DNA of 64,000 bases from Telopea speciosissima (taxonomy: Eukaryota > Streptophyta > Magnoliopsida > Proteales > Proteaceae). Under the pieces are notes generated by a model that had not been told where the DNA came from, searched no databases, and saw only the letters and a program-made list of their open reading frames with translations. A program made the translations under genes and the position numbers. This document shows, in pieces, positions 1-64,000 of the stretch. The DNA is taken from the NCBI RefSeq assembly GCF_018873765.1, contig NC_057916.1:29363501-29427500 (forward strand). The letters run 5' to 3'. The number at the start of each line of letters is the position of its first letter. The stretch's first letter is position 1.

Positions 1-127
1 TTGGTTCTTTTACTTGCTGCTTTGTTGTTGTCTGGTTCAATTCGCTGCTGATAGGGTTTTGAAGGTGCTACCGCTGCTGTCACCCTTTCGATTTGCTGAT
101 TAGCTTTTCGTTGATGCTGTTTGAATC
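1..127 (+). mobile_element. Left flank of older copia element (non-coding internal region)
   Basis: This stretch is rich in GCTGCTGAT-like words and matches in style the sequence beyond the nested copia (6840 onward). It ends in GAATC, which is repeated at 6835-6839 on the far side of that insertion, so the two flanks were once contiguous. No coding potential is seen. It is read as the 3' non-coding part of the older + strand copia element whose LTR lies at 12575-12830. That assignment is inference from nesting order. Confidence 0.45.
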
Positions 128-288
128 TGTTAGCAAGGCAGAAATTAGGAGAATGGCTTGAGTGAGTTGTTTGTTCACTCAGCTCCTTCATTTATGTCTT
201 TCAACAATAAGGCAGAATTACAAGACTGTCCCTGTAACAAGAAAAAACAAAAAAAACAAAAACAAAAATACCCTTATCGGGTTAACTA
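128..288 (-). repeat. 3' LTR of the nested copia
   Basis: It begins on the + strand with TGTTAGCAAGGCAGAAATTA, identical to the start of the copy at 6643. It lacks an internal block of about 27 bp present in the other copy (around 6755-6781). Its inner boundary is damaged: the polyprotein stop codon (286-288) runs straight into LTR sequence and no polypurine tract is visible. Confidence 0.85.
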
Positions 289-879
289 CGCATAGATATC
301 ACACATGCCTAACTTGACTAGACTAGGATGAAATAACTTCTCACTTAGCCCTTTAGTGAAGACATCAACAAGTTGATCATCAGACTTCACAAAAGGTATA
401 CACATCTACCCACTCTCTAACTTCTCGATGATGAATTGTCTGTTGATCTCCACATGCTTGGTACGATCATGTTGCACTGGATTGTGGGCAATGCTGATTG
501 CTGCTTTGTTGTCACAATTCAACATCATTGGCCGATGAACAGAACCACTAATATCCTGGAGTAAACTCTGAAGCCACAATAACTCACATATGCCCTGGGC
601 CATGGCACGGAATTCAGCTTGAGCACTGGACCTTGCCACTACATTTTGCTTTTTACTTCGCCATGTTACAAGGTTACCTCCTACAAAAGTACAATAACCT
701 AGGGTGGATTTCTTGTCAGGGTTACCACCCCAGTCAGCATTTGTGTAAGCCTCAATGCGAAGATGATCATGCGGAGACAAGAGAGTTCCTTTTCTTAGAG
801 CTGACTTCAAGTAATGTAGAATACGAAGAACAACAACCATATGAGTTGAGTAGGGATCATGCATGAACTGACTGACCAA
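289..879 (-). pseudogene. Copia RNase H domain
   Basis: The translation carries the copia RNase H signature: an AYTNADWGG segment near the start, a LVTWRSKKQNVVARSSAQAE segment, a DNKAAISIAHNP segment and KHVEI. In copia the aspartate before W is catalytic and is preserved here as AD in TNADW. The coding sequence then runs through a conserved C-terminal VDVFTKGLS-like tail to a stop at about 286-288, separated from the main block by an in-frame stop near 406. It is the C-terminal domain of the copia polyprotein and is inactive through frame damage. Confidence 0.85.
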
Positions 880-881
880 GC

Positions 882-3598
882 TTACTGTAATGCAATGGCC
901 GGTCTAGTGTGGGAGAGATAAATTAATTTTCCCACCAACCATTGATATTGTCCCTTATCAATCGGATCGCCATCCTTCTCTTGCAAGCGAGTAGTAACTT
1001 CCAAAGGAATGTCACATGGATGACACCCTAACAAACCAGTATCTGAGAGTAGGTCTAGAACATACTTCCTTTGGGAGAGAATAATGCCTTTGGGAGAACG
1101 GGCAACTTCAATCCCAAGGAAGTATCTGAGTTGTCCTAGATCTTTTATTTCAAATTCTCTTCCCAAGAAAGTCACAACTATGTCATCGACATAGACTATA
1201 AGAAGAGTGACTTTATCCCATAGTTGTCATGGCGTCGCCATGACATCATACCGATGGAAAAGTGGACATATCGTTGGTCGATATGGTATATGGAAGAATA
1301 CCAACCGATATGTCCTCCATGGCGCCGACATGGACTCCATACCACGATATATGGCCATATCGGCCAATATTCTTGTTCAAGTGTAAAAACATTAGTTTTT
1401 TATAATTTTTATTTTTTTAACCTTTTAAAAGATAATGCTTTTATCTTAATGTGTATTGGAGGTGTAACTCAAAAAGTTACACCTGCAATACACATTAACA
1501 AAAAAAATAAAAAAACAATTGACTAATGCATTGCCTACACCCTAAAACCCTAATAGAAATCAAAAAATCGAAAAGACTCTCACTCAATAGAGAAGGAGAG
1601 AGTCGTTAAAAGAAAAACAGGCGAGAGTGTGATACTTCGAACCCCTCCAGGCTCCAGCAGTTCAGCGACTCAAAGTGTCTCTCCTTCGTCGGCTCCAGCA
1701 AGTTCTCCTTAGCTCCGACGAGTTTCCCCAATAGGTAAGTAATTGTTTTTTTTATTTGGTAGTTCTTCTTTTTCTTCAGTTCTTCTTCTCCCAGTCCTCC
1801 AGCAAGAGACAAAGAGGGGAGAGAAAGTCGTCTTCTTTACTTTTGGCGACTTCTCTTCTCTCTTTTTTTTATTTATTTTTTTAATACGTAGCACAGGTCT
1901 CTGCTCTCACAGTCGACATTGGACACACACGCAAAGAGAGACAGAGAGGGAGAGAGTCGACACTCGATAGAGAGGGTTTTTTTTCTTCCTTTGTTCTTCT
2001 TCGTGCCTTGTAGAGTTGCAGGCTTCACTACAATTCCCTCTCTTCTTTCAAACTTCTTCTTTTCTGGTTTCTCTTATCCATCCTCTGTTCTTCTTCAAAT
2101 TGCTGCTGTTTTCCTCCTCTTGTAGGCTGTAGCAGCTTGAGCCATTGAAGATTTTATTTGATTACAGCAATGCCACTCTGTTTTCTTTCTTCTTCCCTTG
2201 CACACAGCCACACACACAGAGAGACAGAGGGAGAGAGTCGAGAGATAGAGATGAGGGGAGGGATGTATTAAAGTCAGTAGTCGGTACTCAGTAGTTCACC
2301 ACTCATTCACACACAGAGAGACAGAGAGGGAGAGAGCAATTTTTTTTGTTTGGTAAAGCAACACCAACAAAAGCAAGCACATATTCACATCAGCAAATTT
2401 TTCATAATTCATATACATTAATACATATTACACTTTCATGAATTAAACCATAGTAGATTAGTAGTACACTTTCCTATTGATTTTTTATGTTATAAGGTAT
2501 ATATTATAGCATACTAATTGACATTAAAAAATAAAGAAAATAAAAAATAAAACATGGTCGACATGATCGCCATGGCAACGCCATGACGGGCGACATGTCG
2601 ATATATCGATTAAACACCCCTCCATCGACTTGGATCCCCGTGACGACGTGACAACTATGCTTTATCCCCATTTCGCTTGATGAACAAGGTGTGATCAGCA
2701 TTACTCTGTTTGTATCCTACAGAGATCATTGCCTTATGGAACCTACCAAACCAAGCTCTAGGAGATTGTTTTAGCCCATATAATGCCCTCTTCTGCAAAC
2801 CTTCCCTTGAGTCTTGTCACAAGAAAAGCCTGGAGGAACCTCCATATACACCTCCTCCTCTAGCTCCCCATGAAGGAATGCATTTTTCACATTCAATTGC
2901 TGCAAATCCCAGCCTAGATTGACAACATCTGACAACAAAACCCAAACAGTGTTCAACTTTGCAACTGGGGCAAACGTCTCTTGATAGTCAATCCCATAGG
3001 TCTGAGTAAAGCCCTTGGCCACAAGTCTGGCCTTATATCTGTCCACTGTTCCATCCGACTTCTGTTTGACAACAAACACCCATTTACAACCCACTGGTTT
3101 CTTGCTCGAAGGAAGAGCCACCAACTCCCACGTCTCATTTTTGGATAAGGCTATCATCTCTTCCATCATGGCGGCTTTCCATTTTGGATCTGCAATTGCC
3201 TTCTGCCATTTTTGAGGAATAGAAACAGAGGAAAGAGAGGACACAAATGCACGATAGGAAGGAGACAAAGCATCATTAGAAACAAAATTGGAGATGGGAT
3301 GTTGGGTGCAAGACCTAATGCCTTTACGGGCAGCAATAGGTAAATTTAGAGTGGGATCCTTACCAAGTGATGTAGCAGAGTCTGGATCTGGATCAAGTTC
3401 TGACGATTGGAGAAGTGGTACAGTAGTGGTAGTCTCAACTTGCTCATTGTGCTTCCAGGTATAGACTTTATCAACAGGAATCTGACTCACAGGCCTACGC
3501 TCCCCTTGAATGGGAAGGGGGGCTGACATTGGAGGTTTTGGAGAAGAAGACTCCCCCTGAATAGGAGCCGGTAGAAGAGCAGACACATCTTCAAACAC
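882..3598 (-). pseudogene. Copia reverse transcriptase, split by a DNA transposon
   Basis: The N-terminal part (2771-3598) has the copia RT entry motif WKAAMMEEMIALSKNETWEL, then KARLVAKGFTQTYGIDYQET and an NAFLHGELEEEVYMEVPPGF segment. The C-terminal part (882-1210) has YVDD at about 1184-1195 and GREFEIKDLGQLRYFLGIEV. The two parts are separated by the transposon at 1219-2659, whose target duplication (GGATAAAG on this strand) fits an uninterrupted reading frame before insertion. In the D-V-K-N-A-F motif the usual aspartate is intact only upstream. A frameshift lies near 2790-2800. This is a relic, not a working enzyme. Confidence 0.9.
1219..2659. mobile_element. TIR DNA transposon inserted in copia RT (hAT- or Mutator-like, non-autonomous)
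   Basis: The two ends are inverted copies: CATAGTTGTCA at 1219 and its complement TGACAACTATG ending at 2659, with similarity extending to about 18 bp. The insert is flanked by CTTTATCC (1211-1218 and 2660-2667). The duplication can also be read as 9 bp (CTTTATCCC), which leaves the superfamily open between hAT and Mutator. Sub-terminal parts are rich in CATGGCGTCGCCATG-type palindromes and ATATCG words. No transposase is recognised, although the interior has pyrimidine-rich and GAGAGA-rich stretches with a repeated CACACAGAGAGACAGAG motif (2208 and 2311). It is about 1.44 kb, typical for a non-autonomous derivative. Confidence 0.8.
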
Positions 3599-3602
3599 TG
3601 GA

Positions 3603-4732
3603 TCATGCTCCCCTGAAGAGGTGGCTAAGAATAATATGCCAGGGATTCATGGAAGACAATGTCCATGGTAACAAATGTACGCCGAGAGGGAGGGTGATAA
3701 GTGATAACACTTGTATCCTTTCTGGGTAGCGGAGTAGCCCAAAAAGATACACCAAATACTCCGAGGATCGAGCTTGCCATGAAGATGATGGTTGCGGGCA
3801 TAGCAAACACAACCAAATATTTTTAGGGGGACCACAAAAGAAGAAGAACCCTGGAGAAGGTCAACAGGGGCACGACCATCAAGTACATGGGTAGGCATGC
3901 GGTTAATGAGTTAGGCAGCAGTGAGGATAGCATCACTCCAATATGGAGAAGGAACCTGCCCTGTAAACATAATTGCCCGAGCCACTGCCAGAAGGTGCCG
4001 ATTTTTTCTTTCAGCCACTCCATTCTGGGCCGGTGTGCCTACACAGCTGGTCTGATGAAGGATGCCATTTTCAGCCAAATAATTTTGGAACTAACCTTCC
4101 ATGTATTACCTTCCATTAACACTCCGCAGAGTTTTTACTGTGGCATTGAATTAGGTCTGAACCATACGATGAAATAGCTGAAAACATCGAAAAACCTCAC
4201 TCTTGTGCTGCATCATATACAACCAAGTGGTCCTAGTAAAACAGTCAATAAAGGAAACAAACCATCTATGGCCAGAAATAGAAACACAACGGGAAGGGCC
4301 CCACACATCAGTATGAACTAAAGCAAAGGGAGAAGAACTTCTTTTATTTAATGGAGAGTAAGTGGAACGAGTCTATTTAGCCAAAACACAGGCTTCACAT
4401 AAAAACTCATCCTTTTTACAATCTTTAACCAACTGAGGAAACAAAAAAGCTAAAGTTCGAAGAGGAGGGTGACCAAACCGACAATGCCATAGATGGAGAT
4501 CCGAAGAAGTGGCTGAATGTAACTGATGAGCCAGTGATGAAGCTGACAGGAGACAAATCTGACCCATGTCGAGTATGTAAAGACCACCATGTACCTTACC
4601 ACCCCCAATCGTGTGCCCTTTCACCAGATCCTGTATACCACAATGAGAGGGAAAGAAGGTTACTTTGCAGTTCAAATCTTTAGTTAGACTACTAATGGAA
4701 AGAAGGTTGGTGGAAAAGGAAGGGGCATGCAA
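3603..4732 (-). pseudogene. Copia gag-pre-integrase and integrase core
   Basis: At 4373-4732 the translation shows LHLWHCRFGHPPLRTLAFLF, the HH part of the zinc-binding pre-integrase region, and ends with CEACVLAK, the CC part. Integrase continues downstream in changing frames. An AQNGVAERKNRHLL-like stretch lies near 3985-4030, followed by NRMPTHVLDGRAPVDLL and FGCVCYARNHH with LGYSATQKGYKCY (3647-3900). Several frameshifts and stops split it. In copia elements this enzyme inserts the cDNA. Here it is only a relic. Confidence 0.88.
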
Positions 4733-4897
4733 AACAAAATTTAATGCAAGGGTCGAAGAGCAATGAATGGAACTCTTTCCATTAATAGGAAAAGGGAACC
4801 ATTAGCTACTCGAACACTATCTTTGCCAGAAGATGGAGAATACTGATGAAACACATGGGAAGAACCAATCATGTGGTTAGTGGCATCGCACCGGAGT

Positions 4898-5995
4898 CTA
4901 TAATCCAAGGAACAGAGACAGTCGATGCACAATGACCACCGACTGGAATACCTGAGGCAAAATGAGAACCAGAAGGGGTAGCAGGTGTAGATGCCGTGGT
5001 AGGTGCAGCAGAAGAGACTTGTAGCATGTGACGGAAAGCCAAGAGTTCATCCTGAGTAAGCCCAATGTCAGTAGAGGGGCCAGCAGCAGCGGTAGCAGAA
5101 GGCTCCGTAAGATTTGCCTTGGGTTTGGACTTCGCACGGCCCCGTTTGGCGTCAAAATCAGTAGGCTTCCCATGTAACTTCCAGCATTGAGCCTTGGTGT
5201 GATACAGTTTGTTGCAGTGTTCACATTTGACAGGCTCCTTGGAGGAGCATTACCACCATCAGTAATGGTAATGGAAGTGGGGCTGGAAATAGTCTGTAGG
5301 GCAGACCTATCAACAATAGGAGTATGTAACATCGCAGCTCGACGAGTCTCTTCTGTATGAACCAAAACGAATGATTGCTCTAGTGTAGGAAAGGGAGAAT
5401 GGCTCAGCACTTTCACTCGAATAGGGTCATACTCCATATTCGGACCTGCCAAGAAGTCGTATACACAGATTTTGTTGACGTGTTTACAGTAGGCAGCAAT
5501 ATCAGCAAGTGTAGAGGGCTGATAGTCGGAGTAATGATCCAATTGCTGCCACAAGCTTTTGAGGGCAGCATAGTACGTAGAAACAGACAACTCCTTCTGA
5601 GTGGTGTCATGGGCCTTCTTACGAATCTCATACACCTGAGCATCATTCCCAATGCGTCCATAAGTCTCCTTGGCAGCACTCCAGATTTGATGGGCTGTCT
5701 CCAGAAGCAAAAAATTGTCGGACAGATCTTGTTGCATAGAGTGGATCAAATAAGACAACACCATAGCATCATGTGACATCCACTTCTCTTGCGGAATACT
5801 AGTTTCAGCCGGCATGGGGTTAGTCCCAAGGATATGGCCAGTAAGGCCTCAACCAGCAATGGTCAAGTAGGTAGTTCGAGACCACTTGAGGTAATTTGTG
5901 CCATCGAGTTTGATAGGAGCAGCCAGGGGAAGAAATTCTGTCCGGGACTGTCCATCAACCCCAGAGGTTGCAGAAGAGGAGTCTGGACCTGTCAT
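4898..5995 (-). pseudogene. Copia gag with CCHC zinc knuckle
   Basis: The start is taken at 5995 (MTGPDSSSATSG). The segment LDGTNYLKWSR, the usual copia gag N-terminal motif, follows at about 5880-5915. An in-frame TGA interrupts the frame near 5850, just before HILGTNP. The body has HQIWSAAKETYGR and a LSVSTYYAALKSLWQQLDHY segment. A CX2CX4HX4C zinc knuckle (C-E-H-C...H...C) lies at about 5175-5225 in another frame. Gag packages element RNA in virus-like particles. The stop and the frameshift make it defective. Confidence 0.85.
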
Positions 5996-6630
5996 TGGTG
6001 CAGCCAAACAATGAAGGGAACAATCAATGACCTGATGGAGTCAGCCAAGAAGAATCAAGAACCTTGAGATCGATATGAGGGAAAATCGATCTCAAGAAAG
6101 GGAAAAAAAAGAATCTCCAGAAAGTTGCAGAAATAATGGCTGAAACTGAGGTCGAGGGAGCCTCTTGATAGTAGTAAACAGCTCCAAAAAAGGCAGCAAC
6201 AACAGGTAGCTCAGCAGTCCTAACCCAAAGAAATAGATTGGAGTTGGGGTTTTTGAAGAAAACCGAAAATAGGATCGAGTTGAGGTTAGGGCCTGCAAAG
6301 AAGGAATGGGAAAGGTCGATAGTTGCTGGATAGGGTTGCAAAGGAAGCCCCAATCAAGGGAAGATCATCCTACAACATGTATCGAGGCTTGATCCTCAAA
6401 AACTTGGAAGCTTCAAAATCGCAAAGAGGAAAGGCAGCAACTATCGAGCAGAAATCGGGATTATGGCATGGATAAGATGAGGTAGCTTTAAGGGCAGCAG
6501 CTAGATCGAAAGATCACCTCATTAGTGCTGCCCTAAGGTGAAGGGAAAGAACCAAGAAGAAGTGGAGAAAGAAGATCGAAGGAAGGAGGTGGGTTTTTGA
6601 ACTTAGATCAGAATAGAAGTTTAGGGTTTA
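5996..6630 (-). other. Copia 5' leader (untranslated)
   Basis: This is the region between the primer-binding site and the gag start. It is purine-rich on the + strand, with repeated AAGGCAGCA words. No reading frame with a recognisable product is seen. Confidence 0.6.
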
Positions 6631-6642
6631 GCTCTGATACCA
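6631..6642 (-). promoter_or_regulatory. Primer-binding site for initiator tRNA-Met
   Basis: On the minus strand it reads TGGTATCAGAGC, immediately next to the inner end of the 5' LTR. This is the standard plant copia primer-binding site, complementary to the 3' end of initiator methionine tRNA. It fixes the orientation of the element. Confidence 0.92.
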
Positions 6643-6834
6643 TGTTAGCAAGGCAGAAATTAGGAGAATGGCTTGAGTGAGTTGTTTGTTCACTCAGCCC
6701 CTTCATTTATGTCTTTCAACAATAAGGCAGAATTACAAGACTGTCTCTGTACAGCCGACTATGCTAATAACAGGTAAATAACAAGAAGAAAAAAAAAACC
6801 CAAAAATACCCTTATTGGGTTACAGAACTCAACA
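6643..6834 (-). repeat. 5' LTR of the nested copia
   Basis: This is the direct-repeat partner of 128-288. It starts on the + strand with TGTTAGCAAGG and ends CTCAACA before GAATC. It is longer than the other copy because that copy has lost an internal block and its inner edge. Confidence 0.88.
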
Positions 6835-6839
6835 GAATC

Positions 6840-7880
6840 GGACCAACATCTGAAGACCGCTGATGTCCTTCAGTTGCTGAAGACTACTGTGAAACTCCTA
6901 TCAATTGCTCTTCCATCGATTGCTTAGATCGCTATTTGATGCTTCGTATGTTGTATCAATTGCTGCCCTTCGATATCGATTGCTGCTACTGCATATGGAT
7001 GTATCGATTGCTTCTTATTGATTACTGATTTACTGCTATGTTGTCTCACTGGAGTTGTGACCTCTTCATTCTTATCGATTGCTGCTCTGAATCGAAGTTT
7101 ACCTAGCAGTTTATCTTGTCGTAGAATCTAGAACCTCTGGATTCTGATTTGTTAGTTGAAGCATCCATAGTGGAAGCTAAGGAGAATCCCATAGTTTCAT
7201 ATCCTTCAGTTGCAACAAAATCTAGCGATTACTGATTTAATGCTATGTTGTCTCAGTAGAGTCATGACCTCTTCATTCTTATCGATTGCTGCTCTAATCG
7301 AAATATTCTTGTTGTCTTATCTGCTGCAATCCAAAGCACTTGCTGCCACTGCATCACCACTGAGATCTCCAGTGGCCTTCATGTTTTGGTTACTATCTAC
7401 CTCTCCTTCTACGAATAGGTTTTTTCCTGTGGTTTCCTATGGTTTCGTGATTGTTATCTTAATTCCCATCGCTGACTTACTTAATTACCCCTCCCTATTC
7501 CTATTATCCTACCTTGTCCTTACTTTACTTCCCATTCCAACTTCACCTTTTGGCTTTGGCTTGTGCTTATAATTGGATTTCAACTAAATTACGTCCATGT
7601 CATTTCCTTTTTAGCTTTAAGATAAGATATTTATAGCTCTACCATTCCTTCTCTTTTATCTACCCAAGGGCGCCCCTTGAAAATTATGGTTAATTACAAA
7701 ATTGTCATTCATTCATTATAATTGAGTTTCTATTGCCATTTGTGAGCCCATAACACCCAATTTAGGTTCTTGGTAGATCACTTCAGTTTTGGGTTGCAAT
7801 TTTTTTAAGATTGGTACTTGCATGGTGTAATGGTTATTTTGCTATTATTGGAGATTATTTGCTCAAATTTGTTTAAATCT
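6840..7880 (+). mobile_element. Older copia internal non-coding region with a direct repeat
   Basis: The text is rich in ATCGATTGCTGCT words and has no coding potential. An 80-bp unit is present twice as direct copies, at about 7020-7097 and 7225-7302 (core TGCTATGTTGTCTCA...CTCTTCATTCTTATCGATTG). It continues the flank at 1-127 and is interrupted on the right by the LINE. Membership of the element with its LTR at 12575 is inferred from the nesting. Confidence 0.4.
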
Positions 7881-8137
7881 GGCCTATCTGGTAATTTTTT
7901 TTTTTTGGTGAATAAAAGTTCATTACTAACAAACAGAGAACAAAAAGGGGCCCAAGGGGAAGAAAACAAGGCACAAGGCCTCAAAAAACAAAATACAAGG
8001 CAACCCTGCACTAGCAAGAGTGCGGGAGGCTGCAAGAGCTGACAACAAGCCAATTTCTATGAGAGTCAACGCATCTGAAAGGCACCGCAGGCATTTTGCT
8101 TTTGACATTAAAAGAGATGGAGTCTCATTCAGTAGAT

Positions 8138-8482
8138 CTAGAGTTGGAAGTCCATCTTAGATTGTTTCAACCAAATTTGGTGGATGGCAACACCAAACAC
8201 AAGCTTACCCACTTTGTCACAAGGAGAGGAACCTCCAAAGGTCATGTCAACCCAGATCCGCTTACGCTGGAAAGGACAATTGAAGAATAGGTGATCCAAA
8301 TCTTCAGTGACATTCCAGAAGAGGATGCAAAAAGGAGAGACAGGAATGTGCCTTTGGATGAGAAAGGAATGCGTTGGAAGGCAGTAGGAGAGGGCACGCC
8401 AAGTCGAGAAGCTATGGTGAGGAATTACCAAACCAAATTGCGCCAAAGAACATCCAGGCCTCGAGTTCTTATGAGATCCCAA
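8138..8482 (-). pseudogene. LINE zf-RVT (reverse-transcriptase zinc-binding) domain
   Basis: The translation contains a WRALSYCLPTHSFLIQRHI segment, then CILFWNVTEDLDHLFFNCPF, matching the conserved C...E...HLFF.C pattern of the zf-RVT domain found after the reverse transcriptase of plant LINEs. The domain is nearly intact but is out of frame with the upstream reverse transcriptase. Confidence 0.8.
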
Positions 8483-10628
8483 GGATCGACCTCAAAATGA
8501 ACAGACCCAAAGGAGAAACGGTCCAAGCAACCATATCACCTCTACTAGCCAGCCTCCTAGGGATGCCATGAAGGGAAAACCAAATAAGTCCCAACTGGAT
8601 GGAGGAAACAGTAGGGGGTTCCCAAACACCATCCGAGATAATCTCAGAGACCATGTCAAGTCTGGCTGAACCCAAACTGTAGATAGTTCTGTCGCCTACC
8701 AAATGAAGGAGGATGCCAAGGGGGTGCCAAGGATCAAGCCAAAGTCTGGTGGAAGAACTATCATCAATCAAAGTAGTGATGGATCCATAAGCAAGAGGCT
8801 TAAATTTCAAAAAATTTCTCCAAACCCAAGAAGCATTTGAGATAATGGGAGCTGTCTAGATAGAGTTATTACGAAGAAGCCTAGAGTAGACCCAATCATC
8901 CCAAATACTTTTCTTCTTTGCTGCTATATTCCAAATCAACTTGAGAATAGCTGCCATGGCATCCAGACTCCTTGGTCGCCTTGGACGCCTGGGTGCCATG
9001 GCAGTATCTCCTTGATTTTTTACCCTCTAAAATGCCATGGTCGCCTTCCCACCTTGATAACTATGATCTTTTATGCGCCTTAGGCCCAATCCTCCTTCCT
9101 TTTTGGGGAGGCAAGTAGTAGCCCAAGAGATGGGGTGGAGGAATCTGGAGCAGTCAGATCCTTTCTAGAGGAAGAAGCACATAAGAGGTTCAAGCTTCAC
9201 AATAATTGTCTTAGGAAGACCGAAGATGCCTGACCAATAAATATAGGTTGGCTTGAGTACCGATCTGATCAACTCAAGACGGCCCGCATAGGATAACAAC
9301 TTACCCTTCCAGAGCTGAAGCCTCTTGCGCATGAGGTCAAGCAAGGGTACAATGGTGAGCAGTCAATTTGGAGGGGATCAAAGGCAGCCCTGGATATTTC
9401 ACCAGCAAGTGAGCAAAGAGAGAAATCAGTCAAATCTTTAAGAATAGCCTTAAGCTCCTCAGAGAGCCCAGATAAGAAAACCAGGGACTTGAAGAGGTTA
9501 ATGCGAAGGCCAAACAAAATCTCAAACTGTCTCAAACAGGACATAGAGGATTCAATAGAGAGAGGATCAGCCGTGGAGAACAACGTGAGATCATCAACAA
9601 TGGCAATATTGGAGAGCTTAAGAGCCTTGCATTTAGGGAGGGGGATAATGAGTTGCTGGTCAGTTAAGATTTGGATGCTTTTGGAAAGGACTTCAAGGGC
9701 TAAGGTGAAAATGTAAGTTGAGAGAGGGCAACCCTGGCAGAAGCCACTAGAGGAAGCATAGTATATGGCAGGACTCCCATTAGCATGCGCAAAAAAATGA
9801 GGGGAGGAAATTCAGTGGAAGACCTAGTTGGTAAAGGCAAGGGGGAAAGGCATCTTGTTCAAAACATTAACAATAAATTCCCATCTCAAGAAGTCAAAGG
9901 CTTTATGGAGGCTAATCTTCATGAGGGTGGAAGGGGAAATGTTCTTTCTATCAAAGCCTCTCACGATCTCATGACAGAGGAGGATGTTATCAGAAATGCA
10001 ACGGCCAGGAATGAAAGCTGATTGGTTATCACTGACAAAGGAGTCAACCACCAACTTAAGCCTGTTAGCAAGGACTTTAGTTATTTATTTATAATGCAGG
10101 GTTGCAAAGGGCAATGGGGGGAAATCGGAAATGGAGGAAGCACCCTCTTTCTTGGGAATGAGGCAAAGAAAAGTGTGATTAATCCCTTTGATTTGACTGG
10201 GGTTGAAGAAGAAGCTTTGGAGGGCCCTAATAAGATCCACTTTAATGATATCTCAGCAAGCAGAAAAAAAAAAAAAAAAAACCATACTGAAACCATCGGG
10301 ACATGGAGCTCTATTGGCCTTGTGGGAGAGGACAGCGGAATAGGATTTTTGAATAAGAGAGGATGGCTTGAAGGGAGGCAACAAGGGAGGGGGATGGATT
10401 TATTGAGAAGGATATCTGGAAAGTGAACTGAGGGGAAAATAGAAGGCCCAAAGAGCTGCAAAAAATAGTCCACAATTTCGGAATTAATATCTTCCACTTC
10501 AGTAAGGGTGGAGTCATCGCAACAGAAACAATTGAATTGATATTGGTTCTAGCCTTCAAAGATCTATGAAAATAAGCCGTGTTGGAGTCCCCAAGCTCCA
10601 GCCATTTAATGCGGGATATCTGTCTCAA
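8469..10628 (-). pseudogene. LINE reverse transcriptase, catalytically broken
   Basis: Recognisable blocks are NQSAFIPGRCISDNILLCHE followed by KISLHKAFDFLRWEF (about 9860-10035) and then IVDDLTLFSTADP (about 9560-9605). In plant LINEs the first catalytic motif reads KIDL.KAFD. Here the aspartate is replaced by serine. The second motif FADD has become IVDD. C-terminal thumb-like sequence continues to 8469. A 115-bp MULE-like fragment (8951-9065) interrupts it. Frameshifts separate the blocks at several points. Confidence 0.82.
8951..9065. mobile_element. Fragment of a CATAGTT-ended TIR transposon inside the LINE
   Basis: LINE coding similarity stops at 8950 and resumes at 9066. The foreign 115 bp begin on the minus strand with CATAGTTATCAAGG and contain repeated GCCATGG and GTCGCC words. 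The start resembles the ends of the element at 1219-2659. Only one terminal repeat is seen, and no target duplication, so the other end has been lost. Confidence 0.55.
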
Positions 10629-10640
10629 AAAACTTTCCTC

Positions 10641-11663
10641 TTAAGCAATTAAGGACTGAAGAACCAAATAGAAAGATTTCTCTTCTTCTGCTAAAGAGCC
10701 ATTGTGGATGTCGGCTTGGAGCCTGGTTTGAAAATTAGACAGTTTAGTCTCGCAATCAGAGACAAGGGAAGAAATGTTACCAAAGGTGGAGGAGTTCCAC
10801 TCCTTGAGAAAACTTTTGACACTCCCAAGATTTTGGGCTAAAGAGATGAGGGGGGAGAGGTGGGGTTGGACAGATTTTACCCAAGCTTCAGTGACAATGG
10901 AGAGAAATCGTGGATGGGAAGACCACATGTCAAAGTATTTGAAGGACTTGGGACCAAAGGAAATGTAAGGCTGGATAAGGATGGAGATGGAACTATGGTC
11001 AGTGATCCCTGGAGGGTCAAAGGTAGCATGGGAGGAAGGGAAAGAGGTTAGCCAGGCTTCATTGACCAGAATTTTGTCCAGTTTGCAGGCAATCTTGGCA
11101 GGGCCAATTCTCCTATTATGCCAAGTGAGCTTCAACCATGTCCATCTCGGATAGTTCATCCCAATATTTTCGAGGCATTCATTGAAAGCCTCAACCGAGG
11201 AGTCCAATAGATGATCATCTCCCACATTCTCATGAGTCATGACCAAAACGGATGACATTAAAGTCCCCTCCCAAGACCCAAGGAGAGAAGAGAAATATTG
11301 CAAGGGCTGTCCAAAGAGTTGCTCTTCCAGAGGGCAATTAGATGCATAGACGGCGGTGAAGAGAAAAGGGTGGTTACCATGAGGATCAGAAATTTTGAAA
11401 TGGAGGAATTGGGAAGAGGAGGCCAAGAGATGGAGGTAGATGATGGTGGGGTTCCAAAGGCACCATAGGCGGCCATTAGGGTGGTGAGAGTAGTTTGAAA
11501 TGAAGGACCAAGAGGGAGCAATAGTGTAAGCAATGCTTTGGGCATTGGGATCTTTTATTTTTCGTTTCAATGAGACAACAAAAACCAGCATGGAGAGACT
11601 TAATGTGGGCACAAACATCAGCTTGCTTGGAAGAGGAGTTGAGGCCTTTATTCCATTGAACAC
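10641..11663 (-). pseudogene. LINE endonuclease (AP-endonuclease-like) domain
   Basis: The domain starts around 11673 with WNKGLNSSSKQADV and CLIETKNKR, the N-terminal glutamate motif of the exonuclease-endonuclease-phosphatase fold. It ends with ITDHSSISI, whose D-H pair is part of the active site (about 10990). Endonuclease nicks target DNA to prime reverse transcription. A frameshift lies near 11540. Upstream at 11680-11973 is a proline- and serine-rich stretch of the same element without a recognised domain. Confidence 0.8.
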
Positions 11664-11990
11664 AATGGTTCATTTAAGATCAAGGGGGATGGTGCAGCAA
11701 AATCTTCTCTGAGCCTGACAGAGGAGGGGCGGCATAGTAACAGATCAACGGCGGCAATATTCCCGAAGGGGAGGAGAGGTATTCATAGGACGAGGGGTGA
11801 GGTTGCAGGTGGAAGAGGGCCGATTGCATGAACCTGAAGGAGGAGGGGCAAGTTAAATGGGGAGAAGACTGGAGAGCCATGGTTAAAGTGCTGGGGACGG
11901 GCGGAGGGGATGACTGGGGGTACGGGTTTGAATCCACCGAGAGAGAGAGGCTGGGCTTTAGGGGATGGTCCAACAGGGAGGGTCAAATAG

Positions 11991-12574
11991 GCTCATCCGC
12001 TGAAGGTTCTTATTATTTTGTTCGTCACCTGCTTGTGTACTCAGCAACAATTTTATCTATGAAGATAGTTATTTGTGGTATTCAGCAATAATGCAATTTA
12101 TCAGTGGTTCACATGCTGTCTGGTTCACGGTGACCTTATGTTGTCAGGTCCTCAGCAACGTTATGTTGTTACTTGGTTTGCAGTAACCTATACTGCACTT
12201 TTACCAGTGGTTCGCAGCGACCTATGCTGCATTTTTATCTGTCTTTTTGTGCAAATTACTACTTACTATTTGCCTTCTTTGAGAAGGGCTTATGATGTTA
12301 TTGTTGCTGCTATGATATTTTGGATTTTGGTTGGTGTTTTCTATAGCTTATTTTGTTCGTTGCTGATTAGATTTATTCGACACAAAAAAAAATTCTCCTA
12401 TTGCTGCTGATGGTTGGTGTGTGCTTGAGTTGATATTGCTATCAAAATGAAGTTCTCTGTGCTCACTGGCGTCTATGAATTTTATATATGTTTAAGACTG
12501 GTGTTGCTTTTAATGTCTATTCTTGTTGTTCCGAACTGGAGCCTTATATATATATACTCCAGCTTGAGGGGGAG
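11991..12574 (+). mobile_element. 3' internal end of older copia with polypurine tract
   Basis: The sequence is non-coding, with recurring CAGCAA and TGGTTC words. It ends in GCTTGAGGGGGAG (12562-12574), the polypurine tract that primes plus-strand synthesis directly upstream of a copia 3' LTR. Confidence 0.6.
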
Positions 12575-12830
12575 TGTTAAGATATGTTCTGTGTTAGTCA
12601 CAATAGGGGAGTGTGCCTATTGTGATATGTTTGGTCTTCCTTAGTTTTATTAGTTGGAGTCTAGTTAGGTCAGTTGTGCGTGTGTGTAACCTACTCAGAG
12701 TCCGACTCTAATTTTGCTTGTTATTATAAATAATTCATTGGCAGACTACGATAGGTATGTTGAACCTATCATGGGTTTAGCTCTCTCTTCACAATCGCAG
12801 GTACTGGTTTCAGGTCCTGGTTTTGTTACA
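12575..12830 (+). repeat. 3' LTR of older copia element
   Basis: It starts TGTTAAGATATG straight after the polypurine tract and probably ends TTTTGTTACA. It contains a TATA-like TTATAAATAATT at 12724-12735. The matching 5' LTR is not in the window, so the element must start to the left, if it was ever complete. The right edge is an estimate. Confidence 0.65.
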
Positions 12831-13327
12831 GGCATCTTAACCAGAGAAACAAGTAACTTACTGATGGCATGAATCAAACAAAACTAATCACCTAAATACC
12901 ATTCACCAACGGAAAATTAGAGATGTTACGCATCTGAATACTTTGACTAGGTTTGTGTTCACTAGTGAAACCCAGACAGAATATCTCCCATAAAGTAAAA
13001 TAAAAACTGACTCTTCACATGGCCCCCACATGCCTTTGTAAAGCCCTCTTAACTTATGCGTAAGACATCCCCTAAAATTATGAACATTATTAGAATCTTA
13101 ATTAGATAATGCAGGCCCCAGAACTTTTCCCTTAGTACCAAGTAATGAAGAGAAATAGAAACAAAACATATCTAATTGCTGATTATGCTCAAATGAAGGA
13201 AAAAGTTTGAAATTGTCCACCAAAAAGTTCAAGCAAAAGATTTGGAATTGGATTATTCTTGTTTCTTACTGATTTTTTGCTCTGTGTGTGATCAAATTCT
13301 GATGTGAACTTATGTTTCTGGAATCAG
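12831..13327 (+). other. Intron sequence upstream of the exportin-like exon
   Basis: The stretch is AT-rich and shows no repeat or coding similarity that I recognise. It ends in a splice acceptor (TTCTGGAATCAG) at 13327. Confidence 0.5.
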
Positions 13328-15071
13328 CACTGAACTTGTCAGCTCGGCAGCAGATGCTCTTCTTCCATTGATCCTTTGTGAACAAGGTCTATATCAGGTA
13401 ATGTCTGTATTCTTGCTTTGACCTCGCCAAACATGTCTGGCACACAGTTGTGGGTTGCCTGAGCTCTAAAACTTTGATCCATCTAAAACAACCATAAGTT
13501 TCTCTCTTCTCTATTCAAATTTAGTGCTTTATCTCTCCCCTCCCACATGCACCCCAGGACACGCACACACACACTTAACGGAAAATGTAAAAGTGAAATT
13601 TGGTAATGTAGACAAGCTAGATAAACTTACGGTGGTTTTAGAAATGAAAGTATTTTGTTGTTGCTGGTCAGAAATGAAAATATTTTGTTGCTGATTAGAA
13701 AAAAAATGTTTCATTTGTATCAAACTGTATGAATCATATTGTTACTGATTTGGTATGAATAATAGCATTCACTGCATTTGTATCTCAGAGAGCTTAAAAT
13801 ACTTGCTTCCCCTCCCCCCCCCCCCCCCTCTCCTCCCTTTTGTCTCTACTTCTGTTGAGCTCTATTTCGAAGTTGGTATTATCTAGGGCACTTCATACCT
13901 TGAACAACTGCTGGACAAACTGAGCTGGGGCATTTACATGTTGAGTAGGGAGCTTTTCCAGGTTTCACTTAATATTTGGGAAATGGGATGCACTCATCCG
14001 ATTTGCCTTCAGAGGCAACTTGGGCATGATTTCTGCCACGTGGCTGGTCCGTTGGGCCCAAATTCATTGGAAGGTAGGCCCTTCCCTCCCTGATCACATG
14101 TCAATTTTGGGTCCAAACGAACCTTCCCGTGTGTTAATCAAGTGGACAAAAGTGGTTAAAAACTACTCATGGTTGGATATTTTGGACCATTGGGAAGAAA
14201 GATTGACATTGTGCTATACATGGCAGGCCGTTCTATAAATTTGACATTTGACCAGTAAGTATTGTCCTTTTTGCATTCAATGGTTTTGGATTGTGCGGCT
14301 TGACACCCAATATTGCAGAAACAGACCGAGTTGCCTTCCAAGGGGACCACACTGGTGGGGGTCAATTCTGATAAGAAAAATAGCTCTAAATCAGAGTAAC
14401 CACAAGATTTAGAATCAAATTCTGTGATTGTATTTCAGCACTAACATAATATTAGAAATCAATGATATGAGTGTAGGTGATTGAACAACACATCAGATAA
14501 TCAAAACAAAGAAGGGCAGGCTCCGTAAATGCTGCTCAAACAGTAATGAAAAAAAATCAGAAAACAGAGTAGAGAGTAGAACATTAGAGGTAACAATGGT
14601 ATCCCACTGATAGATCAGTCTCTCACTGTTGTGGTATCACACCCAATGCTAGCTGGTTGTGGGCCCCTCAAGATATGCATGTCGATCTCCTATAAGATGC
14701 TGGCTCGATATTCATGAATAGACCCAGGCTTAAATAAACCCATAAAATGGGCCAGATATTGGCGTGCTATATAGCCCCCTCAATATACCATTGCTACATC
14801 AAAACTCCCTGTATCTTTAGTTTTCTTTTCCTAACGGTCTTCTTTTGAGAGTATTCATGGTTCTCTTTTTTTTTGTTTGCAGAGATTAGGGCATGAGTTA
14901 ATAGAAAGGCAAGTGAACCCACAACTGAAATCAAGGTTGGCAAATGCATTGCACTGTCTCACTAGTTCAAATGAGCTTTCTTCTTCTCTTGACCGGATAA
15001 ATTCTCAGAAATTCCGAAAGAACCTTTATGCTTTCCTGGTTGAAGTTCGTGGATTTTTGAGGACAATGTGA
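13328..15071 (+). CDS. Exportin-4-like protein, last two exons (5' part outside the window or lost)
   Basis: Exon a is 13328-13397 (acceptor ATCAG, donor GTAATG) and exon b is 14883-15071 (acceptor TTTGCAG, stop TGA at 15069). The junction is in phase 0. Together they encode about 86 residues: TELVSSAADALLPLILCEQG, then LGHELIERQVNP, SRLANALHCLTSS and LDRINSQKFRKNLYAFLVEV ending GFLRTM. The spacing of the RLA-A-LT, LDR and F-V-G-L motifs fits the C terminus of exportin-4, a karyopherin that carries proteins out of the nucleus. This is from memory of the family, not a search. Exon a begins with the last base of a split codon, so more exons must lie upstream. The intron there would contain the transposon tower of 12.8 kb or more. 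Confidence 0.55.
13398..14882 (+). other. Intron between the last two exportin-like exons
   Basis: It contains a poly(C) run at about 13808-13829 and a short CA/AC tract near 13560. No transposon with clear ends is seen. The GC-richer block at 14000-14250 may be MITE-derived but its ends were not defined. Confidence 0.45.
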
Positions 15072-15942
15072 TGTGTTCTGAAAAAAGAGACGTGAAAATG
15101 GAATGTGGAAGAGGAGGAAAATGAGACTCTTTGGATTATATGGTTGCGTTTGCAAGCGGTCAGATGGCTGAGTTGCACGGGTATTGAGATTCTCTGCATG
15201 CCAATCTGAATGTAAATCACAGAAGCATCAGTGGATTCATTTGAATTTTTTCAACCATTGTTGATATTTTGATTATACGGGTGCCCTATTCTTGAGAAAA
15301 TTTAGCACGAGAAATGTGAAATCTGGGAAAATGATACAGAACCAAGATGAAGCCTCTTTCAAGTGGAAGTTTGCACATCTTCATCTGGATGAAAACTGTG
15401 AAGCAGTGGGGTTGAGCGTCAATTCAAAATGTAGAGAAACTCACTGTAAATGTGTCGAAATGTAAACTTGGAAGAAAGTAGATCAGAGCATCAAATTGTG
15501 AAGAGATAAGCAGGTATAAAAGAAGAAATTTGACGTAATATGTTCAGATGTTTGGCTTATCATTGATGTATTCTCTGGTTCTGCCATACTGATACTAAAT
15601 TTTTGGGGGAGTGGGGTTACTGTTTTAGAGATGCTCTGCATGTCATGTTTAGGTGCAGTAAATATTGCTTATATGATTCATTTCACATAAAAATAAAAAA
15701 AGGGGTTCCCCGACTCAACCCTGTGCACTGGTATGGAGTTTGGGTTATTATCACTAGATCTGGGAAAATCGGAAGTGCACCTTTTGATTGACTATAGCCC
15801 TGAAAATATAAGGTTGATTAATTGATACAGGAAAAGGATCGAATCTCCTTTGGGGACCTAGCTAGCTCATCCTCCCAACTAAATAAGGTATTTAATCTGT
15901 ACCCGCCATGTATAATGTTGTAAATGCTCTTTTCCCTCGTGT
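15072..15942 (+). other. Exportin-like 3' UTR and downstream spacer
   Basis: Transcribed 3' UTR probably covers the first few hundred bases after the stop. AATGTAAA/AATAAA-like words occur, but a single poly(A) signal cannot be chosen. No other gene is seen. Confidence 0.4.
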
Positions 15943-16280
15943 GTTTTTTTTTTTTTTTTTTTTTAATTTTAATGGTAAAAAACAAAATTTATTATTAGAA
16001 ATTAGAGAAATATACAGTGTTCTTAGTTTGGGCATATCTAGCAAGGTTCATGGCTAAAGTTGAACAAAAGGTGTCTCTTTGAGAATCAGAACATATGTCT
16101 TGGGCTTTATCAGAAATATAGATAAATTTTTTATAAGATGTCAAGGCCAAGGGAATTTAGTTGGAGATGGAAGAACATCAGTGATTTGTTGATTTGAACA
16201 TCATACTTCTTTTATCTTCAACCCCATATTAGTAGCATGGTCAAGGCTTGTCCGAATACTAAATAGTTCGGGTTTCATAC
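15943..16280 (-). mobile_element. LINE 3' end fragment
   Basis: A run of more than 20 T (15943-15964) followed by AATTTTAATGGTAAAAAACA has the form of a LINE poly(A) tail and 3' end on the minus strand. Only a short 5'-truncated piece follows, and its inner limit is uncertain. Confidence 0.5.
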
Positions 16281-16620
16281 ACTTGATATGGTTGGTTTTA
16301 ATGAAAAAGTAATATTAAGAATAAAAGAAATCATCAACAGATACATATGTCCTCTATATTGACCCAAACAAAGACAAAGCTAGTGAGACATCCCAAAAAT
16401 AAATAAATACAATGTCCATGGCCAAGCTTTATGGTTAGTATCATCGAACCACAGAGCAACTTCTAAGGAATCTGTCCATGCCTGTGTAGTGCTCCTTGCA
16501 GTACTTGCTTGATTCCTTGGATCTGTGCCTCTTTCCTGCATTCTGTAGAACCATGATTTACATACGCCCACACAAAGTCATCTTGTAATAGAATCATAGC
16601 AGCTCAACCAGAAAGTGTAG

Positions 16621-17372
16621 ATTTTTTTTTTGTGGTAAAATGTTGATTTATTCAGAAGAACATGTGGAGCTCATAGAAACCAAACATTGATTTTGGATAA
16701 AGGCCAAACTGTCCTACATGTTACGGACAAGGTCTTCTTTGCCAGGGAGTCAGCCATGTTGTTAAGCTCACTTGGAACAAATTGAAAATTATAGTAGTCA
16801 AAGTAAGACTGGATATAGAGAATGTATCTTCTAAAATAGGCATGACTAGAGTGGCACACCGTAGATTCCTTGCTGCAGAAAAGAGACAACGTCCATATTA
16901 TCTGTTTCGATTACTAGGTGTTTGAGATCCTCAGAGAGGGTTTCCAATAAAGCGCTGTGAATTGCCATGGCCTCTGCCATTATGGGAGTAGTGAAGCTAA
17001 TTGGAATCAAGACTGCAGAGTGGGGTATTCCTTGATGATCACGACAAATAAAACCCAGACACTCATTCCTCGAGTTTGAAGATAGGCTGGCATCACAGTT
17101 GATTTTTTAAGGAATCTGAATGAAGGGGAAGGGGAAGGGGAACCCATAGATTATGAGGAATAACACCAAGTCGGTTGTATTTTCCAGAAATCGAATTGGA
17201 AAGAGGGTAGTTTGCTTGATAAAATTCATGGAAATGTCTCTCAGCCAAAGTAATAATTTCAAGTGGTGACCATTGACGATGCCCAAATATAAAATTGTTA
17301 CGTGCCAACCACAGATACCAACATATAAAAGAGCAATGCAACATCAGCTCCTTACTCATAGTCTTACTGCTT
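16621..17372 (-). mobile_element. 5'-truncated LINE with RNase H-like domain
   Basis: The tail is the T-run at 16621-16632. On the minus strand, 17093-17359 encodes CSFICWYLWLARNNFIFGHR, the segment that precedes the RNase H domain in plant LINEs. This is followed by a MAEAMAIHSALLETLSEDL stretch (about 16935-16985) and then ELNNMADSLAKKTLSV (about 16720-16770), the end of the RNase H-like domain. Frameshifts occur near 16895 and 17030. The copy lacks everything upstream, as usual for truncated LINE insertions. It belongs to a different LINE lineage from the copy at 7881-11990, which has no RNase H. Confidence 0.78.
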
Positions 17373-17374
17373 GA

Positions 17375-18170
17375 GATGAAAAACTCACCGTCGATCCATT
17401 CATGAAGGACTTATGTTTATCACGTCGACCCCCAATCACGTCGATTGGGAGGCTACTGCTTTAGAAGTGTGAACTAGTCGTTGGTGTACTTCGGACACAT
17501 TGTCAGTGGGGGGACAACCCGGGATTGAAACAGATGGAAGTGATTGCGCCATGGCCGCGGTCTCGCTTGCTACGGAAGAGGCCGGTCTTCTGTGATGAGA
17601 AATTCAGTGATGTAGTTCTCAATCATCCCACTTATGAGAAAGAGCTCGATGCGTTGGTGCGGTGCGTGGGAAAGAGATGACTTGGTGGGCGAGGAAACGA
17701 TTGCCCATAATTCTCATCGGCCAACTGGTCTTCCAAATTACAGCAATCACAAAACGTCCGTTGGATGGAATGTAGCAATTCCATCTTATTATGAGGTGTG
17801 GTAAAGGTGCTCAAAACGAGATAGCAGATATGTTATCACGTCCGCCAATTGCTACAGCTTGTGTTATCTCACACAATAGCCTTTTGGTGCATTATGGTTA
17901 TGATATGAGGAAGAGTACACTAGACATCAAGGGAGAGGTTGAGTCGGGGCAATGACTCAAATATCGTTCATTTTCATGCGCCTCCGGACAAGTTTTGTAT
18001 TCCAGTTGGTGGGCGCGATCTGCACGGGAAGCACATGCTTATTGGTATCGAATAGCAAGACACAAAAAAAGGGGTTGGCGAGACACTTGCTAATCTGCAA
18101 CAGTCTTGTTATTGGCCCCACCTTGGAAGGACAATTTATAGGATCATAGGTAAATCAGTCAGTGGTGAAG
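17375..18170 (+). mobile_element. Ty3/gypsy polyprotein relic (RT, RNase H, integrase N terminus)
   Basis: In shifting frames the + strand translates to an FGHIVSGGTT segment (RT end, about 17490), HPTYEKELDALVRCVGKR (RNase H, about 17625-17680), ADMLSRPPIA (about 17825-17855) and a GETLANLQQSCYWPHLGRTI-like zinc-binding integrase start (about 18075-18140). The order RT, RNase H, integrase is that of Ty3/gypsy. No LTRs were found. Stops and frameshifts make it an old fragment. Confidence 0.72.
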
Positions 18171-18877
18171 GGAGATAGAACGAGCGGTCTAGGACTAATG
18201 TATGGAAGTTTGAGTGGACAACTCCATGATCGACGGAATAAGTTTTTCCACTTCATCAAAAGAACAATGGGATGGCTTCTGGGTCAACTGAATCATCCCT
18301 TGGTGTAAATGCAATTGCAACTAGTCTGCCTCTGCTTCTGGGTCTTTCTCTGAGTCAATAACTGGAACAGGAGCAACAGGTGCGTGCAATAGAAAGCTAT
18401 CTCAAAGGGCTTCCATTCAGACCAGGATGGAATACCTATTAATTAAGGGAAAGGCCTATTGGATGGGGGTAACTGGAATCGTGCGCATGGCTCCATCCAA
18501 CGAAAATGTGAGTCTAATCTTCTCCTCGATCCATTAAAGTGTAAGTCTAACCTCCATTACCTTCTGGGACTTTGTAGGAGAGACTACAATCCAACGAAAT
18601 TGATCGAGCAAAAGGCCAAGTTAAATAGATCAAATGACCATATGATATCAATATGGAATGATGATACAAGGGTGGTAGAAAAAATAAATTTAAAAAATTG
18701 CATTATATTTATCATTGGAACAACGAAAGGAGGAGACCGGAATAGACGTAGATTGTTTATGCACTTGAAAATGTTAATTAAAATTGAAATTAAAAGAGTT
18801 AAGTGGAATATGTTAGAAAAATAGAAAGATTTCGAGCATGTCATAAAAAGGAAAAAGGTTATAACAGCAACAACCAT
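18171..18877 (+). other. Unassigned spacer, possibly decayed gypsy sequence
   Basis: An open frame at 18459-18824 (121 codons) has no recognisable motif and AT-rich codons, so I do not call it a gene. Nothing else is supported. Confidence 0.35.
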
Positions 18878-18964
18878 AAAAGACGAAAGAACCAACTGGT
18901 AAAGGTAAAAGACGAAAGCAGCAACTGGAAAAGGTGAGAGACGAAAGAAGCAACTGGAAAAGAC
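18878..18964. repeat. 29-bp minisatellite, three units
   Basis: Three consecutive 29-bp units (18878-18906, 18907-18935, 18936-18964) share the core GACGAAAG(A/C)A(C/G)CAACTGG. They differ at a few positions each. Confidence 0.85.
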
Positions 18965-20319
18965 TTCAGTCCTGTCCTTAAACCAACCCCACCCCACCCC
19001 CGCGGCCTTCCAAATCAGATTTGTTTAAAAAAAAAAAAAACCATAGGAAAGAAAAACATGGCAATATGACTCAACCTCACAAGTAGGATCCTATTACTTG
19101 TATAAGATACGGTATCTGCAACATATTACCTCTGCATCTCTTCTAGAACAAATTGAAGAGGTTTTTTCTACCATGAAGAATAAAAATAAAAAAGGTTTTC
19201 AGGGCTACTTGCAAGATTTGTTCTCTAAAAAAAAAAATATATATATATATAAAACTAAAGAAAATCACCTGAAATATGTTCTCTGAGAAAAGCAAGGGAA
19301 ATGGGTGGAAGGGGACGAGCAATGTCGCAGCCGGGCTACTGGGCACCAGTTCTCTGAACCGTCATGTTTTCCAAAGAGATCGTAACCTCTAATGCTCATC
19401 TTGAGGGATGTTCTTACTAGAAAATAATCCACTCTAGGCATAGTTGATATCAATGTTAATAGTTAAAATATCGTCATTAATAACTTGAGACAAAAAAAAA
19501 ATATACAATATTAGCAGAAACACAAATGAAAAACCTCAAGATCAAAGCAAGTATCTTAACCTCACGAAACAATCCTAACTCCCTATAAACAAATAAAAGA
19601 TGAAGGAGGATTTCCATCGCAGTTATAAATATAAAAGAACTCAAAGAGCACGAATACCTCTCGAAGGTTCTATATGTGCAAAAAAAACTACCTTCAAACT
19701 TGATTAGTAGTAAACAGAAGATAATAAATGTTCAACCAGATCACACCTAAGTATCACTAAACCCTGAGAACTCAAAACTCAAAAATAGCTCTAACAAAGC
19801 CCTATTCCAACCTGTCATAGGCCTTAGCCAGCCATATTTAACTTGATAGCTACAAAACCAGACTTTCCCTTCTTATGACTTAAGATAAAACTCAGGTTTT
19901 ATATAGTTGATATGCAAATTGCAGAAAGATGGCAGGAATTGCACTCCCCATGCTACATGGCAGGTGGAAAAGTGCTGAAATTTGGTACACACTCTACTCT
20001 GCTCACAAGTCAAGTTTTAACCCCTTCTGTTATTCTCTTTTTCATGTTTCTATAAATACTGGAATCAGCTGGAGTTGCATTTATCTGCAAAAAGAATTAA
20101 TCTTACAATACCCAAACTAAACTGAAAAAATAATGCCCAGTAGCAGTTCACCGCCTAAAATTAAATAAGGACAAAAAAATTCATCACTAAATATTACACA
20201 AGGTGAAGGATTTTTTTTTTTTTAAATTCCATCAACACTACTTGGGCCATGCTGCTTGGTTGGACCTGGCATAGTTGAGGTTATAAGTAGAAGGTGGCAA
20301 GGCAAAAATAACAAAATAA
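18965..20319 (-). other. Spacer and PMT 3' UTR
   Basis: The right-hand few hundred bases should be 3' UTR of the methyltransferase gene on the minus strand. The rest is AT-rich, with A-runs (19027, 19490) and a TA microsatellite at 19239-19250. No coding or mobile feature with clear ends is visible. Confidence 0.4.
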
Positions 20320-23300
20320 TTACTCGGTATCTCTGAGGCTCTCGCTTGTCAGCCACATTTTCTTCTGAATAATAAACACCATCTCATCTCCATCCGGCTC
20401 TGAATCAGATTCGGGATCAGCTGTTGCTAGCACTTCCCAGTGCAAGGCAGGTAAATACTTTTTAATGAATTCCACCACCGGTCGCTTATCCCGCACAATA
20501 ATGAAACCCGAAGGTCTTAGAATACGGTCCATCTCTATAAGCAGATCCAAGGCACTACATTCTTTCTTCTCGATGTCTGAGAAAACAGTCCAAGCGTGGA
20601 GAAGATCATAAGTCCGAGGATAGGTTGAGAAGGCTTCACACCTGTCAATAAGCAAGACCCAGGTTGTCATTTAAGTTATCTATTGCTATCTATATCCATA
20701 GGATAATCACTGGCTTTAATTTGTCTGTTTTGTTTCAGCTTAATCAAAGCTTAAAAAGGGAACAATTATGTCAATTGGATGGGATTCTGATTACAATTAT
20801 CAGGGTTCTAGAATACAGATTCCCACCCCCACCCCCACCCCAAAAAAAACCAGCATAAGATCACTGTTTCCAGGATCCAACCATCACACATAAGCCACCC
20901 CGAGGATTGAGTATCAGCATAGACAACCGAAAAAGAAATGGTGGAAGAGTAACTATTGAGTTTGGGAAATTCCCTAGTCACAGGTAGAAATAGAAAAGTT
21001 CCTGGGATACAGCAAAAAAGGGTAAAAAGTAAACATAATCAGACATATTCGATACCAAATTAAGAATGTTCATCATTTAATAGGCACTGTGTTTCTACTA
21101 CTTTAGTGTGCATTATGAAAATGAAAAAACTACACTATGCATAGTGAAGCGCTACACTTCACTATCTACCACATGGCTGTACATTGGTGGGTCCTTGTGA
21201 TTGAGGACCAAGCAACCATTTCATTGGTACAATTTCAGCCTAAAAATGACTAGAGAAAGTGGCTAAAATTATAAAATTGTCATTTTGTATTTTTATATCC
21301 ATTTTTGTCTGATTATTTTTTCATAATTTTACTGAAACTTTGAATCAGAGTTTAAGACGCTTTACTTAGTAATTTTGGTATAAAATTTATAACTGAAATG
21401 GATGTGGGATCCTTTATCACATGGACTAACAAATGTATTGCCAAGTGGCAAATGGTGTAACGCTTCCGCTTCATTAGGATAGTAGAAGAACAACAACAAA
21501 CTCAGCCTAATCCCAATTCAATGGGGTCTGCTGCATGGATCCAAACAAAACAAAGCAAGGAAAAATGAATTCTGATCAAAAAAGGGAAAGAGGAGGAATG
21601 AAGAATGGAAAATGCAAAATGAAAGATGGAAATAAATAGAAAAATGAAAGATGAAAGATTAATAAGAGGGAAGATGCACAACCCAGCACGTCAGGAGAAT
21701 CTCAGCTAAATGGAGTCTGCTACATGGATCTTTGCCCTCCAATAGGTTCTATCTGAGGTCATACTTGGGACAAGACCTAGACTAAGCATATCCTTCACCA
21801 TTTCCTATTGTCATTTTAGGCCTGCCCTTCGCTATTTTAGCTCCTTCATTACCTTCAATCGGAAACATATCACTCCTCCTTATTAGGGCGTCCCTAGGCC
21901 TCCGTTGAATATGACCACACCACCTTAAACGACTCTTTTGGAGAAAGTGATGATAATTGGATGATTCAATACCCAACCAATTTTGGGCCATGAAAATAGA
22001 ACTGCCTCGATTCAAAGGCATTCTGGAAGCCTAAACTGAGACATATTATTGAAAAAATAAAGGATCTTGCCTGCTTCCAAACATTTCTATCTTTAGCAGG
22101 TTCAGGTCAATTTAACTTTTAAATTTTTCAAGTGAAAAATTAAAGGAGCTTGTCTTCTAGGCTTCTAGGAAGAACAGCGCTGTGAGCTTAGATGAAGAGT
22201 AATGCATTTATTACTCCCACCAGTGCTGGATTCATGAGCAAGATAGTTATTTACCTATTTCTTCCCAAACAATTTAGGAAATTATAACATTTCAAGAGTT
22301 CTTTGCATACCAGTTGTGTACAGTGCCAATCAAGCCACGGTCATATATTAGCTTGAGTGTGTTTGGTCCATCTTCTGGCACAACATTCATCACCCAAACA
22401 TTTTTGTCTTTCAGAGCAGCCGCAAAAGATCCAAAGTTTGCCTTCATGTCCATTAGATTCCGCAGAGTGTCGGGCTTAATTTTTGGACTCAAAAGGTTCC
22501 AGTAACTGTCAACCCTGCGTCTCCAAACTCCCTGCGCCCAAATAAACCATTAACACACCAAGTTCTCATCAGTGAGATCCCACAGAAAGGCAAATTTACA
22601 ATTGTGTGCAGAGGAGAAATGGTTGACTTGGATTACCGTGTCCTTTTCAAACATTTCAGTAGAATAGCCAAAATCAGCAAGGCGTGGAGGAGGAGAAGTT
22701 AATCGAGCTGGCCAAGGAGCCAATCCACTACCCCTGTCTCTTTGGTTTTCTGAGAAAATCACAAAGATGGACAGTTATACACATTCCAATGTAAACTTCT
22801 AATTAGTGAGAAATAGTATCAACAGACAATCCATAAACAAAAATTCAAATAACATGTGGAAAGTTCAGAGGAAACTGCATACAGTTTGGACATGAACCAA
22901 TAAAAATGAACAGCACATAGAACTAGAAGAAAGGATAGTTCTCCCTGTAAATCAGTAGGCTAATGGTCATTTTGTAGGCCATTGAAATAAAAAAGAATGG
23001 GAGGTAAGGATTTTCAACCACCTGGTAGCCGGAAAAGACACCTCCTATAAATGACTATAACCTACTTTGTACACACAATGTTCCACAACAGTCTCCAAAC
23101 AAAGAAGAAAGAATTATTTTGAGGCAGGCTTTCTACATCGTCTTCTTAATTTTTTTGCTAGAATACGTTACATTTCAAGCAGGAGGACAGGAAAATTTTC
23201 ATCCTTATTTCAGTGTTAAAATTGTTTTTCTACTTCTTACCTCCACTATTGGGCTGTAGCAAAAAATAATTCCAAAAAGATTACAGTAAATAATTAGACC

Positions 23301-25724
23301 GCAAATAGTGTTCAAGCAGATAATTCACACATCGTAATATAAGATTTGAAAATTACGCAAATTCATTTTGTGGGATAATATTCTTTAGTTTATCAATTAA
23401 TCTTCATCCCTAACAAAGAAAGTCCTGGCTAGAAAAATTCAAGACCTACAAGAACATAAAACAGAGTCACCAGATAAATTTTGGACAGGACAGCATTGAC
23501 AGAAAACATTTAAGCGCTAAGCCCAGTTTGGGCACAGTTGTTTTAGTTATTAAAACCGATGACTAGGTAAGCCAATGGATGTGTAAAACAAGAGCGTGAA
23601 TCAATGAAGCCCAATATCCAAAACAAGATGTAGCATTATACCTCTGTAAACAACCTTGAGAATGTAGCATGTGTATCCACAACAGAATTATTATTAAAAA
23701 AAAAAAGTGATTCTACACCGGCTGGTACATAATTCAGTTAAATCTGGTAGAAGATACACTTAAAAAAAATTTGACATCTTCATTCAACAAATATACTATG
23801 CATGGGAAAACTCAGAGATCATAACAAGGCAAGATTAGGGTACTCACGGTCAGAGTAAGGTGTTATGCAAGCTTCCATAGACACACCCCACATAGCATCT
23901 GGATCATCGTCGGATCTACACAGAGGAGGTTGGGAACCAGGCTCTCTCTCCATGTAACAGTCATTTGTCAGTGGTTTAACCCAAATGACAGTTTGGTTTT
24001 TCTTGGCCGCAATTTTCCAACACATTCGTTCAACAAGGGCACTCATCTCTCTCCATATTCTTAGATCTTCCTCATCCTGTGCATACGCTTCTGGAGATGA
24101 GTAGGCAAAATAGCCTCCTGGTCTAAGCAACCTATCCAGCTCAAGCAGAAGGATCCCATCCCTTTGAAGCCAGTCAATTCTACACCGAGAACAGTGAGCC
24201 AGTTCAAAGGATCTGCTTGGGTAAGGAAGCCTCTTTGTCCCTAAGACACCGAGATATGCAGGAATTCCTCTCTCCAGAGCAAATTGGATCTGATTTTGGT
24301 GCACATCATTGGGTGCTAAAGACATTGCTATGATATCAGATGAAAGAAGATAGGCTCCAAAACTTGCAACTCCACATCCCACATCAAGCACTGTGCGGAT
24401 CCTTCCCTCATTGTTCAAAACATTGTTTGAAAAGTTGAGCATCTGCAAAGACAAACCAGAAGCAAGATGATTCCTACATTTGTGCAGTCCAAGACACTTT
24501 TTAAAGAAAATAAATCACAAATGAAACGAAAAAAGAGATCTCAAAAACTGCAAAATTAACCAAATAAGCACGCAATAAAAATGCTGTTAAAAGGAAAAAT
24601 ATACTGCATGAGATTAGTACACCATAGTTCAAATTCATGATTGCAGCAGCAGTTGAGAAAAGCAATTAAAATAAAAGTACACTGCCAAACAGCCATGCAA
24701 CTGGACCAAAGAAAGGACTTGTTTTCTTTTTTCCTTGCTTCAGAATACAATTAAAGAGTAAACTGTCTTACATTTGCAATGGAAGCAATATATTTGTCAG
24801 CTCCATAATGAAAATGTGTGCCACCTCCAGGAAAGACAATCTTTTCACCTTTGACAACCATCCAGTTCTGGTCAGACTTTTCATGTGCAAGATGAGTATG
24901 AGGAATGTTTGCTTTCCATACTTCATCCCTGCTTCTTGGCCACTTGATTGGGATCTGAAATAGGAAAGCATGACAGATCAATTGGCATTGTATGAAATAC
25001 CAAAAAAAAAAAGGAATACAACATACAAGGAAGAAAATTGCTTCAGTTTTATTATCTAGCACAACTCAGATTTTGAATAATCTTAAATCACAATGAAGCA
25101 TGATTCAACCTTGTAGCCTATCGGTGGAGGAATCAAGCAATTGAAGCGCCTTTCAGCTGGAGGGCAATGTCTTTCGTAGTGCTCCATCAAAGTCAAATCC
25201 AGCTTCAATCTCATCTGGTATATCAGATGCCTGTCTAGGCAGGGAATTAACTCTGAATGTCGATCATCACAAACCTTCAAGGAAGAAATTGAAGTACAGA
25301 ATAGTGTTAACAATCAAAATACAAGTTGAAAACCTAGCATATGAAATTAATGTTGAGGCCTTAGGGGTCGCGATGGCAATTAAATGACGGTACAGGTTCA
25401 GAGGGGAAAAAAAGATAAATAGGGGAGGGGAAATCTTACAGGGAAGCTCTTTGCCACTACGTCATCCTCCTTGTCTTCCAGCCCAAACTTGGAGGAAGAT
25501 TCCTCTTGCTTGTTTCCAAGATCAGCATCTTCGTCACCACCCAAATATGATGAACCCAATTTTCTTAAGGATTTACTTCCATATTCTATAGCTGATGCAC
25601 CATGATGCATTCGGGAACCAAAAAAAGATCCATAATAAACAAATATAAAAACAAGAAACACTGTGACACAACACAAGGCAGTGATCAATCGCTTCTTTTG
25701 GACTCCATCAGTTCTTCCCCTCAT
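20320..25724 (-). CDS. Probable methyltransferase PMT8/PMT9-like (DUF248, Golgi), complete
   Basis: Seven coding exons on the minus strand: 25440-25724, 25110-25274, 24772-24954, 23848-24442, 22637-22749, 22311-22531 and 20320-20641. All have GT-AG borders with consistent phases and give 627 residues, close to the roughly 620 of Arabidopsis PMT8. The protein opens MRGRTDGVQKKRLI, followed by a single type II membrane anchor (residues about 13-33) and an acidic stem. The luminal domain begins VCDDRHSELIPCLDR and has the SAM-binding motif VLDVGCGVASFGAYL in exon 4. It also has HCSRCRIDWLQRDG, LDRLLRPGGYFAYSSP and a second half-domain with LRNLMDMKANFGSFAAALKD, and ends WLTSESLRDTE. PMT proteins are Golgi membrane enzymes implicated in pectin homogalacturonan methylation. 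The exact substrate of this clade is unproven. The gene looks intact. Intron 6 (20642-22310) carries transposon pieces. Confidence 0.95.
21134..21483. mobile_element. MITE in PMT intron 6
   Basis: The left end ACTATGCATAGTGAAGCG and the complement of the right end (ACTATCCTAATGAAGCG) match over roughly 30 bp with small gaps, giving imperfect terminal inverted repeats on a 350-bp AT-rich insert. The target duplication was not resolved. Confidence 0.5.
21488..22021 (-). mobile_element. RTE-type LINE 3' fragment in PMT intron 6
   Basis: The + strand begins with (CAA)n then CTCAGCCTAATCCCAATTCA and GGGGTCTGCTGCATGGATCC, the reverse of a common plant RTE 3' end. On the minus strand the translation has LRWCGHIQRRPRDALIRRSD followed by a KGRPKM segment, the C-terminal tail of RTE reverse transcriptases. 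It is truncated at the 5' side. Confidence 0.75.
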
Positions 25725-27576
25725 ATTTGTTTTGATGTCAAGTCCTTACAATAAAGTGGTTACTATAGTTCCAATAGCATCAAAAGATTACAAAGAGGAC
25801 CCCATGTGCTGCACCATGCCAATGACTACCACTAGAAACCTACAATATCCAAGCTCACAATCTTGAAAAGTTCAACGTTCAAGGTAGAATTATTTGCAGG
25901 TATCTGTGATCCAAACAAGAAACGTCAGCCTGAAGCACAACACTATAAATCCTAAAACAGAAATCATCAGCAAAATCTACACGTCCCACGAGTCTTACAA
26001 AGTAAAGACAACCAAGGTAAGGCATTCCATTACCAGAAACTAAAGTTGGACCAAGTATTTGTAAGAATGAATTTAAGGACTATTCAACAGTTCAATTGAG
26101 ATTTCTTGTCATATCAGAAAATCAGAGCATAGATTCCAAAAACAATATTTTTTTTGGGGGGGGGGGGGGTGTTACAAATTAGTAAAGTTTTTAATTTTTT
26201 GGGAGGGGGTGTGAAGGTGTTAAAATTCAGTTTAATCGACCAGGAACAATAAAACCTACAGGCCTTGGAACTGAATCAAGTAAGAAGAAGGTTGCTATAT
26301 ATGTTGAAAAAATAACATGACGAAGAAATTGTAATCAAGATAAACCAAGTAGCCAATACGTGACAGAAAACACTGAAGTAATTCAATTGCAAGAAATATA
26401 AAAAAAAAAAGGAGCAACCAATGTGAAATCCGTGGAAAGACTTGAATGAAAAGTTTTGCAAAATTAAATGCAAGAGTATGGCAGAAGCTATGCATATGAA
26501 TAACAAATTGATGGTAAATACAGTGTTTCTTTGGCAAAGTTGTTCTCTTTCCATTTGGAATCAATGATCCGAGTCAGTCACGACCCACCTGAAGTCAATG
26601 TTAGCAGAAACAAAGCATTGGGGTATCTGACATCAACCACTGACCCGCAAGAAATACAGTGACTCACCAAAGAAATGAAAGAGATTGATGAAAACCAGTT
26701 GTCCAGAAAACCGTGTATACATTATTTTCCAGGAAAAAAATTTATATAAACACTAAACGAAAGTAACAAATTTGTAGTTTGGCTTTGCTATCCACAATTT
26801 CATTTTGTTCTTAAATCCATCAAACGTAAGAAATCAATACACTAGTGTTTTCCTTAATCAACTCAATCAAAAGAAAACGTGTATCTCCCCCTTCTATGAC
26901 TGAATAAGCTGATGCTCTTAGATCAGGAATAAACAAAAGAAAGAGAAAAACAAAAAACACACCACTTTCGCTAATAAACACAAGAATCAAACTTTTCTGA
27001 ACTCACAACCAAGACGAACTCAAAGATCAAATAAAATCATGTAAATTTCATGAAACAATCCCAACAAACATTGAATTACAAATCACTAAACGAAGGAACT
27101 CAATCAGATCCACTAATATCTAAACAAGGAACTCAATCAGACCCGCCAATCTCTAAACAAGAAAATTAATTATAAAGGTAATTCAATCAGATCTAAAGAA
27201 ACAAACAACATACCGTTACGTTATCTGCAGCTGAAACCGAAAAAGGAAAGTGAAACAAAGAGCCAAGATCGTTTAAAGCAAGCAATTAAAGAGCTGCACT
27301 TACCGGTTCTTGCAAGTTTTCTCCAATGTGTGATCTATATTCAATAATTCTATAATAACAGAAGCGGATCTCAATCTGCAACAACGAAACGAACTGAAAA
27401 CCCTAAAAATTCCAATAGAGCTGAGCCAGAGAGTAGAAAAACGATACGGTTTAGAGTACGAAAGGACACACGGTATGGTACCCAACTGCACGACAGAGAA
27501 TAGACAGCTCAGCTCCGCTAGATAGTGAAGCTCTCGGAATCGGATGGATTCTCAGATCTCAGAATTTATTATAACA
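25725..27576 (-). promoter_or_regulatory. PMT leader with 5' UTR introns and putative core promoter
   Basis: On the minus strand a TATA-like TATAATAAA lies at about 27575-27565. Two strong splice donors follow: AACCG|GTAAGTGCAG ending at 27304 and AACG|GTATGTTG ending at 27214. A possible 12-nt leader exon (27214-27225, acceptor GGTTTCAG) lies between them. An acceptor TTGTAAG near 25750 would join to the 25-nt leader before the ATG at 25724. This suggests one or two 5' UTR introns of about 1.5 kb in total. There are no transcript data, so this is inference. Confidence 0.4.
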
Positions 27577-27871
27577 GTTACGGACTAGATTCGGTGCTTC
27601 CATTGATATCTTAGTAAATTATGACGGTGATCTATACTGTGCGCTGCTTCCAGATTGCATTTTATGAACGTCGGATCGTGTTAATGTCTTCCCGGATTGA
27701 CCGTGGGATTGGGATATATTGCCATGGTAGGTCCCGCCACTTATGCCGATCAAGGGTATTACGGGACAAGAAATGAGAAAATAGCTGGATGCTTGGTTCA
27801 CCCATTCGACAGAGGCAAAAACGCATCTGAAGGGTATAATAATTAATACAAGACAAAAGTCACCGTGAGAG

Positions 27872-28277
27872 TAGGGATGTAAATGGATAACCGAAATCCG
27901 AATCCGAATTCGCATCCGTATTCGTTTAGAGATATCCGGAAAATAATCCGAATACTCCGATTAAAATCCGTCCGAAAAAAAATCCGAATACTTAATAATA
28001 AAAAATTAAGTAAATAATGATTTTTAGGGTTTTTGAAGATTAAACAAGTTCTAGAATATGATGAAAAGAGAATCATGATCTAAGAGATATGGATAGAGAG
28101 AGAATTGTATCCGCTAGGGGGAGGAAAGTCCGGGTTACACAAGGCAGATATGTAAACGAATGGTCGAAAATCGAAAATCCGAATCCGTTTAGAGGTATCC
28201 GTATTCGGCCGGGGAATATCCGGCTCCGATCACATCCGATCCGTATCCGATCCGAATCCGATCCGTTTACATCCCTA
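27872..28277. mobile_element. hAT-type MITE, 406 bp, intact ends
   Basis: The ends are TAGGGATGTAAATGGAT and, inverted, TAGGGATGTAAACGGAT. The flanking 8-bp duplication CGTGAGAG (27864-27871 and 28278-28285) is perfect. An 8-bp TSD and TAGGG termini are typical of hAT. The interior is filled with degenerate ATCCGAATCCG-type repeats and has no transposase. It sits about 300 bp upstream of the putative PMT start site. Confidence 0.9.
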
Positions 28278-28285
28278 CGTGAGAG

Positions 28286-28551
28286 GTCCACAAGTGGGTC
28301 CTACGTGTGGGTGATGGCATAACGGAATGATGAAATATATGAAGAAGCGGCGTTGGACAGTGACGTTAACCTTGGAGCAGAGAATCCGATTCACAGCGCA
28401 TGTCTTTTTATTTTTTATTTTTTTGGATTAGAGAGTGAGGAGATCATCCACTAGGACAGGACCACTACACTAATGTGCTCTGACCATGATATCATGCAAG
28501 TATGACAATGGATACTGATCTCATAGTCACCGATCTTCAGCTGGTCTAGTT
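28286..28551. other. Spacer
   Basis: Short intergenic stretch without a recognised feature. Its last 5 bp (TAGTT) form the left target duplication of the next element. Confidence 0.4.
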
Positions 28552-29014
28552 TGTTAAGAAAACAATGCCTAGAATGACGATTTGTAGAAGAAAATGAAAA
28601 AATAGAGAAGAGACATAACACACAAAACCAGAGATTTATGTGGTTCATCCCTAAGATGGGAAGCTACATCCACGGTCGAGCAATAGAACAGATTTTTACT
28701 ATCTTTTGAAAATGTTACAAAAACTTCTCATAGAGTTTTTCCAGAGATAAGAATATTATATATAGAAGTTCTAACCCAAGAAAATACATAAATATCCCCA
28801 AACCTAAAAATATCGAACCGAACAGGATCGGACAAAAACATAACATATATCTTAAAATATACCGTTTTAAAGATTTCAACGAGCCCAACACAACACATTG
28901 CCTCTGGCCCTAATTACGCCATATTTTGGCAATCCGAGGTCGTTCGAGGCCGAAACAATCCTCCGAAGTTCCCAACTGCACTTTCTGGACCGAAATCTGG
29001 CTTCACCAATAACA
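28552..29014 (-). mobile_element. Solo LTR (copia type)
   Basis: It begins TGTTAAGAAAAC and ends CCAATAACA, flanked by TAGTT (28547-28551) and CAGTT (29015-29019), which differ at one base. It contains the GAGATTTATGTGGTTCA block usual in plant copia LTRs. Reading direction by comparison with other copia LTRs is minus. No internal domain is present, so it is a solo LTR from unequal recombination. Confidence 0.7.
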
Positions 29015-31700
29015 CAGTTATGACAAATGAACCAGGTTTTTGGGCAGTCTTGGTTTATAGTACTGGTTCAGGGTTTCATCGATCATAGTCATAGATCTTC
29101 GGTGTATAGCTGGTCTAGTTACCACAACCAGACCACGATTTTGGATGGTCTTTGGTTTTTATTACTGGTTGGCTTGATGTTGACGTTGAGTTCGTCTTGG
29201 ATCTTTCTTTTCTGTTTTTTTTAATAAAAAATTTATTTTATTGATGAAAACGTGTTGAATACATGGCTTCTAAATTACAAGCTTCAAGAATCAATGGAAT
29301 GGATATAGGTCATTCTATCATCCTACATGTTAAAGATTAATCTATTCCTAAGTTGTTTCCCTATTATAGGGACATGGACAGTGGTGAACTTCATAGACAG
29401 GAAGGGCAAGGTAGTGTTCCAGTATCAGTGGACAATAAAGAAGCATGAAGTTCAAGCTCTTAAGGTAACAAGAGAGGGGTTTCCTTGGTATCTTGAGGAC
29501 AGGAAGAGCTATCAAGAATGGGCCATGCTTTTTCACATCTAGACATGTTGGCAATTTATAGAAAAAAAGGTAGGTTAAAGGTCTTATATCATCATCTTCT
29601 CTTTTTATCCCTATGGGTGATTTAATTGTGTGTCATGAGGGAGGGATAAAGGAAGAGTAAATGTAATGTCAGAGGCCATGATATCATACCGGAGGATGAA
29701 ATACATTTGTCCTCCCCCCCCGCGGTTGACTTGGGATTGAAGAGAGCCTCCTAGATAAGTGTCTAGGACTCAAAATAATCTTCCCTTGAGAGGAAGGAGA
29801 TTTGATCACAATGGATAAAGTACAGATCATATTGCTAAATGAAGGCCAAATTACGAGTTGGGAAGAGGTTAGACACCCAAAATTGCTCGATAAATGGCCA
29901 ATCTCTTTCTATTTGGTATATAAATAATATGCATAGTACATGTATTATGTATGTAAAACTACAAAAGACAAATTATAAGACATATATGGCATATCACATG
30001 CATATTGTGGGAAAATTGGGAAAATAGCTATTGCATAAATGGGGGAAACCTTACTACAATAGCGTCAAGCTGCCTACGTACACCCTACAAAAGATCAAGT
30101 CATTACGTAGTTCTGACTAAATAGAAAATATTTAGATTTGGTCCGAAGTTCATTTTAGTACTACAATAGCTAAAATGAAATGATGGGGGTATATATTTTG
30201 AAAACCTTAGTTTTGGTTGTACAATAGTTAGAAAAAGGGTTTTTTTTTTTTATCTTTTTGAAATCTCAAATTCAGTGGCGCAACAACTAAATATGGGACA
30301 TCTCAGCTTTTAGGGAATCCAGAATTTGGCAACGCAACGTCTAAAAGGGAGACATTTTCTAAATATCATTTTGGAAATTTATCATTATAACGATATATAA
30401 GTCGATTTTGGGAATAAAATAATTTTAATAATGGAAAAAGAGGATAAATTACCTACCTGTGGCTCCTAGTAATTCTATAGAATTCTCGCATTATCTGGAC
30501 CTTCTTTGGGAGAATCTGGACTCCGAGGGTATTTTGGTAATCTCCCCTAAATTTCTCTCACTTATCTCTTTTTCTCCCGGGTTTCATGATTTAGAAAACC
30601 TTATTTCTTACTTTTCTTCTATGTATTTTCCTCATCTGGAAGGGGCTATTTATAGCCCTTTCCTTTTCAGGAAGTTCATTCGCTGGCAAATATGTTTGCC
30701 GACGATCTTGGGTTAAATTCACCACCACTTGGCGAACCCATGCAAGAATTGTCGGTGCATTTTAGTGCAGTGTGCCACAATATTAACCGTAAATTTTGCT
30801 AAGAAAATAGTCGAAACTACGTTCAAAGAAGGAATTCTATAAAACCCTAATTTGAGTAATATGATTATCAACTAGAGTTATTTTCGCATCAAAACCTAGG
30901 TATGATCCCACAAATGATGGATTTAAACTATTCTAGACTAGTTTGGAAAGACCGAGGGTATCCGAATCACCTTAGGGATAAAACGGTCTTTTGTGGTTCT
31001 TAGCCAACCAATGGTTTGATTCAAGCTTTGGTTCCACAGTTCAAGAAATTGGTATCGAATCGACCGTATTGATATTATCAGTACTCGATACCAAATACAA
31101 TACCATAATATTGTTATGGTGATATCTACTATAGAGAAGATAGAATGGTCCAAAAAACCAAGATATTGATATTTAAAAGAGGATAACAATCCGATCCATT
31201 CCAATACGATCAGTCCATTTTGATATAGTTATCGTTATCGACCGATACCGATATTTAAGACCTTACTTTGGTTGTCTTTTCTATAAGAACATCTGAACAC
31301 ATAAGTCATATCTTATTGCACTTATTTGACTTGTTACATTAACAAACCCACCAATGGGTCAAAACTCAGTAAATCTTTAGAATTATTTTAGTAAAAGGAA
31401 GGCAAACCCAAATATTCTCTCACGCTTCCCCACTGTAAAGTACTTTTTTTGGTAAGATCCCTACTGTAAAGTACACTAACTGCTCTGGGATGTTTGTCTC
31501 CAAATATTCTTTCACTCGTGACTCCACCTTTCATTTTTAGTTTTTTGGATGGTAAAAGTTTCAGCATTCCTTGCTTACAATTTTATGTACAAGTAGATCC
31601 AAAGGTCTCCTGCTCTTATGTCTGCTCTTATGTCAAGGTTCAGCACAAATGGAATTAACTAATAGTTATATAGATAATTAAAAAAATTCTATAAATCTGA
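29015..31700. other. Intergenic region with decayed repeats
   Basis: At 29213-29260 a T-run followed by AATAAAAAATTTATTTTATTG looks like a LINE 3' tail on the minus strand. 30459-30716 has an LTR-like look, with TATTTATAGCC at about 30648-30658, but no ends were found. 31030-31260 is full of GATACCGATATT-type words of a decayed MULE. No gene is supported. Confidence 0.4.
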
Positions 31701-31709
31701 CCTGGGTGT

Positions 31710-31960
31710 AGGGGTGCAAGTTTGGCCTTGTCGACCAAGCTCGCCATAAGCCTGAACAAGGCCTGGTCTAAAATATCTTGGCCTTGAGGGCAAGTCAAGG
31801 CTGGGAATTTCTGGCCCTAAGTCAGGACCGGGCTGGGCCAAGATTGAGCCCAGTCTGACCCAACCCTATCTTCTTCTGTTTCTCCTTCATCTCCTATCTT
31901 CTTCTGTTTCTCCTTCATCTCCTAAGGCTGGCCTAGCCACTGCATCTTTTAAAGACCACA
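31710..31960. mobile_element. Truncated hAT-like repeat with a 28-bp tandem duplication
   Basis: TAGGGGTGCAAGTTTGGCC at about 31710 looks like a hAT-family terminus, but no partner end is present. Inside, a 28-bp unit starting CTATCTTCTTCTGTTTCTCC is duplicated in tandem at 31866-31893 and 31894-31921 without a mismatch. Confidence 0.5.
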
Positions 31961-32306
31961 ACCTGAAATCAAGTGATTTCATGTAATTTCACGCATAATA
32001 ATAGATATAGTAAGTGAACATTAAAATTGCGAAACAGCTTGATATAAACTAAAATATCCAAACCGAAAAAGAAGGAACATAGCACTATAGTTGTCACACC
32101 CCATAGTCAGGGCAAACCAAAAAAGAAGGAACATGCATATTGACTGGTTTGACCAAAAATATCTGAATCCCCCTCCTTCCCTATCTTATATTTATAGGGG
32201 AAACAAACTATGATGACCTCCTCAATGAATCACAGCAATACCAAAGAATCTTGGGCATCAATTAGCACATGTTACTTACGTCAATAGGTCCACATGTTCA
32301 TCAGAT

Positions 32307-35300
32307 TCACTTGTGCAAGATACTCTTCTTTGGCATCTTTGGTTTCTTTTTAGTCTGGTTCTGCCAAGAGAGTAATGGGACATGAAGCCAGTCAGTTGAG
32401 ATACAAAAAGCCAGTTAATAAGTAGGAAACGAAAAAAATAAAAAATAAAAAAATAAAGTAGTGCACATGTTGGAATCTACCTTTTGCCTCTCCAGAGCTT
32501 CATAATCAGTCCTCTCCTTCCAGGTGCTCTTACGAAGTTTGATTGGGCGGTTTCCGACATATTTACCTGCAATGGTTGAGTCATACTAAAGAATGAGAAG
32601 GGAGCATAGCTAATATTGTTATTAAATTTGGTTGAGTTGACAGTCCAACTTTCCAATGCCAATTATAAGGCTACCATATGATCATAAATATTAAGCATAA
32701 AACTTCAACGAAGAATTGTATTCCAAGTAGAAATATTACTCACCATTAATTTCTTTCAATGCCGCTGCAAGGTCTGAAGGTTTGGCAAAGCTAACAAATC
32801 CATAACCTCGGGTTTTGCCAGTCCGCTTATCTCTAACCACCTGCGATTGTCAGAATCATATGTGGATGTAGTTCTCAATAAATGAGAGAGTAAAAAACTC
32901 ATAAAAACCGAGAGATATTAAAAAGAAAAACCATGTCCAAAGCAAAGTGCCAATGCATTATGGACATACTAATTTCATATGAAAGCTAGATAGAAAGCAA
33001 ATAATGTATAGAAGAGCACAAGACAATGCAACTCTGCCGGAGTTGGAGAAAGAAATAGAAACCAACAACCATGCAGCTTCACCTTCCCCTCCCCCCACCC
33101 CAACAAAAAAAAAGGTCTAGAATAGAAAGATTTTTATTCAGCAACTAAACATTGAATAAAAAATTATAGAAGGGCATGCTGGTAACCACGCCCAGCCAAA
33201 CAAAACAAGAACTGGCCCAAACCACCAAGAGAAATCCTTAAAAATCTTGGCTCAGAGGTGATGATGCTCCCAAAACAAGTGCAACTGAACTGGAAACTTG
33301 AGGAAGATGTACCCTCAAATTCAGCCAAAGGTATGCGCACCAAAAGTACAGGAGTGGAAGATGTTAAGAATAAACCTGTCACTAACTATGATATACTCCT
33401 AAACATGAAAGTAATACGAATAGACAAGCAGCTTTATTGTTAACCATTTTAAGTACCAGAGAAGTGGACCATAAAGCCTACAAGCTGACATTAGCTCCTC
33501 TCCCTCTCCTACCCACTCTCAATAAATAAATAAAAAATCATAAATAGATTTATTAGATAAGGAAATAGAACATAAATGAGAAATAACAGAGAGGACCATG
33601 AGCCAAGAGAAATAACAAAAGAACTAGGTAGCAGATTAATTCCAGAGTAACAGTAAATTGGAGGGTGAAAGTATGGGAATAAACGAGGAACAGGGCTGGA
33701 ATATAGTTTGCGTTCAAATCTAAACCATGTAAGTAGTATGGATGAAATGGCAGACAACCCCAAGCATATAGTAATATTTCATACAAGAACCCCAAAATGA
33801 GGCTGAGAATAAAAAAGTAGGGGTTGACTAGTAACAACTGCTAGAAAGACTGAAGACATATGGAACAAAGAAATAGGGCGCAGTTAAGCATATAGGATAT
33901 GACAAGGACTAATGTATTTCACAAGTATGCAAAAGAATGAATGTAGTATTAAATCTTGTATCTCTGAATAGATTTAAAACAACTTTGTGTTATACATTTG
34001 GAAAGCTAATCAAGCATAAATTAATATTCAACTGCTACTATCAAGGTTTCAGACCTGCCTAATATATTAGGACATCCCAAACTTCATAACTATGCAAATC
34101 AGCCACGGAAATACTTACATGATGTTTGACTGGAACAAGTCCTTGTTTCTTCAACATACTTTCATGTTTCACACCTCGCATACTATACACACAATAAGAT
34201 ATTCAACAAATGTGTAGAGAGGCCTTGCTTAAGTACAAAGAATTAAGAAAAACAAGCATCTGAAAGGATATACTACAAGCTTACATCCTCCCAACAAAAT
34301 TCATTGCAAATGACATGAGATTACGGGAATCAAAGCTTAACAGAGAATTACCCTTGCCATGTTAAAGGAAGGAAATCTTGAAAATGCTTTTGAAAGAACC
34401 TCATCATTCACTTCATTACCAAGATCCCCACAAAACAAGCGAAAATCATCTGCAAAATGCCTTGTGCATTAGTGAAATTTAGGGATCCATCAATCAAGAG
34501 AAAAGAGACATTAATAAAAAATAAATTATTAGAAGGAAATGCATAATGAAGTCAAACTAGAATCTTAAAGGGTCTTAATGATTATAATGGTAAGTTGGTA
34601 ATTAAATTAATAAATAGAAAGTGGAACTTAAAAGACCGGTTCAAACTGCTTAAGCAAATGAGCTCTGTATCAAAAAGTGTAGAACTGCATGAGGTAAAAT
34701 TTAAAATAACATTTTAGTGAGTATTATATTGTCTGATCCAATTTTCTGCCTTGCTGGATGTGGGAACTACAAGTCTTTAGTTAATTATTAATAATTATAT
34801 CCTTAGTGACTGAATCTTTCTCATAGGGGTGACACTCCTGCTCTCAATCCTTGAGTTCACACACTAAAAGTAAGAATGCACTCTAAAGAAAGTCAGTCTA
34901 TGGGTTGAAAGTATTGTTATAGCAAACACCAACAAAATCACGAAAAGAAACAAGAATCAAGCAAAAGAACACAGAGATATAACATGGTTCACACACCAGT
35001 ATGGTGTGATACATCCACGGGCGAAGACGAAGATGATTCACTATGTAAAACGGAGAAAAATTACAATGGAAACTCTCAAGAACACCCAAATCACTGCTGC
35101 TGCTCTCTCAGAAACCCTAGAACAAAAACCCCAAAATCTTCCTCTCTCTTTACAATAAAGCGGGTATGGAACATAAATACTCCTCCAGGATCCGGGTCGA
35201 TCCATCGGGTCAGGTCGATCCGTACCGCGGGTCATTCTTCGAAACGGGTCCAAGAATTCGAGACATACATAACAAGTATGCTTTGAGTAAAATGAAAATT

Positions 35301-37000
35301 TGACTTGTTCAGATAATTCTAAACATAAAAATCTTATTGGACCATACATTGAGGATGTTTCCATGGTTCACTGCCTTATTATTTTAATCCAATGAAGCTT
35401 AGAGCCTGCATGTTTCCACACACACAGACACTCTCAATCTGCTCCCGACTCTAGGTTGTACTTAGTATTGATGCTCCCACTCTCTCTCTTGCTCAGTGTT
35501 TTGGGCATTTACGTTATACTGGACTAGGAGAGATAATGAGACTGCAGAAGTCAATTAAGTTTGCTTCTTTCGAAGATTATTGTTGGTGCAAGTTTGTCTC
35601 TGAACTTTGAGAGAAAATTCTTAATTTTTGATAAGATCGATTCTTTTCAATGTAATTTGTGATTTCTCAACTAGGCAAAGATCCCTAGTAATGACCATGC
35701 CTAGTAGTAATCATGCAGTTAAGCAACCCCATCAACATTCACTGCATTCACTAGCAAAAACATGATCATCTGCATAGCTTGAAAAAGTTGCACAACAGCC
35801 TGATTAATCAGGCCTGAGCAAAAGTCAACCACTAACATGTAGTCTGTTTCAATCTGTCTCAACAGGCACATTAGTGAAGGAAATACTTCATTAAAAGAGA
35901 ATAAAAGTAGTAGAGAATAAGTGGTACACGGATCATACTCTCTGGCCACTCTGCAAGGGTTGGATCATCCCAAGTTTGACCAGCAGCTTTACGAGGTATC
36001 ACTTTCTTCTTGGTCTCCGACTTGTTCTCAATCTCACTGCTTGCAAGTGCAGCTTTCACACTCTCAAGAGCTTCTGGTGTAATTGTGTGTGCATCCCTCT
36101 GAAATAACTGTTGGGCCTGTCTTGGTTGGGAAAAAACAAGAGGCAAAATGTCTACAGCAATTTAATTGCGATTCTGCAAATACAATGTTTCAAGCTATAA
36201 CACTATGAACCACAATAAATAAATAAATGAACAAATGAAAGTATCCAAGACTCTGGAAGAAAACAAATTCCTAAACCACATACTTGAAAAGGGCTTAATG
36301 AACCAGAATTCCCTCAATTGGGGGCCATTGATTCCTGAAACCAAACGTCAGAGAAGCACAAAAGCCAATTTTATTGTTCCAAAAAACCCTGTAAGTAATC
36401 TTAGTGACAGTTTCTACATTAAACAATTACCTTTTCTCAGCGTTACAGGCGCTGTAATCAAATGCCATATCTTGGCCAAGGAAGACAATGTCTTTCTAGT
36501 CTCGTCAATTACTGGGATTTTGCTAATTTACTAGACCAAGACATAGAATCAGATTCTTGTCCAAATTATGAATTCTATTAGCCATTAGAACATATTTGTT
36601 GCTCTTGAGTTCTTCAATATTACAAGAAGCAAAACACATACAAGTCTTAAGATCGACAATGATGTGCATAAAGCCGTAACTTGAAAGAGCAGCGAATCAA
36701 ATTACTCACCTGCTGATACTGTGGGAGCGAATACACACCGGAGACGACGAGCGCAGGAACCGAATACACAGAAGAGATAACCGGAGCAGGGAGGACTTTG
36801 ACCGGTGGAGGGATTTGCACCGTCGGAAGTGGAGGAATGTATGGGTTAGGGTACTGCTGGATGGCCATGGGGTCTGATTGTTGAAGGTGAAATGGTAGAG
36901 GGAAATAAGAACCGTTCGAGTACGTGAATTGAGAAGATGCAGAAGGGTTCACACCATGTATAGGAATAGCGTTTGAAGTCGAAGCAGATTCAGTCGCCAT
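32307..37000 (-). CDS. RBM42-like RNA-binding protein (one RRM), complete
   Basis: Six coding exons on the minus strand: 36710-37000, 35939-36116, 34352-34449, 32744-32840, 32481-32566 and 32307-32360. Phases agree and total 804 nt, or 267 residues. The start MATESASTSN is the first ATG of exon 1. Residues 1-97 are proline- and tyrosine-rich with YIPPLPTVQIPPPVKVLP. A linker follows with AAGQTWDDPTLAEWPENDF. The RRM has RNP2 as RLFCGDLG and RNP1 as RGYGFVSF. After KYVGNRPIKLRKSTWKERTD the basic C terminus ends KKSILHK. RBM42 orthologues bind RNA and associate with splicing and stress granule factors. Here the role is inferred from family only. No defect is seen. The intron between exons 2 and 3 contains a solo LTR, and the intron between exons 3 and 4 may contain a cassette exon. 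Confidence 0.93.
33100..34118 (-). other. RBM42-like intron, no further feature
   Basis: AT-rich intron sequence. I see no terminal repeats or coding motif in it apart from the A-run near 33107-33115. Confidence 0.4.
34119..34182 (-). other. Possible cassette (poison) exon of the RBM42-like gene
   Basis: A 64-nt block is bounded on the minus strand by an acceptor (GTGTGTATAG) and a strong donor (CAT|GTAAGTATT). Spliced between exons 3 and 4 it would add 64 nt, which is not a multiple of three, and place a TGA about 20 nt in. It would therefore truncate the RRM. Transcript support is unknown. Confidence 0.35.
34915..35274 (-). mobile_element. Solo LTR in RBM42-like intron
   Basis: It starts TGTTATAGCAAACACC and ends CATACATAACA, flanked by perfect 5-bp duplications AGTAT (34910-34914 and 35275-35279). 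The minus-strand reading has GTATTTATGTTCC (TATA-like) and the block TTCGCCCGTGGATGTA also present at 52600 and 39955, so the LTR is sense with the host gene. There are no internal domains. It is 360 bp. Confidence 0.88.
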
Positions 37001-38435
37001 TAGTAGAAAAAACTTCTTAGAAGTTAGAACTCCAACAATCAAACACGAAATCAGAGCACACTGTTCATGCAGAGAAGAAGGTTAACCTTGAGGCTTCAAT
37101 AGAAGAACGAGACTGCGAGAAGCAGACGCGAAGCGTAAGAAGTAAGAACCGAAATTACTAGAGAATTCAGCTGTGTTCTAGATTGTGATTCCTGCTAAAA
37201 AGCGCCTTAAGCGTACGAAACATCAACCGGGTCGTCCGTCGGTTGGACCGGAGATCGGTTTTCATGTATTTTATTTGGAAAAGGTAAAATTTTCCTGGAC
37301 TTAACCTTCCGAGCTTATAGACTGTCGGATCCGATTTCCGCGAACCAGTGATTCTTTGTTCTTCCTGCGAAACTTTAAAGAGGTAAATTGCTTTGAAAGT
37401 CCGCAAAAATGGTGATGAATTCAAAATCCAGAGGGAAAAAACTCTAAAGAGAGGAGGAGAGAGAAATAGATGAAATCTCATCATCGGTGAAGCCGCTATC
37501 TTATTTTGATTTACTTTTTAATGTCTTCTGATTTTTAGAAAAACTTGAACACTGTGTGTTCGAATTACCTGCTTGACTTGGGCAAGAAACGATTTTTCGT
37601 ATGAGGTTTTGGTTGCAGATGGAATTTGAGTCCATTTCATTTACATGGAAGTTTCTACATTCAAAATGGAAAATTTTTGGGGTTTGATGGTTCTACTTGA
37701 TAATTTTACTTACAGTAGAGACATGATGCACAGATTGCGTGAACTAGAATAACTTTGTTCTGATTAGAATTATGTTTCTGTGAAGTAATAATTAATAATA
37801 TGCTATTACTTAATTGGTCGAAGGTTTTTTTTTTTATTTGATGCTTTCCAGCAGTGCTAGAGCTGTGTGTGTCTAGGTTAGATCCATAACAGTTATGATA
37901 TGTATATATGGTTAATGTGCATGTAGTTCATGCTGCTTTTGAAGGAATTTAAAGCTGAGCAACATGCTGGCTTGTTAATCACTTTGAACCTGAAAGCAAT
38001 AGCTCTTCGCAATAAATTGGTGAGAGTGAATCGAAAGTGGGGGAAAAAATGATCATATGTGCTTCATTATCTTCAAAGAAGGTGGAAGCTAAATAGCTCA
38101 TGATCAATTTTGGCATATTAAAGATTTACAATGGACATTTCATTCTTAAACCACTGGTGGAACATTGGCAGTGGCAGTTTTATTGAGGGTCAAGGTCTAG
38201 GTTTGGATCTTGTGGAAGAAAGTCTCAGCTATATTTACTTCATTCATTGGATTGCACTGCCATGTTGAAGTGGTGGTTGTATTTCATAGCATGGCTAGAT
38301 AAGCTCACAATTGAATTTCCAGCCTTATTAGCATCATTTGAGTTTGGAGAGGATGTTCAACCTATTCATGAAATAGCATCTGCCCATTTGTAACGATCAT
38401 GGAACTGGGCATCACATCATTCCCTTCACCAACAC
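37001..38435. other. RBM42-like 5' UTR, divergent promoter region and unassigned sequence
   Basis: 37001-37120 is probably RBM42-like leader on the minus strand. To the right, towards the STK19-like relic on the + strand, lies a shared upstream region. The missing 5' exons of the STK19-like gene were looked for here and not found. 37500-38400 holds no recognised feature. Confidence 0.35.
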
Positions 38436-38790
38436 CAACTCAGCCTTTTCCCAACTAAATGGGGTCGGCCACATGGATCCTTGCCCTCCGATCAACTCTA
38501 TTCGAGGTCATACATGATACAAGGCCTAAACTATGCATTTCTTTCTTCACCAGTTTTCTTAGGGTCATTTTAGGTCTGCCCCTTGTTCTTTTAGTTCCTT
38601 CAATCTGAATCAAATCATTCCTCTATATTGGAGCAACCAAAGGCTTCTGTTGAACATGGCCATGCCACCTCAAACGACTTTCTTATAGCTTATCATGTAT
38701 CGGAGCTACTCCCAAAGCAGCTCTAATATGATCATTCTTTACTTTATGCTTCCTACTTTTGCCACACATCCATCTCAACATAAAAAGCTG
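38436..38790 (-). mobile_element. RTE-type LINE 3' fragment
   Basis: The + strand shows CAACTCAGCCTTTTCCCAAC followed by GGGGTCGGCCACATGGATCC. The minus strand encodes a degenerate LRWHGHVQ-like tail. It continues to CATCCATCTCAACAT near 38780. It is 5' truncated. Confidence 0.7.
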
Positions 38791-39191
38791 TTTTATTATT
38801 TATCACTCTCTAGAGTTAGATTTATTTATCTTCTCTTTACCTGACCATCTATTCTGGATATTTATCTTCAGGTTTCAATTCAGCCCTCTATTTTACATTT
38901 GCAATTGTATAGCAGTGTAAAGGACAGAACACAAGTGGATAGGGAGGTAAAGTTTTGATCCATCCATTGAAAACAAAAGTAATTGCTTGAGCATTTAATT
39001 TCTTACATTTTTTTGTGATCCAATCAATTTTTAAATTAACCTTAACTTGATACTTACTAGAGCTGCATTTCTGTGGAAGTCTGAATATGTAATTGGAGAT
39101 TGAAGATGACTACCATTTTGTCCTTTGTCCAAATATGAACTGTTTCTTGCATGATGTTTGAATCCTGTGTGTGTGCATATGTGTTAGAAAG

Positions 39192-39811
39192 AACACTCAA
39201 CTCAGCCTTATCCCAACTAAATGGGGTTGGCTACAAGGATCCTTTTCTCCAGTCAGTTCTATCAAAGTCATACTTGTTACTAGTCCTAAGCTATGCATGT
39301 CTTTCCTCACCACTTCTACTGGAGTCATTTTAGGCCTACCCTTGGCTCTTTTAGCTCCTGCAATCTGAATCAAATCACCCCTCCGTATTGGAGCACTCAA
39401 AGGCCTCCGGTGCACATGTCCATGCCACCTCAAACGCTTTTTTCGCATCTTTATCATGTATCGGAGCATAGTTTGAATTTGCAATTGAAATACCGAAATG
39501 CGATGAAATATTTCGGTTTCCAAAATGGCATGCAAATCGAGGGGTCTTTAATTTTTTGTTCTTTTTTTTCACCTAATTGGACCCTATTGGACCCTATTTT
39601 GGTGTCATTTTGGCGGTGTATTCTGACCATTTTGGTCATTCTAGTGTCATATTTTGTACCATTTCCGTCATTTCGGTGCCATTTCAGTGGTATGTTTTGG
39701 TTTGGACTAGGTTTGAAACCCTTGTCAAAACAAAAATCTTGAACCTTGTATTAGAGCCACTCCTAAATTAGCTCTATCTTATTCATTCTTTATTTTATGT
39801 TTTTTATTGTC
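39192..39811 (-). mobile_element. RTE-type LINE 3' fragment, interrupted by a small transposon
   Basis: The minus strand encodes KKRLRWHGHVHRRPLSAPIR followed by KRAKGRPKMTPVEVV, the RTE C-terminal tail. The + strand has CTCAGCCTTATCCCAACTAA at the start. RTE similarity breaks at 39466 (TATCGGAG) and resumes at about 39749 (TATTAGAGCCACTCC), so 39467-39748 is an insertion. Confidence 0.78.
39467..39748. mobile_element. Small MULE-like element within the RTE fragment
   Basis: The insert starts CATAGTTTGAA and its complement starts CAAGGTTCAAG, so the ends are weakly inverted. The flanks GTATCGGAG and GTATTAGAG are a 9-bp duplication with two changes. The interior is made of short GTCATTTTGG and CATTTCGGT words. 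There is no coding capacity. Confidence 0.6.
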
Positions 39812-40059
39812 TTGTTGAGTAAGGAAGAGTGAGAAGTAAGATTTGGGGGTTTTTTGTGCTAGGGTTTATGTAAAGAGTTCTTGCTGATCTTTGGGTGTTC
39901 TTGAGAGATCTCCACTGTATTTTCTTCCATTACATTGTGAATCATCTTCAGCTTCGCCCATGGACGTAGCACATCATATTGGTATGTGAACCACATTAAA
40001 TCTCTGTGTCATCTTTGCTTTGTTTTGTTTCTTCGTGTTTTTTGGTGTTTGCATTAACA
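39812..40059 (+). mobile_element. Truncated LTR of the 34915/52230 family
   Basis: It shares TTCTTGAGAGATCTCCA, TTCGCCCATGGACGTA and GTGTGAACCAC with the LTR at 52230 and ends GCATTAACA at 40059. The 5' half seen in the other copies is missing, and no target duplication was found. Confidence 0.65.
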
Positions 40060-40622
40060 GAAAATACCAAAAGAATATTAGTACAATGGGCCATATGATG
40101 GAGTTAGACCACCAAATTTGACATTTGGCTAATCTAGAGTGGACCCTACCTATCCATAAGACTGGAACTTTCTGAATCATGTGCCACATTGCACTAATCA
40201 GGTTGGCCACCTTTTCACTTCAATATATATTATCTGTATTTGACTTATGGTGCAATTGCATTTAATTTAATGAAGAAAAGGGTAAATGAGAACAGCACTC
40301 TTACTTTTATTCTTTTATGAACTGCATTTTCAAAAGAATTATTGGGCTAGCTGGCTGCAGATTATTGCTTCTTTCAATTGCGACTCCCCTTCTGCTTAAG
40401 AGAGCTAGTTTATGTTTGTTCATGATCTTTTTAATTTGATTGATAATATTTTATGGATGAAACTTTGAAAATTATATCATTTGAAAAATGGAATGGTATG
40501 AGGAATTTAAGTGTGTATGAGAAAACTTCATCCACCTGTTTTAATATTTACTGGTCTTTGTTTTTATTTTTACAGTTTTGGTACTCTTTGCTGCATCTTC
40601 ACTCTAATCATTTTGTGGAAAG
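40060..40622 (+). other. Intron or upstream sequence of the STK19-like pseudogene
   Basis: No coding similarity is seen. The stretch ends in an AG acceptor (GTGGAAAG) at 40622. Confidence 0.35.
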
Positions 40623-40667
40623 GTGAAAGATGACCAGATCTTTCTCTTGATTAATGCTGGTTTCCTT

Positions 40668-42136
40668 GTAAGTTGACTGAAATTTCTATCCATTCATTTC
40701 TCCTTTTTGTTGTATTCATGATTCATTTTCACTATGTAGGAATGGCCATGTATTATTTTTAGAATTTCATTTAATAATCTGTTTGTTTTGATCTTTGCTT
40801 GTTTTAGTTCCTCATTCATGTTGATTCACCAGTTACTTGGCGACAGAATTTTGTTGTGTAGGGGGTGGGATTTTAATACTGTCATATTAGAATTTGGTAA
40901 CTTTTGAAATCTTTAGCCTCACTGAAGACTTCTTTTGCCATTGTAATGGTGAAAGAAATGATTTGCATGCTCTATATTCTTCTCTTATTTTTGATTTTAC
41001 ACTTCTTATTGAAAAGTAGTTGAAAAGAGAGGGTTTGAGAAGAATAGATTGGCTTGTCTAGATGACAGAGGCCATTACTTTATTTATAACTTGAGAATAT
41101 TACAAAAAAAGGAATGATTTACTCAATCCCAATCTAGCACGTTTAACATGTGTGTAATGAACCTAGACACTACAATGAATCTGGTTACATTACACACATT
41201 ACCAAAAGAACCAAACCAACAGCCGAACCAGTTAGGGAACCGGTCTACACTTCAACAGAAGTCTGACTCATCTTTTATTAACACATTTTGGCTCTCATCT
41301 TTTATTAACATATTTAGGCTCCTGACTACAGGGACAAACTTTAACAGATCTAGGAATGACTGTCAATAAAAGTATTCATCTAGAGGTCGATGTTTAATTT
41401 GGCGATTTATATATCTTTAACCAAGGATTGATTTTCTGATAATATTATAAATGAGATTTATTACATGGTTTGAATCCTCCTGGGTCTTGATATTATTGTC
41501 TCACATATCATCCAGTTGAGTAGGGTCCCAAAAGAGTCCTGAAAACATTCTCAAAATGGACCCCCAGGGGGTTTCCCTGAGAGAAGCTTGGTATTCATTG
41601 TTTCTCTTTTCTTCCTTTTCCTTTTAAATAGTAAACCAATAACCAATTCAAATTCAAGGAGGACAAGGTAGCTATGTGGGCTTATGTCAAACCTCTTGAA
41701 ATGTTTGACGGATTCATTTTTGCTCGGGCTTTTAACTCCAGGCTAGAAGATGATCGTTGATTAAGCCATTTCACTTTCAATTGTTGTCTTGCAAAGGAGT
41801 GTCTCTGAACGGGCATGTGGGGGCTGTAGATGGACTAACCTGCAATTCTGTGCAGTGACCAGTTACTGCCACCTGCAATTGACATGCAAATCAGCAATTA
41901 ATCAGTAGTGGATCATGAAAATTAGGAAAGTGCAACTTAGAGGTGATCTTATGTAACCTCCATGATGAATTTTATTCCTCTTATTTTCTTAATTATTATT
42001 TTCATTAGAGGAATGCTGTTGATTGTTTGCTCACATTTTTATAATTCCACACAGTTCCAGAGAAGGATAATATTTCACTTTTTTGTGTCGGTTACCAATC
42101 TGTTCCTATTGTGATGTTTCTGTATTTTTTTTGTAG
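40668..42136 (+). other. Intron of the STK19-like pseudogene with a 25-bp tandem duplication
   Basis: CTCATCTTTTATTAACA occurs in tandem copies at about 41268-41291 and 41293-41316. Around it, 41010-41370 has the composition of an LTR fragment but no ends were found. Confidence 0.4.
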
Positions 42137-42213
42137 ACTCGCCAGCTAATTGATTCAAACATATACTAGTTTGCTATTCCAAGTATTGGCTCAGTACTCG
42201 AGGTCTTTCACAG

Positions 42214-43021
42214 GTAAATTATCTTATGGTTTTGCCTTTTTAAAATTTGATGTATGATCCCTTAGTAACTTATTACATTTGGCTTTTTGTTGGCTAGATA
42301 CAAATATGTGTGAAAGTTAACATGCACTGCCCCTTCAAATAAATGAGGATCAGACGTTTGGATACTCAAGTCATTAAGATGATGCTCCCTCTAATGAAAA
42401 CTGAACCCAATGTCTGTTGAATTGAGAGTCCGAGCCAAAAAAAAAAAAAAAAAAAAGATTTGCTTTAGTTGCAATTTGGTCCTTTTTACCCCTTGTTCAG
42501 GTCCTGATTTTGTTACCTAGTACATGTGATTTTCTTTATGTCTATTCAATTGTCATTTCATGTCTATGCAAGTACTCAGGACTTCAGGAGTACAAGCTCT
42601 TGCCATGTAACTAGAACGTTACTATGTTTCATTTTCTGGCCTTTTGCACATATGTTGATCCATGTCAATACTGGATACTTCTGTGTTCGTCATCCCCACC
42701 CCCTCTCCCCTCCCAAAAAAAAATTTAAAAATTAAAATAAAGAATAAATAAAGGAAATAACAAAAGAATGAGGGGGAGCAACAAGAGGGACGGAGAGGTT
42801 TCCCATGAAAAGAAGAGAAAAAACTTTGCAGAAGCAAAGTTCTAGCCACACGGGTGGTTGCCTACAGGAAAAAAAACTAATTAATATGTAAAATTACAGT
42901 TGCCATGTCACAAATGTACTTGTTGCTTGTAGTCTTTATATAAAAGCCAACATCTACTGGTGATTTTTAGGATACTTTATTTCCATTTCTTGATTGTGAA
43001 GCATCTTAGTTATTCTTTCAG
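42214..43021 (+). other. Second intron of the STK19-like pseudogene
   Basis: Contains an A-run of about 20 at 42436-42456 and an AT-rich block after 42716. No gene or complete element is seen. Confidence 0.4.
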
Positions 43022-43226
43022 GGAAGAAAAGAGCTCCTATCATTGCTTAACCATAGGAAATACAAAGAAACGCTGCTTTCTCCTTGTGAGAATGAGCTCC
43101 TTTGCATGTTTCCACTTGATATGTGATTTCCTCTTCGGGATCTAATTGGCTCTGGGCACCTGAAAACATTCCAGACCTCTCTGGTTGTTCGGGTCTCTAA
43201 GGATTAAGGATAGAAGGTTTTTTTCT

Positions 43227-44899
43227 CGGAAATTTACACGTACCTCCCCTGAGGTATCAACTAATTACCGATTCACCCATGATGTTTCACTATTTACAGG
43301 TACCTCCCCTACTTTCCAAAATATTGAATAAGTTAATCCAGTCCGTTAGTTGTTCCGTTAGTTGCGAAAGGTAAGAGTATTTTAGACATTCTATGACCAA
43401 TATACCCTTGATAGGGTAGAATGACATTATTGTCCTCTTCTTCATTCTTCTTCATCGTCTTCCATTATTTCCCTTATTTCTGCTCTTGAAGAACTCTAGC
43501 GGCAGAAAACCATCCATGGCCACACCGTCATAGTTGATTTGATTTCACTTTCTTTTTATATTTTCCCCCTATTTTCCCACTACCAAGATTTCAGATGTAA
43601 ATGGTTGTAAAACAGAAAACTAGAAAGTAATCCATCATCTCATCTGATTCCCTCACATTCACAGGAGCCGTTCTTTCCTATTCGGTAATTAGGAGCGAGT
43701 AAAACCAGGGTCTCTCTCTCTCTCTCTCCCCTTGTGCGCTCGAGGCTACTGATTACCCACCACTAAAGAACGGAAGAAACAAAGAGGAGCCTTTTCACTG
43801 TTTAGATCGGACAGCCTCAGCTATGCTTCCCACCGTCCAATCCTTCTCTCTTTTATTCGCTTTCCTTTTCGTCGTCTCTCTGGCTTTCACTTCCGAGTCT
43901 GATCAGAAGGTAATGTTTCAGACTTCACCAACTCTTCCTGAACCCTAATTATCTCACTCTCTGAGGAAATTCGTGTCATGGGTCGTGGATCTTTTTATTC
44001 GATTTGGTATTTCCGCACTTGCTTATCCATTACATTAGATCTGCAAGGTCGTTTATGTGGAGAGGCTTGAATTTCTGCCATCTTTGGTGATTTCTGGGCA
44101 TACTCTATTGTTCGGCTGGGTTCATACAATCTAGAGTTAGTGCTCTTTGTCGCTGGTTCAAGATTGCAGCTTGGGGACACTTCTTGGTATTTGGAGCTTC
44201 TGATGTAGTTCTTTGTGTTTTGGACTAATATGAGGTCTTAGTCAGGGAATTGAACTCAGTGGTGTTGTTTGATTAGGGAATGGGGATCTATGGTTTGATT
44301 TCTTAGGTTGGAAAGGGAGGATTATGGTTTTATTTCTTAGGTTGGGAAATTCATTGTGGATCCATTACAGAATGATAATTTGTTTGGGTTAAATGGCGTT
44401 GGATTCATTTTATGGATTATTTCTCAGATCATTATCTGCATTTTCTGTTGCTGATCGTGTAATGAGTACTTTATAGCGCGAGTGGGTTTGCAGAGTGTAT
44501 ATCAGCGTCACAGCCGGTGTTCTTCCATTTTTAAATAGATCTATACTAAAGCCAAGAAAACCCCTTAAAATTGAATACAACCATGGCAATATTTCTGCAA
44601 TGAAGGAAGATGACAGTGCTAGATCAGATTAGGAGTGTGAGAACCAGGAAGAAGAAGAAGATGATGACGATGAGGAAGAATGAAGAAGAGGACAATAATG
44701 TCTATCTACCCTAGCAAGGGTATATTGGTCATAAAATATCTAAAATACTCTTACCGTTTGCAATTAACGAAACAACTAACGGACTGGATTAACTTATTCA
44801 ATATTTTGGAAAGTAGGGGAGGTACGTGTAAATAGTGAAACATCATGAGTGAATCGGTAATTAGTCAATACCTCAGGGAGAGGTACGTGTAAATTTCCC
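43227..44899. mobile_element. Pack-MULE 1: long-TIR Mutator-like element carrying a host exon
   Basis: Two arms of about 240 bp are inverted copies (43227-43466 and 44655-44899). Each starts GGAAATTTACACGTACCT, then CCTGAGGTAT, TAATTACCGATTCA, GATGTTTCACTATTTACA and CCAATATACCC, with roughly 90 percent identity by eye. The interior contains a host-like 5' UTR, a first exon and the start of an intron instead of a transposase. The flanks are TTTTTTTCT and TTCTTTTTT. They are T-rich, so a true 9-bp duplication cannot be confirmed. It begins 20 bp after the stop of the STK19-like pseudogene, in what would be its 3' UTR. Confidence 0.85.
43823..43909 (+). pseudogene. Captured first exon resembling a TM9SF/TMN protein
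   Basis: 29 codons start at the ATG at 43823: MLPTVQSFSLLFAFLFVVSL, then AFTSESDQK, followed by a donor (AAG|GTAATG). The hydrophobic core is a signal peptide. The SESDQK ending at a phase 0 intron resembles the first exon of plant TM9SF1/TMN1 proteins (SESDHK-YQ). A TC-rich leader (about 43716-43733) and plausible 5' UTR precede it. No later exon lies inside the element, so only exon 1 was captured. The family assignment is tentative, as one exon of 29 residues is little evidence. Confidence 0.5.
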
Positions 44900-46136
44900 T
44901 TCTTTTTTTTTTTTTTGGGGGGGGGGGGTGGTTTGTTTCCTGATGACTGCCAGAAATCATTTATCTGGATTCAGTTGGACAGTTAACAAAAAATTCAGGA
45001 AGCATGTAGCAGTAGAAACTAATGCCAGATGATGGGGTCTACATCTGGAACAGCATTTTGTATTTTGTCTTTTGTCTTTTGTCTTCTACATATTTATCTG
45101 TTCATTTATTTGTTGTCTGGTGTTTGAGCAGCTTTATCATACATGCTCCTATAATGAGAAAATAAAATATCACTAGTGTGGTCACCACAATGTGACTGTG
45201 GGATGCTAAAACTTAAAAAAGAAAATTTTACAAGTGTGCAATGTAAAAACTATGTTCTTGCAGAGACCAAGCATCAGTTGACTCTTGCATTAAGTTATCT
45301 TTGTTTCCTTTTTCTCCCAATAGTTTGAACCTTGTCTTTATTCTTTTATTGAATTTTTTTTTATTAGTAGCCATGAAATATGTTGAAGAGGATATGAATG
45401 TGGGAAAATTATATGCAAGCCTCAAAAAATGGGGCTTATCAGACTCTAGCCAACTGTGAGAAGTGTTAACAGGGGCATGGTCCAAATGATAGCCATCAGC
45501 AGAACATTAAAAGCTTTAGTCATTTGGTTATTGTTTCATTTCTTCTGTTTTCAGCAGATGAGTATGGAGAAGTGACCTTATGGTTGTGGTATCAGTTTGG
45601 TTCTGGCCACTAAACCAATTGAGTTACTGGCTTTAAGAAATCTCCAAAGCAGGTCTGACTATTTTTTCCCCCTTCATCTAACTAGATCAGTGATGGTGGG
45701 GGGATTGAGGTTTTTTAATTAGAGCTATTAATAGATCAAATCTTGATTCTGCTCCCACTAGAATTCAATACAATAAAGATGGATTAAGGTTTACCCTGAT
45801 GCTATTCAATTATTATCTGCTCTAATTGTAATAACCTTGTTTATAATTAGACCAAATATAGATATACCAGTACTATTATACCTTTTTCTTTGGGTGGGAG
45901 AGGGGGGGGGGGGAGGGGTTGTAAATTTCTCAGTGCATTAAAATGGGCCTGTTAAAGGTAAAAGTGGTTTGGGTTTAATCAAATAGAGTACTTCACTAAA
46001 CTGTGTTGGACTAACAGCAGTTGCTATAAGTGCGTTAGGATGTAAATGGGCCTAGTAAAGCTAAAGCTGGTTTTAACTAGATTTAATTATTGTCACACTT
46101 TATTTTTCATATATTTATTTAAGTAATTTTTTTTCA
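44900..46136. other. Spacer between the two long-TIR elements
   Basis: Contains T/G-runs (44904-44927) and a poly(G) run at 45901-45915. A short stretch at 45555 resembling TM9SF exon 2 was rejected. No feature with clear ends is visible. Confidence 0.4.
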
Positions 46137-46275
46137 GGGAGTGTAGCATACACCAGCACACTCATGTGTCTATACCTCTCCTCCTCAAAACAAGGGGGTA
46201 GAGCCGTAGAGGTGTCTTTTCACATGAGGAGGAGAGAGATAGACTCATGGGAATGGTGGCGTAGGCCACACTCCC
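46137..46275. mobile_element. Fold-back MITE A
   Basis: The left arm GGGAGTGTAGCATACACCAG and the inverted right arm GGGAGTGTGGCCTACGCCAC match over about 50 bp, continuing with CTCTCCTCCTC. The element is nearly all stem, 139 bp. The target duplication was not resolved. Confidence 0.75.
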
Positions 46276-46311
46276 GGATAGAGTTTTTTTCCATTTATTT
46301 AATTAATTTAT

Positions 46312-47837
46312 GGGAAATTTACACATACCACCCCTGAGGTTTGACGAAAAGATATTTTCACCCCCCAGTTTTGGAAAATTTGGCGTACCCCCCTAAGGTT
46401 TCAAATGGTAACAAATAAGTTCATTCCGTCAGTTCATGACTAACATTGTTAAAAATTAGACTTGAATTGACGGAATTGCCCTTCTAAGAAAACCCAAAAA
46501 AAAAAAAAGGTGAATGGACAAAATTACCCTTACAAAGGAAAAAAAAAAAAAAAACCTGCAACTCATTGGGGAAGATGAGTTGCAGGTTTCAAAACCATAA
46601 GGGTTTTTCTTTTGTTTCTGTAATTATGATTAAGAGAAAAAAAAGGAGTGGGTTTTAAACTGGAAAACCCTAGGCAATTGGGTTTCAAATAAGAGTGGAA
46701 ATGCGTGAGAAACTTGCTATTCCGGAAGCAGAATGGTCACGGGCCATTGGAGTGTTCTGTGGCTTGAACCACATAGAAGAGGCTGTTGTTCTTACTACTT
46801 GGAACAGAATGGAAATATAGGTGATAATCTTTTGGATCTAAATCTGTTCTCCCAAGTAGGATCGATTTCCTGAAAGTGAATCCAGGACATTGCTTCGATT
46901 CCCCTTCGAAGATCCCCGTAGTTGGAAAATCATGCGCCCCAAAACTAAAATCAAAACTAAAACTCTATACCCACTAGATCTGGATTAGACATGGGAAAAA
47001 TAACCAGAAAAACTCATGAATTATTTTGAAAGAACATTTAACTTAAACATAGTTTTTTAATAAAGTACACACACTCGGATAAAGAAGTGAAAATATTTAG
47101 AATGGAGAAAATGTTGACCTTGAACACCGGAGTGGTAGACGTCGAGGCCGAACCAGTAGGCATAGCCATTGATAGGAGTGAGGTTGTAGACATTGAGATA
47201 TACAGGGACAGATCCGGTTTTCCTTTTCTCAGAGAGGACTCTTCTGAACATTTTTCAATTCCTCTGAGAATAATATTCGAGCAGCGAATAAGAAGAGAGA
47301 GAGAGAGAACCCTGTGAGTATAGCTCAGCAAACAAAACTAGAATCATTCCATGGACTCACGCTCGAGCTCTTCTTCTTCTTTGTACTATTCCGACGCCAT
47401 TGCTTTGTATGGGCATCAAAGGAAAGACAGGGAGTGATGGTGAACAAATCAGAGTTTAGGGTTAGGGTTTGAGGGTGGAGCAGAGAGGGATGGTGAAGAT
47501 GGTGATGATTCGGTTTAAGCAAAGAGGTTGAAGAGGAGTGATTGAGTGGCAAACGTTTTAACGAATCAATGGGGTGCTGGATGGTTGCAACTCATCTTCC
47601 CCAATCGATTTTGGGGACGATGAGTTGTAGGTTTTGGTTTTTTTTTTTTTTTTGGTTCTTCTCAGAAGGGCAATTCCGTCAGTTCAAGTCTAATTTTTAA
47701 CAATGTTAATCATGAACTGACGGAATGGGCTTATTTATTACCGTTTGCAAACCTCAAGGGGGTATGCAAAATTTCCAAAACTGGGGGATGAAAATATCCT
47801 TTCATCAAACCTCAGGGGTGGTATGTGTAAATTTTCC
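46312..47837. mobile_element. Pack-MULE 2: long-TIR Mutator-like element with captured DeSI exon
   Basis: The ends GGGAAATTTACACATACCAC and, inverted, GGAAAATTTACACATACCAC open arms of about 250-280 bp (46312-46590 and 47585-47837). A perfect 9-bp target duplication TTAATTTAT flanks it (46303-46311 and 47838-47846), which is the Mutator signature. Within each arm lie smaller palindromes: CCGTCAGTTCA with its complement, and GCAACTCATC with its complement. There is no transposase. The interior carries a host exon on the minus strand. It is 1526 bp in all. Confidence 0.92.
47119..47251 (-). pseudogene. Captured first exon of a DeSI-like PPPDE protease gene
   Basis: It starts at the ATG at 47251 and runs 44 codons plus one base to a donor CAAG|GTCAAC. 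The product has VPVYLNVYNLTPINGYAYWF followed by GLDVYHSGVQ. This is the start of the PPPDE (DeSI-like) fold, and the histidine in YHSGV is the family's catalytic His. The usual VYDLTP has become VYNLTP. The rest of the protease, including the catalytic cysteine, is absent. DeSI proteins are cysteine peptidases of SUMO/ubiquitin-like removal. Flanking DNA inside the element is probably captured intron and 5' UTR. Confidence 0.82.
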
Positions 47838-47999
47838 TTAATTTATTAATGTTTTTTTTTTTCCTGTGGTATTTTTTCCATGATATAGAAACCAAATAAC
47901 GGAAGTGAGATTATCTTGTATCTGGTTCCACTTTGAGCTTGTAATGAACAAGTCTGAGCTTCGTAATTGTATATATATCCTTAGAGTTAAAAAAAAAAA

Positions 48000-48143
48000 C
48001 TGTGTCCGAGAGTGTGGCTTAGGTCAACACTATAATGAGTGTATCTCTCGCCTCCCAAATGAAAAGACACCTATGCCCCCTTATTTTGAGGCGGAGAGAG
48101 ATAGACACGTGGGAGTGCTGGCATAGCCCACACTCCCGCACAG
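48000..48143. mobile_element. Fold-back MITE B, related to A
   Basis: The arms CTGTGTCCGAGAGTGTGG and, inverted, CTGTGCGGGAGTGTGGGC lead into TATCTCTC and CGCCTCC on both sides. Core words match MITE A. The length is 144 bp. Confidence 0.72.
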
Positions 48144-49205
48144 AAAACTACTTCCCATATCTTTAATCTTGCTTGGTGAAACTCTTACATCATCCACCAA
48201 ATTTTTAAAAGAGAAGTGAAAGAAAAATATAAAATGTTTTCTTGTCATTAGAAACTAAAGTTTTCAAACATCCAAATGTTAAAGTTATTTTTCAATAAAA
48301 TGTGACTTTCCTTTATCCCTTTTCTTGACCATTAATACAGTGTAAGAGTAGGATAATGCATCAAGTGGCATTTGGAGAAGCTAAATGCCACACAAGGATA
48401 ATGATGCCCTCTCTAATATCACAGGGAAATCCCATTCAAGATAACTTGTGGGAGTGGGACCTCACTAGCTATATCTTACCACCATAAAGCATCCTTAACT
48501 AGTAAAATTTAAGCCAGACACGCTCAGTCTAAAAATATTGTATATTTTTCAGTCTCTTACTAATATATTTTATTTTTTACCATTAAAAAAAACTAGTAAA
48601 ATTTAAGGCCACAATTTACTATGGGCAAAAGTTTCATGCACACGTGAATAGTCATGCCCCACTCCCCCCTCTCAATAGGGGTTGAAATAATCAAATGCTC
48701 TTTATTTGATGTATCGTAACCCTTCCTTTATCTTATGCGGCCGTACATGAAAACCGTCCCATGTACTATTAATAAAACTTCAAAAGCACAATTTTTTTTT
48801 TTATTTTTTGGTAAACAAATCATAATTCAATCATGCAAAAATCTACTATGGCTATTAAAGAGTAAGCCCTTTGTACATGAGAAAGCTTAGTATCATATTT
48901 CTAAAGGATTATCTGAGATTGTTTTGTTCATCTGCATTTGGAATGCATTCTAGGTTGATAATGCATTTCAAGAAACTGTATCAAACACAGGCTTAGTCTT
49001 CCATCCATGATCTTAAACATCTGGGCACCTCACCCGTTGAAGATCTCAACTTTGAATCATGGTTAAAGAGAATGAACTACACACAGCTATGCTTTGAATT
49101 TTGCAAGTTTTTGGAATCAGACTGCACTTTTTGAAATCAAAGCTGCGTTTATTATGTTTTTTTGAAATCATACCAAATGAAACCTAAACTTTTACAAAAT
49201 CTTAG
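48144..49205. other. Intergenic spacer with LINE tail remnants
   Basis: A T-run at 48790-48802 followed by TATTTTTTGGTAAACAAATC resembles a LINE 3' end on the minus strand. A TGCATTTGGAATGCATTC motif at about 48930-48955 recurs at 60850-60880 in the NAC gene intron. No gene is seen. Confidence 0.4.
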
Positions 49206-49830
49206 AACCGTTTTTTTTTTTTGTTGCTAAAATTCATTGAAAGGTATATTAAAAAGAAGAAGAAGAAAGGACATACAAGACTAACGTCTCTACATTCTCA
49301 GACGAAAAACAAATACATTATCATAAAAAATCTTGCTACTCAACCTTCGACATTGCCATTAACAGAAAACTTAAACCAAAGATAAAAGAGAAATTATATA
49401 GTCATAAATCTATATCTGAGCCTCTCTTGACGGAAAATTATCCTCTCCAATTTCTAAAAGCTCGATAGTGCGGCAGTGCGGCAAAACTAGGTGGAGATGC
49501 CAACATGTGGCAGCTCAGACACATGGCAGTGCTTGGATGTCCGAGCTGTCATGTGTCGACATCTCCACTTAGCACTGTCGCACTGAACTTTAGGAATTGG
49601 ATAGGATAATAATCCTCTCTTGACTATCCCAGAGAATATCTTGAGAAATAAAATTTGGATAAGAAGACCAAGAATTGTTGCTAACATGTCTGCTGCTGAA
49701 TTAACCTCCCTGTAATAATCCGACAGAGATCCTCAAAATGTAAAACCTATATTATATTTCAGTCCGACAGCATCTTGCATTCAAGTGCTTTAGCAAGAAA
49801 CTTTATCTTACAACACCCTTTCAGTCTTCT
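49206..49830 (-). mobile_element. LINE 3' fragment, interrupted by a MULE MITE
   Basis: A T-run at about 49211-49222 is the tail. On the minus strand the RNase H end reads YYREVNSAADMLATIL-like at 49675-49720. The GACTAACGTCTCTACATTCTC block is shared with the fragment at 52720, so both come from one LINE family. Confidence 0.6.
49432..49615. mobile_element. 184-bp MULE MITE inside the LINE fragment
   Basis: The ends GGAAAATTATCCTCTCCAAT and, inverted, GGATTATTATCCTATCCAAT are 20-bp imperfect terminal repeats. The 9-bp duplication TCTCTTGAC (49423-49431 and 49616-49624) is perfect. The interior forms a second stem from GTGGAGATG and its complement. Confidence 0.9.
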
Positions 49831-52229
49831 TCATCGTGTCCCTTGCAATGCGATTACGTGCCAAAAGCTTTAATATCTTTGACTTTCTTAAAAAGTACCA
49901 TTACTATAATACTACAGTCCCCTGGTTTTAAGGCCATTTATTCATAAGAGGCCAGAGTTTTGGGGTAATACGTCAGCTATAAAGTCCTAAAATATGATAA
50001 AGAAGAAGAAAAACAAGGCCCAATTTAGACCTTAAGAGACACACTGAGGTGGTCTAATCTTTAGAGCTTGAGAAGCAAGTTTTATCCCCCTTTTTTTAAC
50101 TTTTTGTTTTTTTGGTAATTAAACTTGAAGATGTGTTTTCCTTAACTTTAGAGGTTGATATGATCTTCCTTTTGTAAAAAGCATGTAGTAAAGAGAAACC
50201 TTTTTTTGAGGGACCCTTAAACAGAATTTGATTCCTTTGATTAAACAATTTTCTTGACTTTGATAGATTCTTTCCAACTGATACACGCATCTTCCAAACG
50301 GTAATTTAGATATTGGTCAAGGGCTGCATCATTTTATCAAGTAAAATAATCTTTTCTAGTATGTGTTACATCCTCATTGGTTCTGCATAAGAGAAGATCG
50401 TCTTTGGAGTCTGCAGAGGATAACCGTTACACCTTTTTCTATTTATTAATTGAAAAAGAGACACCACTCGGTTGTACAGCACACGTTGGGTGTCCTGATA
50501 CAGCGGCATGTAAAATGGCACCCGCACCCCTAGAATCTTGAAAATAATTAGAGGTTTGGCGATCATTTTGTGTGGTCTTGTGTCAAGACGCAAGGGCAGC
50601 GTGTCTGGCTTGACAGAGTGGTGTTTTTTCTCTCTTATTAATTAATTAATGTATTTTTCTTCTTGTTAGTTGTGTATGTTGGTCCACTAGCCTCTATGTA
50701 ATGGTTGGGTGTTCAACAATCTCTTGACCATCTCATCTAGTGAAGGATTAGCTGCTGCTTTTAGTCTATATCTATAACTAGACTTGAGGGAATTTGGAGT
50801 TCTCATTTTTTTTTTTTCCTTAACCACTTTCAATTGCTTAAGCTACCAAAGAAGTTTGGATCCTCTCTCTCTCTCTCTCTCATATAGTAATTTCCCTTTA
50901 GGATTGGGGAAGAGAGTTTAGTCACACATTAGTCGGGTAGTGTACGACAATTTAACTTATGAACTTAGAAGGGTTTTTTCAACCTGAAACTCGGGCTTTT
51001 GAGTTAGACGTCATTATTCTCTATCTGTATGAAAATAGTCTTTAATTGTAACGAGCCGACATTGTTGAGTTGGGATTTGTTATTCCTTATCATGTCAGCC
51101 AGAGAAAAAAGATAAACTGATGGGAGAGACATGACTACAATCTAGGGGACTTACATGATTGAGCCCCCACCTCAAGTTCACATGCTTTGATCCAATCATT
51201 TTCAATGCAAAATGGCTTTCCCATCTCTCCCTCTTTTTTTTTTTTGTTCCTTTTCTTTGATGGGCAACAAAAGACATTGTAAGACATTACTTGTAAGGTG
51301 AGAGTTTACATTACATATCCACTCTTAATAACATCCAAAAAAATACTTCTTTTGGACCACACATTGTCCAAAAACCATAAATATAGACTCCTAACAGTGA
51401 CAAATTTGTTTCCTACTAAAGCCATATAAATCATTTATTAGATACATAAATTAATAAAAACCATTTATCTTTGTTTACAATTCACTTAAGCACCATTGGC
51501 CCACCACATCTTACCTTTCGTGACCGGATCTTAATTTGCAACTGATGAGGTTGAATTGTGTTTCATAAGTCTTAAAACCCATCAATTGTTCTTATGAATT
51601 ATTCAATGTTTCAATATTACACGTAAAAAAAGGAAAATAAAAAGAGTGTGGGTCTCTACTGTTGAACTTATGACGTGGTTTCTCATTCCTTGGACTTAGT
51701 TTCTTTAAGTCTATTCTATTGCACTTCACTCTTTAGATCTCTTTTGAAGCTCTCATGAATTGTCACTTTAATTCATTTGTTTCCGTGAAAGGGCCAAACA
51801 CTTTTCATGTGAATTATACAACTGATTAAATAAATTAAATAAGAATTACAACCGTTATTGCATCCTTATCTTTTGGGTTAAGAATACACTGGTTATCTTA
51901 TAAATCTGCATTTATCGTGAAAAAAACAATAATTTTCGGAAACCCCATCACCTTTGGGCAAAAGGAACCCTTAGATTACTATCCTTTCAAATATTTGTTT
52001 TATTAATTTAGATGACATCACCTTTAGGCAAATGTTATATATCTCTTTCATTACTGAATCTCCCAACCCTTGATGTTGAACTCATCAATCACAAATTGGT
52101 TCATTAGTTATTTGATTCTTCAACATTACGCGTAAAAATCTAACCCCAAAAACAAAGAAAAAAATAGATAAAAATGATTTGCTGTTCTTTTTTCTAGAAA
52201 TCAGATAAAGTATATAGTAAAAAAAAAAA
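49831..52229. other. Gene-poor intergenic region
   Basis: Contains an ATTA-repeat at 50636-50650, a CT microsatellite at about 50861-50881 and T-runs. No terminal repeats or coding motifs were identified. Confidence 0.4.
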
Positions 52230-52711
52230 TGTTATGTGTGTCTTGAACTCTTGTACCCGTTTTGAAGAATGACCCGCTCCAATATTTTTTGTGGCGATCT
52301 GAATGGAACTTTTTTTGAGATCTGTGATGGTAGCAGAGGGCTTGGGCCTCGGAGCCCATCACTAATCTCGATGGGGGGGGTGGGGGTGAAGCCCCCGCGG
52401 TACGGTTCGATCCGACCCGATGGATCTTATCAATCCAATGGAGGAGTATGTATATTCTTTAGTCGCTTTGTTGTAAAGGGAGTGAGATTTGGGGTTTTTC
52501 GATTTAGGGTTTCTGGGAGAGAGAAGCAGCGTTGTTATTGGGTGTTCTTGAGAGATCTCCATTGTAACTTTCTTTGATTTACATAGTGAAACATCTTCAC
52601 CTTCGCCCGTGGACGTAACACACCATACTAGTGTGTGAACCACGTTAAACCTTTGTGTCATCTTCCTTGTTTTCATTTTTGTTCGTGTTTTGTTTAGTGT
52701 TTGTTCTAACA
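52230..52711 (+). mobile_element. Solo LTR, 482 bp
   Basis: It begins TGTTATGTGTGTCTTG and ends TTGTTCTAACA. It is flanked by AAAAA on both sides (52225-52229 and 52712-52716), which fits a 5-bp duplication but lies next to an A-run. It shares TTCGCCCGTGGACGTA and GTGTGAACCACGTT with the LTRs at 34915 and 39812. It is a + strand copy without internal domains. Confidence 0.8.
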
Positions 52712-53010
52712 AAAAAGGGTACAAGATTAACGTCTAGACATATCCAGATGAATACAAAAACAAAGATGAGGAATGCCCCAAAATCCAAAAATTAGAACTG
52801 AAACAGAAATCTAGGCCTACAAAGGGCATCTCCACGCAACTCGTCCCTAGAAGAAAACCCGATTTTAGCAGTATTCTTAGCAAGGTAGTCCACAATAGGA
52901 TTTGCCTCTCTATAGCAATGAGTAATATAATCTTCCATGTAATAAGGAACAATAAGATCTCAAGAACTACCAGTCTTGCCTCATGAACCAAGGAATTGTA
53001 CCAACTTAGG
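52712..53010 (-). mobile_element. LINE fragment (RNase H end)
   Basis: The minus strand has NPIVDYLAKNTAKIG-like text at about 52850-52900 in one frame, the end of the LINE RNase H-like domain, followed by RDELRGDALCRP. It belongs to the family of 49206-49830. Confidence 0.6.
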
Positions 53011-54290
53011 TAGATACCAATGATTAATTTCTTGTTGAGTTGTTATTCCATTTGCTTAATATTTCATTACAATCAAGGATAGCTAGCTGATGTATAGTTT
53101 ATGATCCAAAAATGTATCTCTCTTCTCTATCCAAATATATATATTTCTGTTTTCTTATCTATCCATTACTTATCCATCTAGTACTGTTCTATATGTTCTC
53201 TATTATTGAATTGAAAGACACATGACAGATACTAATCCAAAAAATGCCAAATTCCAACATTATAGTGATGCTGAATGAAGAGAAAAAAAAATGAAAATAA
53301 CAGGTTAATAGTGAAGGGGGGATGTTTGGTGAATTAGTTGGCTAACAGATCTCTATAATGAAGGGAATGTTAGGTGAAGGAAGAGACTTTCTTGTAAGTA
53401 CTAACTGAACTTCTTAACAAATCCATGTTAATGCTTAAACACTCGCGATTCTCGCGAAGCCACGTAAGTTCCAACCTGTATGAGTTGCTGTCTTGATGAA
53501 ATGTAGGGTCTTAAACCACCTCATATGTTTATCTTTTTTTTTGGTTTGCTTGGACCCTTGATGAGCTTTTAGCTTGGTTCACATACATATCTACTTGTCA
53601 CCAATGATGTTTATATGATCTTTGTTTATATATATAATCTAGAAAACTCTCTATGTTTCAATCTGTTAATAACAACAATAATTATTGGTGATTCTTTAAG
53701 CTTCCTAACCAACTAAAGATATCATCCTATGTGGACAATGCTTGTGGAGATCAATTTCCCACTTTTTCAAGCTATCAACTAAATCATCAAATTTAATCAC
53801 ACATTACCACAAAGATAATCTTTTCTAAAATTTGAGACAGACATGTTTAACACTGACATTAAATTTTATTTTTATATATTTTTTTTTGTTCTATTAGTAT
53901 GTTTAGACATCAAAAACATCTTATTCAATCATTGGCCTTTTAGATTAAGATACATTTGTCTGCCAATTTAGCTCCATGTGATCAATTTCATGATTTTTTT
54001 CAAAAAAAAAAATTTGTCTGTGGCTGCAGGGATTGTTTAATAGGAAGTAGAAATGCTAAAGCAATGGCAAGTAATTGCCAGTAGGAGGATCCACCCTTGA
54101 TTAAATGAAAGTAGGATTCTATACTGTCTAGTAGGAACCCAATTAAGTCACCTTATGCACACTTATGCACTGTTTGGAGAGGCTTTAATGTTTCTTCATT
54201 GATTCCTTGTTTTTTAGGTGTCTTTTTAGTCTTGGCTTGTCTCTCAAGATAAGATATTGCTTGCATATCTGAATTTTGGGGTGCTGTTTT
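53011..54290. other. Intergenic spacer
   Basis: AT-rich. No gene, terminal repeat or conserved motif was recognised. Confidence 0.4.
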
Positions 54291-54400
54291 CTGTGCTGCA
54301 GCGTAGCCTGCGCCTAGGCACATGGGGGTGGGCACAATGACCACCCTGCCCTCTGCACAGGCTGGCTATGTGCCTGGGCGCAGGCTACGTTGCGGCACAG
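54291..54400. mobile_element. Fold-back MITE C
   Basis: The arms CTGTGCTGCAGCGTAGCCTG and, inverted, CTGTGCCGCAACGTAGCCTG continue through CGCC(T/C)AGGCACAT. The stem is about 34 bp with three mismatches, and the total is 110 bp. The GC content is far above its surroundings. Confidence 0.8.
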
Positions 54401-57400
54401 AGAATATTCTCCCTTGAATTTCATTTTTTTCTTTTATTCGATTTTTTCAATTACCCATAAAAATGATGTGATAATTGAAATCTAAAGAATGTAGGGACAA
54501 GCAAGGGTTCATTAAGTCCTTTATTCCATGTGGAGACAGTGGGTGAAGAACATTGCAGTAAAGTAATTACTAGCAATTTCCTGTCTATCAAACACAAAAG
54601 ATCTATGGCTTAATTAACCATTTGGAAGAAAATATTTCTTTCTGATAACTTGATTGTAAAAGCCATAAACAGATAGACTCCATTTTATGGATTGACTGCG
54701 GATGATAAAGTTCATCTAATGACAGTGTGTACTTTTTCCAGGTGGTGTGGGTCCATTTGAAATTTTCCATCAGTTGATCAAAACCCTGTTTGGGGAGATG
54801 GAAAATGATCAACTGATTAATGAGCTTTGGTAATATCTCTAGTGTAACTCTTGTTAGGGTTGTAATTAATCAAGGGAGGTCATATCAAGCCCTGTCTCTA
54901 TATATAGATTAAGAATAATAGTAATAATTAATGAGAAAATATTAGAATGCAAGACATATGTAGTTTAATCAAGTTTAGAGATAGAAAAATGCGGCTTTGG
55001 TACATGGACCAGGATATATATAATAATCCCGGCCCTACTGCTAATGACATCATAAGTGTAATTAGTTTGCAGCAACTTGCATGGCTTATTATTCAAATAT
55101 AAAAGTTAATTAGTTAGATGATTAAGATTCTTGGGTACCATCATTGTCAATAATTTAATCCCGTGATTTGGGAGAGCAGGGATCAACATGCTGTTAGCGT
55201 ATATTCGCATCTCCCTAATCAATGAGCGCACGGGAGGAAGTGGTCATAATTCTTATATAAGAAACCCATATGATTAAGGAGGAAAGAGTGTGTCAGAGAG
55301 TGTAAGAAAACGTGTACTACTGACGGAATGCCATTCATTTTCCCTTAATTTTAAGGGTTGTCGGCTAACCAATATTATCTCAATATTTCTTTTCATTCTC
55401 TTCTTTATTCCCCTTCTTGTGGTTTTAAAGTCAGTAATTAAGATTCCAACCACCAGGCTGCATTCTTCATCACTCTTTTTTGGCAAAGACTTCTTTATCC
55501 TTTCCTAGAAGTAATCAGATTTATTAAAAGAATTAATAAAAAAAATACAAGGAGAGACCTCTACAACAAAACTCAAAATTAGGAATATCCATTGCCACCT
55601 CTAATAAGAAACTAATCTGTCTAGTAAATGAGAATGTAAATAAATAATTCTTATTATTAAGAAAATTATCTTCATTAAAGTTTAAAATAAAAGATTATTC
55701 ACAAGAGGAAACATTGACATTAACATTGCTACAAATCTCTTATTTTTATTGGGTGATCTCATTCTACCCTTTTTTTCTTGTTACCAATTTAACCTAAATA
55801 TAATAAAAGTTTTAGCTTCTTTTCAGTTCAAAGTGTCTGTGTTTTGCAAGACAGGATAGCTTCTTTGTTGTTTTTTTCCCCCAAAGAGATGATCTCACAA
55901 TATCCACCAAATTACTTGTGTTATACTACCAAGACTTTATCACATGTTAGTGGACCCTAACTGTCATCTTTGAGAGATTTTCTTCTTCCCATGTTAGTGG
56001 GTCCAAATTAACAATTTTTGATAGGTTTTATCCTTTTTTACTTTCTCTCTCTTTCAATGTGTTCTGTGTCATCTGTGTACTTTCTTATATTAGAAAAAAA
56101 GAGAAACCCCATCTCTCTTCTCTTTGTGTGGATGCATGCTCTCTTATTAGAGGGGGAAAAAAAAGGTTTCGTGAAAGACTAAACTTTGTGCAATGCTATA
56201 TTGTTTTCATATTCTCATTTTAAACTTGAGAGAAAAAGAGGTTTAGGGTTTTTTTTTTAATTCTTTCCCCTTGGAGGCCAAGAAGAGGGGGAGGGGGAGG
56301 CTCTAACTTGCCCTTGTGCATGCAACTGTTGACTTGAAAATGATATGGAAATACAAAAGAAAGAAAGGTGAAAAGGAATAATATTATGGAATGCCAAGTG
56401 TACGGTCACGAGTTGAGATCCTCTGCGCATATGCTTGAGGTGGCAACATCTGTCCCTTTTGCTTTTATAAATACCCCTCTTCATCCTTTAAATGGCAGTA
56501 AATGAGAAAGGTATTGGTACTTGACACGTACGTATTGATGATCGTATAAGACATTAAAAGAAAAGCCCGTAACTTATGGGAGTGGATTAGGGAAAAAAAA
56601 AAAAAAAAGTACACTTGAAAGGATGAGAAGGGATTGCGTGAAGACATGACTTCTTCTACAACATCAACTCCTACCTAACAAAACCCTCCCAAGAGAAACC
56701 CTAACCCTAGCTAGAATTCATAAATATTATTATATTTTTTTTATGGTAACTACAAATATTTTTCTATTCAATCATTGATTTTTTTTGCCACTTTGGTCAC
56801 TCAATAATTTACTCACTTAATGCATGGCTCCATAAATTAATTGTCCCACTCCCATATCCACCATATCACCCAAAGGGTTAAATTAAAATTGCTTGAACTC
56901 CAACCATACACTGGCAGTATACAATGTCTAGAACACTAAGAATTCTCATTATCTAAGCCACTTTCATGGCTATCAATCAGTATATAAAATATGGTTGCTT
57001 CAATGATTTAGACCAGGTGAAGCAAATTTTATGAGCTAATGTCAAATCTTCTTAAAGGGTATGGGAACCAAAAGTTTTGAAGCCACCCAACTTGTTAAAA
57101 AAAAAAGGGAGAATGTTTTTGACTTTTTTATCCACATTCAAAATCTTATTAATTAGGTGTTGTTCAATCATATTCAGGTGAAATTTGAGCTCCATTATTA
57201 TCAATTTTTTGTGCCAATCATAAGGATCCTCACATTCAAGTCATTATCTGTATTATATGGTTCCAATTGTTGTAATCCATCTCAATATTGATGCACAATG
57301 TGACAACTTCTCTTGTCTTTATTTTCATTATTGCTCACTATATACCAATAATTTGTTCTCTTATTCATTGATTTAATTCCTCAATAAAAAATTATTATGG

Positions 57401-58470
57401 ACCCCAAATCCATCATCCTCATTGGATATTGAAGCACATATTGTTCATATAAATTTAAATTTCTAAAATAATTTATCAATAATATATGATTTGTGGGCTC
57501 TGTGATCTGGCCATTTGTTTTATTCAATATATATATATATATATATTAATAAGTTTTTGTAAGCAAATTACATTTTAAAAATTGAAGACTACTTGAAGAC
57601 CAATTGAAAAATTTTGGACCTTTGGTCAATCATTTAGTATCTCCTCTAAGTAGCTTATTGTAGAACTATTGGTGGGTTTATCTTATAAAGCAAGTCTTGT
57701 AAATTATTCTTAATATATGTAATTAACATTCCAAGAAACTTCTCTTAATCTTCCAATGCCATCAAACTAAATCACCTTTTACTTTCCTTGTCTTAATTAC
57801 CTATTTCCTATGATTCTTAATGATATTTCTTTTTGGCTTCTAATCCATAAAGACATGTGAACATGGTAAGATCATATCTATATATATAAACCCTCTTTGT
57901 TATGATTAGTTATTTTGAATTTTATTAAAACTTTTTGGAATGGCAATCATATTTTGTTTTACTTTTTAAGTAATTGGATTTCTCTTGAGCTTTCACCGAA
58001 AAAAGGGGGGGATTAGCTTGGGCCATACTCAAGGCTGACATTCTCAAGCTTATCAGTTCCTAGCTAGGGCTGGGCCACACACATTGATTGAATTATTGCT
58101 CCACACGTAAGCTATATTAATTTGGAATTAATATTTTCTGTTTTCTATTTATAGTAGAAAGAGAGAAAATTTTCTATAATTAACAGTAGAGAGAATTATT
58201 CGGTACACCGACATGTCTCCGCGCGACATGGGCCCATGATCAAGATTTTGCTTAGATCAGAATCCTAATCATTTTGGATCAATGGACAAGAAGTTGGGTT
58301 GCCTAACATCTAATATGAAAGCTACTTAAGTCTTTACTTAATTTTGGATTAAAATTTTATCTTAATCATAAAACAATGACAAAAATTAGGGTTTTTGTAA
58401 TTTGGACGTTTTCTGTTTATTAAATATACTTTGGATTACTCTTTATAAAAAATGATTATTTTCCAAACCT
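54401..58470. other. Intergenic region upstream of NAC, with a short hairpin and orphan TATA boxes
   Basis: A perfect 12-bp inverted repeat ATCAGTTGATCA / TGATCAACTGAT lies at 54769-54780 and 54806-54817. TTTATAAATACCCC at about 56464-56477 has the form of a core promoter on the + strand, but no gene follows that I can recognise. AT microsatellite at 57528-57546. Nothing else is supported. Confidence 0.35.
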
Positions 58471-58827
58471 TTCTCTCTCTCTCTCTCTCTCTCTCCTTTC
58501 CTAGAGCTATCCTAGTAATTGATTTCTTGTAACTGTGGATCTTCTTCTCTTTCTTGAAACTCTCTTATTATATAAATAATTCAGAAGCATCAGCAGCAGC
58601 CAGAACCAATATTACCTACTTATTAAAGACCTTATCATCTTTCTCTCTATATATATATAACATTCCAAAACCCCCACCAAAGGATTTTTAAGGTTCTTTT
58701 TAGATTATTATCTACTACTCCCAAGAACTCCTGATAGTGTATTACTTTTTTAGAATTTAAAACTCAAAACCCAATCACCTTCTTTGGCCATTAAAATTTT
58801 TTCTGTTTCCTTTTCAAAATAGCAGAG
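58471..58827 (+). promoter_or_regulatory. NAC gene core promoter and 5' leader
   Basis: A CT microsatellite (about 58471-58496) is followed by two TATA-like boxes, TATATAAATAATT near 58569 and CTATATATATATAAC near 58646. The ATG is at 58828, and the leader is pyrimidine-rich. The second TATA box would give a leader of about 150 nt. Confidence 0.45.
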
Positions 58828-61800
58828 ATGAGTTTAAGGGACATTGAGAGCACACTGCCTCCAGGGTTCAGATTCTATCCTAGTGATGAGGAGTTGGTTT
58901 GCCATTATCTTTACAAAAAGATTGTTAATGAAAGAAGCTCTAATGGAACTATGGTGGAAGTAGACTTGCATACCTGTGAGCCCTGGCAACTACCAGGTGA
59001 GTTTACAGTTTAGCTTTTCTTTGTTTCCATTTCTTATGTTTCTTCAAAATCTCTCGCTCTCTCTTGGACTTGCATACATGAGCTCAAAGCCATTGTTTTA
59101 TCAAATCAAATTCAAAATTTAAGCTACACCAGTTTAATGGTTGAACATTACAAAAGCACAGGGATTGATACACAAAAGCCATCCACTGTGTGTGTGGTTG
59201 TTTGGAAGAGAGAGAGAGAGAGAGAGAGAGCTGTGGTTTATACAACAATAACAACAACAACAACAACTTAGCCTTATTTCAATTAAATGGGGTCGGCTAC
59301 ATGGATCTTTGCCCTCTAATTAGCTCTATTTGAGGTCATACTTGATATGACACACCGACTGTCAATATCAAACAATGGATGTTGTACTTCATGTTCTCTC
59401 CGCAGGTTGGTGCATGTCTGGATGTCCTCTCTCTCTCTCTCTCTCTCATGTGCTTGAAAGAATTTAGTAGCAGCCACCAATCTTAACTTGTAATGGTTTT
59501 TGTTCCTTTTTGTCCTGCATACGTTTAGTAGTCAGTTTAAACCCTCTCTCTCTCTCTCTCATGTTTGAAATGAAATCATGTAAGTAAATATGATAGTTCT
59601 TTTCTTTGTTTTTATTTCTCTTTATAGCTAAATTGGTGGTTTAGATTAGGAGATGAGCAAGTGAGAGGACGAAGAAGGGTTTATAGAGCCTAAACTTTGT
59701 GTGGTTGATATAATAGTCATATACGTATAAAAGGAGACAATTAACTTTGGCCCACGGAAGGATATTTCAAACTTCTTGTGACCTTTGTAAGACACAAGTA
59801 TTCTTTTATGTACACTAATGTCATATTCTTTCTTTTCCTTCTTAAAGTAATAGATGTTTCGTGACCAAATTAATTATCAAGGATACCATGACCTCTTCTC
59901 CTTTTCCTTTTCCTTTTTCTAATTATGTATTAAGAAGATGATAACTAATATAATTAAGTAAGAACTACCTTAATATAAAGGATCTAGCTAGGTATATCCG
60001 AGTTTGATTCAATTAGAAACTAGAAATACATGATACCACGGAATCCGTAGAAACCCGTATATATATAATTAATAATCATGTTGGTGAAGTTCTTATAATT
60101 TTTTAATAATAATTTTTTGGTAAATAGATATGTTTTTATTCTTTAAACATCTTGTTAAGAATATTAATTATAAGTAATTGAGTGAAAGGTCAAGTGCACA
60201 TGATTCACATTAAATATATATATATTGAGGTTTTCATAATCAATAAAATGAGTTACAAGTAATTACTAGCTAGTAGCTATAAATGAAGCTATGGAATGGA
60301 AAGGTCAAGTACACATGATTCACATGCTAACAAGTCAGCTTCTTTTTGTTTGTTTCTTTGGATGTGGAACCCTAATTTAAATCTCGAACTATGTGGACAT
60401 AGTCAAAAGATATATGACTGATCCAATTGTTTGGATTGGCCAAAATATATGGTTCACCGTCTACGTTAAGTATAAGAACCCCGTTGTATTGAACTATCTT
60501 TTGTAATATGAGCCGTGTTTCGATTTTTCTAATTAAAATATAAAAGATTTTTTGAGAAAGTGCTTGTTGAGTGTTATTTTACAATGTGCATAAATCCTTT
60601 TGCCATACTTTTTGAAAGAGTATCGCGTACTCGTACTTCTATGGCCTCTATTGGCTAAGATCATATTCATTGAAAAGGATGACTTGACTTGAGTATGCAT
60701 GGCATGCAATGTTATCCTTCCAAGCATGTAGTATAAAATCTGAGGCTGTCAGCAATTATTATTATTATTTTTCTCATGTGAAAGATTCTATTATCAACTA
60801 CATATAGTTCTTTGTTAGAGTAGTATCCGAGAATGCAAATTCGACTTGGAATGCATTCCTGAATGCATACCAAACACTGCCTAGTTAGGTAATTCACCTA
60901 GAATGTCGACTGTACTGCCCTTTAACATACCAACATAGTTGTAAACATTCTTGAATTAGACTAGGGGAACAAAGTGAGACTTTGTATATAATTTATGAAA
61001 ATGGGAAATTAGAAACAATAAGATGGAAGAAAGAATGAGTATTAGGGAGGGAGAGAGAGAGAGAGAGAGAGAGAATAACATTCCTCTCCCTACTAGTACT
61101 AGCACTACAACAGTGCATGGAAATGATGAAGCCTGATAATTATAACCAAGATATCTGATTTCAAACTTAATTTTATGAAAATATATGAAAATTATGCATT
61201 GAAAATTAAGAAAAAATATATTAACCATTTTATACATTTTTAATAACCTAAAATTTAATTAATCACTCTTAACTAAAAATCCTAATGTAAACAAACCCAT
61301 ATTCTATTTTAAGAGAACTCACTCTCTTCTTCTAATCCCACTCCAGTGGAGTATAGTATCTCCAACCAACCTCCATTTGTGGTTCCAATCTAGACCCAAC
61401 AAGAGTTGTTACACTATAATGTGGCCAAATATACAAAGACAGAAAAAAAATAATAAAAAAAAGAGAGAGAGAGAAGATATTATCCCTACAAACCTAACTT
61501 GTCTTGTTCTTTAGCCACTTTGAGGAGTTCTATTCATTAACTATGGAAAAGCCATAGTAAAGAAACTTCCACAATCTTTGTTCTTTTCAATAAAATAAAA
61601 ATTAAATCTCTCTTGATGTGGCCATCCTTTTAGAAAAGAGTGGTGAAGCTACACTTTACTTCCCTGGCACCTACACTTAGTTATTATTATTATTATTACT
61701 TCTTTTTTATGTACATAAAGATTATGATTCCTTCTAATCTCATTAATTAGTCTTGAAAGCCATCCAACTCCAAAAAGTATCTTTTACATGGAAGATTATG

Positions 61801-64000
61801 ATTCCTCCTAATCTCATTTAATTGTTCTTAAATGGATCATTAACTATTAATGCATGCCCATAATAAGGATTACTTGATATATATATCCATTGTCACTCAA
61901 AACCAACTTCCAAATTCATCCATATATATCAAATACTATTTCAGATTATTCAAATCAGTGTTATTTGAGGGAATCTATTAAGCTCTTAACTCTATTTCTA
62001 ACCACTAAGAAGAGAATATTGAGAAGCTATGATTTGTTTAATTTGATAAAGAACATTCACAGACTCACTTTGTGTTTGGTTTTGTTCCAGATGTGGCCAA
62101 GCTTGGTGCTAATGAATGGTACTTCTTCAGTTTCCGGGACCGTAAATATGCTACCGGTCTGCGAACGAACCGGGCAACGATGTCGGGATACTGGAAGGCT
62201 ACCGGAAAGGATCGTCCGGTGTATGAACCCACTTCTCATGCAATTGTGGGGATGAGGAAGACTTTGGTTTTCTATCGCAATAGAGCTCCAAATGGTATCA
62301 AGACTGGTTGGATCATGCATGAGTTTCGTCAGCAAAACCCTTTCTTACCTCCTAAGGTTTGTTACCACCACCATCACTAGCTCTCACATACACACACCCA
62401 CAAAACAAAAACACAAAAAACATTCCCACTTCGCCTATTAATTAGTCTACAATCCCCTTAAACGCTTAGGAGTGCATTCCTTTATTTATCTGTTCGAATA
62501 TTTGGGATGTAAGCATTATAGGGAACCAGAGCAGATTTTCATCATATTTATGTGTCGCATACAAAAAATGGTTAAGAATTTAGTCTCACATCGACTGCTT
62601 ACTAACATATAACACTTGATAATTTCTTAAATGGAAGATATGGACTGGGCTAAAAACAGAACACATTGGGTCGTGGGTGCAATCATGTGTGGTCCCAAGG
62701 AATCATTTGGGTTGAGATTTTTTTGTCTTCTAGTAGGTCCCTCTTCCATTTTCAACTTTTAAGGACGGAAGGGTTGTGTCGACCTCATTATTTTGAACCC
62801 ACTTGCTCAAGAGATAAAACATTTATGTGGGCTTCCTTAATGGCCCAACCTCATTGTGGGTTCACTTTCATTGTGTCACGTGGATAGATGATGTGTCAAA
62901 TCTAACTTGGATAGATAAGATAGATTAGTCCGGTGTCAAATTTCAAAGTTTAATTCAGTCAAATAATTTGTCGTATAGTAGCCTGTATTCTCATACACTC
63001 TCTGATAGTCGTGAAATTTTTTATATTTTATTTTATAATATAATTAGAAAAAGTTTGTACACACCAAAGGTTTGTACCGTCCTCTAACATTCTCTTTCCT
63101 CTTGACACACTCTTTTCTTTTTGATATGTGAACCCCTGTTAATAAACCATGTGGCATACCCTCTCATGCTCCCATTTGTTGGGCATGAGGATTCCATTAC
63201 ACGCTAACAATGTGTGTCCTCAACTTTATAATATATTTAGCTTACTAATTTGACAAACTCTGATTGAATGAACTTCATATGTGAATAAGGGACCCTGAGG
63301 TCTATCTATTCACAAAATTTGAATGATCCATTCGATCTGCCATATATGGACATTGAGAAATGGTTCACGTAGGAGACAATTTGCCCTTTACAAGTTAACA
63401 AAGTTTCTCATACAAAAGTCGCCCCGAACCAGTTCGATTATCATACCAAACTCATCTCTAACCTCAATTGCACCACCCAGTGTTCTAAAGGACTTTAAGA
63501 GCAGACCGGGGTTATGAAAATCGGAATCAGAATTTAATCGATCAGTGCCTATTCCGATCTGAATCAGTCAATTCGACCAATCCAATTTTGATTCTTGAAA
63601 CAGTGGACCGAATGATCCAACTACATTACCTAGCTCAACGGTTGGATCATTCTGATAGCCAATTATGGCAGTGTTGGATATAGGTTTAAAATATATATAT
63701 ATCAGTATTTGATATAGAGGATGGTTTTGCCCCAAATTCGCTTTAAAAAAAAAATTGAAATTTTAGACGATTTTGCCTTTACCACAGATGGCTAATTATC
63801 GGTATCACTGATACGATACCGATATTTGAAACCGTGATTGGATCCTTTCTCAGAAACATTTGCATGGAAGTGTAGACTCTAATTATTTCCATGCACGAAA
63901 GTTATTTGATATATTGTCTAAGAGAGATTTTTAATATGTTTATTTTGTCTGAACTTATTTGAATGCAGGAAGATTGGGTGCTTTGCAGAGTCATGTACAA
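58828..64000 (+). CDS. NAC-domain transcription factor, NAC21/22-like (3' end beyond the window)
   Basis: Exons are 58828-58996, 62091-62356 and 63969 to beyond 64000, all with GT-AG borders and matching phases. The protein starts [20 protein letters not shown], then [88 protein letters not shown] and [10 protein letters not shown]. These are NAC subdomains A to E in order. A-C-D hold the DNA-binding and dimer contacts. The MSLRDIES start and CHYLYKKI fit the NAC21/22-like group. Members control organ growth and auxin responses. The activation domain lies outside the window. Intron 1 is 3.1 kb and intron 2 is 1.6 kb, with the exon 2/3 position conserved in NAC genes. Confidence 0.93.
59243..59355 (-). 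mobile_element. RTE-type LINE 3' fragment in NAC intron 1
   Basis: (CAA)n then CTTAGCCTTATTTCAATTAA and GGGGTCGGCTACATGGATCT mark the same 3' end as the copies at 21488, 38436 and 39192. Only about 110 bp remain. AG and CT microsatellites lie on either side (59210-59230 and 59427-59447). Confidence 0.7.
59356..62090 (+). other. NAC intron 1, remainder
   Basis: AT-rich, with CT/GA microsatellites at 59427-59447, 59545-59559 and 61049-61073. A GGAATGCATTC motif near 60850 resembles the one at 48940. It may hold regulatory elements, but none can be named from sequence. Confidence 0.4.
62357..63968 (+). mobile_element. NAC intron 2 with decayed MULE-type repeats at its 3' end
   Basis: 63510-63600 and 63660-63835 are made of ATCGGAATC and GATACCGATATTTGAAACC words, typical of old Mutator-like relics, but no flanking duplications were found. 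The first kilobase of the intron shows no feature. Confidence 0.4.

Follow-up and report, generated by a model that had tools for sequence, protein, structure and literature searches.

Within the 64,000-nt window (the whole stretch of DNA that was analysed), two neighbouring elements, E1 (43228-44898) and E2 (46312-47837), are best explained as independent, non-autonomous Pack-MULEs with different inner TIRs. Their host-gene fragments would have been captured during repair, with the HEMA-DeSI cassette of E2 probably derived from a MULE whose TIRs belong to a different subfamily. We give this reading a probability of nearly 0.9. In both elements gene fragments lie between the TIRs (Table 1), whilst the parental-type genes (TM9SF-type, L024; DeSI, L038; HEMA, L065) are located elsewhere, outside both TIR types. 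Neither element contains a transposase; the longest ATG/GTG/TTG frame within E1 or E2 is 97 aa. The Pack-MULE nature proposed in a sequence-only reading of this DNA is borne out by the long inverted arms and by genes elsewhere that match at about 90%, intron included. Where that reading had named a missing parental gene or non-inverted arms as contrary outcomes, we found parental genes, read in part, and inverted arms.

Table 1. Coordinates of E1 and E2 features in the window
Feature	Position	Strand	Evidence
E1 left TIR arm	43228..43462	+	inverted match to 44663-44898, 220/236 identical
E1 TM9SF/EMP70-type piece: leader, exon 1, first part of intron 1	43617..44480	+	C5 match
E1 captured exon 1, 29 codons, signal-peptide-like	43823..43909	+	donor GT at 43910
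E1 43-bp piece of B-box zinc-finger-like coding exon on C2	44476..44518	-	42/43 identical
E1 96-bp piece, BAHD acyltransferase-like genes on C6	44517..44612	+	86/96 L032, 83/96 L019
E1 right TIR arm	44663..44898	-	inverted match to E1 left arm
E2 target-site duplication, left copy TTAATTTAT	46303..46311	.	9 bp, same as 47838-47846
E2 left TIR arm	46312..46508	+	arm alignment
E2 resident subterminal sequence	46560..46689	+	93-98% to L036, L037, L039, L043, L045 over matched 106-125 bp
HEMA (glutamyl-tRNA reductase) internal-exon fragment	46694..46823	+	Pfam, phmmer, C5 gene match
DeSI (PPPDE/C97 peptidase) gene fragment	46828..47342	-	C7 gene match
DeSI exon 1	47119..47251	-	ATG at 47251, donor GT at 47118
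E2 resident subterminal sequence	47343..47589	+	92-95% to L036, L037 (201/247 bp), L043, L045
E2 right TIR arm	47641..47837	-	arm alignment
E2 target-site duplication, right copy TTAATTTAT	47838..47846	.	9 bp, perfect repeat of left copy

Gene pieces between the arms

The E1 interior joins pieces from three genes. The largest matches C5:64262625-64263458 (L024) at 80% with gaps, or 89.9% ungapped over 792 columns, and readings downstream in L024 resemble EMP70, as judged by eye. The signal-peptide exon with leader and donor that had been noted from the sequence is present, and reads MLPTVQSFSLLFAFLFVVSLAFTSESDQK in E1 vs MLPTVRSFSLLFVFFLVVSLAFASESDHK in the gene. The two short pieces were named by eye: the B-box-type piece lies on the strand opposite to the gene reading in L034, and BAHD-type sequence also adjoins TIR-like sequence in L033.

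In E2, the DeSI fragment comprises 91 bp ahead of the ATG, then exon 1, an intron 1 that has lost its original acceptor, and a remnant of exon 2. It is 90.3% identical, ungapped over 505 columns, to the gene at C7:11970453 (L038), and its Pfam match to Peptidase_C97 (E 0.0016) is below cut-off. The adjoining HEMA piece scores 26.2 bits for Pfam GlutR_N, slightly under the cut-off of 27, and 9.6e-15 by phmmer to chloroplastic GluTR1 (4n7r); against the gene at C5:5808134 (L065) it is identical at 119/130 positions (91.5%). No E1 or E2 arm was found within the sequence fetched around these genes (9.9 kb for L024, 3.5 kb for DeSI and 1.5 kb for HEMA). Since the source matches are about 90%, the exact donors could be lost paralogues.

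The claim that both captured pieces are first exons, taken with their leaders, holds for the largest piece of each element, including the predicted DeSI-like first exon with its donor in E2. It does not extend to the HEMA fragment, which is from an internal exon, to the exon-2 remnant of DeSI, or to the two short pieces of E1 from two other genes; the HEMA, B-box-type and BAHD-type pieces do not evidently extend to a start codon. Across the ten recognised pieces (classed partly by eye), four reach a start codon (TM9SF, DeSI, MLO-like and LRR-like) and six do not evidently do so (HEMA, B-box-type, BAHD-type, homeobox, DnaJ-like and Ole e 1-like); no bias towards capture of 5' ends was shown among them.

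The retention of ATG, leader and donor in both elements would suit a role in which the captured 5' ends serve other sequence as promoter or first exon. We nevertheless consider such a role highly improbable: DeSI intron 1 is without its original acceptor, and the codon differences from the genes suggest an absence of constraint. In 40 codons of the HEMA piece there are seven amino-acid-changing differences (one a stop) and three silent ones, with Cys/Trp and Tyr/stop among the differences from L065; in 28 codons of the TM9SF exon there are six and three.

Arms, ends and target sites

The two inverted-arm elements described in the sequence-only reading are indeed there, 1.4 kb apart, and each has arms within the range of long TIRs known for Mutator-like elements (about 100-500 bp). 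The inverted arms of E2 (46304-46508 vs 47641-47845) are about 200 bp each and identical at 185/206 positions. As had been claimed, the outermost ends of E1 and E2 are alike and the inner arms are different sequences: in an alignment of the arms, likeness is limited to the termini (93% over 28 bp, 87% over 39 bp). The E2 arm is matched at 72% over 123 bp by L003, a relative of the E1 type, so that the two families of TIRs may be remotely related.

On either side of E2 stands a perfect 9-bp repeat, within the 9-11 bp expected of a Mutator-like target-site duplication. Neither this repeat nor the HEMA piece had figured in the sequence-only reading. We scored flanking repeats in 21 elements for which both termini could be recognised (20 of the E2 type, E2 included, and a MULE on C4). 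Perfect 9-bp repeats were present in 15, two of them plain A-tracts, whereas 10,000 re-pairings gave 0.9 on average and never more than 6. The other six elements had no perfect duplication, with agreement at only 2/9 in L044. The C4 element has its own duplication, TTTAATTTC. At E1, no exact repeat of 8-11 bp was found over 15 x 16 end positions in its T-rich flanks, and near-matches in T-tracts from the same scan were discarded; the flanks of a relative, L007, agree at 4/9. With no clear duplication, E1 is placed in the superfamily by its arms and by the ends that it has in common with E2.

Could E1 and E2 be the two ends of one larger element, or share an origin by local hopping? Their outermost 28 bp are similar, fusion of neighbouring insertions is a model published for Pack-TYPE elements (as outlined in PMC8903248), and another close pair exists in L066 (about C8:21036836-21040016, 127 bp apart). 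A single event is nonetheless highly improbable, as each element has a complete arm pair, the inner arms differ, E2 has a duplication of its own, and the flanks fetched around L036 and L037 contain no E1 match. A motif scan of 29 loci (L036-L064; flanks ~0.1-1.5 kb) gave no end motif beyond the expected pair; it passed over E1 in the window, and the pair count is thus a lower bound. For the preferred reading of two independent elements, adjacency needs no special cause, because the inner arms differ and each TIR type occurs at tens of places (among the best 40 of 610 candidates scored for E1 and the best 40 of 197 for E2; the E1 left arm gave 39 further matches). The different inner arms also count against the suggestion that the pair represents a single capture family.

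A cassette under two TIR subfamilies

The interiors of the 22 E2-type elements fall into about 11 largely different types, several of which include gene pieces, when elements are grouped only if a large part of their interior is common to them; if every BLAST hit is taken as a link there are six interior groups, as common stretches of ~70-130 bp join several classes. The E2 cassette is present in three further E2-type carriers (one partial), and one HEMA/DeSI junction is shared by E2, L036, L037, L039 and the C4 element. That local gene remnants were struck by TIR insertion or arose by other duplications, a reading to which the natural order of leader, exon 1 and donor in both main pieces lends something, is the least probable alternative, given this recurrence, chimaeric interiors with genes from different chromosomes and ends inside introns and exons, and the fact that the contiguous host gene it predicts across an E1 or E2 arm boundary was not seen.

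The TIRs of the C4 element are ~78% like those of E2, and its cassette 92-96%. The cassette extents are nested. The C4 element has 168 bp of HEMA vs the 130 matched by the four E2-type carriers, and it keeps a 29-bp DeSI stretch that is found in the gene and absent from all four; its extra DeSI 5' sequence is only about 5 bp, too short to carry weight. Because a MULE with such different TIRs keeps donor-gene sequence missing from the E2-type carriers, the E2 cargo was probably acquired second-hand, via another MULE instead of directly from the genes, although a third carrier, since lost, could instead have supplied the cassette to both C4 and E2. Cassette-free elements (L042-L045) match E2 on both sides, L043 and L045 among them in both stretches of resident sequence; 47343..47589 has no match in the C4 carrier. 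The motif AACCAGA is common to C4 and L043 and lies at the right-hand joining point of the E2-type cassettes. More generally, we see an even chance that cassettes are relayed between MULE subfamilies, the HEMA-DeSI fusion having formed under one TIR subfamily, been copied in trimmed form into an element of another through template switching guided by microhomology, and then multiplied with its new TIRs. If so, MULEs share cargo, and a gene piece can persist after the TIR family that first took it up has gone.

Origin, age and known systems

In the mechanism we infer, synthesis would have jumped to unrelated templates while a MULE was being repaired at an internal break or gap; this template switching would have copied host-gene stretches in between the arms, and later transposition, with transposase supplied in trans, would have given further copies. 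The HEMA-DeSI cassette would have been assembled once. A template switch probably then brought it into the E2-type elements from a MULE of the other TIR subfamily (or its ancestor), at the cost of about 550 bp of the recipient's own interior.

With an arm divergence of 0.067 (E1) and 0.094 (E2) in gapped alignments, neither insertion is recent. The idea of an active family found no support: the closest copies of the E2 interior agree with it at 94% (best 40 of 197 candidates scored), and for the E1 arm the matches other than itself show 78-90% identity, with 87% for the one of highest score (best 40 of 610). Among the best 150 of 828 MULE-domain candidates, with positions compared by eye, none could be linked to either type of TIR as an autonomous partner; the sole match inspected, C8:21036120, lies outside the elements and was dropped.

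The analysis documents a family of gene-carrying MULEs with about 11 interior types in a Proteaceae genome. For HEMA-DeSI, this one genome contains the parental genes together with a carrier of the donor type, recipients free of the cassette, and daughter copies, so that the cassette's route can be read and the passing of cargo between MULEs becomes a testable question. Pack-MULEs are a known kind of element; what goes beyond that kind is the variety of interiors among the E2-type elements and the probably second-hand cargo of E2.

The Pack-MULEs of rice, maize and tomato are described as non-autonomous, with TIRs of 100-500 bp and duplications of 9-11 bp (PMC3310237, PMC4858842, PMC5217110), and the elements here resemble them in being non-autonomous, in their long TIRs, in the E2 duplication and in carrying fragments of genes from single or multiple loci. 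Unlike those of rice and maize, for which a strong GC preference is reported, the captured pieces here exceed the window in GC by a modest margin at most (0.39-0.45 vs 0.38); GC is said to vary less in dicots (PMC3310237). The maize Mu elements, as presented in PMC3276141, include Mu13 and share with ours a ~220-bp TIR, a 9-bp duplication, as at E2, and unrelated interiors between similar TIRs. Mu13 is active, whereas the members here are diverged, with no transposase assigned to them. Gene pieces between TIRs, some of them multi-locus, are likewise carried by Pack-TYPE elements of other superfamilies. The acquisition proposed for them is re-mobilisation of neighbouring insertions (PMC8903248), whilst the E2 cassette looks like the replacement of an internal stretch.

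Paired elements and their target sites

Computed arm alignments bore out the sequence-only reading of two inverted-arm elements with like outer ends and unlike inner arms: the likeness between the neighbouring Mutator-like elements E1 and E2 is confined to the outer 28-39 bp. L003, one of six E1-type relatives examined, has a 72% match over 123 bp of the E2 arm, so the two TIR types may be distantly related.

Both sides of E2 bear TTAATTTAT, a 9-bp target-site duplication; the scanned flanks of E1 gave no readable duplication at its ends. Duplications were counted in 21 elements, i.e. the 23 rows with both ends recognised, less L035 (E2 again), L048 (the L046 element) and L007 (E1-type, 4/9), plus a MULE on C4 that carries the HEMA-DeSI cassette (the C4 element). 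Elements for which an end was not recognised (L037, L051, L058, L059 and L064 among others) fall outside the count. A perfect 9-bp repeat was present in 15 of the 21 (two, at L039 and L042, are A-tracts), against a mean of 0.9 and a maximum of 6 in 10,000 trials with re-paired left and right flanks. The remaining six matched at 8, 7, 7, 7, 6 and 2 of 9 positions.

Features of the window (C1:29363501-29427500; unprefixed positions) and of related loci
Feature	Position	Strand	Description
Copia-type retrotransposon polyprotein-like pieces	406-5848	-	readings, by eye
LINE-type endonuclease/reverse transcriptase-like	9269-11669	-	readings, by eye
Plant PMT-type methyltransferase exon-like	23819-24514	-	reading, by eye
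Dispersed repeat, ~230-320 bp	34914-35231, 39831-40064, 52394-52716		three copies, 78-79% alike
E1 arms	43228-43462, 44663-44898		220/236 identical, inverted
E1, leftmost interior	43471-43616		no source identified
E1, TM9SF/EMP70-type piece	43617-44480		matches C5:64262625-64263458 (interior search)
E1, B-box-like coding exon piece	after TM9SF piece	opposite orientation	43 bp; 42/43 to C2; name by eye
E1, BAHD-like piece	after B-box-like piece		96 bp; 86/96 to genes on C6; name by eye
Foldback-like small repeat	46134-46290, 47993-48144		flanks E2; 84% over 58 bp
E2 arms			185/206 identical, inverted
E2, HEMA piece	46694-46823		internal exon of glutamyl-tRNA reductase
E2, DeSI piece	46828-47342	-	90.3% to C7:11970453 over 505 columns
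L036, E2 relative	C7:50875187		HEMA-DeSI cassette; both ends recognised, right arm much diverged
L037, E2 relative	C7:50833916		HEMA-DeSI cassette; right end not recognised
L039, E2 relative	C5:69360030		partial HEMA-DeSI cassette
C4 element	C4:17155829-17160695		perfect duplication TTTAATTTC
L030, older TM9SF exon-1 fragment	C8:33530500		87.6% identity with E1 (452 columns); ACG at the start-codon position; by eye, the downstream sequence gave no EMP70-like reading
L066, close long-TIR MULE pair (C8)	L066:1837-3313, L066:~3441-5017		gap 127 bp; broken FAR1/MULE-domain reading adjoins

Host gene pieces in E1 and E2

A search of the 822.9 Mb genome with the E1 interior gave 15 matches (13/13 candidates scored), with no second complete copy among the matches listed. 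The TM9SF/EMP70-type piece, which runs from the leader through exon 1 into intron 1, has 89.9% ungapped identity to the C5 gene over 792 columns, versus 75.6% to a C4 paralogue; both loci were named from downstream readings by eye. Five copies of another repeat family of ~3-4 kb (L025-L029, on C5, C3, C7, C6 and C7) hold the last part of TM9SF exon 1 together with intron 1, at 91-93% to the C5 gene. The four copies with ends examined have ends like GGGCGTGTTTGGTTGCG, and two of these have matching 3-bp flanks (TTA or TAA), features that we take to be PIF/Harbinger-like. Two kinds of transposon may therefore have taken up the same TM9SF gene region.

In E2, the HEMA piece (phmmer 9.6e-15 to chloroplastic GluTR1) is identical at 119/130 positions to an open exon at C5:5808134 (1.5 kb of the locus read). 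A Cys/Trp difference from the gene sits in motif STCNR, whose cysteine is catalytic. The DeSI piece runs from 91 bp ahead of the ATG through exon 1 and intron 1 into exon 2; at the C7 locus, further exon readings follow the matched part.

Origin of the HEMA-DeSI cassette

The C4 element has TIRs ~78% like those of E2, and most of the E2 resident subterminal sequence is without similarity in it, a 20-24 bp motif being common to both. Its HEMA-DeSI junction is that of E2, at 92-96%. A later insertion splits the element, with LTR-like 304-bp direct repeats, 95% alike, near the insertion ends (~540 bp of the middle not fetched). HEMA is 38 bp longer here than in the four E2-type carriers, and a 29-bp DeSI stretch, which includes the acceptor region and the opening codons of exon 2, occurs in the C4 element as in the gene and is missing from E2, L036, L037 and L039. 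Because the C4 element keeps both, the E2-type cassette is best read as a C4-like cassette that has been trimmed. The DeSI 5' end is also ~5 bp longer in the C4 element, a difference that carries little weight, and AACCAGA at the right junction is common to this element and L043. A lost third carrier could also have supplied the cassette to both the C4 and E2-type elements. For transfer between the two, we infer the direction from a C4-like MULE to E2-type elements.

Other E2 relatives (L042-L045) have the same resident flanking sequence around a different middle. The 22 element interiors form 11 classes when a large shared part is required; with any short BLAST match (~70-130 bp) accepted as a link, there are 6 groups. 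In Pfam scans of ten chosen translations, from 10 of the 22 elements, Mlo, Homeodomain and LRR families passed the curated cut-offs; hits to DnaJ, Ole e 1 and Mediator 16 fell short of them, and four translations gave no family. An AHL-like reading of L058, made by eye, drew nothing from Pfam.

Divergence and comparison with known MULEs

Gapped arm alignments gave Kimura divergences of 0.067 (E1) and 0.094 (E2), with a range of 0.036 to 0.27 for the 22 E2-type elements, E2 among them; the nearest E2 cassette copy lies at a distance of 0.048 in the DeSI part. Judged by such distances, the insertions are not recent; we claim no absolute date. Compared with the genes, the HEMA piece has 7 changing and 3 silent differences in 40 codons and the TM9SF exon 6 and 3 in 28, small and unpolarised numbers in which the codon differences look unconstrained.

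Of 90 papers in a phrase search of the literature, the 12 listed contained no phrase for MULE-to-MULE cargo relay. As PMC3310237 sets out, a standard Pack-MULE has promoters in TIRs 100-500 bp long and a duplication of 9-11 bp. For rice relatives, PMC4858842 puts two or more parental genes behind ~5-10% of MULE-derived putative genes, and proposes capture by ectopic sequence invasion with repair or conversion; PMC8277862 discusses gap filling, and template switching with microhomology. Re-mobilisation of neighbouring insertions is proposed in PMC8903248, and similar TIRs around unrelated interiors are classic for maize Mu, as PMC3276141 describes.
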